DNA of 64,000 nt from Clytia hemisphaerica (taxonomy: Eukaryota > Cnidaria > Hydrozoa > Leptothecata > Clytiidae): contig CACVBU010000259.1 of the NCBI GenBank assembly GCA_902728285.1, forward strand, positions 392,798-456,797. The letters run 5' to 3'. The notes under the pieces are model-generated. The model made no database searches, was not told the origin of the DNA, and saw nothing but the letters and a program-made list of their open reading frames with translations. A program made the translations under genes and the position numbers. Of the stretch, positions 1 to 64,000 are shown one piece after another (position 1 is the stretch's first letter; each line of letters begins with the position of its first letter).

Positions 1-484
1 CGAGGTGGTGGTGTTAAAACCAGGGTATGCCATCCTTTTTTTGAGCTTTAGATCATCAGGCTATTTTGAATTACCTTAAGGGAAGAAATTTTGGTGGAAC
101 AAATTTTCGCGGAATTTAATTTCGCGGTTTTTTGACAAATCCGCGAAATTATATTCTGCGAAAAAAAATATTCTCATGATTTAAGAAATCATCTAAAAAA
201 TTGGTGTTTTTGGGGCAAAATAAGCCATATTTTAAACAAAAATTCCTCTCAGCCGCGAAATTGAATTCCGTGAAACTTACTCGAAGATTAATGTACTGTT
301 TCAATTTCTTTTTCGAATTTTTTTACCATTGTTTCTCTCTATGCTTATTCTGTAAAACCCACAATTCGAGTTGTCACCTTTCCTTCTCACTAGAGATATA
401 TACCAAGCCTGAGTGGAAAAGGAGCTACTAAGCTCAGCCACTTTATGACACCTTTGTTATTGTCTTATTTTTCTGTTATTATAG
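1..484. repeat. Intron with CGCGAAATT-type MITE remnant
   Basis: No exon seen here. From about 72 to 285 lies a remnant with the end TACCTTAAGG and repeated cgcgaaatt/aatttcgcg words. It matches in style the complete elements at 6094-6433 and 35398-35635, so it is probably a degraded member of the same non-autonomous DNA transposon group. Open frames in the stretch look like chance. Confidence 0.4.
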
Positions 485-3400
485 AAAACGAAAGATCGAA
501 AATTGAAATCAAATTTGAAACAAAAAGAAGCGAATTACAAACAAGCTGTAAAGCAAGCAGCAAAATCAGAATATTTGCTCACTGAGGAAACTGGGTATGT
601 ATGCATCACGTGTTTTTAAAATGCTGTCTTTTATATAGACCATCTCATGGTTGAATGGAATGATGCTGATGGGTAATCAGGACTGATTGTGCTCCCATGA
701 CGACTTCCCGTTAGTTAGATGAACAAAAAAACATCCAAAATTTTAGTCGTTATCACAGAGCATTGGTCCTGATTACCCATTATTATTTTTCGACCATGAA
801 ATGGTCTATTTAAGGCGATTCCTTCCAATGTGTTAAAGTTTTCGTACATAAAACATATCCCTAATGTTTTTAAAATTTCCCGCATCGCAACAAAACAACA
901 AGCACTTTATTCTAATTTTTCTGTTTCTTGAAGTTCAGAGTATTGACTATCTTTCCATCAATCAGTGTCATTTCTTGATCCTCAACTGAGAAAAAAGTTA
1001 CACTTCATTTTTCCTTGCTCTCTTTCAGGTTTCTTGAAGTTGAGGCTGTCGAAAAGACGTATAACATCAGTCAAAAAGCAATCGAAAAATCAGTCGACGT
1101 TTCAAGTGCACAAAAAGTAAGAATTAAATTGTTCTGAGCTCTCCATATTCCACTTATTTCAATTATTGATGTAACCAATTCAATAAATTCCTTTATTAAA
1201 GTTTACTTAAGTCAGGTGTCAGTGTCTATAACGGCAAGCCCAAGTCTGTCCATGTGTTAAATTTTGAAATATTTCTTTCTTCATTGTTTCAGTATTTCAA
1301 TTTACACTTGCAAGAATACGGTCCATACAAAATCAACTACACTAGGAATGGAAAGTGAGTAATACTCCCTAATCCCAAAAGCCTCTTCACCCTCCTTCCT
1401 TTTCTTTATATCGCCCATTCAGATTTCTTCAATATTTTTTGAGAAAAGTCCATTCAACTTGGACAGTACTACTTTTTCTTGGTTGCTTTATAATTAATTC
1501 CAAATAAAAACTTGCAATGAGTTTTTAAATGCTTGTCCGCGTTAATGATCTCAATAAAAGAAAGCGCAGGAATCTAAAATTGCTCGAAATGTAGAATGAG
1601 ACAGTGGTATCAGATTGCACGAAAAGGGATTGTGGATTTGTGTGACGTTTGTCGGTATTGCTCTCTTTCTCGTAGATTTTTGTTGCTATGTGGACAAAAG
1701 AGTCACTTAGCAACGGTCAATTGGAATACAAAAGATTTGGGATGTGAAATCCAATCTCAAGAAAGCAACAGGGACGCATGGTAAGATACTCGTTTTGCTC
1801 CATTCAACATGTTTACCTGTGTCGCATTTCCCGAATAGTAGGAGTCCGAAATTTTCTCAAAGCATAATAATCGGGGCCTAATTGCGGGGGGGGGGTGATT
1901 TGAATCTCTAAAAACTCAAAATAAGGTAAATTTAATGCTAAAACCAGGCTATTGAAAGCAATTTAGCTTGTGGTAGCTGAAAATATATACCGGGTGCCTT
2001 TGGCGAGCGCGGTATAACTTTTTAAGTTTGGTCAAGTAGTTGTCAAGTTATAAGCTTTTGAAGTCAAAATTCACTTTTCGAAAAGTGTAAAAAACACGTA
2101 AAAAAAGGTCAGTATTTGACTTATTTAACGACTTTTACAGTTTTCGTTTACAACATGGTCAGTTTTTAGTAAATAGTCAGTTTTTAGAAATATTTGAAAA
2201 AATTCTTATCGAAAACGCTTAAAAATGCTTAATTTAATCTATATATTATTAGTATAACGCGTATGTCATTTTGTTTTCTGTTTTCTGTCTGCGTAGTCTA
2301 GCAAGCTAGACGACTAATTTATACATAGTAGAAATAAAGCAAAAAGTAATGAATGGAACAATTTTAGTCGTCTAGAAACCTTTGTGCACTAACTCCGAAA
2401 ATAAGAAAAGTGTCAATATTGCAATTATAATTTTTTTCTGCTCAAAGTAATTCTTGAGAAAAAAAATATGTGTGGATTTGTGTATTGAAAGTTTTTCATT
2501 TGAGTTGATTTCGTTTTGAGAGTTTGTTGTTGCTTGAAAAATTGTTTTCTCGCTACGCAAGTTTCTGCGTAGCTAGCCCCTGTATCTATAAGGCTGGAAC
2601 ACCGGATTCTTCCAGTCGTTTATACAAACTAAATCCCGTATTATTATTAGTATTGGTATTATTAGTATTACACGCATTATAAACGAATCCAGTCTACTGT
2701 CTGTGTGTCACTTTCGATTTCGCAAGCAATGTTTTGTTCTCGGTAAGTTTGTTTTGATTGACGGATCGGATAGAGCCTGGTTTGGACTTTATTCAGCCTT
2801 TGTTTTGAAATTTAAGGCCCGTCTACATTTAGTAATTTTAATTTCTGCGTAGGCATGCCCGTTTTTTGTTTTTCTCTTTTCTTTTGTTTAAATTCTTTTC
2901 GAATGTAATTGACGGTCGTATTTATTAATGACATTCGAATTCTTTTCAAAACAAATTCCTTTTATAGAAAAGAATAATTCAAATGTAAATCAAAACATAA
3001 CAGTCAAAAAGTTTGTCAAACCAAACAACGACAGCATTCAAAAGGCGATAAAAAGCAAAAAGAGAAAATTAGTCAACCTCTTTCTTCATATAAAAACATT
3101 CAAGTCGTCGTTACTGTCAAAAAGTGTGTACGTCATTTTACATGTTTAAATTTGAAAAGTGGCTGCGCGTTTAGACCAACTGGCATTTGTAGTTTGGCAT
3201 TTGCTCATGAGGGATTCGATTTTAATAGCTTTTCCATTGTATTTTCTGTCATGGCATTTAAGGAATTTTTAGAGTCATTACTGAAAAGGTGATTCCCTCA
3301 AGTTCAACTTTGACAGATCAAACAATGAAAAGCATGGAATCTTTCAAAAACTGCAGTCATTAAGACTGAAACTTTTTGCCGTAGGGCTAGGCTATGGCAA

Positions 3401-6400
3401 ATGTTGCAAATTTTACAATCTATAGAAAGAACTGAATAAAAAACGTGCAAATACTTTAAAAAATCAAAAATGTCATTTTTTCTCTTTGTTTTGGTTTCTT
3501 TGTTTGATTTGAAATGCCAGAAAAGGGGATTCCTTTGCTCAAAATGGCATTTCAAATGCCAACGAAATGCCAAAACGCTGGCATCATTAGGCATTTGACA
3601 AACCGAACAAATTACAAAATGCCAGGCTGGTCTAAACGCAGCCAGTTATGACAAGGGTTTAAAAAAGCAACTTAGAATTGTCTTATTTTTTCAATCTGAT
3701 AAAAACAAAGAGTTGCACTATTCTTTGTGACTTTCCCACTTTTTCCTGAAGAATTGTCATTTCAACTGGACGGCATATTCAGAGTTGTTTCAGACGACAC
3801 TGGTACAGTAAACGATTCTCTTCCTGATAACTTTTGACTTAAACAAAAAATTCGTCTACATCCAAAAGACTTTTATTGCGTTCAGCTACAGCTTAACCGG
3901 CATGCGACGCCGGGTACCGGCTAGTCTATATATTAATAGTGGTAGTCTGTATGTGTGTTTGTCTGTGTTTTCTACTTTCGTTTTCTAATGCAATGTTTTT
4001 GTTCTTCCAAAAGATGACTTCCAGTTCTTGCTCCACAAATGTGTTGAACAATATTCGCGCCGTTTTATAAAGACTTTGAGTTGTTCGATAAGTTTGTTTT
4101 GATTGATAGATTATAATATCTGCCCAGACGTGCCCGAGCCCGCCTCTTATGTTTTTGCTCCGGCCTAGGAGCCTTTAATTCTCTCTTCCGACAATCGTCA
4201 AGACATTTTTTGTCTGTTTATCTAATCCGATGATCTATTCCGATTTAACAAAAACGGATCACTGATTCCGATAATACTGTGATTTGATTGGCCGAAAAGT
4301 ATTTAGAAAAAGATGGCTATCCTGGGCTATCGAAAGGTCGTGGACTGGTGAGCTGTCAGGCTGTGAACAGGTGAATACTGGAACTGGCAAATCTCAGTGA
4401 AAAATTGATCATTTTCATCCTTATTCATGATGTTTTGGACATGATTTATGAGAAGTTTGATGTACGTTGTACTGCTACTGTATACTGAATTCAAATACGT
4501 GTGTTTCTCATGATTTTATGCTGTAAAAATGATCTATTTTGGACTTTTGATCATTTTTCATGATGATATAATTGGTGGTTGTCCCTTTTGGATTTTCAAA
4601 CTTGACAATGAAACTTTCAAACACACAGCCATTGATACACAGTATTTTTTGTGGTGTTATGTATGGCTGAAAATGATCCTGTTTTGGACTTTGTTATTGT
4701 CGTATTCATCATCGGCTGGCGACCGTTCCTTTTGATTTTTCAAACCCGACACAGATTTTTTACAAACATATCACTATGAGAATTCAGTAAAGGATACTAA
4801 AACACAACTCCTGTGTAAATTTGAACAAGATTGGAGAAATTTTCACAGTATTATGGCTGAAAATGATCGTTTTGAACTTTGTCGTAATTTCGTCGCGGCT
4901 GGCGACCGTTCCTTTTGATTTTTCAAACCTGACACAGATTTTTTACAAACATATCACTATGAGAATTCAATAAAGGATACTGAAACACAGTTCCTATGTA
5001 AATTTTAACAAGATTGGAGAAACTTTCACAGTCAGACAGTGTTATGGCGGAAAATTATCATTTTTGGACTTTGTTGTAATTTCATCGCGGCTGGCGACCG
5101 TTCCTTTTGATTTTTCAAACCCGACACAGATTTTTTACAAACATATCACTATGAGAATTCAGTAAAGGATACTAAAACACAATTCCTGTGTAAATTTGAA
5201 CAAGATTGGAGAAATTTTCACAGTATTATGGCTGAAAATGATCGTTTTTGGACTTTGTCGTAATTTTGTCGCGGCTGGCGACCGTTCCTTTTGATTTTTC
5301 AAACCCGACACAGATTTTTTACAAACATATCACTATGAGAATCCAGTAAAAGATACTAAAACACAATTCCTGCGTAAATTTGAACAAGATCGGAGAAATT
5401 TTCACAGTGTTATAACTGAAATATAACTGATATTTTTTGGACTTTGTCGTAATTTCATTGGCTGGGGCGACCGTTCCTTTTGAACATTTTTCAAACGCGA
5501 AACAGGTTTTTTCCAAATATAATAAGCAGATATTCAATGGGTAAAAGTTGGTTATTGAGATTTATTAACCCGAGGTGATGTAATATTCAACGAGGCGAAG
5601 CCGAGTTGAATATACATCACCGAGGGTTAATAAATCCAATAACCAACGAAAACCTATTGAATATATGTTTTATTATATACCTAGAGGCAAAAACCAAAAG
5701 AAATTAATTGTGTCAATTGCCGAACGTTTCACATAAAACACTCCCATAATCGAACGTTCGAATGTTTTTCTTTTTTAATGATTTTCTTAATTACTTTGAG
5801 TCATAAAATTTGTTCATGAAATTGACAATTGATTTATTTTAATGAATTTCTTTGATATAACAACAAGAGCGACAAAAAAATCTAACTTTGAAAGCAAAAT
5901 TTGAAAAAAAAATTATACCGTGGTATAATAGCCATGGTATATCAGGAATTATTCAATGGCTGTTTTTGCCTACAGGTATATAATAACACTATTTATTACA
6001 TACACACTATTGAACCATTTTATTTGGTTTATCCTACTCTTCTCCAAGTATTATCCCAGCAGAAAAAATAATGCTTAGCTAAAAACCCGTGGCTTAATGG
6101 GATAAACTTTTGCGGGGATTAAATTTTGCTGATTTCGCGGATTTGGGTGTCATCCGCGAAATTAAGTCTCAATGGAAATTTGGAAAGGCCTCATCCGCGA
6201 AATATTTCTAAACAAAACTCAAAATTTGTCAAACAAATACCTTTTGAATGTTTACTGGCATCAAAGAAGTGCTAATAATGTGTATTTCAACACCCAAAAT
6301 GCACGATTTGACAGTTAAGTCACAAAATCGTGAAAATATTGCCACCCGCGAAATTAAGTCCCTGCTAAATTTTTAAATTTCGCGGGTAGGCCCAATCGTG

Positions 6401-9400
6401 AAATTAAATCCTCGCGAAAGTTTATCCCATTAACGAAATTTTATCCGGACAATCAAATCAACGGCGCATCATTGCTTCGCTATTGGCAAGTTTAGAAAGA
6501 AATAAATTTATAAGAACTTGGAAATATTGACTTCTAAATGTTTATCTCCTTTAGCTCCAATTTTGAACTTTTTAGTTGAGGATGAGTGGGCTGGGGATGG
6601 GCTTGGTTATTTAAGCAAGAAAGTGCATGTGTAATCACTTAGAATAGCTAAACTTCCAGCTGGTTTATTTATTCGTTAAGATTATTTCTCATACTGACTC
6701 TGCAATAGATTTATTGCTTTGCTTTCTGATCTGTTCTGATTAGTAGTTTGTGAGCAACGTTTGAACACAACTAACTCAACAAGCTCATCTTTCACATCTT
6801 TTAATCTCTAAAGCCGGAGCTTCCAGCGCAGCTGGTTTATTTCTTTTATTCTCTCTATTCTTTTGTTTTATGTTTTCGAATGTAATTAACGACCTTATTT
6901 GATTTGAGACATTCGAATTCGTTTCAAAACAAAACAAAAGAAAATCTTTCAAACAAAATCTGTTTTAGAAAAGAACAAATTTAAAACATTTAAAACATAA
7001 GAATCACAAGACAAGTTTGTTGGAACAACTAAACAGCAACATTAACAATACATTCGAAAGGCGGTAAAAACAAGAGATCTTTCTTCGTAAAAAGGGACTT
7101 ATAAACATCTATGTCGATAATTATATTGCTGTAAATCTAAGTCATTCATTGTTGAATTCGAAAAGTTATGACGAAGGTGCCTAGCTGCCTGACTTTTGGC
7201 CCTTGGACCCTTAGCGAGACTAGAGAGAAGAAGAAACAAGCGAAATTTTGTGAAGTTTACTTCCCTTATTGGGACTAATTTGATTAAATTTCTATCTTTC
7301 TGGGGGTAAAAAGTTGAATTTTTTTCCCTTTTTTTACCGACTCTTAGTGGGACTGAAGTTTGATTTTCTGATTTTTCCAACCCTTTCAGGGACTGCCATT
7401 TTTAAAAATGCATCCTTAAGAACGGCTCATGCCCGTATCCTTCTCTTGCCTAAGTACCCACGGGCTGCTTTTTTTCGACGAATCTCGTGTCATGTCTATA
7501 ATTTCACTCCTCTTATCTTGACATCAAAGTTTTCCTAATCATCAACAAGTACGGCAAATATAAAGCGAGCGAAGCGAGAAAAAAATCTAATTGCAAAGCC
7601 TTTTCGGACGTCACAGGTCGCCGGTATGGTATAGTTTGAATAACGCCCTTTCTGATCATTTTGCAACAATTTAAAAATCTTTTTCAAAATATGGTTAAAA
7701 GATACGTGACCTGGGAGGGACAGAGTCAAACTTTGAAGATAATTTTTCCCTTTAATTTTGACTTCATCGTATTTTAAGCCAGCTTCCCAACATACAAAGG
7801 ACTTTAAAATGCGTTCAGCAACAGCTAAACCGGCGTGCGACGCCGGGTACCGGCTAGTACCCTTTTATTACGTGTTTTTCACACTTTTCGAAAAGTGAAT
7901 TTTAACTTCAAAAGCTTATAACTTGACAACTACTTGACCAAACTTAAAAAGTTATACCGCAAAATTTAAGTTCGACTATCCTCTTTCTAATAAAAATGGT
8001 TTTGAGTTCAAAAAAGACTTTGCTTGGCCTCATTGGCTCGCCAAACGTCCAAAGATTTTTCTGAGGCACCCGGTATTTTTTTAAATGAACGAGGGGATCC
8101 AAAAACTTTTCAAAAATTAGTAACCGTGGGATACTTTTATTCGGGCCGTTAGAGTACTGAGCTTGTGTCAATTATTTCTAACTTTCTGTCTTTTGGGCTT
8201 TTCCGTTGTATTTCAATAATAATATAGATGGTTCTCTCAAAAAGAATACTCGATCAAGATCAAAGCTTCAAAATATGTTGACTTTGAATTCTTTACATTC
8301 ACGACGTAATCTTTTATACGGAAACACATGAAAAACACCAGGCTTTTGCAACCAGTTTCATTGTTTAAATTCAAAACTGGTGGCAAACACCCTGTTGTTT
8401 TTTGGATGTTTCCGTATTAAAGATTACGTCATGAATATCAAGATCATCTTTATCGAATCATCAGCTATCTTTTCCGTATATGAAAGAATACATCGCGTCT
8501 ACAGTGTGTACTTCCCTCGATATATAATCCTGGGACCCAGCCCCACCAGAAAATTTGGCAAAAAATCTCCCCGTTGGGAGATACACAGAAATTTCAGCCC
8601 CACTGGAAAATCGACTTTGATTTTATCCCCATTCAAAATTCAATGCTTAAAGATTGCACTCCAAAACCATCCCCACTGGACTTTTTAACCTTGGAACAAT
8701 CTGGACTTTTTAACCTTGGAACAATAGAAAAAAGTTGTATACATGGAAATGATGTAAATTATATTTCCTTTCCTCTTCTAGTTGGCTCCACCAGGATCGT
8801 TTTTTTGCAGTGGCACACAAGAAATACGTGCATATATACGACCACACAGGGAGTGAGATTCACGTTATGAAAGAACATCGGAATGTCAACAGAGTGCATT
8901 ATCTACCTTATCATTTCCTCCTCACCAGTGTCGTACGTTGTTTATTCTTCCTCGTGTGTTTTCCTTGGTTTCTGTTTTCGTGATTTATTGAACCTTATAT
9001 AGTAAATGGTGGTCCAACCCTTAGGATCCGTAGCATCTTTCGTGGGACGCAACTGTTTGTGATTGGTTAGACTGCACGCATCCCCTCTAATATATTTTGA
9101 TATAGGGAATGCTCATGCATCGTTTATAAAATTCCCATCCGAGAGTTACGGCCCAGAATTTGATGCTCTATCCAATGGTATCAATCATTTGTATTAACTT
9201 CATTTTTAAAAAATTGTAAATTTTTTACCTATTTTAAGGGTTACGAGTTTTGCCTGTAACGTCAGTCTTTTTAACCATAAAAAGTTTTGCCAGGCCTAAT
9301 TCGCGGGTTTTCAAAATCCTATCTGCTTTCGAACCAATAGCTGGTGGTTGTGTCTCAGGAAAGATGCTATGTATAGTATTGGTTCGCTTCCTACTATTAA

Positions 9401-12400
9401 GAGAGGTTCTCTGGATAGTATTCCAGCGTCCCCTCAAAGCATTTCTATGTAACATTTGAAGCACTTCAGCTCTGAAGTTGAAAAAAAGAAAGATCAATAA
9501 TTCAATAGTTTCTTTTAAGTGAAATCGTCTCTAAAGGGCGTACACCGAATAGCTGGATTAGTATGAGTTTTGCTAAGATCTTTAAGGATTTTGTATCGGC
9601 TGACAAAATTGGCGTGTTTACGGTGGAACCCTTAACCAAAACTCACCAAGTAGTAAATATAATGTGGGTGACTCTTCAACCCTGTTGTTTTCAACCCTAC
9701 ACCTTTACGGTACCCTTAGGGCCAAAACGGACATCTCATGTACCAAGACACTTCAACGGGGAAAGCTGTCGGCAAGTTACGTATACCGCATGGACGCTGT
9801 GATTGTCTTACGTCCAATCCTTACAACGCTGTCGTCCAACTAGGCCACGCCAATGGTAAGAAATTACTTCCAAAGGTAATTTTAAAGATTTTGAAAAAAT
9901 TAACGAAACTTTAATCTTTTACGACGCTATATTCAACTAATCTGCACTAATAACTTATCTTTATACTTTTTGTTTTATAGGGACGGTTTCTATGTGGGCA
10001 CCGAAAGTAAAAGAGCCGTTGTTGAAAATGTTATGTCATCGAGGTCCTGTGTTATCCATAGCAACAGAACGACAAGGAGTGTAAGAGCGACCATTCTCAT
10101 AACAAATTTTTTTCTAACACTTAAATGGTATCCTTTACACTATTTTTAATCCATAACCTTTCCCTTACTCAAAACAAACTTTTTGATCTCTTTAAGATTG
10201 AGGTTCGATTTATTTTCTATTTCCTACAGGTACATGGCGACTACAGGGCAAGATGGTATGCTAAAAGTATGGGACATCAGAGCATACAAACCTGTTTATA
10301 AATACCGATTTCAAGGCAAAGCTTCCCATTGTTTGGCGGTCAGTCAAAAGGGTCTGCTTGCTGCCGCCTTTGGTTCAAATGTCTACGTAAGTCTTTTCAT
10401 TTTTCAAATGCGCTTTCTAGCTTATCACTAGCGGGTTTTGGCTTAGCGAGTACCTCACCGGGATTTTTTCATTCCGTTTCTTGGTGAGTTCCACATTCGA
10501 TTTTCGAATTTACGTCATTTACAACCAATCAGCCGTTGGGTCCGTAGAAGACATATTTCAATGGTGCATATCATGAGTTGCAACACTTTTTTTGTATTAC
10601 ATAGAAAGCAACACATGCATTTCTAAAACACATAATTTTTAAAATTTCAAATGTTATTTAATATCGTTTGGTTTTGCTTTTTAGGTCTTTAAAGATGCGT
10701 TCCGCACAAGACAAAACCTCCCATATATGAGGCATATTGTCAACGGTAAAGCTGATATCACCGACATCGAGTTCTGTCCTTACGAAGATGTACTGGGTGT
10801 GGGTCATTCTAATGGTTTCACAAGTTTGTTGATACCAGGAGCTGGCGAGGCCAATTTTGATGGTTTAGAAGTCAACCCGTATGAAAGTCGCAAGCAAAAG
10901 GCAGAAACAGAAGTTAAAATGCTTCTGGAGAAGGTTTGAAACTTTTTTTTTTTGGATTCTTTCGTGGTGTAGTAGGTGACTCGGTTTGTTTTCATATCGA
11001 AAAGAGAGTTAAGAGCAAGTTTTTTCAAGAAATGGGTAGTTTGAAGCAGGTCCAATAGTTTAGATTTTTCATATTTGGATATATTTCTAAGTATAGATAG
11101 ATATGAGCCCTCCGAATGAATTCGGGATTGGTCCTACCCACGAAGGAGTAGGAATCACGGCGCTGACAGACACTGCAACTTGACAGACGCGAGCTGCCAA
11201 GTCATGGCGTATACCATGACACTCGAACGACTGGGAGAGCGATGCTCACGCGAGGCCGAACCTTATGAGTGCCACGGCACGTCACAACGTCTGTCTAATC
11301 TACCCACACTCATGTATCAGAGTAATGGTACCCTATTCCCCTCACATGGCATGGGTTGACCCGGGCGAAGGTAAATTCACTTGCCAAGTGAATCGTAGAG
11401 ACATGGTGGGTATCGATCTCGGGCCTCCCAGGCGGGATTCAAGGATGATAACCACTATACCACTACGCCTTTCTAAGAATAATGAACTGAGAAAGAACCC
11501 TAAATTTTGTTGACTTAAAATCCATAATTGCGAATTTATGACAATTTGATTTTTTTGGAATTTTTAGGTGTTGTACTTAAAAACGTTAAAACCTACATTC
11601 TTTGTCAAAGATCAAGCTTTGATTTTAAGCTTTCTAGAGCGATGGTTTATAATGTCATGTGTGAGATTTTTACTACTTTTTTTGTTACTTTATGCAGATC
11701 CAACCAGAGATGATCAGCCTGGATCCGTCAGACATTCAAAAAGTAGACACGGCTAGTACAATCATGAAGCAAGAAGAAAAAGACGAAAATATGGTATGTT
11801 GTCTTTCTTTTGTGCTTGTTGTAGCGTCCGACTCGTTGTTTAGAAATTCATGATTTGAGTCCGAAATGAATTCAAGCCTAAGTCTGTCTCAATATAATTT
11901 GCAGCGGAGACAAAAAAGACTATAACTTTTGACAGAATTTGAATTAGATAGCAGTTTTTCGCTTGTTGAAAAGACAAACAGGAGTGGAATATTATCATTA
12001 AAAAAAAATTTAAAAAATATCGGAAAATGAAGAAGAAGAAAATCAGCCTCTTTAATAATCGTCCTATAATTATCAATCTAATATATCTAATATTATCGTC
12101 CTAATAATTATAATTTTTACATGAGTGATTCTTTGATCTTAGAACGTCATTAATGTGAAAAAATTGTTCAAAGAAATTTGCTCCATCGAAAGATGCAGTC
12201 CAAAATTTATCACTGATTGACTTCAAAAATTATCAAAAAATGACAAAAAAGAGCCCTTTTACAAGTTAACCAGGGCAAAGTTTTAAGCTGTATTTTTTGA
12301 CTGAATGAAAATTTCATGAATTTTTTTTCGCATTTATGACGTTGTAAGATTAAAGAATCGCTGATTTAAAAATGAAGATCATAGCATTGTTCTACGAAAA

Positions 12401-15400
12401 GTTGAGTTTCTTCTTCTTCATTTTTCATCTTTGTTTTTCGATTTTTTAATTAATTTTTATTTTTGACAACATTTCACTCCTGATTTTCCTTTGAACAAGC
12501 ACAAAACCGCCATCTAATTCGCATTCTATCAAAAGTTATTATTTTTTGTCTCCACTACAAATTATATTGAGACAGAAATTAATTAAGCAAATTGCCTTCT
12601 AAAAATGTAAATACTTTAATGATTGCTTAAAGTTGTATTTAAGGAGAATAGCATGCCCTGAAAAGTTGCCCTGAAAAGTTCCATTTTTCATTTTTCATTG
12701 AGCCGGGAAAGTTAATTGAAAATGTATGACCTTATCTTTACAATTCAGAATTTATCCATTTCGACGTCTCTTTGAATGACATTAAAATTATAAGAACCCA
12801 TCTAGTTTCACTTGTTGCAGCTGAACGAAATCATTGTCAGTTTGGTTGCTAAACATTTATTAGTCCGATAAATAAAGGAGTGTTGATTTTTGAAGAGAAA
12901 AAATCGAAATCAATGACAGTAAAGGCCGGTCTCCTTTCGTGCGAAGGTCGGTTGAAAAATGATACGATTCCTTTGGGCAAATCTGACGTAATGATTAAAA
13001 AAAATGAACTTCTATCAACTTTTTTAATGACCTCATCTTTTCTGCAGGCAAAAACGATTGACAAAAATGTTTCGATTATTTTCGCGCAAAAGTGGAGAAG
13101 GGCCTGAACGAGTTTTACAAACTGATAATTAATTTACAAAAGAATTGATAGACATATATGAATACACGCTTTTTTTATATAAGAATGGTGTTTTTTCATT
13201 TCATTATGGATATTCTTAACTTTTTGGGGAAAATCATCCTAAAATATTCTTACGGTATTCTTAGGTTAGGATCCAAAAAAAACCTAGAATTAACATGTAA
13301 ATACATACCTGAAGCAAAAATGGCATTTTTTAAAAAGGTTTGAGCCTTCCTGGGGGATAGTTGGCAATTTACAGATAAAAATTCTCTGAAAGGGGCATTC
13401 TAAGGTTCAGTTGCAATATTCCATTATGGTGATATTATAAGCGTATTCTTAATTTTTTGCCCAATTTCATCATTCTTATAAAGTATATTCTTATAAAAAA
13501 AAGCGTGTATAATGAAAAGTTATATTACCCATTATTGGACCAAACGCTGTTTTCTGAGACGGTTTTCTATGATGATCGGGCTCAAAAAATAGCAATAGTT
13601 TTTTCTGTTTTATTAAGTTAAGTGACTTCCACAATTAAGGAAGCAAACGTTCGATTTGTGTAAGGGATTGTCTCTACAGATTCGAACGTTTGTTTCCATA
13701 ATGGCAGAAATTACAGGAAATTATGTTTGTTTTTTTTTTAATTACATCATACAAGATCGACTTCCCTGAAATAAAATAGGGTTCTTCTGTCTACAAATTA
13801 AAGGATAATAAACAAATATTTACAGAAATTAAAAGTATAAATAATAATTTTTTTTTTTATCCAAAAAGTTCATTTCCACAAACCAAGGTAGAAGTCAGAG
13901 CGATAAGTGATATTGGGAGCAAGGAAACGAACTTTATAGATAATATATTAAAATTTTTAAGTTTGTACTAAATAAATAATTAAAAGAATAACCTTAAATA
14001 AAAGTACTAGATAATCGAAAGTTCAAATCGAAAACCATAGAAGGTGTTAATGCTAGAGAGAAAAGTGAAATTTGCAGAAATGTTGGATATCTAGAATCGG
14101 AATCTGAAAACAAGAGGAAAAAATTGTTATGTTACTTAACAAAAAATGAAATGAAACACTGTTGTTATTTCTTAGCCTGATCAGAAAAACCGTCTGAAAG
14201 GTCTTGAAATACCTCTATACGTAAAAGCTGTCTTAAAATTTGGACATTCCGGTTGATTTGGATGTGTTAAATCGGTTTCAACATATGACAAAAAATAATG
14301 TTCCAATTTCATCACTTGTCTCGGCCTATAGCTATAAACCATAAACCAATCAACCTACTGATTTAAATCATTTAATAAAAATAATAATAAATAAATAAAA
14401 ACGGAAAAAAACTCATTAAATCCCATGATTACGTCTCATTCTCTATATGTTGGTTTTGATAGTTGATGATCATGTCTCGACTAATACCCTAAGCCTTGAC
14501 ACATTGGAACTGCTTTCCATGTGGACAACTGATTGTTTTCAGGCCTGGCCCCATGGGGACGGTTCCCTTGTGTTTTTGTTTTAAGGGAAATTAGTTTTTC
14601 AATCCAGGTGATTTGGATGTGTTAAATCGCTTTCAACATAAGACAAAAAATACCAATTATCAAGTTCCAATTACCAAGTTCCAATTACCTCACTTCTCGT
14701 TCCTATAAAAGACTACAGTCCCAGCTGGCACACAACATTGTTTAAACGTTATTATAACGTTATACGTTGGTGGACGTAGTGAACGTTAGATAGACGTTGA
14801 AACAACGTTGTGTGTCTGCTGGGCTCAATCTTTCAATGCAGAATGTATTTCAGTTGTTTTTCTTTCGGAACATCATTTTCGTTTCGGGCAATCCTTCCTG
14901 CAGGTCGTTGGTGAAGTGATACCAATGAATAGAATTGGCTTCATAGTGTACATTACCGTCATTCGGGTACTTACCATTTAGGTTTGCTCCCAACACAAAA
15001 CATTGCTTAAACCACCATCCGACTTCGAATCTATCCGCACAATTATAATCATTATCGACATCAGGTGTTGAAAATTTCATGCCATTATGATTCAAAAAGC
15101 TGGCATGGTATTTCCCTGTTGAATGATCAGATACGCTTAGCCGATATCCCGATGCTTCGTCACTGATTGAAAAGCTTTCGAATTTGGCAAATGCCTCCAT
15201 ACCATTGAAGCGTTTGGCATAGATTAACAATTCGACAGGTTGCTCTCTGGTGAACTGGTGAATGTGTTCAAGACCCAACCAATATTCTCCTGTGACGTCA
15301 CCAAATCCCTCGGAATATTCATTCCAACTTCTAATGAAGCTTTCTGATCCATCAAATCTTTTCTGAAAGATGGTCCAACCTTTACCATGCGGCGTGCTCA

Positions 15401-18400
15401 TCTCGCAATAAACTTCAACAACTTTTCCCTCTATTAGGATTTTGTAAGCTCCATTTTCAGCAGTATGGTCACGCTCGTAGTAATCCATGCAATCTTGTGG
15501 CGGGGGTCGATCTATTTTGAAAATCTCACTTCGGTTGTTCGGTCTCAAGTTGGAAGGCAAATCTTCGATAGGGTCAAAAATGGAACAAACCATATCTCCT
15601 GATTCATTTAGTCTGGTGATTTGTGTGATGGAACAGAGTTTGTTTTGACAAAGAAGAAAGCATTCAGTCGAAGTAAACACCACTTGTTGGTGGATAGGAA
15701 TTATGCTTTCATCGATGGAAGACTGGTCTGCAATTTGGATGTGTTGTTCATCATTGGCAATAACACCAGGTAGACTTTCCAGGAGGAATATTGCCAATAA
15801 ATGAAGCCAAAGCCTGATCAACATTTCTTCACAAAAAATTCTGAGAAACAAAATAATATATAATATTTCAAGGGATGATTGATGACTTTCGAGTATAATT
15901 TTTAATAATAAAAATGAAAAATAATTGTTATGAAAATTTGATTGAATGTTTTTTCAGCTTGAATGGATCTCATTAGAAATTACTTAGCAACGCAAATACA
16001 AATTGAAAATATCTTCTATATGTTAAAAGTTTTCTTTTACATCAGTGTTCCCGTTTCATATCAGACACTTGTTTCATATCAGGACAGTGTCTGCTTATTG
16101 TTATATCGTGCTGATAGAAGCAAAAAATGTTTTTTTTCTCTCTTTTTGACCAGTCTTGTTCCACCTACGTGTCAATCCAATATGAAAAAGCTTGTAAATT
16201 AAAATTGATGAGTAAGCAAACGATATCACTCTTATTCAAAAACAAAACCTTTAATTAAATAAATAAATCCTTGTGTACATCTTTATGACACGCCCTATAT
16301 TGCAAAAACTATTCATACTTTCTCTTTTCAAAATTCAGTAGAATTAGAAATCTCGCTAGAAAATTTGAATTTTTGCTTCGATAAAGATTTAAATCTCGCT
16401 TTGATGAAATTAGAAATTTCGCTTTGCAAAAAGTAGAAATTTAGCTTTGATAAAATTTGAATTTTCGCTTTGATAAAATTTGAATTTTCGCTTTGATAAA
16501 ATTTGAATTTTCACTTTGATAAAGATTGAAATCCCTTGTCATAACTTTTCGAATTTAAACATAAAAAATGACGTACACACTTTTTAATAGTAACAACGAC
16601 TTGAATATTTTTATAGAAAGGAAGAGGTGAAATAATTTCTTCTCTTGCTTTATATCGCCCTTTGAATGCTGTTGTTGTCCACAAACTTTTTGATTTTTAT
16701 GTTTTGATATACTTTTGATTGTTTTGTTTTGAAAAGAATTCGAATGTCATTAATAAATACGATCGTTAAATACATTCGAAAACATTTAAAACAAAAGAAG
16801 AGAGAAAAAGGCAAGTCTGGGCAAAAATTAAAATTACTAAATGTAGATGGGCCTTAAATTTCAAAACAAAGGCTGAATAAAGTCTAAACCAAGCTCTATC
16901 CGATCTTTTGCAAATGGCGCGAATCCAATAGAACAAGTTTGTGGAGCAAGAGAGTAAAAGTCATAATTTTAAAACACAAACAAAGCCAAAACGAAAGTGG
17001 TGACACACAGACAATTGCGCTAAAATGGATCCGTTGAAATTGGGAGGTAAACATAAATTGTAGCGCGAGTAGCGACGGTATGGCTAGCAATCCATGGAGT
17101 ACGCCCGCGTAGTACGGCCCAGCTTCAACACTACATTTCCGTCACGTAAATATTCTACATGAATTCTAGACCTGTATAAAAGTTCCCGCGTAAAACAAGA
17201 ACTCATTTGCTTATATCTGGCTTGTTTATGTTCCTAAAAATACACTGAATTTGAAAAAAACAAACAAAACAAAGCTTTCAAGATGCTAGCAGAAGCTATT
17301 AGAAAGACAAAAACAACAACTTTGGTGGTTCTTCAGTTGATTTGGAGGCTCTTTTGGCATCAACATTTTGGGTGTTTTGTAAGGCTTTTTGCCTGAAAAC
17401 CGCAATATCGAGCTTTGTTTACCTCCCAAAAAGTGTTGCGTAGCAGCAACGCGAGGAGGTGGAATTTCCGATAAGGTGTATTCTATCAAAGCGAAACAAG
17501 ACGACGAATATGCTTGTGCACCGTCCTTTGTTTACTTTGTAAGAGCTTATTATCGAAACGAAGGGTATATGACCGTCTATCTAGAGTTGTTGATTTGATT
17601 CTTATAAAGTAATTGCTTACTAGAAAAATAAATATGGTCATATTGTGCGCCGTCCTTTGTTTACTTTGTAAGAGCTTATTACCGAAAGATAATAGTATAG
17701 CGTTCTATAGAGTTATTGATTTGATTCTTATAAAGTATATGCCTCTAAGAAAAAAGGGAAAAATTCCGAGCTTTGAAAGCTGCACACATGTTTATGAGGT
17801 ATTCTAAAGAAACCCCGCCAAAATCGTCCGTGGTTATACGAGCGTGTAAAGTGAAAGTTAAATTTAGTGAGTCCATCCACCGTAATAACTACTTTGGTTT
17901 TCTAAATGTTACTCCACACCGCCGCGAAAGGCTATCGTAATACTTTCGCTATGCGAAATTAAAAAATTTTAAACTTTAGCAAAGCAGGATTTAAACTTTA
18001 TCAAAGCGAAATTCCCATTTTTATCAAAGCGAGATTTCTAGTTCTAAGGAATTTTGAAAAGCGAAAGTATGCACAGTTTTGCAACATAAGGCGCGTCATA
18101 CATCTTTAATCGTAAAAAAATTAACAGCAGTTTCTTTTCATTATTCTAAAATTTATTTGTTTACGTTTCGGTACTCAACAGGGAACCATCCTCAGTACAG
18201 TAAAATATTGAAATTAATGAAAATGTGTAAATAATAAATGGGCAAACTGGTTGCAACTCCATTTAGCCATTTAGATAACTCATATAACCACTCCGAGACA
18301 CATTCATTTTTATTCTTATCTTGTTAATTTATTAACTCTCTTTCAGGCTCCTATACATTTTCCGATTTTGGTTGTTTTTGACTGGGATTTTCCTAAAAAA

Positions 18401-21400
18401 TTTTAGCTGGCATTGTCCTAAAATTTTGCTTAGAATATAAACATTTTTCAACCTTATCAATCTCTTGATCTAAGCGTCTCCGACTCAGTTTTTTTATGCT
18501 TATATAAAAAACATGTAAGTTAAAGGAGTCGTTGTTACTACACAATAAATCAAACCTAAAGTCTGTTCTAAAAAAATTGACAGTCTGCGCACGTTTTCAT
18601 ACATTTCTCTTGAAGGAGAAAATATATAAAAGGAATACCTTGTTAAAAACATAGTCATTATAAAAAACCCCGGTCTGGAAGGCTTTTGTTTCTTTCCATT
18701 GTTAACAGATAGAGCTTGTGTTCGCAAATCGACTTTATTTTGCATACTTTTTGATCATGTGATTGAAATTTAGACCAATCCCAAAAGGAGAATTTGGTAA
18801 CGTGATCAAAAAGTATGCAAATCCCAACTTGCCTTTTATTTATAACAAAAGAAAATTCGACAATAAAGCTAAAACAATACATTGCCAGACCAGTGTTTTT
18901 TATAATGACTATGTTAAAAAGATCATTTTAAGTGGACGATTTTCAGTGGCGTATTTAGGAATTTTGCCAAGTAGGTCAAAATTTTGAAGCCAAGTTGTTC
19001 AAGTCTGGTTCTTGGAAAGGCGTTTATCATTTTTCGTTTAATCGCTATCCGAGTTATTCTATGCAAGATTCCACTTTTGTTCAGACGGACGTAGTTTGTA
19101 TCGCCACTCGTACTATGTTACAAATTATGGGAATTTTTTTACTCAACGTATACCCCTGTCTCACGTTTTAACTACCTTTTTACGCCAATTAACCGCTTGT
19201 GGTAAAAAAATAGATACTGATGTGGAGCAATGTTCGTTTCCCCAAAACAAGAAATATAGATGAGTTATAGTTGAGTTTATAGGCCTTTATATCCCTAAAA
19301 TTATTTTTTATGTTTTGAATTGAATAGGAGGTAATTAAATGGTGTCAAATCATTCTAATATATTCATTTCTGCTCACAACAACAACCAAAAAGCAGGTAA
19401 AAAACAAAGTTTTAAAAGACATTGAAAAATGCTTCATTTTTGTTAAAAAATAAACATTATTAGTTCAACTTAAAGCAGTGACAACTGGTGCTGATACTTA
19501 ATACCCTGACGATCAATTCTTAGCAATCGATCCATAAGAATTAAAGCTATAAAATCACAGTTAAGACGTGAAAGTTACTTGGACTTTCACAAAATTTCAG
19601 ATCAAACTCAAAAGTTAACTGGGTCGATTCAGCAAATTTCAGCTCTGGAAACTGAGCTTCTCTCAATAAAAACTGTGAAAGAGATAAGCTAGGAAATGTG
19701 AATTGAGTATTGTTTTTTAATAAACTCGACAGAGAAGCTGTACGTAGCCTCATAGCTATTACCCCGATTTTTTCAGAAATTTTGCTAGGTCGTTTCAGCC
19801 ATTTCTAGCTATGACTCTCGGCTTCATATTATCTCTAAATGAACGGCGGCCAGATATATAAGCAGTCACTCAAGGTCATTACACGTGAATTTTTAGAGAA
19901 GTTGAGCTCGGTAATAATATGATCCCGATTTGCTAGGGCGAAAGAGGTCAAAAAGGGTGTTGCTAAGTCACTCAAGCGGGACGATATGGGTCGGGCGGTA
20001 TTAGATAGGTTTCGGATTATCAAAATAAAAGTCTCTAAATAGCGAAAGGTTCACTCGCAAAACATTAGGGAGGTAATACTGCGGAGATAAATTTCAGTCT
20101 AGTTTAGTTAGTTTTAACTGCCGCACGCATAAAATTGATAAAGTTGATACAAGACATGGCATCTGCGAAGGGGACTGTGTATCACTAAGAGGAATAAGAT
20201 TGCCTGTTTCACAATTTTTCATGTTTTTCAATTTCTCGGAACTATGTCACTTGACCTACTTGACCTACCCTAAATACGCCTCTGATTTTAAATCTTTCAA
20301 AAATTTCGAAAGGGAAGATGAAAAAAGCAAAGATTTTTTCTACTCCACAAAAAATTTTGAAATTCTAAATTTCTAAAAATTTAAACTTCGCTGAAATCAA
20401 AAGTCCTTCGAAGTAGAAGTTATGTTCTTTGAGACAGTCATAACAATTTCTTTATTTATTTACTTCATTGGTTTAAATTAATTGACGATTCGAAATATGG
20501 TATAAAAATAAGCTAACCAGTTCGCATGAATGATCAAAGCCATAAAGTTTTTTTCACAATGGTGATATTCTAATATTGAATTGTCATTGAACGTAAAAAT
20601 GACATTCATCAATGGCTCGATTTGTTTTTCCAAGCGTTTCTTTTTTTAATTTTACAGTCACGAACTGATTCAAAAAGAAAATGAGTGTTGTTTATTCAGG
20701 AATAAAAGACACTTTTTGGACCTACCCCGGTGGGGTGGAGGTCCTATAAATTAACCTGTGTTCGTTCGTTCGTCCGTTTGTTCGTCTGTTACCAACTTTT
20801 CTCGGGATTGAATCATAGGAATTTTTCGATTTTTGGTACAAAGGTTCAAAATAGTAGTGACCTAATTGTGACAAAGTCGTTGATATGAAAGAATATTTCA
20901 AGAGCATGAAATTTTGGTTTCTCAACGTTTTTTTTATAAGAAACAAACGACTAATTTTAATAAATCGTCACTATTTGTGTTCTGAATGATTGTTTAATGG
21001 TCACGTCACGTAGATATCAATTATAAATGTGTTAAATGCATAACCAGGTAGGTCCATAAAAGTATCACTTGTTTATTCTGCTACTGGCAGTTTCATGCCA
21101 TTTTTGGGACAATCTTCAGGCAACTAAAAATAAAAAATATATACGTTATCTATTTTTAAAAAAACAATTCATTTCATATGAGTATTGTTTATTCAAACAT
21201 TGGTTCGTTACAGTGGCAACATTCTATTTTTATTCAAAGTATTTTTATCATTGAGCTGTTCCATTAAATTTCCATACAGGGGGTTGGACACGAACCTTTT
21301 TAAGGCAAATAAAGATATATGAATACCCCTGGAAAATGGCAAAATTTGCAAAAGAACCCTTGGAAAAGTACCATTGGAAAAATTCTTTACATACCTAAAA

Positions 21401-24400
21401 AGTAAGGGTGGAAGAACTGAAATGAGTCTTTTACCCCTGGAAATTACAGAATAAACTTTTACCTTCTAGAAAAATGAAAAAATACTCCGTTATACCCCCT
21501 GGAAATTCTTCTCCGGTTACCCCCTGGAAATGTTCTTCCACCCCCTGTATGGATATAAAAATAGAATGGCCCACTCAACCACAAAAGGTTTTCATGTTTT
21601 TTTCTCGCCCGCTTTCGTGATAAATAAAATTCTTTACTGAGTTTTTTTGTGAAGAAATGTTCCTCTGGCTTCATTTATTGGCAATATTCCTCCTGGAAAG
21701 TCTACCTGGTGTTATTGCCAATGATGAACAACACATCCAAATTGCAGACCAGTTTTCCATCGATGAAAGCATAATTCCTATCCACCAACAAGTGGTGTTT
21801 ACTTCGACTGAATGTTTTCTTCTTTGTCAAAACAAACTCTGTTCCATCACACAAATCACCAGACTAAATGAATCAGGAGATATGGTTTGTTCCATTTTTT
21901 ACCCTATCGAAGATTTGCCTTCCAACTTGAGACCGAACAACCGAAGTGAGATTTTCAAAATAGATCGACCCCGCCACAAGATTGCATGGATCACTACGAG
22001 CGTGACCATACTGCTGAAAATGGAGCTTACAAAATCCTAATAGAGGGAAAAGTTGTTGAAGTTTATTGCGAGATGGTCACGCCGCATGGTAAAGGTTGGA
22101 CCATCTTTCAGAAAAGATTTGATGGATCAGAAAGCTTCATTAGAAGTTGGAATGAATATTCCGAGGGATTTGGTGACGTCACAGGAGAATATTGGTTGGG
22201 TCTTGAACACATTCACCAGTTCACCAGAGAACAACCTGTCGAATTATTAATCTATGCCAAACGCTTCAATGGTATGGAGGCATTTGCCAAATTCGAAAGC
22301 TTTTCAATCAGTGACGAAGCATCGGGATATCGGCTAAGCGTATCTGATCCTTCCGCTGGGAATTACCATGCCAGCTTTCTTAATCATAATGGGAGAAAAT
22401 TTTCCACATTTGACCACGACAATGACTTATTGAATAGTGAAAACTGTGCAAGCAAATACAAGTCGGGATGGTGGTTCGGAGCTTGCCTTGATATGAACCT
22501 AAACGGTGAATACCCATACGCTGGTGATATTTTATACAATGCATATTCCATTCATTGGAAACAGCTTGTTGGACTGAACCAGGGGCTGGTGGAAGCGAAA
22601 ATGATGTTCCGAAAACAGAAGAAGCAATAACTTTTGTTTTTAATAATGAGCGTTGTCATGGTTGGTGTTATAATGACTAACTTCTCGGGATTTTTTTGAC
22701 AGCCGTGTTAATTCATTGTTGATAAATATTTTATTCATGTATACTGTTGAATTTTTTTATTTTTTTTTTGGACCTACCTGGAGGTCCTATAAATTAATCT
22801 TTTGCCACCTGTTGGTATCGTGTATTTTACAGACCGGTCCAAAATTGCTCTTTTTTTCCTAAGATACTGTATATAGTGTACAAGTTTTAGGTATTGATGA
22901 TACAAGCTTGCAGCCAAAATTTCAGCAAAATTGGTCGGGTGGTTATGCTGAAAGTGAGCATTTTAGGTAAAAAGCGGACCGTTCTGTAAAATACCAACCG
23001 CTCACATGACTAAAACACTGTCTTAGATGGTTAATATCTATCAATGGTGAAAATTTCAAGTCGAAAACTCCAGTAGTTTGTGAATTCCGGCAGAGGGTCA
23101 CTGTGTATTTTACAGACCGGTCTGCAAAGTACTAAATACTAATGGGAGCGAATCTGTAAACTAACAATCAAACAGGTGGCTGAACCAAAATTTTGTAAAT
23201 CATCATTCTACTATCTACCACTGGAAAAATTTGAATATGGGGAGTTGACCCCCTGGACACTCAAAATCACCCCTTATCCTTAAAACAAGGAAATTTTGCA
23301 GATTTTTCACTACCCCCTAGACAAAATATACAATATATCCTCCCACCATGTACAAAAATTTTCTGGAAGAGGCCATTTCAAGGTCATAGCACTTGTCAAT
23401 CTTGAGATTTTAAGGCAAATTTGCAAAGTTAAATTAGAGTTTAGACTTGACACGTTCACTCCCGAGCCCTTTTAGGAAGTCGAGAAATCGTCCCCATAGA
23501 ATTTCGTAGAATGATCATCTTGTCTGAATATGGCTTCAAGTGTCTTTATATTGTATAACAGTCGATACAGATGTGTTTTATATGAATTTCAACAAGAAGC
23601 CCGTTGGGCGTGAAGGCCCTGCGATAGAGGAGACTGACTGTATAAAGACTTTCAGTTGGCAGTGTTAGGGTTTGTGACAATTTTCGTTTTCGTTTTGAGA
23701 ATCGCAAAGCAATGAAACTCAGTTCGTTATTTCTGTTTACTTCGATTTCTGTTAGTCAATTTTGTTCTCTTGCCTTAAGCAAGAAGTAATGATGTGAATT
23801 TGAATTTAACTAGTTTGACATGGGAAAATACCTCTAAGTGAATAGGCCTCACGGTGAGGTACTTTCCCATGTCCAACCATGTCCAGTAATGGGCGGTTGT
23901 AGAATTTTATCATTGAAATTGAACATAACTTGAAGTCGTTTAGGATTTTTTGTATTTTTTGTATTTGAACTCTATTAAAAGATGTAAAGGTCAAATTTAA
24001 AAATGTTCTGCCATCTGGATATAATTGACTCTGCAAATTTAATAATAGTCGTGTTTTTTAAATTGTCATGCAACTTTTTGGTAATTATATGAAAATACAA
24101 ATCAAGAAAATACGATTTTAATTTTTGGTTGGTCAACGTAAATCTGATCATCACCAAGGATGTTACTGTTTATAACAATGGGCCATTCCATGTTATATCC
24201 ATACAGGGGGATGGACGAACATTTCCTGGTGGTATTGGAGAAAAATTTCCAGGGGGCATAAAGGACTATTATTTTTTCCAGGGGGTAAAAAGTTATTCTA
24301 AAATTTCAAGGAGGTAAAAGACTGATTTTAGTTCGTCCAGTCTCACTTTTAAAGTATGGAAAGAATTTTTCCAAGGCTTCTTTTGCGTATTTTGCCAGTT

Positions 24401-25383
24401 TCCATCAACACATTTCTAAGAATTTTTTTTGCCTTGAAAAGGTTTGTCCACCCCCTGTAAGGAAATTTACTGGAACAGCCCAATGATGTCAAATTTCTGT
24501 ATTTTGTTCGCAGGAGGATGTGGCCTTTCAACCGAAACACAAGAAGAAAGGTAGAAGTTCTTCCGGAAAAGCTCTCCAACGGAAGAAAGGAGTAGACGAA
24601 GAAAGCAAAAGGGTGAGTTTTTTGTTCGGTCCCGTAAGGCATAACAAATCTCATGGCATTCATTGCGGCAGCATGGAACTTTGCTAATACTTGACTTTAA
24701 GAATTCGTATTGCGTTGTACAGCAGTACATGCATTTAAACTATTTTAAAATTATCTTTCAAAGAAATCCTGTTTAAATGAGTATTCCAGATTAAAAATAC
24801 GTGATGCTGGTAAAACAACCCTAAAGTCTCTAGGCTGCGCACACCTCTCTGATATGTTTTGATATAGGGGATGTGATCGAGTATAAAATTCTCGTCCGAG
24901 AGTTACCCCGTCTTTGTGTTTTTGAGTTTTAGAAACTTGATTAGCTTGATTAGTAAGTTTTATATAAGAGATCTTTAAATTTTATTAGATTTCAATTAAA
25001 AATTTGAATGGCTAGAGGTTAATATAAGCGTTGGATCTCTGAAGCTTTTTAAGGAAACTGAAAGAGGGGACTACAAAATTGGGGTAACTCTCGGACGGGA
25101 ATTTTATACACGATCCGTATCCCCTATATCAAAATCAATTCTGGGGATGCGCACAGTCTATAAAGTCTCAAAAAGCAACGAAATTACTTAGCTTGCTGTT
25201 TGTAAATACAGACATTTAGCCCTGCATGCTAACTTTCATCTTTTCGTTCAACAGGATAAATTGAAATCGAAAAAAATCGAAGAGAAAAAACAAGAGCAAA
25301 TGAATGATAATAAAAGTTTGGTGGAACAAGTTGATACGTCCGCATCTGCATTGGACAGATTCAAAAAGAAGAAAGATACTTGA
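485..25383 (+). CDS. WDR46: WDR46 (UTP7/BING4), WD-repeat nucleolar protein, 5'-partial, 12 exons
   Basis: WDR46/Utp7 is a WD-repeat scaffold of the small-subunit processome, acting in the nucleolus in 18S rRNA maturation (family knowledge). Exons read from GT/AG sites and continuous phase: 485-594, 1029-1116, 1293-1354, 1676-1780, 8782-8932, 9720-9855, 9981-10080, 10230-10386, 10685-10933, 11698-11793, 24514-24612, 25255-25383 (TGA). They total 1482 nt, 494 codons in one frame. Diagnostic stretches: [101 protein letters not shown] and a lysine-rich tail ending [11 protein letters not shown]. The N-terminal exon(s) lie left of the window: the first visible exon starts in phase 0 without Met. 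Introns 1781-8781 and 11794-24513 are very large and transposon-filled; the latter hosts two FReD genes. No internal stop or frameshift is seen. Confidence 0.95.
634..810. mobile_element. MITE, 177 bp, imperfect terminal inverted repeats
   Basis: The left end begins ATAGACCATCTCATGGTYGA-like and carries GGGTAATCAGGAC. The right end read in reverse complement begins ATAGACCATTTCATGGTCGA and carries GGGTAATCAGGACC. The arms are about 50 bp each. It lies in a WDR46 intron. Confidence 0.7.
2238..3924 (+). mobile_element. Helitron-type element 1 (non-autonomous)
   Basis: It begins TCTATATATTATTAGTA directly after an A and ends with a short hairpin (CCGGCA-TGCGA-CGCCGG) followed 7 bp later by CTAG and then T. 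These are the terminal hallmarks of Helitrons: 5' TC, 3' hairpin plus CTRR, insertion between A and T, no target duplication. No Rep/helicase coding is seen, so it is non-autonomous. A separate MITE (3161-3643) sits inside. The interior 2878-3160 is homologous to 6868-7175 of the neighbouring Helitron and to 16530-16900 in inverse orientation. Confidence 0.75.
3161..3643. mobile_element. PIF/Harbinger-like MITE inside Helitron 1
   Basis: Terminal inverted repeats begin GGCTGCGCGTTTAGACCA on the left and GGCTGCGTTTAGACCAG on the right (read inward). It is flanked by a 3-bp duplication, AGT. The homologous Helitron near 7165 has the uninterrupted site (gaaaagttatgac), which confirms a discrete insertion. 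A 3-bp duplication and GG-start ends fit PIF/Harbinger-type elements; superfamily assignment is inference. Confidence 0.7.
4650..5500 (+). repeat. Tandem satellite, about 185-bp unit, 5 copies
   Basis: The word GGCTGGCGACCGTTCC, or a close variant, recurs at 4714, 4897, 5089, 5273 and 5460, giving steps of 183, 192, 184 and 187 bp. Units share a following block with ttttgatttttcaaac and atcactatgagaat. A more diverged copy precedes at about 4529-4640. The array lies within Helitron 2. Confidence 0.9.
5529..5666. repeat. Long near-perfect palindrome
   Basis: About 60-bp arms surround a 13-nt centre (gaggcgaagccga, about 5591-5603). Left-arm words GTTGGTTATTG, TTATTAACCC and GTGATGT recur as inverted copies in the right arm (ACATCAC, GGGTTAATAAA, CAATAACCAAC), with outer ATATTCAAT/ATTGAATAT. 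A transcript through it would form a strong hairpin. Confidence 0.85.
5666..5990. mobile_element. MITE, about 325 bp
   Basis: The left end tgttttattatatacctagaggcaaaaac is matched inversely by gtttttgcctacaggtatataataacac at 5962-5989. It abuts the palindrome at 5529-5666, so the two may be one composite foldback. Confidence 0.65.
6094..6433. mobile_element. CGCGAAATT-type MITE, 340 bp
   Basis: The ends are TTAATGGGATAAACTTTTGC (6094) and its inverse ...GCGAAAGTTTATCCCATTAA (to 6433). The interior is rich in cgcgaaatt and aatttcgcg words. Related elements lie at about 72-285 and 35398-35635. Confidence 0.75.
7193..7455. repeat. CCCTTAGCGGGACT-family repeat copy
   Basis: It shares runs such as gacccttagcgagac, gggggtaaaaagtt, ttagtgggactgaa and gcctaagtaccc with the better-preserved copy at 48850-49181. 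It lies inside Helitron 2. Confidence 0.55.
8297..8436. mobile_element. GACGTAAT-type MITE, 140 bp
   Basis: The left end ATTCACGACGTAATCTTTTA and the right end, in inverse, ATTCATGACGTAATCTTTAA are arms of about 30 bp including TACGGAAACA. A second full copy of the family is at 28544-28656 and a half copy at about 27803-27920. Confidence 0.75.
8527..8690. repeat. CCCCACTGGAAAA-family repeat fragment
   Basis: Repeated phrases of the type ccccaccagaaaat, ccccactggaaaa and tccccattcaaaat. The same family appears at 31745-32025 and 57860-58020, where it ends acaccgggtctgtgagaaggg-like. It lies in a WDR46 intron just before an exon. Confidence 0.5.
9005..9152 (+). mobile_element. Partial MULE-like MITE (one arm)
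   Basis: The segment with agactgcacgcatcccc, ttttgatataggg and ccgagagttac matches one arm of the complete element at 24831-25160. Only one terminus is recognised here. Confidence 0.5.
11100..11475 (-). mobile_element. tRNA-derived SINE in a WDR46 intron
   Basis: This block has clearly higher G+C than its surroundings. Read on the minus strand it starts near 11475 with GGCGTAGTGGTATAGTGGTT (A-box-like, as in Asp/Glu tRNAs) and has a B-box-like GAGATCGATACCC about 50 nt later. A non-tRNA body follows, ending near 11100 in a tatctatctat-type short-repeat tail. The head is too imperfect for a functional tRNA gene, and the tail suggests LINE-mobilised insertion. Confidence 0.6.
11883..12576. mobile_element. 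Foldback element, about 690 bp, nearly all inverted repeat
   Basis: The ends are TCTGTCTCAATATAATTTG and its inverse. Pairing continues inward: GAGACAAAAAA, AACTTTTGAYAGAAT, cgcttgttgaaaag and gaagaagaagaaa on the left, with inverse matches at 12410-12560. A second paired zone is 12120-12180 with 12310-12370 (gattctttgatctta / taagattaaagaatc). No coding is seen. Confidence 0.75.
13162..13510. mobile_element. MITE, about 350 bp, ATACACGC ends
   Basis: The left end ATACACGCTTTTTTTATA is matched by the inverse at 13493-13510 (agcgtgtat). Internal words attatggatattcttaac and attatggtgatattataagc also recur. It lies in the 12.7-kb WDR46 intron. Confidence 0.7.
13637..14719. other. Intronic stretch, no gene; small hairpin and a duplicated block
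   Basis: A short inverted repeat lies at 13637-13699 (ggaagcaaacgttcga / tcgaacgtttgtttcc). An ~80-bp block is directly duplicated: 14248-14330 and 14601-14705 share gatttggatgtgttaaatcg and acaaaaaat. Nothing coding was recognised. Confidence 0.45.
14720..14823. mobile_element. MITE, about 104 bp, CCCAGC ends
   Basis: The left end CCCAGCTGGCACACAACATT and the inverse right end (aacgttgtgtgtctgctgggc) bracket a run of AACGTT words. It lies just downstream of the minus-strand FReD stop codon and could fall in its 3' UTR. Confidence 0.65.
14850..15824 (-). CDS. Secreted fibrinogen-related (FReD) lectin, intact, single exon, nested in WDR46 intron
   Basis: Predicted 324-aa secreted protein. 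Residues 1-23 ([20 protein letters not shown]...) form a signal peptide. Residues about 50-82 hold four Cys ([11 protein letters not shown]...VC), possibly PAN/apple-like. Residues about 110 to the end form a fibrinogen C-terminal domain: [44 protein letters not shown], Ca-site-like [34 protein letters not shown]. FReDs bind acetylated or other sugars and act in recognition and innate defence (family knowledge). An in-frame Met nine codons upstream (15851) exists; I chose 15824 because the inverted paralogue aligns there. It is transcribed opposite to its host gene WDR46. Confidence 0.88.
   Translation of the reverse strand: MLIRLWLHLLAIFLLESLPGVIANDEQHIQIADQSSIDESIIPIHQQVVFTSTECFLLCQNKLCSITQITRLNESGDMVCSIFDPIEDLPSNLRPNNRSEIFKIDRPPPQDCMDYYERDHTAENGAYKILIEGKVVEVYCEMSTPHGKGWTIFQKRFDGSESFIRSWNEYSEGFGDVTGEYWLGLEHIHQFTREQPVELLIYAKRFNGMEAFAKFESFSISDEASGYRLSVSDHSTGKYHASFLNHNGMKFSTPDVDNDYNCADRFEVGWWFKQCFVLGANLNGKYPNDGNVHYEANSIHWYHFTNDLQEGLPETKMMFRKKNN
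15852..16285. other. Intronic stretch upstream of the minus FReD gene
   Basis: The region must contain the promoter of the minus-strand FReD gene, but no clear TATA or other site was identified. The rest is A/T-rich sequence without recognisable exons. Confidence 0.35.
16286..18100. mobile_element. Long-TIR DNA element, 1.8 kb, with Helitron fragment inside
   Basis: The left end TATGACACGCCCTATATTGC and the inverse right end TATGACGCGCCTTATGTTGC start arms of about 140 bp that include tactttcKcttttcaaaatt and agaaatctcgct. Short tandem copies of gctttgataaaatttgaatttt lie at 16440-16530. From about 16530 to 17040 an inverted, end-less fragment homologous to the Helitron interiors of 2878-3160 and 6868-7175 is present. 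A ~95-bp direct duplication lies at 17515-17610 and 17646-17741. No transposase was recognised. Confidence 0.6.
18648..18914. mobile_element. Foldback MITE, about 267 bp
   Basis: The left end AACATAGTCATTATAAAAAA with CGGTCTGG is matched inversely at 18886-18914 (ccagaccagtgttttttataatgactatgtt). The centre contains a second inverted pair, GCATACTTTTTGATCA / TGATCAAAAAGTATGC (18742-18820). Confidence 0.75.
18915..20712. other. Intronic stretch, nothing recognised
   Basis: A/T-rich sequence between a foldback MITE and the GGACCTAC element. No exon, RNA gene or clear repeat was identified on either strand. Confidence 0.4.
20713..21072. mobile_element. GGACCTAC-family element, about 350 bp
   Basis: The left end TTTTGGACCTACCCCGG and the right end ccaggtaggtccataaaa are inverse. 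Just inside the left end is aggtcctataaattaacctgtg, then tandem gttcgttcgt. A longer copy with the same ends lies at 61366-63550 and a decayed one at about 22765-23190. Confidence 0.65.
21252..21577. mobile_element. CCATACAGGGGG-family MITE
   Basis: The ends are tccatacagggggttgg on the left and ccaccccctgtatgga on the right. Outer arms read TTGAG-ctgttccattaaatt on the left and, inversely, TTGAG-tgggccattctattt on the right. The interior is rich in ccctggaaa. Relatives: 24177-24484 and 32828-33115. It ends 80 bp before the plus-strand FReD start. Confidence 0.7.
21657..22630 (+). pseudogene. Second FReD lectin copy, frameshifted by one base
   Basis: An inverted paralogue of 14850-15824. The start aligns with the paralogue's second Met ([18 protein letters not shown], signal peptide). 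The first frame runs to 22040; the fibrinogen domain continues in another frame (21986-22630, stop TAA). The break is in a C-run: four C at 21969-21972 against five in the paralogue. The two copies are almost identical up to about 22347 (GYRLSVSD), then differ strongly, with features [22 protein letters not shown] and NLNGEYP. This copy keeps every typical FReD landmark in its C-terminal third. It may be a pseudogene, or the missing base may be a sequencing or assembly error. Confidence 0.8.
22765..23190. repeat. Decayed GGACCTAC-family repeat
   Basis: It starts ttggacctacctggaggtcc. It contains two direct copies of gtgtattttacagaccggtc (about 22821 and 23103) and caggtggc/gccacctg near both ends. 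Probably a remnant of the family seen at 20713 and 61366. Confidence 0.45.
23215..24176. other. Intronic stretch with MITE fragment and hairpin
   Basis: 23215-23380 carries the ccaccatgtac...ttctggaagaggcc end of the TTCCAGAAAATG-type MITE family. 23818-23876 is a short hairpin (gacatgggaaaatacctc / gaggtactttcccatgtc). Nothing coding was recognised. Confidence 0.4.
24177..24484. mobile_element. CCATACAGGGGG-family MITE
   Basis: The left end gggccattccatg...ccatacaggggg and the right end ccaccccctgtaagga...ggaacagccc are inverse. It stops 29 bp before a WDR46 exon (24514), so it may supply part of the acceptor region. Confidence 0.7.
24831..25160. mobile_element. MULE-like MITE with 9-bp target duplication
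   Basis: Terminal inverted repeats are about 80 bp: TAGGCTGCGCACACC... on the left and TAGACTGTGCGCATCC... on the right read inward, both continuing through ttttgatatagggga and ccgagagttacccc. The flanking direct repeat TAAAGTCTC is exact (24822-24830 and 25161-25169). Long arms plus a 9-bp duplication fit Mutator-like elements. It lies in the last WDR46 intron. Confidence 0.8.
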
Positions 25384-26550
25384 AAAAAAGAAGAGATTTG
25401 TCCCTGTTCAAATATTATCGAGATTTGGAAAGAACATTTGCTTTGGTAGAACGATGAACATTATATTATACTGTACCTGAGTGATAGATCCAGGTACACC
25501 CGCAATCAAAAGAAATTTAATCAAAAGATTTACATAGGGCTAAAAAAGATCGGAAGCTGAACTAACACGACAAAAAAACTATTTTATATTTATGAGATTT
25601 TTTTGTACATTCGTGTAAGATTTCAAGGGAAAGAACCCTGGTCGAGCTTAATGATCGGTCGAGCTCCATTCGGGAAGTTCTCTAAACCGCACAAAATGTT
25701 ATCGATGACATTTTAGAATGAAATTCTTTACCCTCATTCAGATAGCTGAAACTTCTCTGAAACGCTTCTTTAAGTTTTTCACCCTGAACTATTTTCAAAG
25801 TTTTTAACATTTTTATTTTATACATGTTTTTTATAAGCAAGTATATACCCCTTGCCTGGCCATATGCATATGCTTTCAAACCATCCAGGCATAGCTTATG
25901 CTTATTATATGCTTATGATTCATCCCGCGACAAGTTTTTAGTGAAAATTATCAATTTGTTCAGATTTTGAGAGCAGTGGAATTTAGCTAGCCGTGGAATG
26001 TCATTTTTTTTACTTGACCTCTACCAAAGCTTTTTAAATAGATTAAAAATTTTCTTAAATGAACAGAGCTTTCTAAAATATAATGAAACACTTTTTGAAC
26101 TTGTCTATCTGCAGTGTAAAGTTGTATAGAAGTAGTCAATATACGGTGAAAAATTGGTTATAAAGAGGCTTAACTGTATGCTCAATGGAGAATTTTTTAT
26201 TTTTAAAGATTTTGAACACATAAAAGATAACTCTAAAAGGCTGAAAATTCTTCAAAACTTTAATAATATATCTTACAATAGTTTGTAGATGAACATCATA
26301 TATAATGATTAAATTTTCTAAGAAAAGTAGTTCGCCTACCGCCAATAAATATCTATATTAAAATTAGAAGAAAAAATAATCAATAAAAGCCCACCTTTGG
26401 CATACATAACCACTAACTCCCACACTGTGAACTTTTGCTAACTGATAAAATGTATTTAGCATTATATAAAAACGCCAACCTTCTCAAAAACAAAAACAGC
26501 TTATAATGAATTGACTTTTTCAACTCTTATAGAATCTGCTAGATCAGCCA
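25384..26550. other. 3' flank of WDR46, no gene seen
   Basis: It must contain the WDR46 3' UTR. An AATAAA-type word occurs near 26390, but the site in use cannot be assigned. No further coding was recognised. Confidence 0.35.
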
Positions 26551-27005
26551 GGACCACTACATGGGAAAGCCAACTATTGCCTTAACGGGAAATATTTCCC
26601 GAACGAGAAAGTGGAAAACTTCCCGAAAATGGCTAGACTTTCCAAATCGGGAAGTTCACCAGTTTCCCGATCGGAAAAGCACTCTGGAAATGCCTGTGGA
26701 ATTTAAAACTTGTCCCTCTTGTAAAGGAGGAAAAATAAATAATATTCACCCGGTAGTTAAGAAATCGCTTCTTAATTCTACTTTCCCCATTCCCAATTAA
26801 AAACTTCTCCATTTGGAAATTTTTCTCGATCGGGAAACAAAAATCTGCTTTTTTTACAAAAATTCTATTTCCCGTTCGGGGACGATGAACAGTTCTTGAC
26901 CAAAACGGGAAACAGAAAAATGATAAAATTTTTCTGAATTTTTTCTTTTCGGGTTATTTTCACCTTCCCATTCAAGCAATAGTTGCATTGTTCATGTAGT
27001 AGTAC
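26551..27005. mobile_element. MITE, about 455 bp, CCACTACATG ends, CGGGAAA-rich
   Basis: The left end GGACCACTACATGGGAAAGC with caactattgcc is matched by the inverse of 26970-27005 (gtactactacatgaacaatgcaactattgc). Inside are many cgggaaa/tttcccg words. Confidence 0.65.
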
Positions 27006-28543
27006 CGACTTTAGATCTCTGGTCATTTTGGAAGATTCCGTCACAGTGTTTCAAAATTGAAATACAGGCTGCCGTTGGATTCAAAGCATCTCGTACATAG
27101 CAAAAACGTTAAAACCATTCTCACCAGCTTTAAGGCTTGATTCGAATCAATTTTGAAAGAAAATAGGGTGGAAACGAGAGAAAACGTTTCAGATTGATGG
27201 GATGGAGCATGTTGCATTGCACCAGCGCAAAAAAAACTTCTCGTGTCTTCAAGCCTTTACTCTGATCTTAGAAATCCCTAAAAAAAATTTAAGCCAGTGA
27301 AAGGGTTAGTTTTAGAATGATTTGTTTGTTGATTTCGAACCTTGGTCATTTTGCGACACACAGTTTTTCAGAAAATTGGAAAGAGACTACCATTTAACCC
27401 TACTTTTCACTGAATGATTTGGTTTTCTTTGAAAATAACGCCTACTGTACATCTTTTTCTTGAGATTCTAAGAACTTTACCAAGACATTCAAAAGACGTA
27501 CAAATGACATGACAATGTTATTCTCATTATCACTGGCCGTTCATCGACTCTCCCACAATATCGGTAAATATTAAATAATCTTCATTTTCAAATTAATATT
27601 TTTTTGCGTTATTAGTTTTCCTTGGATGTCAAGAGGTGGCAATTGGTTGGTAATTTCTTTTTCATTCAAATTTTCTAATTGATGTGATGAAGTTCCTGGA
27701 CAAAAGCCAAATATTCCCTCTTCTCCTTCTACAAAACGGGAAAAAGTTGGTTCCACTTTGGCTCATTGTTAAAATCTGATTAATTTGTTGGAAAAGATTT
27801 TCATGATATTGATGACGTAATCTTTTATACGAGAGCATTCAAAATGAAGGGCTGTTTACGACTAAATTTGAATTTAAACAATAAAACTAGTGACAAACGC
27901 CCGGGCTATTGTGCTTCCGTCCTTTTAAGGTGGATCGTAGGCTGCTTGCATCCTCTAACGAATTCGTGCTTCTTATGCTACCTATGGTTTTGCAGAGGTC
28001 TGCGATTCAGACTAGGTGGGTCGTTGCAAAGTTGCTATTCAAGTTTACGTACTGAGTCGGAGTCGTAGAGTCAACTCTTTGCTAGTAAACCATAGGGAAG
28101 AAAAAAGCTAGAAACACTTGATTCGATTGAAGAAAATTTCTGATTCTCAGAATAACCAATGAGTCAATAAAACGTGCGGTAATACAGCCCCATTTCAACA
28201 TTATTAAACAAGAGGAATTTTTTGTTGAAACGTTATCCATCATTAGTTGACATGTTGACGTCACTCAAAAGCAGACTTGAATATTACATTTGTTAAGCGT
28301 GTTGAGATATCTCATTTCAACCTTAAGCGTGTCTAACTATCTAGTTTCATCATTCAGATAGTAGAGTACAGAGTTTTATTTTTAACAATCAATGATGATA
28401 AATTGTCATTTTGAGTGATATTCCTGTGTTTCATGTATTCCCCCCCCCCAAGAAGTGTTTGATTTTAACCTTCTATTTTTGAAATATTGTAAAAACAACA
28501 TAATTTTTGGAAAGATAATCTAGAGTCTAGAGTATGCTAATTA

Positions 28544-28656
28544 ATTCATGATATTCATGACGTAATGTTTTCTACGGAAAGACCCCGGTTTTTGCCAGTA
28601 GTGGCAAATTTAAACTAGACAAAACTTGTATAAATTACGTCATGAATATCATGAAT
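28544..28656. mobile_element. GACGTAAT-type MITE, 113 bp, perfect 23-bp ends
   Basis: The first and last 23 bp are perfect inverse copies (ATTCATGATATTCATGACG...). Same family as 8297-8436. It lies upstream of the ETS gene. Confidence 0.8.
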
Positions 28657-29702
28657 ATAAGACAAAAATATCAGCTACAAGTAAAACAAGGTTTTTGTGT
28701 TAAAAGATTTATTAACATACTATTGATGACGTACAGGTGTTGATGATTGATCCTATTACTCTGCTCAATATTTTCATAGTGACCTATTTTTGTATGACAT
28801 GCCAGCTGAAAGCATGAAACCAAATTCTAAGAAAACCAAAATTACGCGGTGCTCGTGAAAACGTAATTTTTGTTTTGCGATTCTTTCTTATTTAGCTATG
28901 CATAAATCCTAATAATGGCTAGGAAAGCCATTCTGGTAGTCAAAATGGGTCTAGATTCTACAAGAGCACGTTTGTATTATGACCTAGCAAATCTTTTCAT
29001 TTTCAAGAATTTTTTACCTTTTTGCTACCTATCCGTTAGCTCTCATTAAGCTTAGTTCTTCCAGGTCACAGACTATCCATGCAAAAGCCTGTTGTTCATA
29101 AAACAGAGAAAAAAAGTCGACATAAACCTTGCGGTCTGTAAGATTTACGCTTTTGTTTTTGGTGACGTCATCATGCGTTGAAAGAAAACTTACTGGAGGT
29201 TGGACACTAGCGTATTTAAAAGTGAACATTATAAAGTATTGAAGCTCAGAAATCGTAAACATATCACACAAGTTGGTGAAGAGTCAGCAGTTATCTTTAA
29301 GGTAGCTTGTTTTGTCTACTAGAAATCTCTAGCGGAAGGATAAAAGTTTTGGCTTCCGAACATTTTATTTTAAACAATTTCGGATTTCAACTACCTGAGG
29401 TGGCAAGCTGTAATAATTATTATACCTCGCTGCCTGGATATTGTTTGCAGTTTAATTGATTTTCCTGGCCCTGAAGAAAATTCTGTACGCCAAAACAAGG
29501 CTTTAATTATTGATACCCCTAGGAACTAACTTGTAACGTAGTGAGATAGTTTGGCTTAAAAATTGGGTGCACTTTTTCCTCTACTTATTGACGATTATCA
29601 ACGAATATTGTTTAGACATTTGTTTCAAATATGCTGGGACACACAAAATATAATTTTTTGTCTGCTTTTCTTATTGTAGCGCTTCTTTTTGTTATAATCG
29701 TA

Positions 29703-31343
29703 ATGGATTCAAATATGAAAAACAACGACAGTGGTTGGTCATTAGATTTCCCTACCATTTTGGATTTCACATCTCTCGATTTCACTTCATTTTACAACGA
29801 CGAAACATGGATGAAATCGGAAGAATATCCGCAAGAGTCGCTACCACTCGAAAATTCTCATTTTGATCCGTTGATGATTGAGATGGATCAATATTTGACA
29901 CCCCCGCCTACGCCCCCTGAAAGTATATCCGCCTTCCCTCACATCGAAGACTTGCAGCTCTCATCAGAACTCCTTCTCAACGAAACTAAACATATTGATA
30001 TGCAGGAACTTCAGAAATCAATCACGACTAAAGAACAGACTTTATCAGAAACGCCGACAGATTTTGATGTAGAGGACATTTGGAAATACATTAACACAGA
30101 CTATAACGAAGACACTTCATATTTACAACAAATAAGCTTAGAAAATAATATCATAGACTTTGTTAATTCGATCGATACAAAGACAAAGCAAGAAACAGAT
30201 AAGATTTTACCTCACCAAACAACGAACGATACAAAATTAGGTATTTACCGTGTAGCAAATTCACCCACACCCCACTGATTGCTAGACTATGGGTTTGATT
30301 TTAAATTTCATTGTGTTTTTTCTTAGTTTCTCTGAGCTTTACTTTCTACCGGGTCTGAGCAATGAGATCTATTCTAGAATGAAATACCTCATAATCATTT
30401 TCATTTCTTTCAGAAGAATGTACAAAACAAAGGACAATGGAGAAGAAAAATCTAACGAAAAAAGTTCGAAGAAAAGCTCGAAACCATCGTAAGTTGCCAA
30501 CAGCTTGTTTTTCTTAGATTTACAGTGTGTTCTAACTGAGGGAAGTTCATAAAAAAAATCTCACCCAATTTCCCCTCCTTGAGGTTTCGAAAAATTCTTG
30601 GTGGTCCCTGCCTTTCGTTTTTTGAAAATTATTTAGTGATTCCTCTTACGTTGATATTTTTGGACAAAAATTCGAATATTTAGCAAAAGAACTTGTTTTC
30701 CTTGTTGCCCTCAAATTGTTGTCTATCCTGTAAATTTTTACAAAATGATTCATCCCTCATTTTTGGCAATTCCGTCAAGAAATCTCCCTTTTTCTATTTA
30801 GATATTTATTTAGATATTTATTGTTCAACACACAGGCCATCAAAAGATTTCAAGTAGACTTCGATGATTAGATTTCACCGATTTCACTTGACTAAACCTT
30901 TTTACGGTTAAATTGTTTTCCTCAATCCTCTAAAAAGTAGATAAACGGCAAAACAAAAAAGGTCTCTCTATGATAATTGGAAGTCAAAAATTTCAAAATC
31001 CAAATAAATGAATATGGAGAGGATTTTTTTTCTTTACCACTTTTTTCTCTTTTTAGCAAACAATTGTTATCACCTATGGGACTTCATTCGAGACGGATTG
31101 AACGATCCAAAAGTCACCTATGTGGTATGGGTCAAACAATCAGAGGGCGAGTTTCGTATCACAAATACATCAGAACTTTCACGTAAATGGGGATATTTGA
31201 AAAACTCTAAAAATATGACTTATGATAAATTATCACGCTCTTTGAGGTATTATTGTTCGTTAAATGTATTGGAAAAAGTCCCGGGAACCAGATTGCAATT
31301 TCGGTTTGGTAAGAGAAGAACATGGACCAAAGTAAGGAATTGA
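29703..31343 (+). CDS. ETS-domain transcription factor, three exons
   Basis: Exons 29703-30240, 30414-30488 and 31057-31343 (TGA) join in phase to 900 nt, 299 aa. The N-terminal ~180 residues are acidic with a YLTPPPTPPES stretch, a plausible activation region. A lysine/arginine-rich linker (KKNLTKKVRRKARNH) follows. The C-terminal ~85 residues are an ETS DNA-binding domain: HLWDFIRDGLNDPK, VVWVKQSEGEFRI, ELSRKWGYLKN, MTYDKLSRSLRYY, LEKV, QFRFGK. The two recognition-helix arginines (RSLRYY) are present, but the usual third Tyr is Cys (YYCS). The domain looks most like the ELF/ESE branch by eye; subfamily is uncertain. I start at 29703 because a good splice acceptor (cttattgtag) ends at 29679, leaving a short leader. 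The protein ends right after the ETS domain. Confidence 0.85.
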
Positions 31344-31385
31344 ATCAGAGTTTATTTTTTACAAAATAATATTTTTTCTACTGCA

Positions 31386-31606
31386 ATGGGTTCTTCCAGA
31401 AAATGTCCATACATGGGGGGGGGGTGGAGGATATGGTGTCCGGGGGGTAAACTTGCTCTTTTTGGGGGTTATTTTGCTCTGCTAGAGGGTAATTTTGATT
31501 GTCTATGGGGTAAACTAATGCTTGTCCGGGGGTCAAATTTACAAAAAATGCTATATCGTCCACCCCCCCCCCCCCATAATATTCAGTTTTTTTCTGGAAA
31601 AGCCCA
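31386..31606. mobile_element. TTCCAGAAAATG-type MITE in the ETS 3' flank
   Basis: The left end tgggttcttccagaaaatg and the right end tttttttctggaaaagccca are inverse. The interior is G-rich on the left and C-rich on the right. It starts 43 bp past the ETS stop codon. Relative: 61239-63568, which is split by another element. Confidence 0.65.
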
Positions 31607-31734
31607 ATTTCTTTTTTAAAACTTTAATCTTGTGTACATAAAATATCATATTTAAAATACAATTTATTGAATTGGGTAAGTGGATAAAATGAATATAAAA
31701 ATTTTTCATGAGTTTTTCCGATAAGTTGTTCTAC

Positions 31735-32828
31735 GGGTTCGACCAATACACCCCTTCTCAAAGACCGCACTGGGACCCCTTCCCACTGGAAAAATTTGCC
31801 AAAATATTGCCCCTGGTGGAAAATTATCCTCCCATTTTTATTCCCACTGAAAATAATCAAATTTTAAACCAATCCTCACTACAAAATCTTTTTTATTTGT
31901 CCCATCCCCGCCTAATTTTCGGAGTTGAAAATAAAAAAAATATGGGAATATCGATTCTCATTGAGTTTCAGTCCGTTATTTTTATCCTCACTAGCTGAAA
32001 AAATCCTACCGGGTCTGTGAGAAGGGTGTGTACCAACTGCAGCTTTTCACATGAACTTGCTTTGGAAGTCCATATTTCAACTGAATTGTTTCCGATTTTA
32101 AAATTCAAATTTTTTGATTAACTTCCAAGTTTCGAGAATTTGATGTACATACAATTTCTCATTTTCATTTTCTATTTTGGTTCATTACATTATTAAAATT
32201 AATCAATCTTTGCTTTGTAGTTTAATATGTTTTGGTTGTCACTTGTCGATTGACCGACCGACCCTATTTTCTAGCCTGTATTGCAACATTGCAACGAATT
32301 CTCATCCCGTTTAATGTTAGAAAAAACTAGTTAAATTGTATTCTTTAGTGTATTCTTTTTATTTGGGTTTCATTTTCTCGACAGGGTGCGTAGTTATTCA
32401 ATCTCATTCCCAGGGCCTTATTCTCACTTTTCATAATTTTAATGGTCATTTCGAAACGACTACATATCATATAGAAAAAGCAAATCGTCATGGGGACGAG
32501 GGTGTGTAATTATTATCCGGAATGTTTTGCTCTAAAGAACAGCCAGATTACACCTACACAAAATCATTATACAATTTTGTCCTAACATGTCAATCAACTT
32601 GACCCTCAAAAAATCCCTGACACGTCACATTGTTGGCAGAAATACATGTTTAATTCTAATTTGACAATTTGACAGGTAGACCGAATATTGAGTACAAATT
32701 AACCAAAAAAACCACGAAAACATACTAATTTCTATAATTTCCAAAATTAGAAGCTCTGATCTGGTACTTTTATGCAACTTCGATAAGTTTAGTTCGCCAG
32801 GGGAATCGTCCAAATTAACTCAAAACAT
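31735..32828. other. Intergenic; CCCCACTGG-family repeat, then nothing recognised
   Basis: 31745-32025 is a copy of the CCCCACTGGAAAA family ending ctaccgggtctgtgagaaggg. The remainder, 32030-32828, shows no gene, RNA or clear repeat. Confidence 0.45.
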
Positions 32829-33115
32829 TGGGCCATTCCATTTTATATCTATACATGGGGTGGACGAACATTTCCAGAGGGTGATCCGGGCAAAATTTCC
32901 AGGGGGTGTTTTTTTAAAAAGTTATTCTTAAATTTCAAGGGGGTAAAAGACTAATTTAGTTCGTCCACCCTCACTTTTACGTTGCTTTAAGGTATGAAAA
33001 GAATTTTTGCAAATTTTGCCATTTTCCAGGGGGGTAACTACACATCTCCAATATTTTTTTTTTGACTTGAAAAGGTTCGTCCACCCCCACCCCCCATTCA
33101 GTAGTTTACTTTTAA
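32828..33115. mobile_element. CCATACAGGGGG-family MITE, third copy
   Basis: It opens ttgggccattccattttata with catggggtggacgaac. It closes ggttcgtccacccccacc. The right outer end is poorly preserved. Confidence 0.55.
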
Positions 33116-33197
33116 GTACAAAAGTTTTGGGGAATCCCAGGGAATCATAACATGTGGAAATTCTACTCAACTTTACTCTACTCACATTTCGCCGTAT

Positions 33198-34030
33198 CAA
33201 TTCAAGACAGCCTTAAGTCCATTTTTTCTATTTTGAGATATAATTGACTTAAAAGGTTTCATTTGCTGATGACTAAGAAATAAATAATGCCAATAGTCCA
33301 TACTTTTGATATTATGGAGGTACTATTGTTATCTTTTTGTGGTTAAAAAGAGGTTTTAATAGCTTGCTCCAGAGGCTCTAAAATGTCATTTATTGAATTT
33401 CATACTAACCAAGTTTCAAGCTAAAATCGAGCTTTAAAATGCCTTAAGTCCATCAACCAGATGTGTTGGACATATAGCTACACATTTCATGTCAATGTTT
33501 CATAGAAAAATAAAATTTGGACATACTCTTAGGTGCCAAATAAACCCCCCCGCTTGTTAATTTTTCGATTTTTTTCCAACCCCCTGACCTTATTAGGACC
33601 CCTTGGACCTTATTAGGACCCCCCTTTATAAAATTTCGAAAAAATTCCCAGCTACCAAAAGGAAAGTTCCTTGTTTTACTCTAAAAAGTCTAAATTTAGT
33701 CTATTTTGACCCGTTTTAGGGTTTTTTTCCATTTCCCAACCCCCCGTTTATTTAATTTGAAAATTTTTTCCAACCCCCCCCCGTTTATTCGAACCCCCCC
33801 CCCCCCCCGTTTATTTGGCACCTAAGAGTAAGGTGTCTCAAGACTTTTTACCCTAAAATTCAGGACTTTATATTATGGAACATTCTAAATTCTTATTTTT
33901 TTTTTAATTGCAATTCCTATAACAATTCTGTGGATTTGAGGCCATTTTTGGAAAGCGTGTATGCTGAAATAGGGGGTTATGGTCTCAAGTCAGATAGAAA
34001 AAAAATGGACTTACGTCTGTCTTGAATTGA
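33198..34030. mobile_element. Inverted-repeat element with another MITE nested in it
   Basis: The ends TCAATTCAAGACAG-CCTTAAGTCCATTTTTTCTA and the inverse at 33998-34030 match. At 33524-33830 a second MITE sits inside. The host element without it would be about 525 bp. Confidence 0.65.
33524..33830. mobile_element. MITE, 307 bp, perfect 22-bp ends
   Basis: The terminal 22 bp are perfect inverse copies beginning TACTCTTAGGTGCCAAATAA. Poly-C runs with gtttatt lie inside both ends. It is nested in 33198-34030. Confidence 0.8.
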
Positions 34031-34734
34031 CATTTATTAAGCTTCGCTTGTTTATAGGAAACGTGTTTTAAAAGAACAAGTAGATTTGCCTTCTAAGAAT
34101 ATCAGTCTCAAAAAGCACGAAAACATCAAAATATGTAGTGTAAAAGAATCAGATCCTGGTATGGCATTCTAAAAAAAGTTACCTGAAATTAATGAAAATC
34201 AGTTAAAAGCTTTTGAAAATTCAGCAGTGATTTAGGCACTAGGAATGTTGAAAACCTAAATAAGACCGCGTAATTCATCGATAAAAATCTACGACCCCAT
34301 AAAGTAGCGTAAAAAGTAACATTTTCAAGATTTTCGATTTTTTAGTCCCCCAATAAACTGGCTTTTGCTAAACGTGCACATTTGCTAGGCCTGTAACATT
34401 GGGAACCTTGGATCCTGGTTAATTACAAAGTCATATAATGTTCATGGGATGACTCTGACCTTTTAACATTTTGAAGTAAAAAAGAATGATACAGAGTTCC
34501 TTAGTTATTATCAGATTGTATATTGTGAAGATGATTGAATCGACTTTTGCGGCGAAATTCTCTCTAATTACACGTGGGCCATGAATTGGAATAAATTAAA
34601 TACATGTGAAATGATACTCCCACGGATCAATCAATAAGTCTTTACCTCATCTTTGTTTCCATGGAGAGTTTTCAAGTTTCTACTTTTGTATTTAACGGCG
34701 ATCTAAATTCCCAGGCAAAATGGGTGCTGGGTAT

Positions 34735-35000
34735 GCACGTGTCTTAAGGGTCAGTTTTTAAACTTCCAAAGGTTCTCTAAGGGACGGAAAAATCCAAAAC
34801 TTTTAAATCAGTCTCTCTAAGGGTCGGAAAATTCACGATTTTTAGAATTTTTTTTTGATTTTGAGAGAATAAATTATAAAAAGTCTCTCAAATGGTAAGA
34901 CTTTTTTCAAAAGTAGAAGAAAATTTTTCAAAAAAGTTTCTCTAAGGGTAACCTTTTCAGCACAAATCAGTCTCTCTAAGGGTCTTGGAGGCCCAGCACA
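34735..35000. repeat. CTCTAAGGGTC-type repeat
   Basis: Several copies of tctctaagggtcggaaaa and inverse-looking ends around tcttaagggtcag and gggtcttggaggcccagcac. It resembles the CCCTTAGCGGGACT family of 7193 and 48850 and lies just downstream of PEX3. Confidence 0.4.
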
Positions 35001-35154
35001 CATACACAGCATCCCTCAATTCTAATACCCCCGGGTCCAAATTCGATTGCAGAATTAGTTCGAATCAATCCAGTTTGAGCTGATTCAACATTATGTTGAT
35101 CGTCCAAGTTGCTCGAATGTCAACATCCTGGTAAATTTTCCTTCGCGTAAAACT

Positions 35155-37543
35155 TCAATCGTATTTTTTGCTGAAAGCTTCGTAAATATTGCTTGAAAAG
35201 TCTCGTAAATGAGGTTGTGAGAATAAAACATCTAGCATGCCATTAGAGTCTGCTCGAAAGATCTCATCTAACTGTCTGTTAAGCAAAGGAATGATTTTAG
35301 CGATTGGTAATTCGATTTGTTTGTAAAAAGAAGACTTGACGCAGTTATCCAATGAAACCACTGCTTCAGGATCTAAAGGGAAAATATAAACATGTGATAC
35401 CTTAAGTGGATTAAATTTCGCGTGGATTAATTTTCGCGACTTTCGCGAATTTTGGCCATTTTCGCGAAATTTAGTCCTCGCGAAAAGTTTAAAATCAGAA
35501 TTTTTGCAAAAACCCCTACGAAAATGAAAGAAATTAGATAAAAAAGAGGCCGATTCGCGAAATTTTGTCCACGCAAAAATTTTAGATTCTCGATTCGCGA
35601 AAAAAAGTCCACGCGAAAATTAATCCACTTAAGGTAATTTTTTCCAGTCTGAAACCCTTTCCTCTTTTTTTTATCATGTTAGTCTTCAGTTAATTTAAGT
35701 TAATTTTCGATTAATCTCGAGTACGCGACAACTGAGATAAAATTTGGGAATCAAGTAAAATAGCTCGAGCCTTAAAAACTTTAGTGAGGTCTGTTAGCAC
35801 AAAAATACTTCAGATGGTGATAAAAACTTAAAATTTGGCACAGATGACCCTTAGAGAGTCTTAATTTTAATTTTTAAGACAATAAAATCGAAATTTTGTC
35901 ACCTGGCCATCTGCCAGAAAAAGCGTTGGGTTAAGCTTCAGGTGTTTTTGTGAAATTATTATTTTCTATGATTTTTGTATTAACAATGAGAAAAAAACAC
36001 TCCAATTCAAGGAAGTGGAGAAAGTGATGAATAATTTCAAGTTTGAAGATTTCTTATAAAAACATCAAATTGTAATCACTTTTCAAGAGCAAAAGCTGTA
36101 ACAATTTATAACTGAAGGGTCCTTAAAATGAAACAGCTGTAGCAATACTATCTACAATTCATTTTCAATGTTTTTTAACACGTTTCACGTTTGTTTCGAG
36201 TAAAACTGAGCAGGTTTAAGAAAATATGTATGTACGAACAGATGGAGAAAAATTATATTAAGCATCAAAATAGAACCCTATTAAAAAAAGAATTTAAACT
36301 AAAAAGCATACCTTCATTTCCAAGGAAATGATCTAATAGGCTGTCCATGACGTAATCAAAAGATGAATCTAGACATTGATTTAGAACCATAGAGCAGTCT
36401 TTACTTTCAAACAACGAAATTGTTTCTGTTGTCATTTTCTTATACATTTCGTCAGTCTGTTCATTCTTTGGGAAATTTTCATCGATCATATATTTGCTAA
36501 GGTGATGTTTTTCTTTCGTTGCGTCCCCTTTTAATTCACTCATTACTTCATCCAGCAACTCTCTCAGCCTTTGATGTGATAATTTCTCTTTCAATGAAAG
36601 GTCTTGGAACTTTGCTGAAGGGAAAGAAAAGAAAAAGAATAAAACAATTACAATTTAATTGTTTACAGCTTTCCAATTAGTGAACTGTTAACTTGACTAA
36701 ATTTTTACATATTATTGCAGCGTGGCAAGATTTTCTATTTTGATTTCTACATATTTTGGAGAAAAGGTAAACGTTTTTTTAAAACAAACTATATAAGAAC
36801 ATAAGACTTCAATAACCAAAATATTAAAAACAAGTTAAACATCCAATTTCTTAGGAAAATGAACATATAATATAAAGGACACTTTTAGGCTGAAAACAAG
36901 TTAAGAACATTGGAGGGCTTCAAAAATTCAAATGTTCTTATAAAAAATGTGTAGGTTAGACTAACAAACAATTTATTATACCTTGCACAAGCTTCAAGCA
37001 ATCTTGAATCAAGTTTGGAATACATTGCAAAACAAAATGGCGAACATTGTTCATATAATTCAATTGTGTTTCACTCATTTCACTCGAAAGGGTTGATTCA
37101 TCTTTCTCAGAGGTTTGCACGAAGATATATCCTCCAACAACATTCAGTTGTACTTTCAGAATCACCAATAAAGTAACACTACATATGACAGAACAAATCA
37201 CTCGAGTAATACTTAAAATCTTTAGTTGTTCCCAAATCTCAAGTTTATTTGACGGTTTACTGCGAAGAGCTTCTAACAAAGTTTCTGTGTCTAAATGTTC
37301 AGCAATGGTATTACGCATCTCTGGCAGAAATGAGAAGAATGTCATAGTACATGTTCTTTGATTACTTTCGAAATGATATTGTTTCTTGGTAAATGATGTG
37401 AATTCTTTGACTTTTTCTTTCTCCCATTCTTCATACTTCCATTGAACATACTTTGAAATGGCGTAAGTTCCAACAGCAAGGACTCCAGTTGTGATGATCT
37501 TCTTCTTGTGGCGTTGGTAAAACCCCTTCAGATAATTGAACAT
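35155..37543 (-). CDS. PEX3: PEX3, peroxisomal biogenesis factor 3, complete, three exons
   Basis: PEX3 anchors PEX19 at the peroxisomal membrane and is needed for import of peroxisomal membrane proteins (family knowledge). Exons on the minus strand: 37543-36982, 36614-36312 and 35372-35155, phases 1 and 1, total 1083 nt, 360 aa (human about 373). The N-terminus has the basic RHKKK motif followed by a hydrophobic segment (GVLAVGTYAISKYV), the membrane anchor. Diagnostic blocks: YHFESNQRTCTMT, PSNKLEIWEQLKILS, VQLNVVGGYIF, MVLNQCLDSSFDYVMD, LPIAKIIPLLNRQ and FSSNIYEAFSKKYD at the C-terminus. A MITE lies in the last intron 26 bp from the final exon. No defects seen. Confidence 0.95.
35398..35635. 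mobile_element. CGCGAAATT-type MITE in the last PEX3 intron
   Basis: The ends are TACCTTAAGTGGATTAA and the inverse TTAATCCACTTAAGGTA; the interior is dominated by ttcgcgaa words. Relatives: about 72-285 and 6094-6433. Confidence 0.8.
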
Positions 37544-38111
37544 TTTTCTATCTAAATTGATAAAAGAATTTGATTCATTGATATGTTACTTTACGCTCTT
37601 TTCAAAAAGACACTTTATTTCAAAATATGAAACGCAAAATAACCCGGTAGGGGGTGTCCCTTTCTGGGTAACCACCAACCTTTAAAATACAATCTGCAAA
37701 CGCACTTTGCAATGAAAATCAATACATTTTGTAATACAAAGGATGAAGGATCTAGAAATTGGCAAAGGTTATTTACATATAGATAATTACATAATTATCA
37801 TCTAACTCTAACACCAAGTATTGATATCACTTTCCAATCATTCCTTTTTACTAGCTGGCCTCAATATATATGTATTTTTTTATCCACCTTAATTCCGTTA
37901 ATTTTCGCGCAGCTCGTAAAATAGATTATTTGCGCATACTGACGCATTTTCGCGCATCTTGCAATTTCTGGGGTAATTTTTGAGTGTTTTGGTAATTACT
38001 AAGGTAATAATTAAATAAACAACCCTCGTATAGAACCTCTAATTTTTTTCATTTTTATAATATTTTTACTTATACTTGGAATACTTGGAAGTGCTTTCGA
38101 TGGTCTTCCAT
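37544..38111. other. PEX3 upstream region
   Basis: It should hold the PEX3 promoter. No TATA, CpG cluster or defined motif could be assigned. No coding seen. Confidence 0.35.
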
Positions 38112-39655
38112 CTAGGTGAACAATCCAATGTCCGCCTGCCGATTATTGATTTGATGTTTGATTGAGTTGGATGCAGCATTTGTTGTTGCACCTGGAACAG
38201 AAGGTTCATCCGGAACAAAAACAAGGAACTTGTCTAGCTTCTTTTTGAATTCTAGCACAGGGCATCCACTTAAATTCCTCAATTCTTTAGGGAGGGAGTT
38301 GAACAAGATTGGCCCACGGGTTGATAAGAAATTATGTCGGATTGACTGTAGGGCAACTGATGTTCCTGTGATTCGGGCTTTAACAAAGCACAATCTTCCA
38401 AGTCTGGGTTGGAAAACAGGTCGTAACCCGTCTGACTGGTTGATATTAGGCACAAGGTTTTCAAGGATCTTCCACGTGTAGATGATCATGTATCTTTCAC
38501 GTCTTCTTTCTAGCGAATAAAGCTTGAGTGCCTTCAATCTTGACCAGTATGATTTTTCGGGGTGAATGATTTTTCGAATGAAGCTCCACTGGACCATTTC
38601 AAGACTTTGTATATCACATATTAGCCATGGGTTCCAGAGTTGAGAACAATATTCGAGTTTTGGAAGAACAAGAGATTTCCAGAGAGTGAGCATTGGTGTA
38701 GCTGCTCTTGTTCTGAAAGTTCTCAGGATCCAGGATGAGGTTTTACGAGCATTGATAACAACATTGTTGATGTGGTGTTTGAATTTACAATCATTGGACC
38801 AGGGCCCGCGCCACGATTTTGAAAGTGAGGGGGCCAACAAAAATATAGTGACTAAGGCAAGGAGGCACAACCATGGTTTGCGCCGACGGGCCGGAAAATT
38901 TTCGATTTTGACATGTCTTATTTGGCTAAAACAGCTTCCTTTTTGTTCTGATTTTCCGAAAGAAAACAGTTGAGTTTGTATAATTAGACTTATTTAAGTG
39001 TCCACCTGTCCCCTTTTAGAAAGTTTCTAACGTTTTTATTGGCACGCACACGGAAAAGAAAAAAATAATTAGGTGAAGAGAAATTTTTTATTTTGCTTTG
39101 CAAAAAAGTGGAGGGGCCATGGCCCCCCCGGCCCCCCCGGTGGCGCGGGCCCTGATTGGACATCAGTACTCCAAGGTCTTTGACATATTCATATTCTTTG
39201 ATTTCAATGTTGCTACTGCTTGTGTAGTGTGTTTCAGCTTTAACTTCAGTGTTTGGGCCATATCTCAGCAGCTCAAACTTGACAGCATTAAACTCCATGT
39301 TATTGTCATCTGACCATACATAGACTGAATTTAGGTCTCCTTGAAGTTTTTGTGTATCCTCAACGATTTCTATGCCTTTGATGAGTCTTGTGTCATCTGC
39401 AAAGCTTCTTGTCGAAGAGTGTTGAACTTTTTCATCAATGTCCCCCATTAAGATGAGGAAAATCAATGGTCCCAAAACACTCCCTTGTGGGACGCCTGAT
39501 ATGACAGGTGTTGGGTTAGATGGAGTCCCATCCACTAGTACGGTTTGATAGCGATTGGTTAAAAACGATTGTAACCATTTCAAGACTTTTCCACCAATAC
39601 CAAGATTTTGAACTTTGGTAAGAGCGAGGTTTAAGTCCACTTTTGCGTATGATTT
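38112..39655 (-). mobile_element. Decayed LINE fragment (reverse transcriptase), 5'-truncated, split by a MITE
   Basis: Two open stretches, 39640-38990 and 38870-38112, are parts of one reverse-transcriptase ORF of the same family as 41728-44700. Visible: GVPQGSVLGPLIFLILMGDI, the catalytic SFADDTR and the C-terminal RRRERYMIIYTWKILENLVPN. The fragment begins inside the RT domain, the usual 5' truncation of LINEs. A hAT-like MITE (38800-39154) interrupts it; without the MITE and one target copy the frame is continuous. Confidence 0.85.
38800..39154. mobile_element. hAT-like MITE with 7-bp target duplication
   Basis: The ends are CAGGGCCCGCGCCAC and the inverse GTGGCGCGGGCCCTG, the latter inside a G/C-rich right arm. 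The flanking duplication ATTGGAC is exact (38793-38799 and 39155-39161). CAGGG starts and a 7-8-bp duplication fit the hAT superfamily. It is inserted in the LINE reverse-transcriptase gene. Confidence 0.8.
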
Positions 39656-40054
39656 GTAAGATTAGGCATTAAGGCAGGGCTGTCTGATTTAGGACCACTC
39701 ACAGTATAAGGCAGAAGGCCTTCTTAGGGGCATTCAATTGAGGTCTGTAAATTACACGCTATAAAAATTTGTGAATAGCAGCTTTCTGGCCTGTCTTGTC
39801 ATAAAAATCATAAAAATCATAACCGCACTCAAAAAAATTACATTTACATCTTTTTTCACTGTTTTTTGCCTAGACGACATAGCAAATGTAGTAGGTATAA
39901 GTAGACTTTAATTGGCTGTAGAAATTTTTTCCATCGGTAGAAATTTCTCCAACTTTCAACAATGATAGAACACACCTATTTGAACAAAATTAATCAGCGC
40001 ATTTTTATCTTTCTACTTCTTCATCTTTAATGAAGCTCTCAAAGTCAAATAGAA

Positions 40055-40339
40055 TTAAGCAAATAAGATATTCATATAATTGTGAAATGCTGTTCGCGCT
40101 TTCGCTACAGTGGAGTGCATGTGCGGCAACAAACTCAGCTTCTGTTGGCTGATCATAATGGCTGTTTTAGCCTTACCACCCTTGAAGCAGCGGGCACCTT
40201 TATCATTCCGCAACTCTGTCCACCATTTTAAATGAGTTAGTAATAGATCCAAAAGGGCGCCCTCATCAAGGAAGATCATTTGCCTTGGTCTTGGCTTTGG
40301 GAATAGTAATGTTTTTGATTGTTTCGATGGAATATGGTA
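40055..40339 (-). CDS. Unidentified open reading fragment, exon-like
   Basis: An open frame of about 94 codons ending with TAA at 40055. It contains PKPRPRQMIFLDEGALLDLL, LTHLKWWTELRNDKGARCFK and MHSTVAKARTAFHNYMNILF. Its G+C and amino-acid mix look more like coding DNA than the surroundings. I do not recognise the family. It could be a terminal exon of an unseen minus-strand gene, or a gene relic. No clear splice acceptor was found at its upstream end. Confidence 0.3.
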   Translation of the reverse strand, partial: YHIPSKQSKTLLFPKPRPRQMIFLDEGALLDLLLTHLKWWTELRNDKGARCFKGGKAKTAIMISQQKLSLLPHMHSTVAKARTAFHNYMNILFA

Positions 40340-40929
40340 TTAAACTTTAAATTTAAAAGTGTAATTTAGTTTTTGCTAACTAATAGAATGGCAGGATCCT
40401 GGATTGCTTCCTTAACTGCAAGCGGTTAGGCATTGGGTTTGAAAATCAAGGGTGCTTGCATTTGGTGGTTCATGCAGGGATCGTAGACCTATTTCACTGA
40501 TATGGGCAAATTTCAGAAAAATACTTAGAAAACAGTTAGAAACACTTTGAGAAAGACAGAAAATCAGGATAGAAGATTGGAAAGTAGAAAATAGGGGGGA
40601 AATAAGCAGTACAGTCAAGTATCAATATTGGAGGTATTACAAAAATCGCTACTTTTTACCGTAATCACTTTCGTTTTTAACATAAGGTCTTAACAACGAG
40701 TGCCCCTGGCATAGTTACGGGGCATTGAGAAAAAATCCTCAAAGAGTTTCAAACAGATTGACGCTATCATATTCTACATTACAAAATACACCTGTTCTAT
40801 GTTGGGTTTTTTTCTCGGTGTTTTGTAGCCTTAATTAGTGTCATGCAAAGTAAATAAAACCCCCTGGAATTCTTTAGGTTTTGATAAGCAAAATACTTAT
40901 ATACATACTATTGTTTACTTTTCAGGTAT

Positions 40930-41440
40930 TCATCCAATCAGAATTCACGCTCAGAAACTTTCAACCAATCAAAATTCAACCATGACGCGGGAAATGATCC
41001 AATCAGAATCCCAAAGCTAAAGACTTACAGCCAATCAGAATTTGTTAGCGGGCGGTACTCATCCAATTGGAATCGCGTAACACGAAAGCGAAAGTGAAAG
41101 TAAAGGCGGAAATATATTCTTTTTTCGACGTCATTTGCATATATTAGAACAGAAAGAAAGGCCAATTTGTCAAAGATTTGTTTAAAACCACCTTATTTTT
41201 TGTTGAGTATCGGCTAAATTTATCGAAAAAATATGCTTTTCAACATTAATCTTAAAATCTCTTTTAAAATTGTTAAGTATCCCAGGGCTCAACGCCAAAA
41301 GAAAAATAAGCGGGCGGAACCGCCTTCGTAGTTTAATCCCAGGATTGAAAAACCTGGAGAAAACCTTTTCCGTACATATAATGTAGCTAAGGAATTCTGA
41401 AACACAGCATTTAAAGTGAAACAAGATGGCGGAGAAGTAG
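40930..41440. promoter_or_regulatory. Promoter-like cluster: five phased CCAAT boxes, GAAA array, CRE/octamer, YY1-like site
   Basis: CCAAT occurs at 40934, 40965, 40999, 41031 and 41063, in context CCAATCAGAAT or close, spaced 31, 34, 32 and 32 bp. Downstream follow cgaaagcgaaagtgaaag (about 41083-41102, IRF/ISRE-like), an A/T-rich TATA-like aaatatattc, gacgtcATTTGCATa (CRE-like plus octamer, about 41128-41143) and caagatggcgg (about 41423, YY1-like). No gene is visible directly downstream. Motif identity is from consensus knowledge; activity is inference. Confidence 0.45.
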
Positions 41441-41727
41441 TGATTGGAGGTTTTTGTAATTAGACAGCATGACAAAGGTTTGTTATATTTTAGCATAACA
41501 AAGACAAACTCAGGAGGTAAGGTAAATTGCGTTTTGACTGCTTTTAACTGTTTTTCTAATAAAGAATATCTTCAAACTTGACTTCACTGCCATTGCATGT
41601 TAATTCATCGATTACTTACTTTTGGTTACTTTTGGTTGTCTTCGAGCTTCATGCTCTGGCAAGAAACTTTCTGCTTCACACCACAATGCTGCATCCATCA
41701 AACCTGAATAAGGAAGGATGTCAGCAG

Positions 41728-44700
41728 CTAAACAGTTTTCATGTCAAGAATGGAGTTAGAGTCGGCTCTCCTGCACCCTGTGTAACCATGAATCTGTGGC
41801 TCGTCTGGGATCGAACTGAGGTGTCTGTCTAGAGAGTTTTTGAACTTTTCGACTGTAACATTCTTCATATCTCTAATACTCTTGGGCATTGAATTGAATA
41901 ATTTAGCACCTTGCACAACAAGAGTGCTATCATGTAGTTTTGAACTATGGGTGCGAACACACATCCTTCCCAATCTTGGGAGTTCCTTGAATTGAAATTT
42001 ATTGTTGATGTTTGGAACCAGATTTTCAGCTATTTTCCATGTATACAGGATCCGATATCTCTCCCTTCTTCTTTGAAGTGAGTAAAGTTTTAGCTTTTTC
42101 AGACAATCCCAATAGTTTTTTGGAGTGCCAGTTATTCTTTTGAGAAATGATTTTTGGATTTCTTCTAATCTTTGGGTAGAACTGACAGCACTTGGACTCC
42201 ATAGGACTGAGCAATATTCAGTGACTGGAATAACCAATGATTTGTAAAGAGTAATCATTAGTTGGGGTAAACGCGAAGAGAAAGTCCGCAGAATCCAGGA
42301 AATCAAGTTTTTTGCTTTCTCAATGACTGAATTTATTTGATGTGTAAAGACAGCATCATCTGACATTAGTACTCCCAGGTCCTTCACAAATTTCTTCCTT
42401 TCGATATTTTCTCCTGAAGGGGATTTGTAGTGAGTTTGGTTTTTTATTTCTTCATCTGGACCATAGCGTAGAAGTTCAAACTTTGTGTCGTTTAGTTTCA
42501 TGTTGTTTTCTTCAGTCCAGTCATAGACTTTTTCTAGTTCTTTTTGAAGAATTTCAACATCCTTTGTGTTTTTGATTGATTTGGTGGCACGTGTATCATC
42601 AGCAAATGATTTCAATACACAGTACAGTACTTTTTCATCAATGTCACCAATCAATATTAGAAATATAAGAGGTCCCAATACACTGCCTTGAGGGACTCCT
42701 GAAATTACTTTCTGGGCTTTGGACTTGACACCATTTACTATTACTGTTTGATATCTTTCAGTAAGGAATGATTCAATCCATCTGTGGATTGGTCCGGATA
42801 TACCCAATTGCTTTAATTTCCCAAGTACAACTGCATGATCGACTTTGTCGAAAGCCTTTGAGAAATCAAGGTAAACAACATCTGCATTCAAACCCTCATC
42901 TAATATGTCAAGAATGAGGTCGTGTTGCTCGAGAAGCTGACTAAGGCAGGATCTCCCACTTCTGAAACCATGTTGGTTTGGATTGAAAAGGTCGTTGTTG
43001 TTCATGTGATTTACAATATGATTTCTCAATATTTTCTCGAAAATTTTTATCACATGCGAGGTGAGTGCAACAGGTCTGTAGTTGGCAGCCAGAGATCTGC
43101 TTCCTCCTTTGTGAATTGGTGTTATGGTGCATTTTTTCAGTTCAGTTGGAACAAGACCTATTTCTAGGCTTTTCTTCCAGAGTAAACACAGTGGAACGGA
43201 TAACTCATCTTTGCATTTTTTGAGAAACATAGCTGGAAATCCATCAGGTCCTGCAGAAGATGATGGAGACAGCTCATTTATTGCTTTAACGATGGAGTCT
43301 TCTGTTATGTTAATCTCATCAATCTTGACGTTTGTTTTGTCTTGGTTAGGTTGTGGTTGTGGTTGCTTTGGTTTACTGAACACTTTAGCATATTGGTCGG
43401 CTAAGAGATCAGCCATTTCTTTGCTTCTTTGTGTAAGTTCTTCATTGCAATTCAATAGGGGTCCGATATTAGACCGAATTTTCGATTTCTTTTTTGCATA
43501 GGTAAAGAAATATTTTGAATTCTTTTTAATTGAGTCAATCACTTTGCTTTCCACGTGACGCTTTGACTCATTAAAAGATTTTTGAAGTTTTTTCTCAATT
43601 TGTAAAAGTTCATCTTTTATCTTGTCTTTCTTGGATTTGGAGTTGGTGTGTAAAAGTTTTTTTGTAATTTTTCTTCTTCTTTTTGTAAGAGAGTGACGGT
43701 ATCTCTCAGCTTTTGATTTCGTTTTTGATATGATCTTGGCCTTCACGGGAACTCTGCTTTCGCATATTCTGTAGCACATGTTGTTGAAGGTTTCCAAAAT
43801 AACATCTGGGTCTTCAGTATCGAACTCACTTGGCCAGTTGACATATTTGAGATCATCTTTAATAGTTTCCCAATCAATGTCATCAGCAAAATAATTCAGT
43901 GTGTTGAATTTTGTGCGTGGCTCTTGTTGATCGTCGTCCAGAAAGGAGTTTTGAACTTTCAGAGTTGTTGATACAAGTACAATTTTGTGATGTGATGTGC
44001 TTTGCAATACAGGTACTGTTGTGTAGCTGTGTATTATTTGTTCGTTGTTAGTGAAAACAAGGTCTAATGTATTTCCGTCCTTGTGTGTCGGCAAATCGAT
44101 ATATTGTGACATGAAGAATTCGTTGCAAAACTGATTCAAAGAGTTTAGAATAAGACGGTCGTTGATAGTACATCCTGATTTTGGAAGGCCCTCAGGCCAA
44201 GTTGCTTTTGGAAGGTTGAAATCACCTCCAAAAATGATATTTGGTACGGTTTCTAACTTTGAAAGTGCATTTTTTACACCATTGATAGGAATGATAAAAT
44301 CATTTGCGGTTGAAGGATTACCATTTGCTTTGTCGTCAGGTTGTCGGTAGACTACCAGGATAGCCAGATTTTCGATGCTTGAGTATAGGCAAAGAAGTTG
44401 TACACTGGGCGAGGAGTGAGAATAGATTTTTTCGCATGAAGCTGCAATATCATCCCTGACATAAAAACAAACTCCACCAGTAAATCTGCCTCTAGATTTC
44501 TTCTTTCTTGTTGAATCACATCGGAAGGGAGCGAAACCTTCTACTTTAAGTTCTGCGTCTTTATGGTTATATAACCAAGTTTCTGACAATCCAACAAAAA
44601 GTTGGTTTTCATTACAAACATTATCTTTAATAAAGGGAACTTTGCTGGGTACTGTTTGTGGACAAAGCCCTTGTATGTTAAAAAATGCAAAGCTATTCAC
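41728..44700 (-). mobile_element. LINE ORF2: APE endonuclease plus reverse transcriptase, intact
   Basis: 990 codons without interruption. The endonuclease is near the N-terminus (SETWL about residue 38, GGDFNLP about 156). The RT domain includes YRPVALTSHVIK (about 538), YLDFSKAFDKVDH, SGVPQGSVLGPLIFLILIGDI and the catalytic SFADDTR (about 698). The C-terminal RRRERYRILYTWKIAENLVPN is typical of CR1/L2-type LINEs in invertebrates (clade assignment tentative). The frame opens with GTG overlapping the ORF1 stop (TAGTG), with no ATG, suggesting reinitiation or readthrough. The intact ORF suggests recent activity. Confidence 0.9.
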
Positions 44701-45308
44701 TACTGGAATGTTTGCATTGGGTTGAATGGTAGTTGAGGGATTTGGAATGGTGGTCTGAGTGGTAGTCCTTGTGGGGGTATCAGATGAGTCTGTTGTGGAG
44801 GTATTTGGTGAGTCTGTTGTTGAGGTAATTGATGAGTCTGTTGTAGGTTTTGTACTTGAAATTGAATGTCTTGGATTTTCTGTCCCAGTGTTTCCAGAAT
44901 TTCTTCCTTCAACAGACGAATCATATCTAAAAAATGACCAGGCTCTTGTTTGTTATTGTTTGATTGTTTGTTATTGTGCACTACACTACTTTTCACAGTT
45001 GGAGGTTGTCTTTTTGTTCCTTTTACATGAGCAAAACGACAGGATTCTGAAAAGCATTCTCCTTTCCGAAGGGAATCTAAACACATTTTTGGATGAAAGT
45101 CCTTGCATTTAGTTCCAAGGTTACATCCTCTTGGTTGCCTTGTTCCATGTTGTGTGAACTTGCGACACGTTTTAGGGTGAGTGTAGTTGCATTCCTTTCC
45201 TTTTAGGCCATGCTTGCATGTTCCACTTTTGTAAAATTTGCAGATTTGGGATTTCTTTTCATTATCTTTGATTTCGCCTCTTCTTGTTTTGTTTTGATCG
45301 GGAGAATG
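44700..45308 (-). mobile_element. LINE ORF1 with three CCCH zinc fingers
   Basis: Open for about 202 codons, ending in TAG at 44702-44700. Three CCCH fingers: CKFYKSGTCKHGLKGKEC..H (C-x7-C-x8-C-x3-H), a second C-x13-C-x5-C-x3-H, and CLDSLRKGECFSESCRFAH (C-x8-C-x4-C-x3-H). Then a Q-rich tail with tandem HQIPPQQT-like units. It is probably the nucleic-acid-binding ORF1 of the LINE whose ORF2 follows. An in-frame stop (45309-45311) and no obvious ATG upstream suggest 5' truncation where the oppositely oriented LINE begins. Confidence 0.75.
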
Positions 45309-45333
45309 TTATAGCGTGCCAATTGCAATTTGA

Positions 45334-48300
45334 GCAAAACTTCTTAATATAGGTAATATCAATTTTCCTGCTTGTTTTACTTTTACTTTTTACATTTACA
45401 ATTGTCATGTTAACGAGGAGAGTTTGGAGTGGCTTTGTCCAGGTTGTGCACTGGCAGATATTTCGAACAGTCTCTTTGACACCTCAATCTCTTCTTGCAG
45501 TTCCGCTTCAAGTATTGAAAACAATCTTCCAAAGAAAAAAGTCAGTAAGCTTCGAATTGTTATCTGTAACTTTCAAAGTATTTACAACAAAAATGAAGAA
45601 CTTTCAAATTATCTCATTACAAATGATATAGACATTTTGATTGGGACTGAAACACACCTATCTTGTAACATTCTTAACTCTGAGCTTATCCCAAAAACAG
45701 GCTATCAAATTGTTCATCGGTGTGACCGTAATGATGGGTACGGAGGCGTTATCATCATCGCAAAGGAATCTTTGATCACTGAACCCATAAAGGCTTCTAA
45801 CAGTCATCAAATAATCGCTGTAAAAGTGGAGACATTCCAGAAGCCCATAATCATCTCATCTTGCTATCGATCACCAAACAGCTCAATTCAGGAAAACAAT
45901 GACCTTGTCCAATCAATAAACAACCTGTCCAAAAAATTCAAATCAAACCCTCAGTTTATCGGAGGAGATTTCAATCTACCAGATGTTGATTGGGAGTCAT
46001 ACACAATTACTGGATCTCAATACCCTCGAGCACTGAATGAGCAATATCTTGAGGCATTTGACATAAACAGTCTTTCCCAAGCTGTCAATTTTCCAACCAG
46101 ACAAAAATCTATCTTAGACCTACTCATTACCAACAGACCGTCCTTCATCGAAAGCTGCAGACCAACACCAGGTTTTGGAGATCACCAGACAGCTGTTCTT
46201 GCTGACGTTTATTGCCACCCTAAAAGACAGCGACCTGTACAACGAAAAATCTACCTCTGGAACCGTGCTAACTTCGACCAGATGAAGCAAGATGTAAGAC
46301 AAGCGTCAGACCAATTCTTGGAAAACGAAACAACCGATACACCGATCAATAACTTGTGGTTAAAATTCAAAAATATCATTACCACTGCTCAAGAAAGCAA
46401 TGTACCGTGCAAAAATTCAACTAAACGATACAACCAACGGTGGTTTAACCAATCATGTAGACGTGCTGTTCGAAAAAAGCAAAGATTATATAATAGATAC
46501 AAACGCACAAAGCAATCAGCTGACTGGAACAAATACATAAAAGCTGCAAAGAAAGCAAGATTGACTTGTAAACAAACTTGTGATAAATTTATCAACGACA
46601 ATTTTTTATCAGAACACAAATCAAATCCGAAAAAGTTCTACAGTTACATCAAATCGAAAAAGCAGGATAATATCGGAATCACTTCTTTGCTCTCAAATGG
46701 AAATACTTTTACTGATGACACTCAAATTGCAAAAATCCTCAATAATCAATTTCTGAGTGTTTTTTCAGAAGATGACGGCCGAACACCAGATATAAAAGGA
46801 AATACCTGTCCACCCATCAGTGAATTAGAAATAACACAAAATGGTGTTCAAAAATTACTTTCAGAGCTCAACCCCAGCAAAGCTAATGGACCAGATCAAA
46901 TTTCCACCAGAATTTTGAAGGAGTGTGCTGATATAATAAGTAAACCCCTTACTCTCATCTTTCAAGCTTCGCTGAAGCAATCAAAAATTCCAGATGACTG
47001 GCGCAAAGCAACCATTACTCCGCTATATAAAGGCAACAACAAAAGCAGATCAAACCCTGAAAGCTACCGCCCTGTGAGCCTAACGTCTGTACTATGTAAA
47101 ACACTCGAACACATAATTCACAGTCACATAATCAACCATTTAGAGCAGCAAAACATCCTCACTGACCGACAACATGGATTTAGAAAGAAACGATCCTGTG
47201 AGACACAATTAGTAAAAACTGTTAATGATCTAGTCAAGATATTGAATGAAAAAGGGCAAACTGATGCTATACTTTTGGACTTCAGTAAAGCTTTCGACAA
47301 AGTTTGTCACCGCAAGTTACTTTTAAAGCTAAGCTTCTATGGAATCAAAAACAACTTGTTGACTTGGATAGAGGATTTTCTCAGTAACCGAACCCAAAAA
47401 GTACTCGTTAGAGGCGTAGAATCACCAGAGGGAAAAGTAACATCCGGAGTCCCACAAGGATCGGTACTGGGACCCCTGCTGTTTTTAGTATATATAAATG
47501 ACATATCATTAGCAGTCACATCCTCAGAGATAAGTCTTTTTGCTGATGACGCTCTACTTTACAAATCCATCAAATCAATCAAAGATGCCAGAGATCTGCA
47601 AAATGACATGAACCACCTTACCCAATGGGAAAAGGACTGGTCCATGGAGTTTAATGCTGACAAATGTAAAGTCCTGCGATTTACAAATAAACACAAAAAA
47701 ACTGAAGAAACATATTCAATCCATGGCTACAATCTCGAATTGGTAAAATCAGCTAAATATCTAGGAGTGATCTTGGATAGCAAATTAACATTCAACAAAC
47801 ATATCACAACAACGTCTGCAAAGGCTCATAACTGTCGACATTTTTTGCAACGAAATCTTCGAATGTGTGACAAGGAAGTTAAACTCCAATGCTACAAAAC
47901 CTTTGTACGACCCATAATCGAATATGCATCAATAGTATGGGACCCAGTAGGAAATCTAAAACTCAATCGACACATAGAGTCTGTACAACGAAAATCAGCT
48001 AGATGGATTTCTAATCAATGGCAACGAGAAGCCTCTCCAACTAGTATGATTAAGAACCTTGACCTGCAAACATTGGAGCAGAGGCGTACAGTCAAGCGCT
48101 TAACATCTCTCTACCAGTTTCACCATGGAATCAAGTTCATGCCTCCTAATACCATTAAACCTCAGAGATGCAATGATCTTCGATTTCAGCCAATCCAAGG
48201 TGCAATTCAACGGTATACCTACTCCTTCTACCCATACACAATCAAAGAATGGAATATGCTTTCAGCTGGTCTGGTTAATGCTGAGTCGTTAGATATATTT

Positions 48301-48790
48301 AATGATAAATTAGTGGCCTTCCTCAAATAGATTATTTTCTTAAGTTTGCTTCAAATCTCAGTGTTAATTAATCTTGTCTTGTCTTATCAAGTTTTCAAAA
48401 TTCTTTCAGTGATGCGTGATTCAATTCAACCTTGCAATCTAATTTATTTCAATTTATCTTATGTTTTATATATTAGTTAATAAAATGTTTTTACTCAGAA
48501 TTGTTTTTATCCTTCACATATTTTTATCGTTCACATTTTTAGCCTTTTAGTTTGTTTTCAATGTCAATACAGCCATGTAGCTCTTTTTGGTAACCAATTA
48601 AATTCCTCAGTAATCTAAGTTCTTTTTTCTGCAATATTCAATTACCTCTTAATCCAAAGTGGTTGCCTTTTTATTAAATTCTAGATTTTATTATATTTAG
48701 ATAGATTTTATTTTATTACCATTTTATTTTACATTCAGGAAATTGTACGTATGTACCCTATGAATTATTGAATAGAAATAGAAATAGAAA
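45334..48790 (+). mobile_element. Second LINE, opposite strand: PHD remnant, endonuclease and RT, intact ORF
   Basis: The open frame runs from 45334 to the stop at 48328-48330. N-terminal CHVNEESLEWLCPGC looks like the second half of a PHD finger. The APE endonuclease has ETHL (about residue 75 counted from 45424) and GGDFNLP (about 180). The RT has YRPVSLTSVLCK, LLDFSKAFDKVCH, SGVPQGSVLGPLLFLVYIND and the catalytic LFADDALLY (about 705). The 3' tail ends in tandem gaaata units (48770-48790), typical of CR1/L2-type LINEs, which lack poly(A). Its sequence differs strongly from the minus-strand LINE. It is 5'-truncated near 45310-45334, where the two LINEs meet head to head. Confidence 0.88.
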
Positions 48791-48849
48791 TTTACTTGCA
48801 TCCACTGAAGTGTGGAGTAATTAGTTATACAAAAGACTACTGTTGCATC

Positions 48850-49181
48850 CCGGGGGGGGTACTAGGGTTGCGAGCTGACGGGGGGGTGACGCCAGACTTT
48901 CGAACTTTGGACCCTTACCGGGACTAAAAAGGAGAAAACAAAGGAAAATTTTGGGAATTTTGCGACCCTTAGCGGGACAAATTTGACCAATTTTGACCAA
49001 ATTTCGATCTTTCAGGGGGTAAAAAGTTTAAATTTTCCAATTTTTCGACCCTTAGTGGGACTGAAATTTGATTTTCTGATTTTTCCGACCCTTAGCGAGC
49101 GGGACTTTGGAAGTCCAAAAAAGGTACCCTTAAGGGCGGCACATACCGTACCCTCCATTTGCCTAAGTACCCCCCCCCGGG
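48850..49181. mobile_element. CCCTTAGCGGGACT-family MITE, CCCGGGGGGGGTACT ends
   Basis: The left end CCCGGGGGGGGTACT and the right end AGTACCCCCCCCCGGG are inverse. The interior repeats gacccttagcgggact-type phrases. Relatives: 7193-7455 and perhaps 34735-35000. It lies upstream of caprin. Confidence 0.65.
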
Positions 49182-49660
49182 TGTTGCATTTGCCTAAATA
49201 ATCCAAGATGAGGTGCCGTTGTTCATGATCTCTTCATGATATTCATGAGCTCTCTCTCTTTCACACTATCACAGCAATTTCAGTTCATTCAGAAAATATA
49301 ATTTGCATCAATCATCAATTTGAAAACAATCAATCACCAACTCTATCAGCATTAGCAATCTATCTAACAACTCAAAGTTTTCTTACCTACTCCTTTTGAG
49401 CATGACTAACTACTCTGTAAACTGCAGACTGGAACAGCAGGCTGCTTTGTATTTTCATCCCGATTAACTTCGCGCGCAAAATTCGGGAATTTCGGGGAAT
49501 TTCGGGAAAAACGGGGAAAATTAAAAGGACGCGCATCTCAATCTATCCCACAATACTTTTCTCGCATGATGTAATCTCCCCTCATGTGCGTCGCCTTCGA
49601 TTCAAACGTGCTGAAACTTTGTGGAATTCATCAAAAACTGTGGAAAAAAGGTTAGGGAAA
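49182..49660 (+). promoter_or_regulatory. Probable caprin promoter and leader
   Basis: The last 200 bp before the caprin start are locally richer in CG dinucleotides (cgcgcgcaaa, ggacgcgcatctc, gtgcgtcgcc) and contain a CRE-like tgatgtaat. No TATA box. Assigned by position only. The frame is open upstream to 49586, but the MPSASS start matches the family. Confidence 0.4.
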
Positions 49661-52600
49661 ATGCCAAGCGCCTCATCAAAACCCCAAGCATCTCAACAAC
49701 AGGTTGCCACTGTGGATATTCTCCAGGAACCTATCAAGTCTGCCCTTTCTGTTGCTGATAAGAAGCTTAGAAACTTGGAAAAGCGAAGAGTAAGTTTTTT
49801 TTAAATAATCTTTAATATCCATCATAATATCTTACGACAAATACTTGACAAGCCACTGTTCACTTACATGGTACCTTTCCCCGTTCTTTTCTCACATATT
49901 GATTTAAACATTTATGAGATGCTTTTATCACTGAACCCTGGCTTAACCCAGGTAAAATTGGATATTTAAAGGTGCTGCTAGTCTGGGAAAAAACTCTACT
50001 GATAGCTCATTGTGGGGGCTTGAGGATCATTATCAGCTAGGGTTAAGGTTGGAGCTCAAGAGTTATAACATAAGGCCATCATAGGGCCAATGGCCCTCTA
50101 CTGTAAGGATAACCTGAGATCAGATTGTGATTGTTTTCTGCCCACCACGTTGAAGCTCTAAAAAGGGATGGTTGAAAACATAACAATCTGACGAATATAA
50201 TATCTCAAACAGTCAAAGTCTTCAAAACGCGCTTGTTTAAAAGGACTGGGAGTGACAACAAAGTTGCGTGATTGTGTTTATGAATAGGGCGCTGTATCAA
50301 CAAAAGAGTGTTGAATAACAGAGTTTTGGCATGCTCTGATGACGCAGGCAGTTGGGTATTTAAGATAAAAACAACAATTATTGCTCTTTTCGGCAACCAT
50401 TGCCGAAAGCGGCAACTTTTTTAACAATGAAATGTCGAGTTAACAGAAATGTGCTGTCCTTATAAGGGCAAAGATGTCAGAGCTCAATAACATGAAAAGT
50501 TCTAAAATGAGATGTAAAAAGAAACACAGCTAGAAGGAGAAAACAGAACCCCTGTTGTAAGTCTGTTTACATTATGTCTCAATTTTTGTAGTCTGCATTC
50601 TGACAGAAACCAGTTGAAAACAAAAATAAAATAAAAAATTGCTGTTTTCGGAAAAGAGCAATAATTGCCGTTTTTATCTTTCTTAAACACCCAATGGTGC
50701 CAACTTATGAGAATCGAAATGCGGGACAACGAGCGAGCAAAGGGAGAGAGAAAAATTGAGCTGGGGGCTTGGAACCCAATGGGGCTGTTAGGGGGCAGAG
50801 CGCCCTAGTAAAATTTTTTGGGCCTTAAATGACATAGGCATGGCTAAAACAATACAAAATTAGAAATAAAGCAAAATATTCAACCAGATAATTGTTTATC
50901 TTCTTCTAAAAACACTGTTGTGGAGCAATACTGTATAGCAATAGCCTCAATAAATATATTAGGTGTACTGGACATGATTCATCATGTAGTACTATTAACA
51001 TCTCTGTCCAACGCGTATCCGATGTATCGAATACGGACGCACGCAATTGGACGGACCGTTACGAAGCGAAGAGAAAAAACGAGGAAGTGACTTTGTGCTT
51101 GTGGAAACATATTTTTTGTAGCATTTCTATATTTTTACAAATTTCTGAGTTCTCTCGAAAATGCGGGACATCTAAGGTATGCGGGCAGAACTCAGGACAA
51201 GAGATGTAGGACGGTTGGCAACTAAGCAATGGCATTTGATAGTGCTCTAGCTTGGTAATCATTGATCTTTTTGCATCTGGTGGGTTTGGATCCCATCTGG
51301 GTCAAATCTTAACGCATTCAACAAGCACAATGAAACTAAATCGAATCTCAATTTAACATAATTGAATATCATTCAAAACTGGAAATTGTGTTAAAATTCA
51401 ATTGTGTTCAATAGCCAAATTTTAATTGGTCAATTGTGACCCTCCAAGCAATATCAAAGACACAAAATTTAAGCAGGCAATTATTTGGTGTCGTTTTTGC
51501 TGGTAATCAAGCACCTAATTTTCGGAGTTCGCCGGTTTGGCGAGGTACTTAAATATACTTGATCAATTTCCATTTACGCTTTATCATAATTATCTCCAAG
51601 TCGGTCCAAAAAAAAACAAACGTAACTGCCAGTGAAAAACGCAAGTCTAGAAAAAAATCGTTTTTGCGTCAATATAATTTGATGAAGAACTTCCTTCTTT
51701 CTTAAATTTACATAAGAGTTGTACTTTAATATACTTGATCAATTTCCATTTACGTTACGTTTTATAATAATTATCTCCAAGTCTGTCCAAAAAACAAACG
51801 TAACTGCCAGTGCCAGTGAAAAATGCAAGTCTAGAAAAAAAATCATTTTTGCATCAATAATTTGATGAAGAAACTTTCGTCTTTCTCAAATTCACATAGG
51901 AGCTGTACTTCAATATACTTGATCAATTTCCATTTACTCTTCATCATAATTATCTCCATAAGTCGGCCCAAAAAAACAAAATGTAACTGCTAGTGAAAAA
52001 CGCAAGTCTAGAAAAAAAACATTTTTGCATCAATATAATTTGATAAAGGACTTTGTTCCTTCTCAAATTTACATAGGAGCTGTACTTTAATATGCTTGAT
52101 CAATTTCCATTTACTCTTCATCATAATTATCTCCATAAGTCGGCCCAAAAAAACAAAATGTAACTACTAGTGAAAAACGCAAGTCTAGAAAAAAAACATT
52201 TTTGCATCAATAATTTGATGAAGAAACTTTGGTCTTTCTCAAATTCACATAGGAGGAGCAGTACTTTAATATACTTGAACAATTTCCATTTACGCTTTAT
52301 CAATATTATCTCCAAGTCCAGATATATTATATACACTCCATCAAATTCCAGTAATTGTTGGTGGTTATCCTATATTCAAGTCCAAAATGAAAAAATATGT
52401 TTTCATGCTACAAAACAATGAGGTCTAGCAGGTAAAAAAATAACTCGCAACACAATTCAGGAAAAAACTTGAGCAAATAAGTTAAGATCTTCATACTTTA
52501 AAGAAAAGAACATCCTAATAATCTAACTCCAGTGTTGTATCTTCCTTAGTTATAAGTTTAAAAGCCACTTCAACAAAATATAATGATTGTATAAATAAAA

Positions 52601-55600
52601 GCTGGCAAGAGAAAACAACGAACGAACGAAAAAGCACCGCCGTGGCAGCCATATTGAATTGTTTTTGACAAATATCGGGAAACCAAACTCGCCAAAGTTG
52701 CGACGGCTGGAAAAAAGGGGTTTGAAGGGTCATTGGGGCTTGAAGGGTCATCGGGGCTGACCAATAACAAGTGAAGTTGCATCGTGGCTTATTGCCCCTT
52801 TAATCTAAGAACAACAGAATGACAAAAGTTCAATCAGCTTAAACTAAACATTTAAAGTTTGATAAGTTCAACAACAATAATAGTTCAACAAATTTGGCAG
52901 TGGCTCCGTTGACAAATCCAATCTTGGGTAAGACTGTCGTGAAGGCTCAAAATAATAGCCTTTCCACTTTCAGGCTGAACAATTTTGGCGCTGGTTACTT
53001 ATCGTTTTTCAAGGATCAATCAAAACTCAGATCCTCAACTTGTTTGTGTCAACTTATATTGTCTCAAGATTTTGTTTAATGAAATCCGACTAGTATTACC
53101 AAGCTAATCAAACTGTTAAGCTAAGGCTTCACTGAGCAATTTTTCATGTGCGTGCAATGCAATAATTGTTGCCAATTACGCTGCACGCGCCTGAAAAGAG
53201 TTTAAGAGCCTTTTTTTTAATCTTCAGAATAAAGAAAGTCTGATACCTCACCCTCTTAGATTTTGATGAAATTTTGACCAAATGATCTATCACACAAGAA
53301 AATAAGACTCTGAAAATTTTACCTTGATATCTCAAGTAGTTTTGCAGATAATAGTGTCTCAAAGATAGGCTACTAAGCGAAAATTGAATCCTAAAAATCA
53401 AGAACTCTGGTGGGGAGCAGACTTTGAAAGCCAATGAATTTTTATTCAAGTAAATTAGAAAGCTGATTTACAGTGGATTGTAAGAACTTTTTGTAGGGAA
53501 TCAGAAAAAATCAAATTGAGTTTAAAAAATTTCCCCCGAAAATCTCTAGCACCTCCTGTAGAAGGCTTCAAACTTTGCGCAATCTGGGTTTGGAAGCATT
53601 TTTAGCTGGCTGCTGATGGTCCTTTTGACTTTTTTGAAGCAAACTTTTGACCTGGAGTGGTTTAATGGTGGGTTTTGGCCACAAAAATAATAACCTTCGT
53701 AACCTTAAAATGACCAAAAAAATTGCTATTTTGGCAGATCTGGAGCAAAATTCAAGATGGCGTATCTTTTTAAGGCAGCACCAAATTTTTTTGAAACTTT
53801 CAGCAAGGCTTTCTTTGTAGGTTTAGTTAATAGCCTCAAAAAATCTCAGTGGGCTTTTGAAGTCTCTTAAAGATATGACCGGGTGAGGTATCACACCCTG
53901 AAGACTCTTTAAAAAAATGGCTCTTACAGGGATTTTTCTAAGCACTTTTTAACTACCGTATACCGGCAAAAATACTCAATCCAAGATTGAGTTATGAAAC
54001 TCAATCCGAAATATAAAAAAAAAATTACAAGAAAAAAGTTTCAAAGCAGTTTTCTCAGAAACGCCAATTATTTGTTTTTAATCAGTAAAAAGTTTCGAAA
54101 AAGGCGATTTGATAAAATCGATCTTAGAAACACTCTTAAAAGTTTCGAAAAAAGCGAAAAAAGAAAGCGAAGAAGCAAAGAAAGCGATTTGATAAAAGTG
54201 ATCTTAGAAACACTCTTAAAAGTTTCGAAAAAAGCGCTTTGATAAAAGTGATCTTAGAAACACTCTTAAAAGTTTCGAAACAAGAATCGCAAAATTGCGA
54301 CTAAATATTTCCTTAAAAATGAAGGTCATTATTGACATATATAAAAAGGGATAATTAGCCTTAGTAAAAGAAAGGTGAGAGTTACAAGTTACGTGATTCT
54401 AAAGGTTCCTCCAAGTTCTTGTTTACGACTATGAGAATCAAACAAATACAATTTTGAAATTGAGATGTAATTGCCTTCAATAACAAGGAAGTTTTTATCA
54501 ATAATGTCATATTTGTCAGAAAGTATTTCAACAGAAAAATCAACTTGTCCAATGACAGTGATATCAAAGTAATTATTTTCAAAAATAATCCGAGGAAGCT
54601 CATAATTTAACAAAAATCTTTTAATTCCAGTATTTTTATAAAACTGGGTCTCCTTTGTAAAAAATGATCTAGATCATAATCTTTCCAAATATTAACACAA
54701 CAAACTTTTGTCCAACATATTGAAAAAAATGTGTTAGTAGCACACTGCTTACACGCAGTCTCTCCAAACATTTTGTGTGCCTGATTAAAGTTACCTTGGA
54801 TTGTTTTTTCAAAAGTCATTTTCAAAAATCTTAGCGTTTTATTAGCAAGAGCTTTAATCGTGAGAAAATAATATTTTAATCCACGAAAGTGGTAAAAAAT
54901 ACTTAGAGAAAATGGTACTATGAAAGCCCATTCTATACTCCTAAATGATAGTTGAAAGATCAGCAGTTGAGAGGGTTGATTAAAATAGAAATCAAAGCAC
55001 ACATAATGAAGTATACATATATATTTGTCCAGAAAGAATTGGCATGTTGTTTGCTTTGTTTTGGTGTTTAAAAATATGTACTTATCAGTCCTAAAAAAAA
55101 TACAAATTTGAATATAACGAGGGCAATAAGTCTGGTTAAATGTTACTTTATTCACAGGATTTAAGGATTACTGAAAAAATACTACTGCAGATGAACTAAA
55201 CTAAAAAACTAAAACAATAAATTTACATTACGACAAAGTAAAAATTTATCTTTAATAGCAACAAAAAAAAATATGCCTCAAAGTTTTAAAGCATTTAAAT
55301 AGCTTTAAACAGAGCTAGTCAGAGCTTCAATTCAGTTCAGTAGGTATAGAGAATTCAAGATTTGAAAACAGACACTGCATTGGTTTACAAGACTAGAGAA
55401 AGATGTCAACCATCCACACGGTTCATGAAAAAAATAAAGGTTCTCTTTTTTTTGGTAATCAATTCCAACAAACAACAATCAAGATACCCTAACAGGATCC
55501 CACGGTGTAAACATTATCAACCAACAAAACCCACACCACCAAAATTGTAAAAATAAGTCAATATAATTTCTACGACAATTTCTCGTAAAATGTTTTTTTT

Positions 55601-58600
55601 CCAACATTCTGATACCAATCTGCAATCATGACTGGAGTCATCATGTGTAGAGTGACTGTGTATAACAACAAAAGTTATTGAAGTTATTGAAAATCATCCC
55701 ACGGTCATGGTGAAGCTAAAGGTTTATCAACCAAACAAAACTGACGCCAAGTCAAATCTGTCGATTAAAAATTTCCATAAAAATTACAATCGAAACTTAT
55801 CTCATAAAATGCTTTTTTCAACATTCTGGAGGTGCTCAAAGTTAGAGGTATCATATGTAGAGCCAAGCAATACATGAAAAGTCATTTGCTATCCCATTTG
55901 CCATGAGATATGAGTCAAGAAATCAAACAAAAACCAACAAATCAAAAAACCAACAAGTCTCTTCACATTTCATGTCACATTGAATCGTGTTTTTATGGGG
56001 TAACCAGAAAGTCAATCCACAAGAACAGCCATCTTCCTTTATTATGGAGTGTTCCAAAACTATTGGTAGGTTGTTTGGAAGTAAAGAAACCCACACAGTT
56101 TGATTTATTTTAAAGATTTAACTTGAAAACAAAAAAAAACTGCATCTTTCTAGCAAAAACTCATGTTTCAACCTGCTACATAACAATTGCCAGTCGGGTC
56201 TGCTACTAACATGTAATAGTTTTATTATAACCGGGCTTGAGAATCCGTAAGGAAGTTGTAACATATATTATATATATAGTTTATCAGTTGGCTTGAATCA
56301 TGATACATTACTTATATTTCACTGGATGCATTTTTCGCTGTGAAATTAAAAACAGGCGTCGGTCAGGGTGTACGGAAGGCGTTTTGACACGGGAAATTAT
56401 TATGACGGAGAAAGCCCGTTTTAATAAATATTTCCCTTTTGGAAAGCGGGAAATATTTAAAAAGCGATTCGATAAAAGTGATCTTTGAAACACTCTTAAA
56501 AGTTACGAAGAAAGCGATTTGATAAAAGTGATCTTAGAAACACTCTTAAAAGTTTCGAAAAAAGCGACTTGATAAAAGTGATCTTAGAAACGCTCTTAAA
56601 AGTTTCGAAAAAAGCGATTCGATAAAAGTGATCTTTGAAACACTCTTAAAAGTTACGAAGAAAGCGATTTGATAAAAGTGATCCTAGAAACACTCTTAAA
56701 AGTTTCGAAAATAGCGATTCGATAAAAGTGATCTTTGAAACACTCTTAAAAGTTTCGAAGAACGCGATTTGATAAAAGTGATCTTTGAAACACGCATAAT
56801 TCGATAAAGAATAGAGTAAGAGACAGGGGTGTATGTGAGATTTGTTCTCCGAAAACAAAACATGGTGAAAAGTTCAGTCCCCACCATTTTTGAAGGAGAG
56901 ATCCCATTCAAAATTTACGTTTTCTAGTTTCGAATGTTTTTATTTTGTACATGTTCAAAACCAATCGAACACGAAAATCATTAGAAAAACTATTGACAAT
57001 GACTATTACTAATGCTTTTCGAGCGACTTTCTTTTCCAAAGCGTTCGTTATAAACGTAGAATTCGACTCGTTTAGGTTTATGACAAATGTTTTAAGAAGG
57101 TAGCGTTCGTCACTAGCGTTTACTACGAAAACTTGCACGTTTTTCTTGATTAAATGAATTTTTAAGAGAATCCTCATTATTACTTGTAAATTCTTTTGTA
57201 GATTTTTTCATAAAAAAAACAGATTTGTTGTTATTCCTTCTTTCGCTTTTGCCACAACTCTTTCTATTTACCTAATCGGCCCTTTTTACGCCGGCCCTTA
57301 TTGGCGTTATTTTTGGGCTCGTGCGTGGCGTGATTAAGGGCCGTAAAATGGGCCAAATCTTTCTATTTTTACTTAAGCGGCGTTAATGTATTCACTTTTT
57401 TGCTGAAAAAATTGCCTTTTTATGGCGTTGCAGAAAAGATCGCAGAGAATTTGACCTGGCTACACTCATTTTCACTCATTTCGCCTGAAAAAATTGCTCA
57501 GTGTAGCCTTAGCTATAAGGTCTCTTATTTTAAAAACTTTTTTCTTTTATCTACCTTTATAGGGGGCAGGCTTCGGCATAAGAAAAAAGATGACGTGCGA
57601 TCGTCGCACGCCTAGATTAAAATTTTGAGCCATTTAGACGTGCGATGGCATGCGAACGTTTTAAATAAAAATTAGTTATTTTATCTCTCATTAGAAGGTG
57701 AGACAGGGTATAAAAGATTCATTTAATATAATTTTAAGAGTTTACATAGAAGCTTTCTTATATCAAAGATTGAATAAAACAGAAAAACGAATTAATTCGA
57801 GAGGAAAAAGCGTTTTCATAAAATATCAGATTAAAAATGTGTTTCTCTTTGCGATATGAAGTAAAATCCCCATCCCCACTGAATCTTCTGACTTGAAAAC
57901 GAAAGAATTGAAATCCCCAGCAATAAAGAGTATGGGATTATTAATCCCCGTCGAGTTTTAGTCCGTTATTTTTACCCCCACTGGCTGAAAAAATCCCACC
58001 GGGTCTGTGAGAAGGGGGTGTCTTTAAAAAGATCGATAGTTATACAGGGAGAGTGAGTGCACATTGAACAATATTAATTAAATATGCAAAAGTTGTTTAT
58101 CAAAACGCTTTATTAAACAACTACATTCCTATCTGTTTGAAATTCAAAATAGAAGATAAATGTCTAGACTTGTAAAATGTAAAAGGAATTTTTTCGCATG
58201 TGCTACTCACTTGTTACTCGTTACTAAAGATAATAAAGATGTGCAATGAACCAAACATTTGTTATGACCTAATAACCAGAGAGAAAGAAAAATTACTCAG
58301 CAACAATTAACGAAGAAATTTTCTCTTCGGCAAAAAGGCAAGCAAATAAGGGAGTTTCTTCTTTTATGATGCCAGAGAGAAAAGCGTGGAAAGATTGAGA
58401 AAGAAACATTCTTTTTTAAAGAAGTTTTTCTGCAAGTGCGATGCATTGCACGCCTGAATTGATTTTACATATTTACTAGTGCGAATCGCACGCCTCAGTG
58501 CCTTTGGGGTGCGTGTGGAGGTGTGCGCGTGCGATCGCACGTCTCATATGCCGAAGCCTGAGGGGAGTTTGTACTTTTATGGTGTGATGGGATTGGCCCT

Positions 58601-61093
58601 TTTTTAGTACTGTATTACAGGATTTGACGAAAAAAAGACAGGAGAACAATATTTTAAAATCAGACTGTGACGGTATTTGGCCTTATTTTTGTCATTGTGC
58701 CGGTATTTGAACCTGTACAAACCGGTGTGACGGTGTTATTATTATTCAGCAAAAATTGAAGGGAAAATGGTATTTCGAACCCCTACAACCCCCCTTTATA
58801 TTTTAAGAAATTTGTGAACAACGTTTGATTAATTTTACATATCTCAATTAAAAATTAAAGTTTGATTGGTGTGATTAATCTTGTATAGGTCTGTAGTAAA
58901 ATACACATTTTAAGTAGCTTGTGAGTTATATTGATTGCGGTGTTCTTGTTGTCTAGTGGTAGCATGAACCAAAAGTACCTTTAATGTGAAGGTTTTCCCA
59001 CTTGGGACTTTAGCACATTTCAAAATCTTTCATGCCCTTTTAGCGTCTGGTCATCAGACGCTGCCCCTCCTGAAATTACTAAGATATTGGTAAAAACAGC
59101 CTTTTTAATGGAAAAAAGCTGGAAAAGTGCCCTTTTTGGCCACCAACAGGCGCTGTCTTGCCTTTCTAAAAGTAACATGGCCTGGGTATTGTTCAGTATT
59201 GTAGATTTCATTGCAACCTAAAGTAACATTGATTGATCATTGAGCTTTTTTGTTTCAGCTCAAACTTTTGGAAACAAAGAAAAAAGCTGACAAAGGAGAG
59301 GAATTGAATGATGATCAGAAGGTAAAAAGATTTATTTTGCAAAATTATAACCCAGTTTTAAACTTTTTGTTCAAAAGCAGGTTTAAAATCTAACACCTTT
59401 GCCTCCATAATGATTTTCTATTCTCTAATTTTTATAGATTGCCCTCAAAAACTTAGAAGCTGTTGACTTTGGTTTGGAAGCTGTCAAAGATGTTCGGAAA
59501 CTGATTTCAGCCTTGGAAGGAGAGGTTTGATTGTCATTGCATTTTAAAAAAAGATATCTTCTGAAATTGTGAATCTTATCAAAAACTGTTGAAAGCTCCT
59601 TTCAGTTGATGTTGAGTCTTTCAAAGTTTTTTTTCTTACTTTCTTTTTAGTACGCTAAGCTTATTAAGAAAGACCAGAAAAGGCAAAAACAAGAGCAAAA
59701 GGATGCTTTGGAAAATCGTAGCCAAAAGTATGTTTTTGATGTTGTTGACGCACAAGCTATTCTTGGAGAAATGACTGAAGATGTTCGACCTGATTTTCTT
59801 GCCGGAGCTAATGGTGCTTGTTTACTAACTGAGACTGAACTCGAAAACTTAGATGGGATTTATGAACTTATTAACCCTGCATCCAGTGAAGAGAAAAGCA
59901 AGAAGCTTTCCGAACGATCTAGAACTGCTGGTCAGCATCTTGTATCTTTAGTTGAAGGCAAAAACTCAGCTGCTGTTGAAGAAGTAACTTACAAGGACAT
60001 TAACGATATTTTACAAAAGATTAAAACATGTGGATATTTTGACAAAGAGTCTTCTGAATCCCCTGCAGCTGTTGAAGAGACAGAAGCATTGAGTGAAGAA
60101 CAGAAGCCAGTTGAAGCTGAAGTGGTTGCAGAGCCTGAACCAGAAACTCCAGTTGCCGAAGAATCTCCAGTTCAAGAGGTACCTCATAAGTTATGGTTCA
60201 ATTTCCCAAGCAAAGATTTCTGTGGAAAATTTAGTTTAAGATGATCAAATTCTAAAATGGCATTTTTCTTCCATTTCATCAGGGTAAGGCTCCTTTTGCC
60301 AATTGGAAAAAACATTTTGACAGCCATTAAAAGTAAAAGTACACTGAAAATTTATATCTATTCACTTACCTTAATTAAATATTTTTCAGCTTTTCACTTT
60401 ACCCAGATCCATCATAACATAACAATTTTTAGTGTGGGATATTTCCTAATTTTCATAGGTAGTTGAAACTGCACCAGTTGAAGTTGAACCAGTAAATGGT
60501 GTTGATCTTCCACCAGAAGTCCAAACTACTCCTGAAGAGGAAGGAATCAAGTTCATGGGAGAATCAGAAATATCTGCAGGTAATTGACACTCTATCCACC
60601 ATGATCATATGTTATGATAATCCTTTTTATTAAGCGTATCGTGTATGAAATTCTCGTCCGAGAGTTACCTCAGATTTGGAGTAACCAAAATTTGCATAAA
60701 TTTACATAATTTCGTCACATCCAATCAAAGAAAGAAAAAAATGAAGTCCTTGCTGGTCCTTGTGCTGTTGTTTTGATAATTATCAATTTTCATTCATTGA
60801 ACAAAGAAAAAAAGAAGTCATTGTATTGCTATGACGGATTATCAAAAAGAAAAAAGAAAAGATGGTAAGTTGGGACAGAAATATTTTAGATGATGTGATG
60901 CGTGCTGCCTAAGTAAATACTGGTTGATTGACTTTTGAAAATTTATCTTGTATTGTGATAATTATTTTACTTTCAGCTGTTCAAGAAGCTCCATTGAACC
61001 CTGTATCTCCCGAGTTTGTTCCAAGAAAAATGCAAAACCCAGCTGAAGATGGTTTTGAAGGTGGTGAAACAAACAATTCTGATTGGCAACAAA
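49661..61093 (+). CDS. CAPRIN: Caprin (cell-cycle-associated RNA-granule protein), 3'-partial
   Basis: Caprin binds RNA and partners such as G3BP and FMRP in cytoplasmic RNA/stress granules (family knowledge). Exons: 49661-49789, 59259-59321, 59438-59524, 59651-60178, 60459-60579 and 60977-61093, in consistent phase, about 348 residues. The start MPSASSKP resembles vertebrate caprin-1 MPSATS. DKKLRNLEKRR with a charged helical region, AVDFGLEAVKDVRKLISALEGE, KKDQKRQKQEQKDALENRSQKYV and LTETELENLDGIYELINP follow the HR1 and dimerisation region order. An acidic stretch (AEPEPETPVAEESP) then leads to EFVPRKMQNPAEDG. The expected C-terminal RG/Q-rich part lies downstream and probably outside the window. 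The first intron is 9.5 kb and repeat-filled. Confidence 0.92.
50348..50695. mobile_element. MITE, about 350 bp, in caprin intron
   Basis: Inverse arms: gttgggtatttaagataaaaac with aattattgctcttttcgg on the left; ccgaaaagagcaataatt with gtttttatctttcttaaacacccaa on the right (left pair written as read). Confidence 0.65.
51230..51300 (+). repeat. Possible tRNA-derived SINE head, decayed
   Basis: An A-box-like ctagcttggtaatcattga and a B-box-like gggtttggatcccatct lie about 35 nt apart. No clean cloverleaf can be drawn, so a tRNA gene is unlikely. Confidence 0.25.
51540..52320 (+). repeat. Tandem satellite, about 180-bp unit, 5 copies
   Basis: The word tactttaatatacttgatcaatttcc, or a close variant, recurs at about 51546, 51723, 51907, 52083 and 52263, steps of about 176-184 bp. 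Each unit includes ataattatctccaagtc, aacgtaactgccagtgaaaa and gcaagtctagaaaaaa. It lies in the first coding intron of caprin. Confidence 0.9.
52515..52652 (-). CDS. Candidate small protein, 45 aa, hydrophobic, nested in caprin intron
   Basis: The start ATG is in CAATATGGCTGCC, a YY1-like context common at housekeeping starts. The peptide begins MAATAVLFRSFVVFSCQLLF, contains one hydrophobic segment (about residues 5-32) and ends KEDTTLELDY with TAG/TAA-type stop at 52515. Upstream on its strand (52660-52800) G+C rises and two 18-bp repeats with AGGGTCA words plus CCAAT-type words (52732, 52759) are seen. It might also be the first exon of a longer spliced gene. Family not recognised. Confidence 0.3.
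   Translation of the reverse strand: MAATAVLFRSFVVFSCQLLFIQSLYFVEVAFKLITKEDTTLELDY
52800..54099. other. Caprin intron, nothing recognised
   Basis: A/T-rich stretch without recognisable gene or repeat structure, apart from scattered short open frames that look like chance. Confidence 0.4.
54100..54290 (+). repeat. 50-bp minisatellite, short array (3 copies)
   Basis: Copies of gcgatttgataaaagtgatc with agaaacactcttaaaagttt start at about 54105, 54185 and 54235. The first two are separated by an extra ~30 bp (aaaaaagcgaaaaaagaaag-like). Same unit as 56461-56800. Confidence 0.85.
54382..54840 (-). pseudogene. Decayed cysteine-peptidase-like ORF (QC...N / DSHS motifs), probably transposon-derived
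   Basis: The upper frame (within an open frame 55155-54607) reads IQGNFNQAHKMFGETACKQC, ATNTFFSICW and DLDHF. After a one-base frame change at the T-run near 54665-54672, the other frame reads FLLNYELPRIIF, NFLVIEGN and LYLFDSHSRK, with stop at 54382-54391. The order Gly-x-x-Cys-x-x-Asn followed ~120 residues later by Asp-Ser-His matches papain-like peptidases of the type found in many animal mobile elements and related to the large-tegument deubiquitinase fold. Recognition is from memory; a function here is unlikely because of the frameshift. Confidence 0.45.
56461..56820 (+). repeat. 50-bp minisatellite, exact period, 7 copies
   Basis: The word gataaaagtg starts at 56471, 56521, 56571, 56621, 56671, 56721 and 56771, i.e. 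every 50 bp exactly. Two unit types alternate: gattc...atctttgaaa...gttacgaag and gattt...atcttagaaa...gtttcgaaaa. The same unit forms the short array at 54100-54290. Confidence 0.95.
57567..58560. mobile_element. hAT-like DNA element, 1 kb, CAGGCTTCGGCATA ends
   Basis: The ends CAGGCTTCGGCATAAG and the inverse TATGCCGAAGCCTG, each followed inward by GTGCGATCG..GCACG-type words, give arms of about 45 bp. No perfect target duplication (agggg on both sides at best). 57860-58020 inside is a CCCCACTGG-family copy. No transposase was seen. Confidence 0.6.
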
Positions 61094-61238
61094 GTAATAC
61101 TCATTTTCTTATTCAAGTGAAGTGAAGACAGGGCTATAAACCCATTTCAAGCTTTTTAAAGGTTTATGGGGCATCGAAGCCATGTAAAGTTTTGTCATTT
61201 TGATTGCTTTGGTTTTGACTGTGGGATGGATGATTGTG
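61094..61238. other. Start of caprin intron after last visible exon
   Basis: The donor gtaata follows 61093. No later caprin exon was recognised up to 64000. Confidence 0.35.
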
Positions 61239-61718
61239 CTCTTTCAGAAAATGTCCGTACATGGGGGGTAGCGGTAAATTTGCTCTGTCCGGGGGGTAAT
61301 TTAGGTTGTCCAGGGGGTAAATCACTGAAAATTGTTATATCCTCTACCCCCCCCCCATATTAAATTTTTGGACCTACACCGGTGGAGGTCCTATAAATTA
61401 ACCTGTGTTTGTTCGTTCGTTCGTCTGTTACCAACTTCTCTCAGGATTGAATCATAGGAATTATTTGATTTTTGGTACAAAGGTGCAAAATGGTGGGTGG
61501 CCAAAATGTGACGGAGCCCGATTTTCGAAAAAAAATTTTTGGCCAATATGGGCCAAAAAAACGGCTAAAAAACGGGTTTTTTCGACTTTGTGAAAAATTG
61601 GATCATTATTTTTTTCTGATTTTTTGTATGAAAGTAGGGTACCATCATAGGTAAAAGATGGCTCAAGCAGATTTTTGCAAAAAAAGTTTGTTGGCTCAAA
61701 AAAGGCATGTTTATCTAT

Positions 61719-62147
61719 CAGGGTTCAGACAGACCCTGGAAAACCTGGAAAACCTGGAAATATGATAAATTTTCAGAAAACTCAGGGAAACTCAGGGAAA
61801 CCCAGGGAAAAAATTTTTTTTTCCCAGTTTGCTCAGGGAAACTCAGGGAATTTTATTTTTTGAAGAATGAATGGAAAAAACAGATTTAAAAGTTTTTTTA
61901 GTATTAAAGTGTTTATTCATATGCAGTATTTGTAGCTTTAATTTTTACCTTAGGTTTACCATTTGATTTGTGTGCCTTTTGTTTAAAGATACATCTCTTT
62001 TGACTCTGCTTAGTTTTTATGGTTTGCTTGATACTCAGGGAAAAAATAGCTAAAATGAGGAATTTCTCAGGGAAAAAACCTTTGAAAATTGATTAAAATT
62101 CAGGGAAACTCAGGGAATTTTATTTTCGAAGGTCTGCCTGAACCCTG
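61719..62147. mobile_element. hAT-like MITE, CAGGGTTCAGACAGACC ends
   Basis: The ends CAGGGTTCAGACAGACC and the inverse GGTCTGCCTGAACCCTG bound 429 bp full of cagggaaa words. The homologous uninserted unit near 63255-63275 shows the likely empty site. Confidence 0.7.
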
Positions 62148-62189
62148 ACTATGTGAATCACTATTCTCAACTTCAGTTGAGCTATAATC

Positions 62190-62690
62190 TGAGAATGTCT
62201 GTATGTATGTCTGTATGTCTGTATGTCCGTCCGAAAACTTTAGGGCAGGCTGGACACTTCAAAAAAGGTCGGATTTGGCTGAAATTTGGCACACTTGTTC
62301 CTTGGGTGAATATCTGGGGGTGTTTTTTTCATTTTATGAAAATTTTGATTTTTGGGGCCTGGGGACAAGTTTTTCGCCAAAACGAGGCTAAAACTTTGGG
62401 GCAGCCTGGACACTTCAAAAAAGGTCGGATTTGACTGAGATTTGGCACACTTGTTCCTTGGGGGAATATCTGGGGGTGTTTTTTTCATTTTTTGAAAATT
62501 TTGATTTTTGGGGCCTGGGGATGAGTTTTTCACCAAAACGAGGCTGGCAGCCTGGACACTTCAAAAAAGGTCGGATTTGGCTGAAATTTGGCACACTTGT
62601 TCCTTGGGTGAATATCTGGGGGTGTTTTTTTCATTCTTTGAAAATTTTGATTTTTGGGGCCTGGGGACGAGTTTCAGCCAAAACGGACAA
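62190..62690 (+). repeat. Microsatellite gtctgtat, then three ~150-bp tandem units
   Basis: atgtctgtatgtatgtctgt leads into units starting at 62245, 62401 and 62547 (steps 156 and 146). Each has gcaggctggacacttcaaaa, ggcacacttgttccttggg and ttttggggcctgggga. Confidence 0.85.
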
Positions 62691-64000
62691 AATATATTTG
62701 CTACCTAATACTAAATATTTGAAATGTTACAATTACAACAGGGCCTTCTAATAACGGAAAATCTGAAGTTGAGCCCAGTGCGGTGCGCACGTTCGACTAT
62801 TAATAAGCATACATCAATGTTCTTAGTCAAATTACTCAATTTTTTTATGAGATAGATGTTTTTTTGCTCATGAGGGCTTACTTTAGAGGGTATGTGTGTT
62901 TAGACATGACATTTTGGTTGCTTAGCGTGTTTTTAAAGAAAAACTGGCGAAGTTCGATATATTTTTTTAAGCACATTATCAATTACTTAGGTATTAGCTT
63001 TACTCGAGATTGGCTTTTTCATTCTTTATGATTTTTTGCACAAAGATGCATAACTTTAAACCCTCAAATGTGACGGAGCCTGATTTTTGAAAAAAAGTTT
63101 TGGGCAAATTTGGGCCAAAAAACGGCTTAAAAAACGGTTTTTTGGACTTTGTGAAGTATTAGATCATTGTTTTTTTCTGATTTTATACATGAAAGTAGGT
63201 AAAAGATGGCTCAAGCAAATTTTTGTGAAAAAAGAATTTTCAGCTCAAAAAACGCATCTTTATTTATAAGAATCACTATTAATAAGCATACATCAATGTT
63301 ATTAGCCAAATTACTCAATTTTTTAATGAAATGGATGTTTTTTTTTGCTCACGAAGTCTTGAATATGAAAGATTATTTCAAAAGCATGAAATTTTGGTTT
63401 CTAAACGTTTTTTTATAAGAAACAAACGACTAATTTTGATAGATCGTCACTATTTGTGTTCTGAATGATTGTTTAACGGTCATGCTCACGTAGATATCAA
63501 TTATATTTGTTAAATGCATAACCAGGTAGGTCCATAAAAGTATCACTTGTTTTTCTGGAAAAGCCCACTCTAGAACTTTCTTTGCTTTCAAGCTATAACT
63601 TTTTCAAATTCTGGGGGTAAATGTTACTATCAATCCAGCGTTTGAATGAAAACGACGGGCCGTGCAATAAACGTAGGAAATAATTGACATTGGATCCTTC
63701 ATGGGAGATTCAATTCTAGGCTTAGGCAATACCTTATTGGTTAATTTCTCCCTCTTTTTCTCAACTTTCGGAATATGTGTATTGGTCTTTTGAAAATCCC
63801 TAGATGTGGAAATTTCCCATTCATTTGGTTTTTCTGTTTTGATTTGGTAGCATAACCAATCACAGGGTGGCCACACATGCTGGAAAAACTGGGAAAAATT
63901 TTGAGTCTAAAATGACTTTTTTATAAAAAGTTATTGGAGAAAAACCATTTTGTAGGAACCATAGACAGCGTACTTTTAACACAAAAAGTTTCAGCCTAAA

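Follow-up and report, generated by a model that had tools for sequence, protein, structure and literature searches.

An inverted pair of FReD lectin genes in a WDR46 intron of Clytia hemisphaerica: probable gene conversion up to the recognition domain

The window, i.e., the whole 64,000-nucleotide stretch of Clytia hemisphaerica DNA analysed here, carries two FReD genes that lie head to head, with their start codons 5.8 kb apart. The pair sits between the second and third of three recognizable exon pieces of WDR46. The features of the locus are the following.

10685..10937, plus strand: WDR46 exon with BING4CT, frame limits (PF08149 at 10721-10939)
11698..11793 (approximate), plus strand: WDR46 exon with a translation ending in KDENM, from alignment to human WDR46
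14850..15824, minus strand: FReD gene, minus copy, from the ORF listing and PF00147
21657..22630, plus strand: FReD gene, plus copy, inverted, from the ORF listing, blastn, and PF00147
21969..21972, plus strand: C run, one base short relative to the minus copy, from sequence comparison and blastn
24520..24610 (approximate), plus strand: later WDR46 exon, downstream of both FReD genes, from alignment to human WDR46

The translations of the three WDR46 pieces, whose limits are approximate and which we joined in plus-strand order, align together to human WDR46 (7mq8_LW) with an E value of 3.3e-40; they also align to Utp7, less fully. Exon translations on either side of the pair thus match human WDR46, and the initial annotation was right both in assigning the two genes to a WDR46 intron and in where it placed each copy. 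Elsewhere in the window, as judged by eye, 29616-31343 (plus) resembles an ETS factor, 36265-37585 (minus) resembles PEX3 exons, and two long frames at 41728-44952 (minus) and 45334-48330 (plus) resemble LINE-type reverse transcriptase proteins. Self comparison of the window reveals local direct repeats at 4658-5521, 51545-52314, 54088-54284 with 56459-56793, and 62234-62685. In the same genome one contig end carries COX1 (PF00115, its frame containing TGA), preceded by frames that look like ND4 and COB and stay open when TGA is read as Trp; such an order is similar to that of linear hydrozoan mitochondrial DNA and would fit a hydrozoan-like cnidarian.

The minus copy is an intact, intronless frame of 324 aa from its ATG. 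Its N-terminus is hydrophobic and, by eye, signal-peptide-like; it is followed by a region of about 100 aa without a Pfam match and then by Fibrinogen_C (PF00147, E 1.1e-52, residues 109-320). The best PDB matches are MFAP4, FIBCD1, and ficolins. In the plus copy the reading frame is interrupted, leaving an ORF of 127 aa and, after it, a stop-to-stop frame of 226 aa that carries the FReD domain (PF00147, E 2.1e-53). Both copies have the domain that marks FReD proteins. The one-base deficit, which the initial annotation overlooked, lies in the C run at 21969-21972, the counterpart of which in the minus copy is five bases long (GGGGG at 15502-15506 of the plus strand); it is either a frameshift or an assembly error. 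Fibrinogen_C is the only Pfam family above the cut-off in the two copies. No IgSF domain is found upstream of the FReD, in which the window pair differs from the FREP architecture (IgSF plus FReD), and the 127-aa front piece of the plus copy matches no Pfam family even at E 1. From their family, the proteins may be secreted defence lectins.

A FReD is divided into parts named A, B, and P, whose limits are those of fibrinogen gamma. The divergence of the two copies (Nei-Gojobori, own script) differs greatly along the gene, and on this basis each copy is divided into two stretches.

15126..15809, minus strand: near-identical tract of the minus copy (226 codons, dS 0.021, dN 0.009)
21666..22348, plus strand: near-identical tract of the plus copy, from codon comparison and blastn
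14850..15125, minus strand: divergent last third of the minus copy (dS 1.88, dN 0.33)
22349..22630, plus strand: divergent last third of the plus copy (dS 1.88, dN 0.33)

The front tract begins shortly after the start of the ORF and ends at GYRLSVSD, and only seven of its codons differ. In the last 88 aligned codons dS is 1.88, a value near saturation, as in the old parts of the family generally, that reads only as "old", and a dN/dS of about 0.18 shows that this part is constrained. A change-point is located at base 679 of the 942 compared codon bases, with 1.2% differences to its left and 35% to its right. The log-likelihood gain is 106.6; none of 2000 shuffles reached it, and the largest shuffle gain was 10.7. 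The abrupt fall in identity near GYRLSVSD that had been pointed out is therefore confirmed as real and sharp, and synonymous divergence, compared along the gene as had been proposed, is uneven in the same way. Near-identity had been said to start at the signal peptide. It holds up to GYRLSVSD except in the first codons, which read MLIR in one copy and MF in the other owing to substitutions and a 6-base indel. The last third had been put at three quarters identity; it is in fact about 65% identical in aligned codons and 59-61% in protein.

FReD genes are numerous in this genome: with 150 of 341 candidates scored, PF00147 has at least 151 matches. Some 112 of the 150 matches listed have a frame of at least 300 aa, so most members seem to have no introns in the frame. 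The family comparisons started from 63 distinct ORFs, each 190 aa or longer, to which four were added later to give 67. The A/B-P border had been fixed on the window pair before any family test.

It is the divergent third that corresponds to the ligand-binding end. FIBCD1, ficolins, and tachylectin 5A have the same FReD domain by sequence, and the Ca site and S1 acetyl pocket described for them in the accessible text of PMC3908420 and PMC10825690 map to this part of the window pair. The P-part Cys pair and WW motif, NCA...GWWF..C, are present in both copies, and 59 of 63 family rows have C in the Cys414 column. The two copies depart from those lectins in some respects. The Ca loop of the minus copy (DVDNDYNCA) is short by three to four residues, whereas that of the plus copy has the usual, longer length (13 residues); among the 52 of 63 family rows in which the loop pattern is found, three have the minus-copy length and one is shorter. 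At the S1 residues Tyr405/His415/Tyr431/Ala432, named after FIBCD1 in the same accessible text, the minus copy has F/L/Y/A and the plus copy Y/L/Y/A. Leu in the His415 column of both copies leaves the S1-type set of acetyl-binding residues incomplete, as far as the uncertain alignment columns of the P loops allow.

Protein change in the family is faster at the ligand end than in the A/B part. When 15 close pairs without overlap are combined, pN/pS comes to 0.30 for A/B (sd 124, nd 137) and to 0.80 for P (sd 120, nd 345). At the ten positions that align with the S1 site of FIBCD1 it is 1.21, with a bootstrap interval of 0.66-2.21 that spans 1, and this does not demonstrate positive selection above neutrality at the pocket. 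The five core S1(1) residues give 0.92, five of the S1(2)/S1(3) sites give 1.60 (0.76-4.12), and the rest of the P part gives 0.75.

Among 1830 family pairs, which are not independent of one another, 38 have dS below 0.5 in either part. In nine of the 28 pairs with A/B dS below 0.5, P dS is higher at p < 0.01. These nine make six sets: the window pair, the pair on contig C577, L041/L042, L026/L032, the L017/L018/L022 set, and L008 with L006 and L007. The remaining 19 miss this threshold, two of them at p 0.015-0.019. A reverse pattern of old A/B and young P is seen in nine of the 38 close pairs (p ≤ 2.4e-4), all between {L026, L032, L049} and {L012, L017, L018, L022}, with A/B dS of 1.6-2.9 and P dS of 0.13-0.47; the single remaining pair, L023/L037, has neither pattern. 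It appears that P parts have moved between FReD subfamilies. Because AU tests are not significant, the presumed exchange is drawn not from topology but from the contrast in dS and from L032, which has its 5' flank in common with L026 and its 3' flank with L049. With X and Y denoting the subfamilies concerned, p is 0.115 for a joint X-plus-Y clade in the front part and 0.199 for monophyly of X in the P part; the P tree has Y as a single clade (98/96). L032 itself is mixed, its P dS to L049 (0.435) being no lower than its A/B dS (0.348). The members of these subfamilies are carried on contigs C421, C112, C759, and C672.

Breakpoints were scanned in 26 of the 38 close pairs; positions are those of a 367-aa frame, with the end of GYRLSVSD at 276. 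The window pair, the C577 pair, L041/L042, and L026/L032 break near 273-282, the interval for L026/L032 extending to 307. Breaks at 234-247 are found in two pairs of L008 on contig C33 and in the nine reverse pairs, which break near residue 244 and are probably one event. In the L012/L017/L018/L022 set the positions scatter between 258 and 303. Breaks elsewhere are also seen in pairs distinguished mostly by protein changes (L003/L004 at 272, L044/L046 at 260, L081/L082 at 297, L007/L006 at 233), and in L028/L033 none exceeds chance. As the positions cluster in some pairs and scatter in others, two recurrent borders are suggested but not proven.

Steps of this kind were also seen in other inverted neighbours, two pairs of which are the following.

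Contig C577, minus/plus: second inverted FReD pair, L027 and L043, about 2 kb apart, tail to tail, from the family comparison
Contig C80, plus/minus: inverted FReD pair, L087 and L088, about 6.7 kb apart, from the dS step

The C577 pair is the best parallel to the window pair. Its A/B part is 96% and its P part 53-54% identical (dS 0.069 and 1.06), it breaks at residue 275 as against 277 in the window, and its tract starts about 5 bases before the likely ATG. A clear step is also present in L008 against L006 and L007 and in the C80 pair (protein identity 75% in A/B and 43% in P; dS 0.27 to 0.86, p 7.5e-4). The C80 pair and the C513 pair (L089/L090) were added afterwards as a check of the inverted-neighbour pattern, which they slightly weakened. 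In C513 the step is unclear (dS 0.023 to 0.099, p 0.11), so a rule that inverted neighbours always show it has an exception. The numbers in this comparison are small, with an inverted pair containing stops (C787) left out. Among direct neighbours on one contig, L041/L042 has a step, L012/L017 and L028/L033 have weak ones (p 0.015 and 0.019), and L039/L045, L006/L007, L026/L049, and six C884 pairs have no dS step.

How did the step in the window pair arise? The relationship of the two copies was assessed from their flanks and divergent ends. The non-coding flanks have no similarity beyond 19 bases around the ATG upstream and none downstream, where 150 bases differ at 0.57. The divergent ends were searched against the genome (137 and 85 matches; 150 of 191 and 135 of 135 candidates scored); another FReD matching either 3' third had been proposed as something to look for. 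Among these matches no third FReD is closer to either end; each is the best match of the other (60-61% aa, 95.5 and 96.4 bits), and the next best reach 76 and 55 bits. The two copies are sisters in both trees, with local support of 0.993 for P (54 sequences) and 1.000 for A/B (57 sequences). In 85 family pairs with a P identity of 0.50-0.66, A/B identity is 0.41-0.80 with three exceptions, namely the window pair (0.98), the C577 pair (0.96), and L006/L008 (0.89), each of which is inverted and lies on one contig within about 20 kb. Given the unshared flanks, the mutually best and sister ends, and an A/B identity unusual at this P identity, it is reasoned that the front was made alike and not that the end was made different. 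The window pair has the bounded silent-site identity between older paralogues that marks a gene conversion tract. We therefore put at roughly 80% the probability that two old inverted FReD paralogues in the WDR46 intron had their 5' two thirds homogenised by recent gene conversion.

By this mechanism, about 0.68 kb of the coding DNA of one paralogue, from the start codon region to the start of the P part, would have been copied over the other through interlocus gene conversion. The tract would end upstream at the start codon where homology ends. Its downstream end may reflect either prior divergence of the P part or the removal of converted P parts by selection; on present data these two reasons cannot be separated. 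Nor can donor and receiver be told apart, the seven codon differences in the tract giving no clear direction when polarised against nearby paralogues. The plus copy would then have lost one base after conversion and become a young pseudogene, unless the loss is an assembly error. The outcome would be a common scaffold with two recognition ends, one now behind a frameshift.

The initial annotation had offered conversion of the 5' part or else exchange of, or diversifying selection on, the ligand-binding end; for the pair itself conversion is favoured and the latter two are not. In an exchange, the whole gene would recently have been duplicated in inverted orientation, after which one P end would have given way to that of a third FReD. 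The nine reverse pairs and the flanks of L032 suggest that such movement does occur in the family, although the AU tests for that case are not significant. A duplication at dS 0.02 predicts near-identical flanks, however, and those of the window pair are unshared; together with the mutual best match of the ends, for which the genome searches yield no better partner, this makes an exchange here unlikely, even though a source for one 3' end might have been lost, be missing from the assembly, or be one of the unscored candidates.

An assembly artefact, with one copy being an allele that was misjoined or misplaced, is less likely still. It would account for a frame broken in a homopolymer run, but both copies lie on one 500-kb contig with different flanks, there is no third near-identical locus (among five matches in the genome itself the third is at 70%), and the C577 pair has the same pattern. 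Least probable, and refuted by the dS step as the cause in this pair, is a recent duplication after which the ligand-binding end came under diversifying selection. The pooled pN/pS of 0.80 against 0.30 is in its favour, and so is the value of 1.21 at the ten pocket residues, with the reservations given above (an interval including 1, and 0.92 at the core). Selection on the protein is not the cause of the step since silent sites step too, from 0.021 to 1.88, and such selection does not raise dS ninety-fold; the P-part dN/dS of about 0.18 is also against it. At the level of the family, exchange and diversifying selection have some support, in P parts that have apparently moved and in the faster protein change of P.

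Beyond gene conversion in the window pair, a broader reading of the family can be put forward tentatively, with the odds somewhat against it. The genome may hold a large family of intron-poor, apparently secreted FReD lectins in which the front and the A/B scaffold are homogenised by ectopic conversion, and the P domain is separate, fast-evolving, and exchangeable at recurrent breakpoints. These would form two break stretches, one near GYRLSVSD and the other about 16 residues after EYWLGL, and we hold this part just as tentatively. If true, it would mean that a recognition end is diversified in the germline of an animal that lacks adaptive immunity. Taken as conversion, the window pair is a clean case of a tract that stops at the recognition-domain border. 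If the family pattern holds, it would offer a tractable case for studying how animals that have innate immunity only maintain many distinct recognition ends on a shared scaffold, and whether conversion stops for mechanical reasons (lost homology) or because of selection.

Conversion limited to one domain is a known kind of event, and the interest would lie in a recurrent border. As described in the accessible part of PMC7042247, gene conversion in CEACAM32 and the ruminant CEA family affects part of a paralogue and spares the Ig-like domain exons, which is read there as selection hindering conversion. The likeness to the window pair lies in this limitation. The CEA genes are multi-exon and mammalian, and their converted parts are the leader exon and introns, whereas the break in the window pair falls inside one open frame and within one domain. 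A recurrent break at the P part of cnidarian FReDs was not found in the literature search and may still be in print; the main text of a cnidarian receptor survey, as far as it was accessible (PMC8260672), has no match for FReD.

Large FReD families are found in other animals as well. The mosquito FREP family is one, and the accessible text of PMC1242226 reports diversity at the P-domain binding site and contains no mention of gene conversion, recombination, concerted, or positive selection. Snail FREPs, according to the source portions available, likewise form a large family, with added IgSF domains. In the present genome, two loci on contigs C93 (L052) and C170 (L072, L076) are 97.5% identical over 3.2 kb, as alleles or through recent duplication, and in the C170 copy the FReD is split between two frames.
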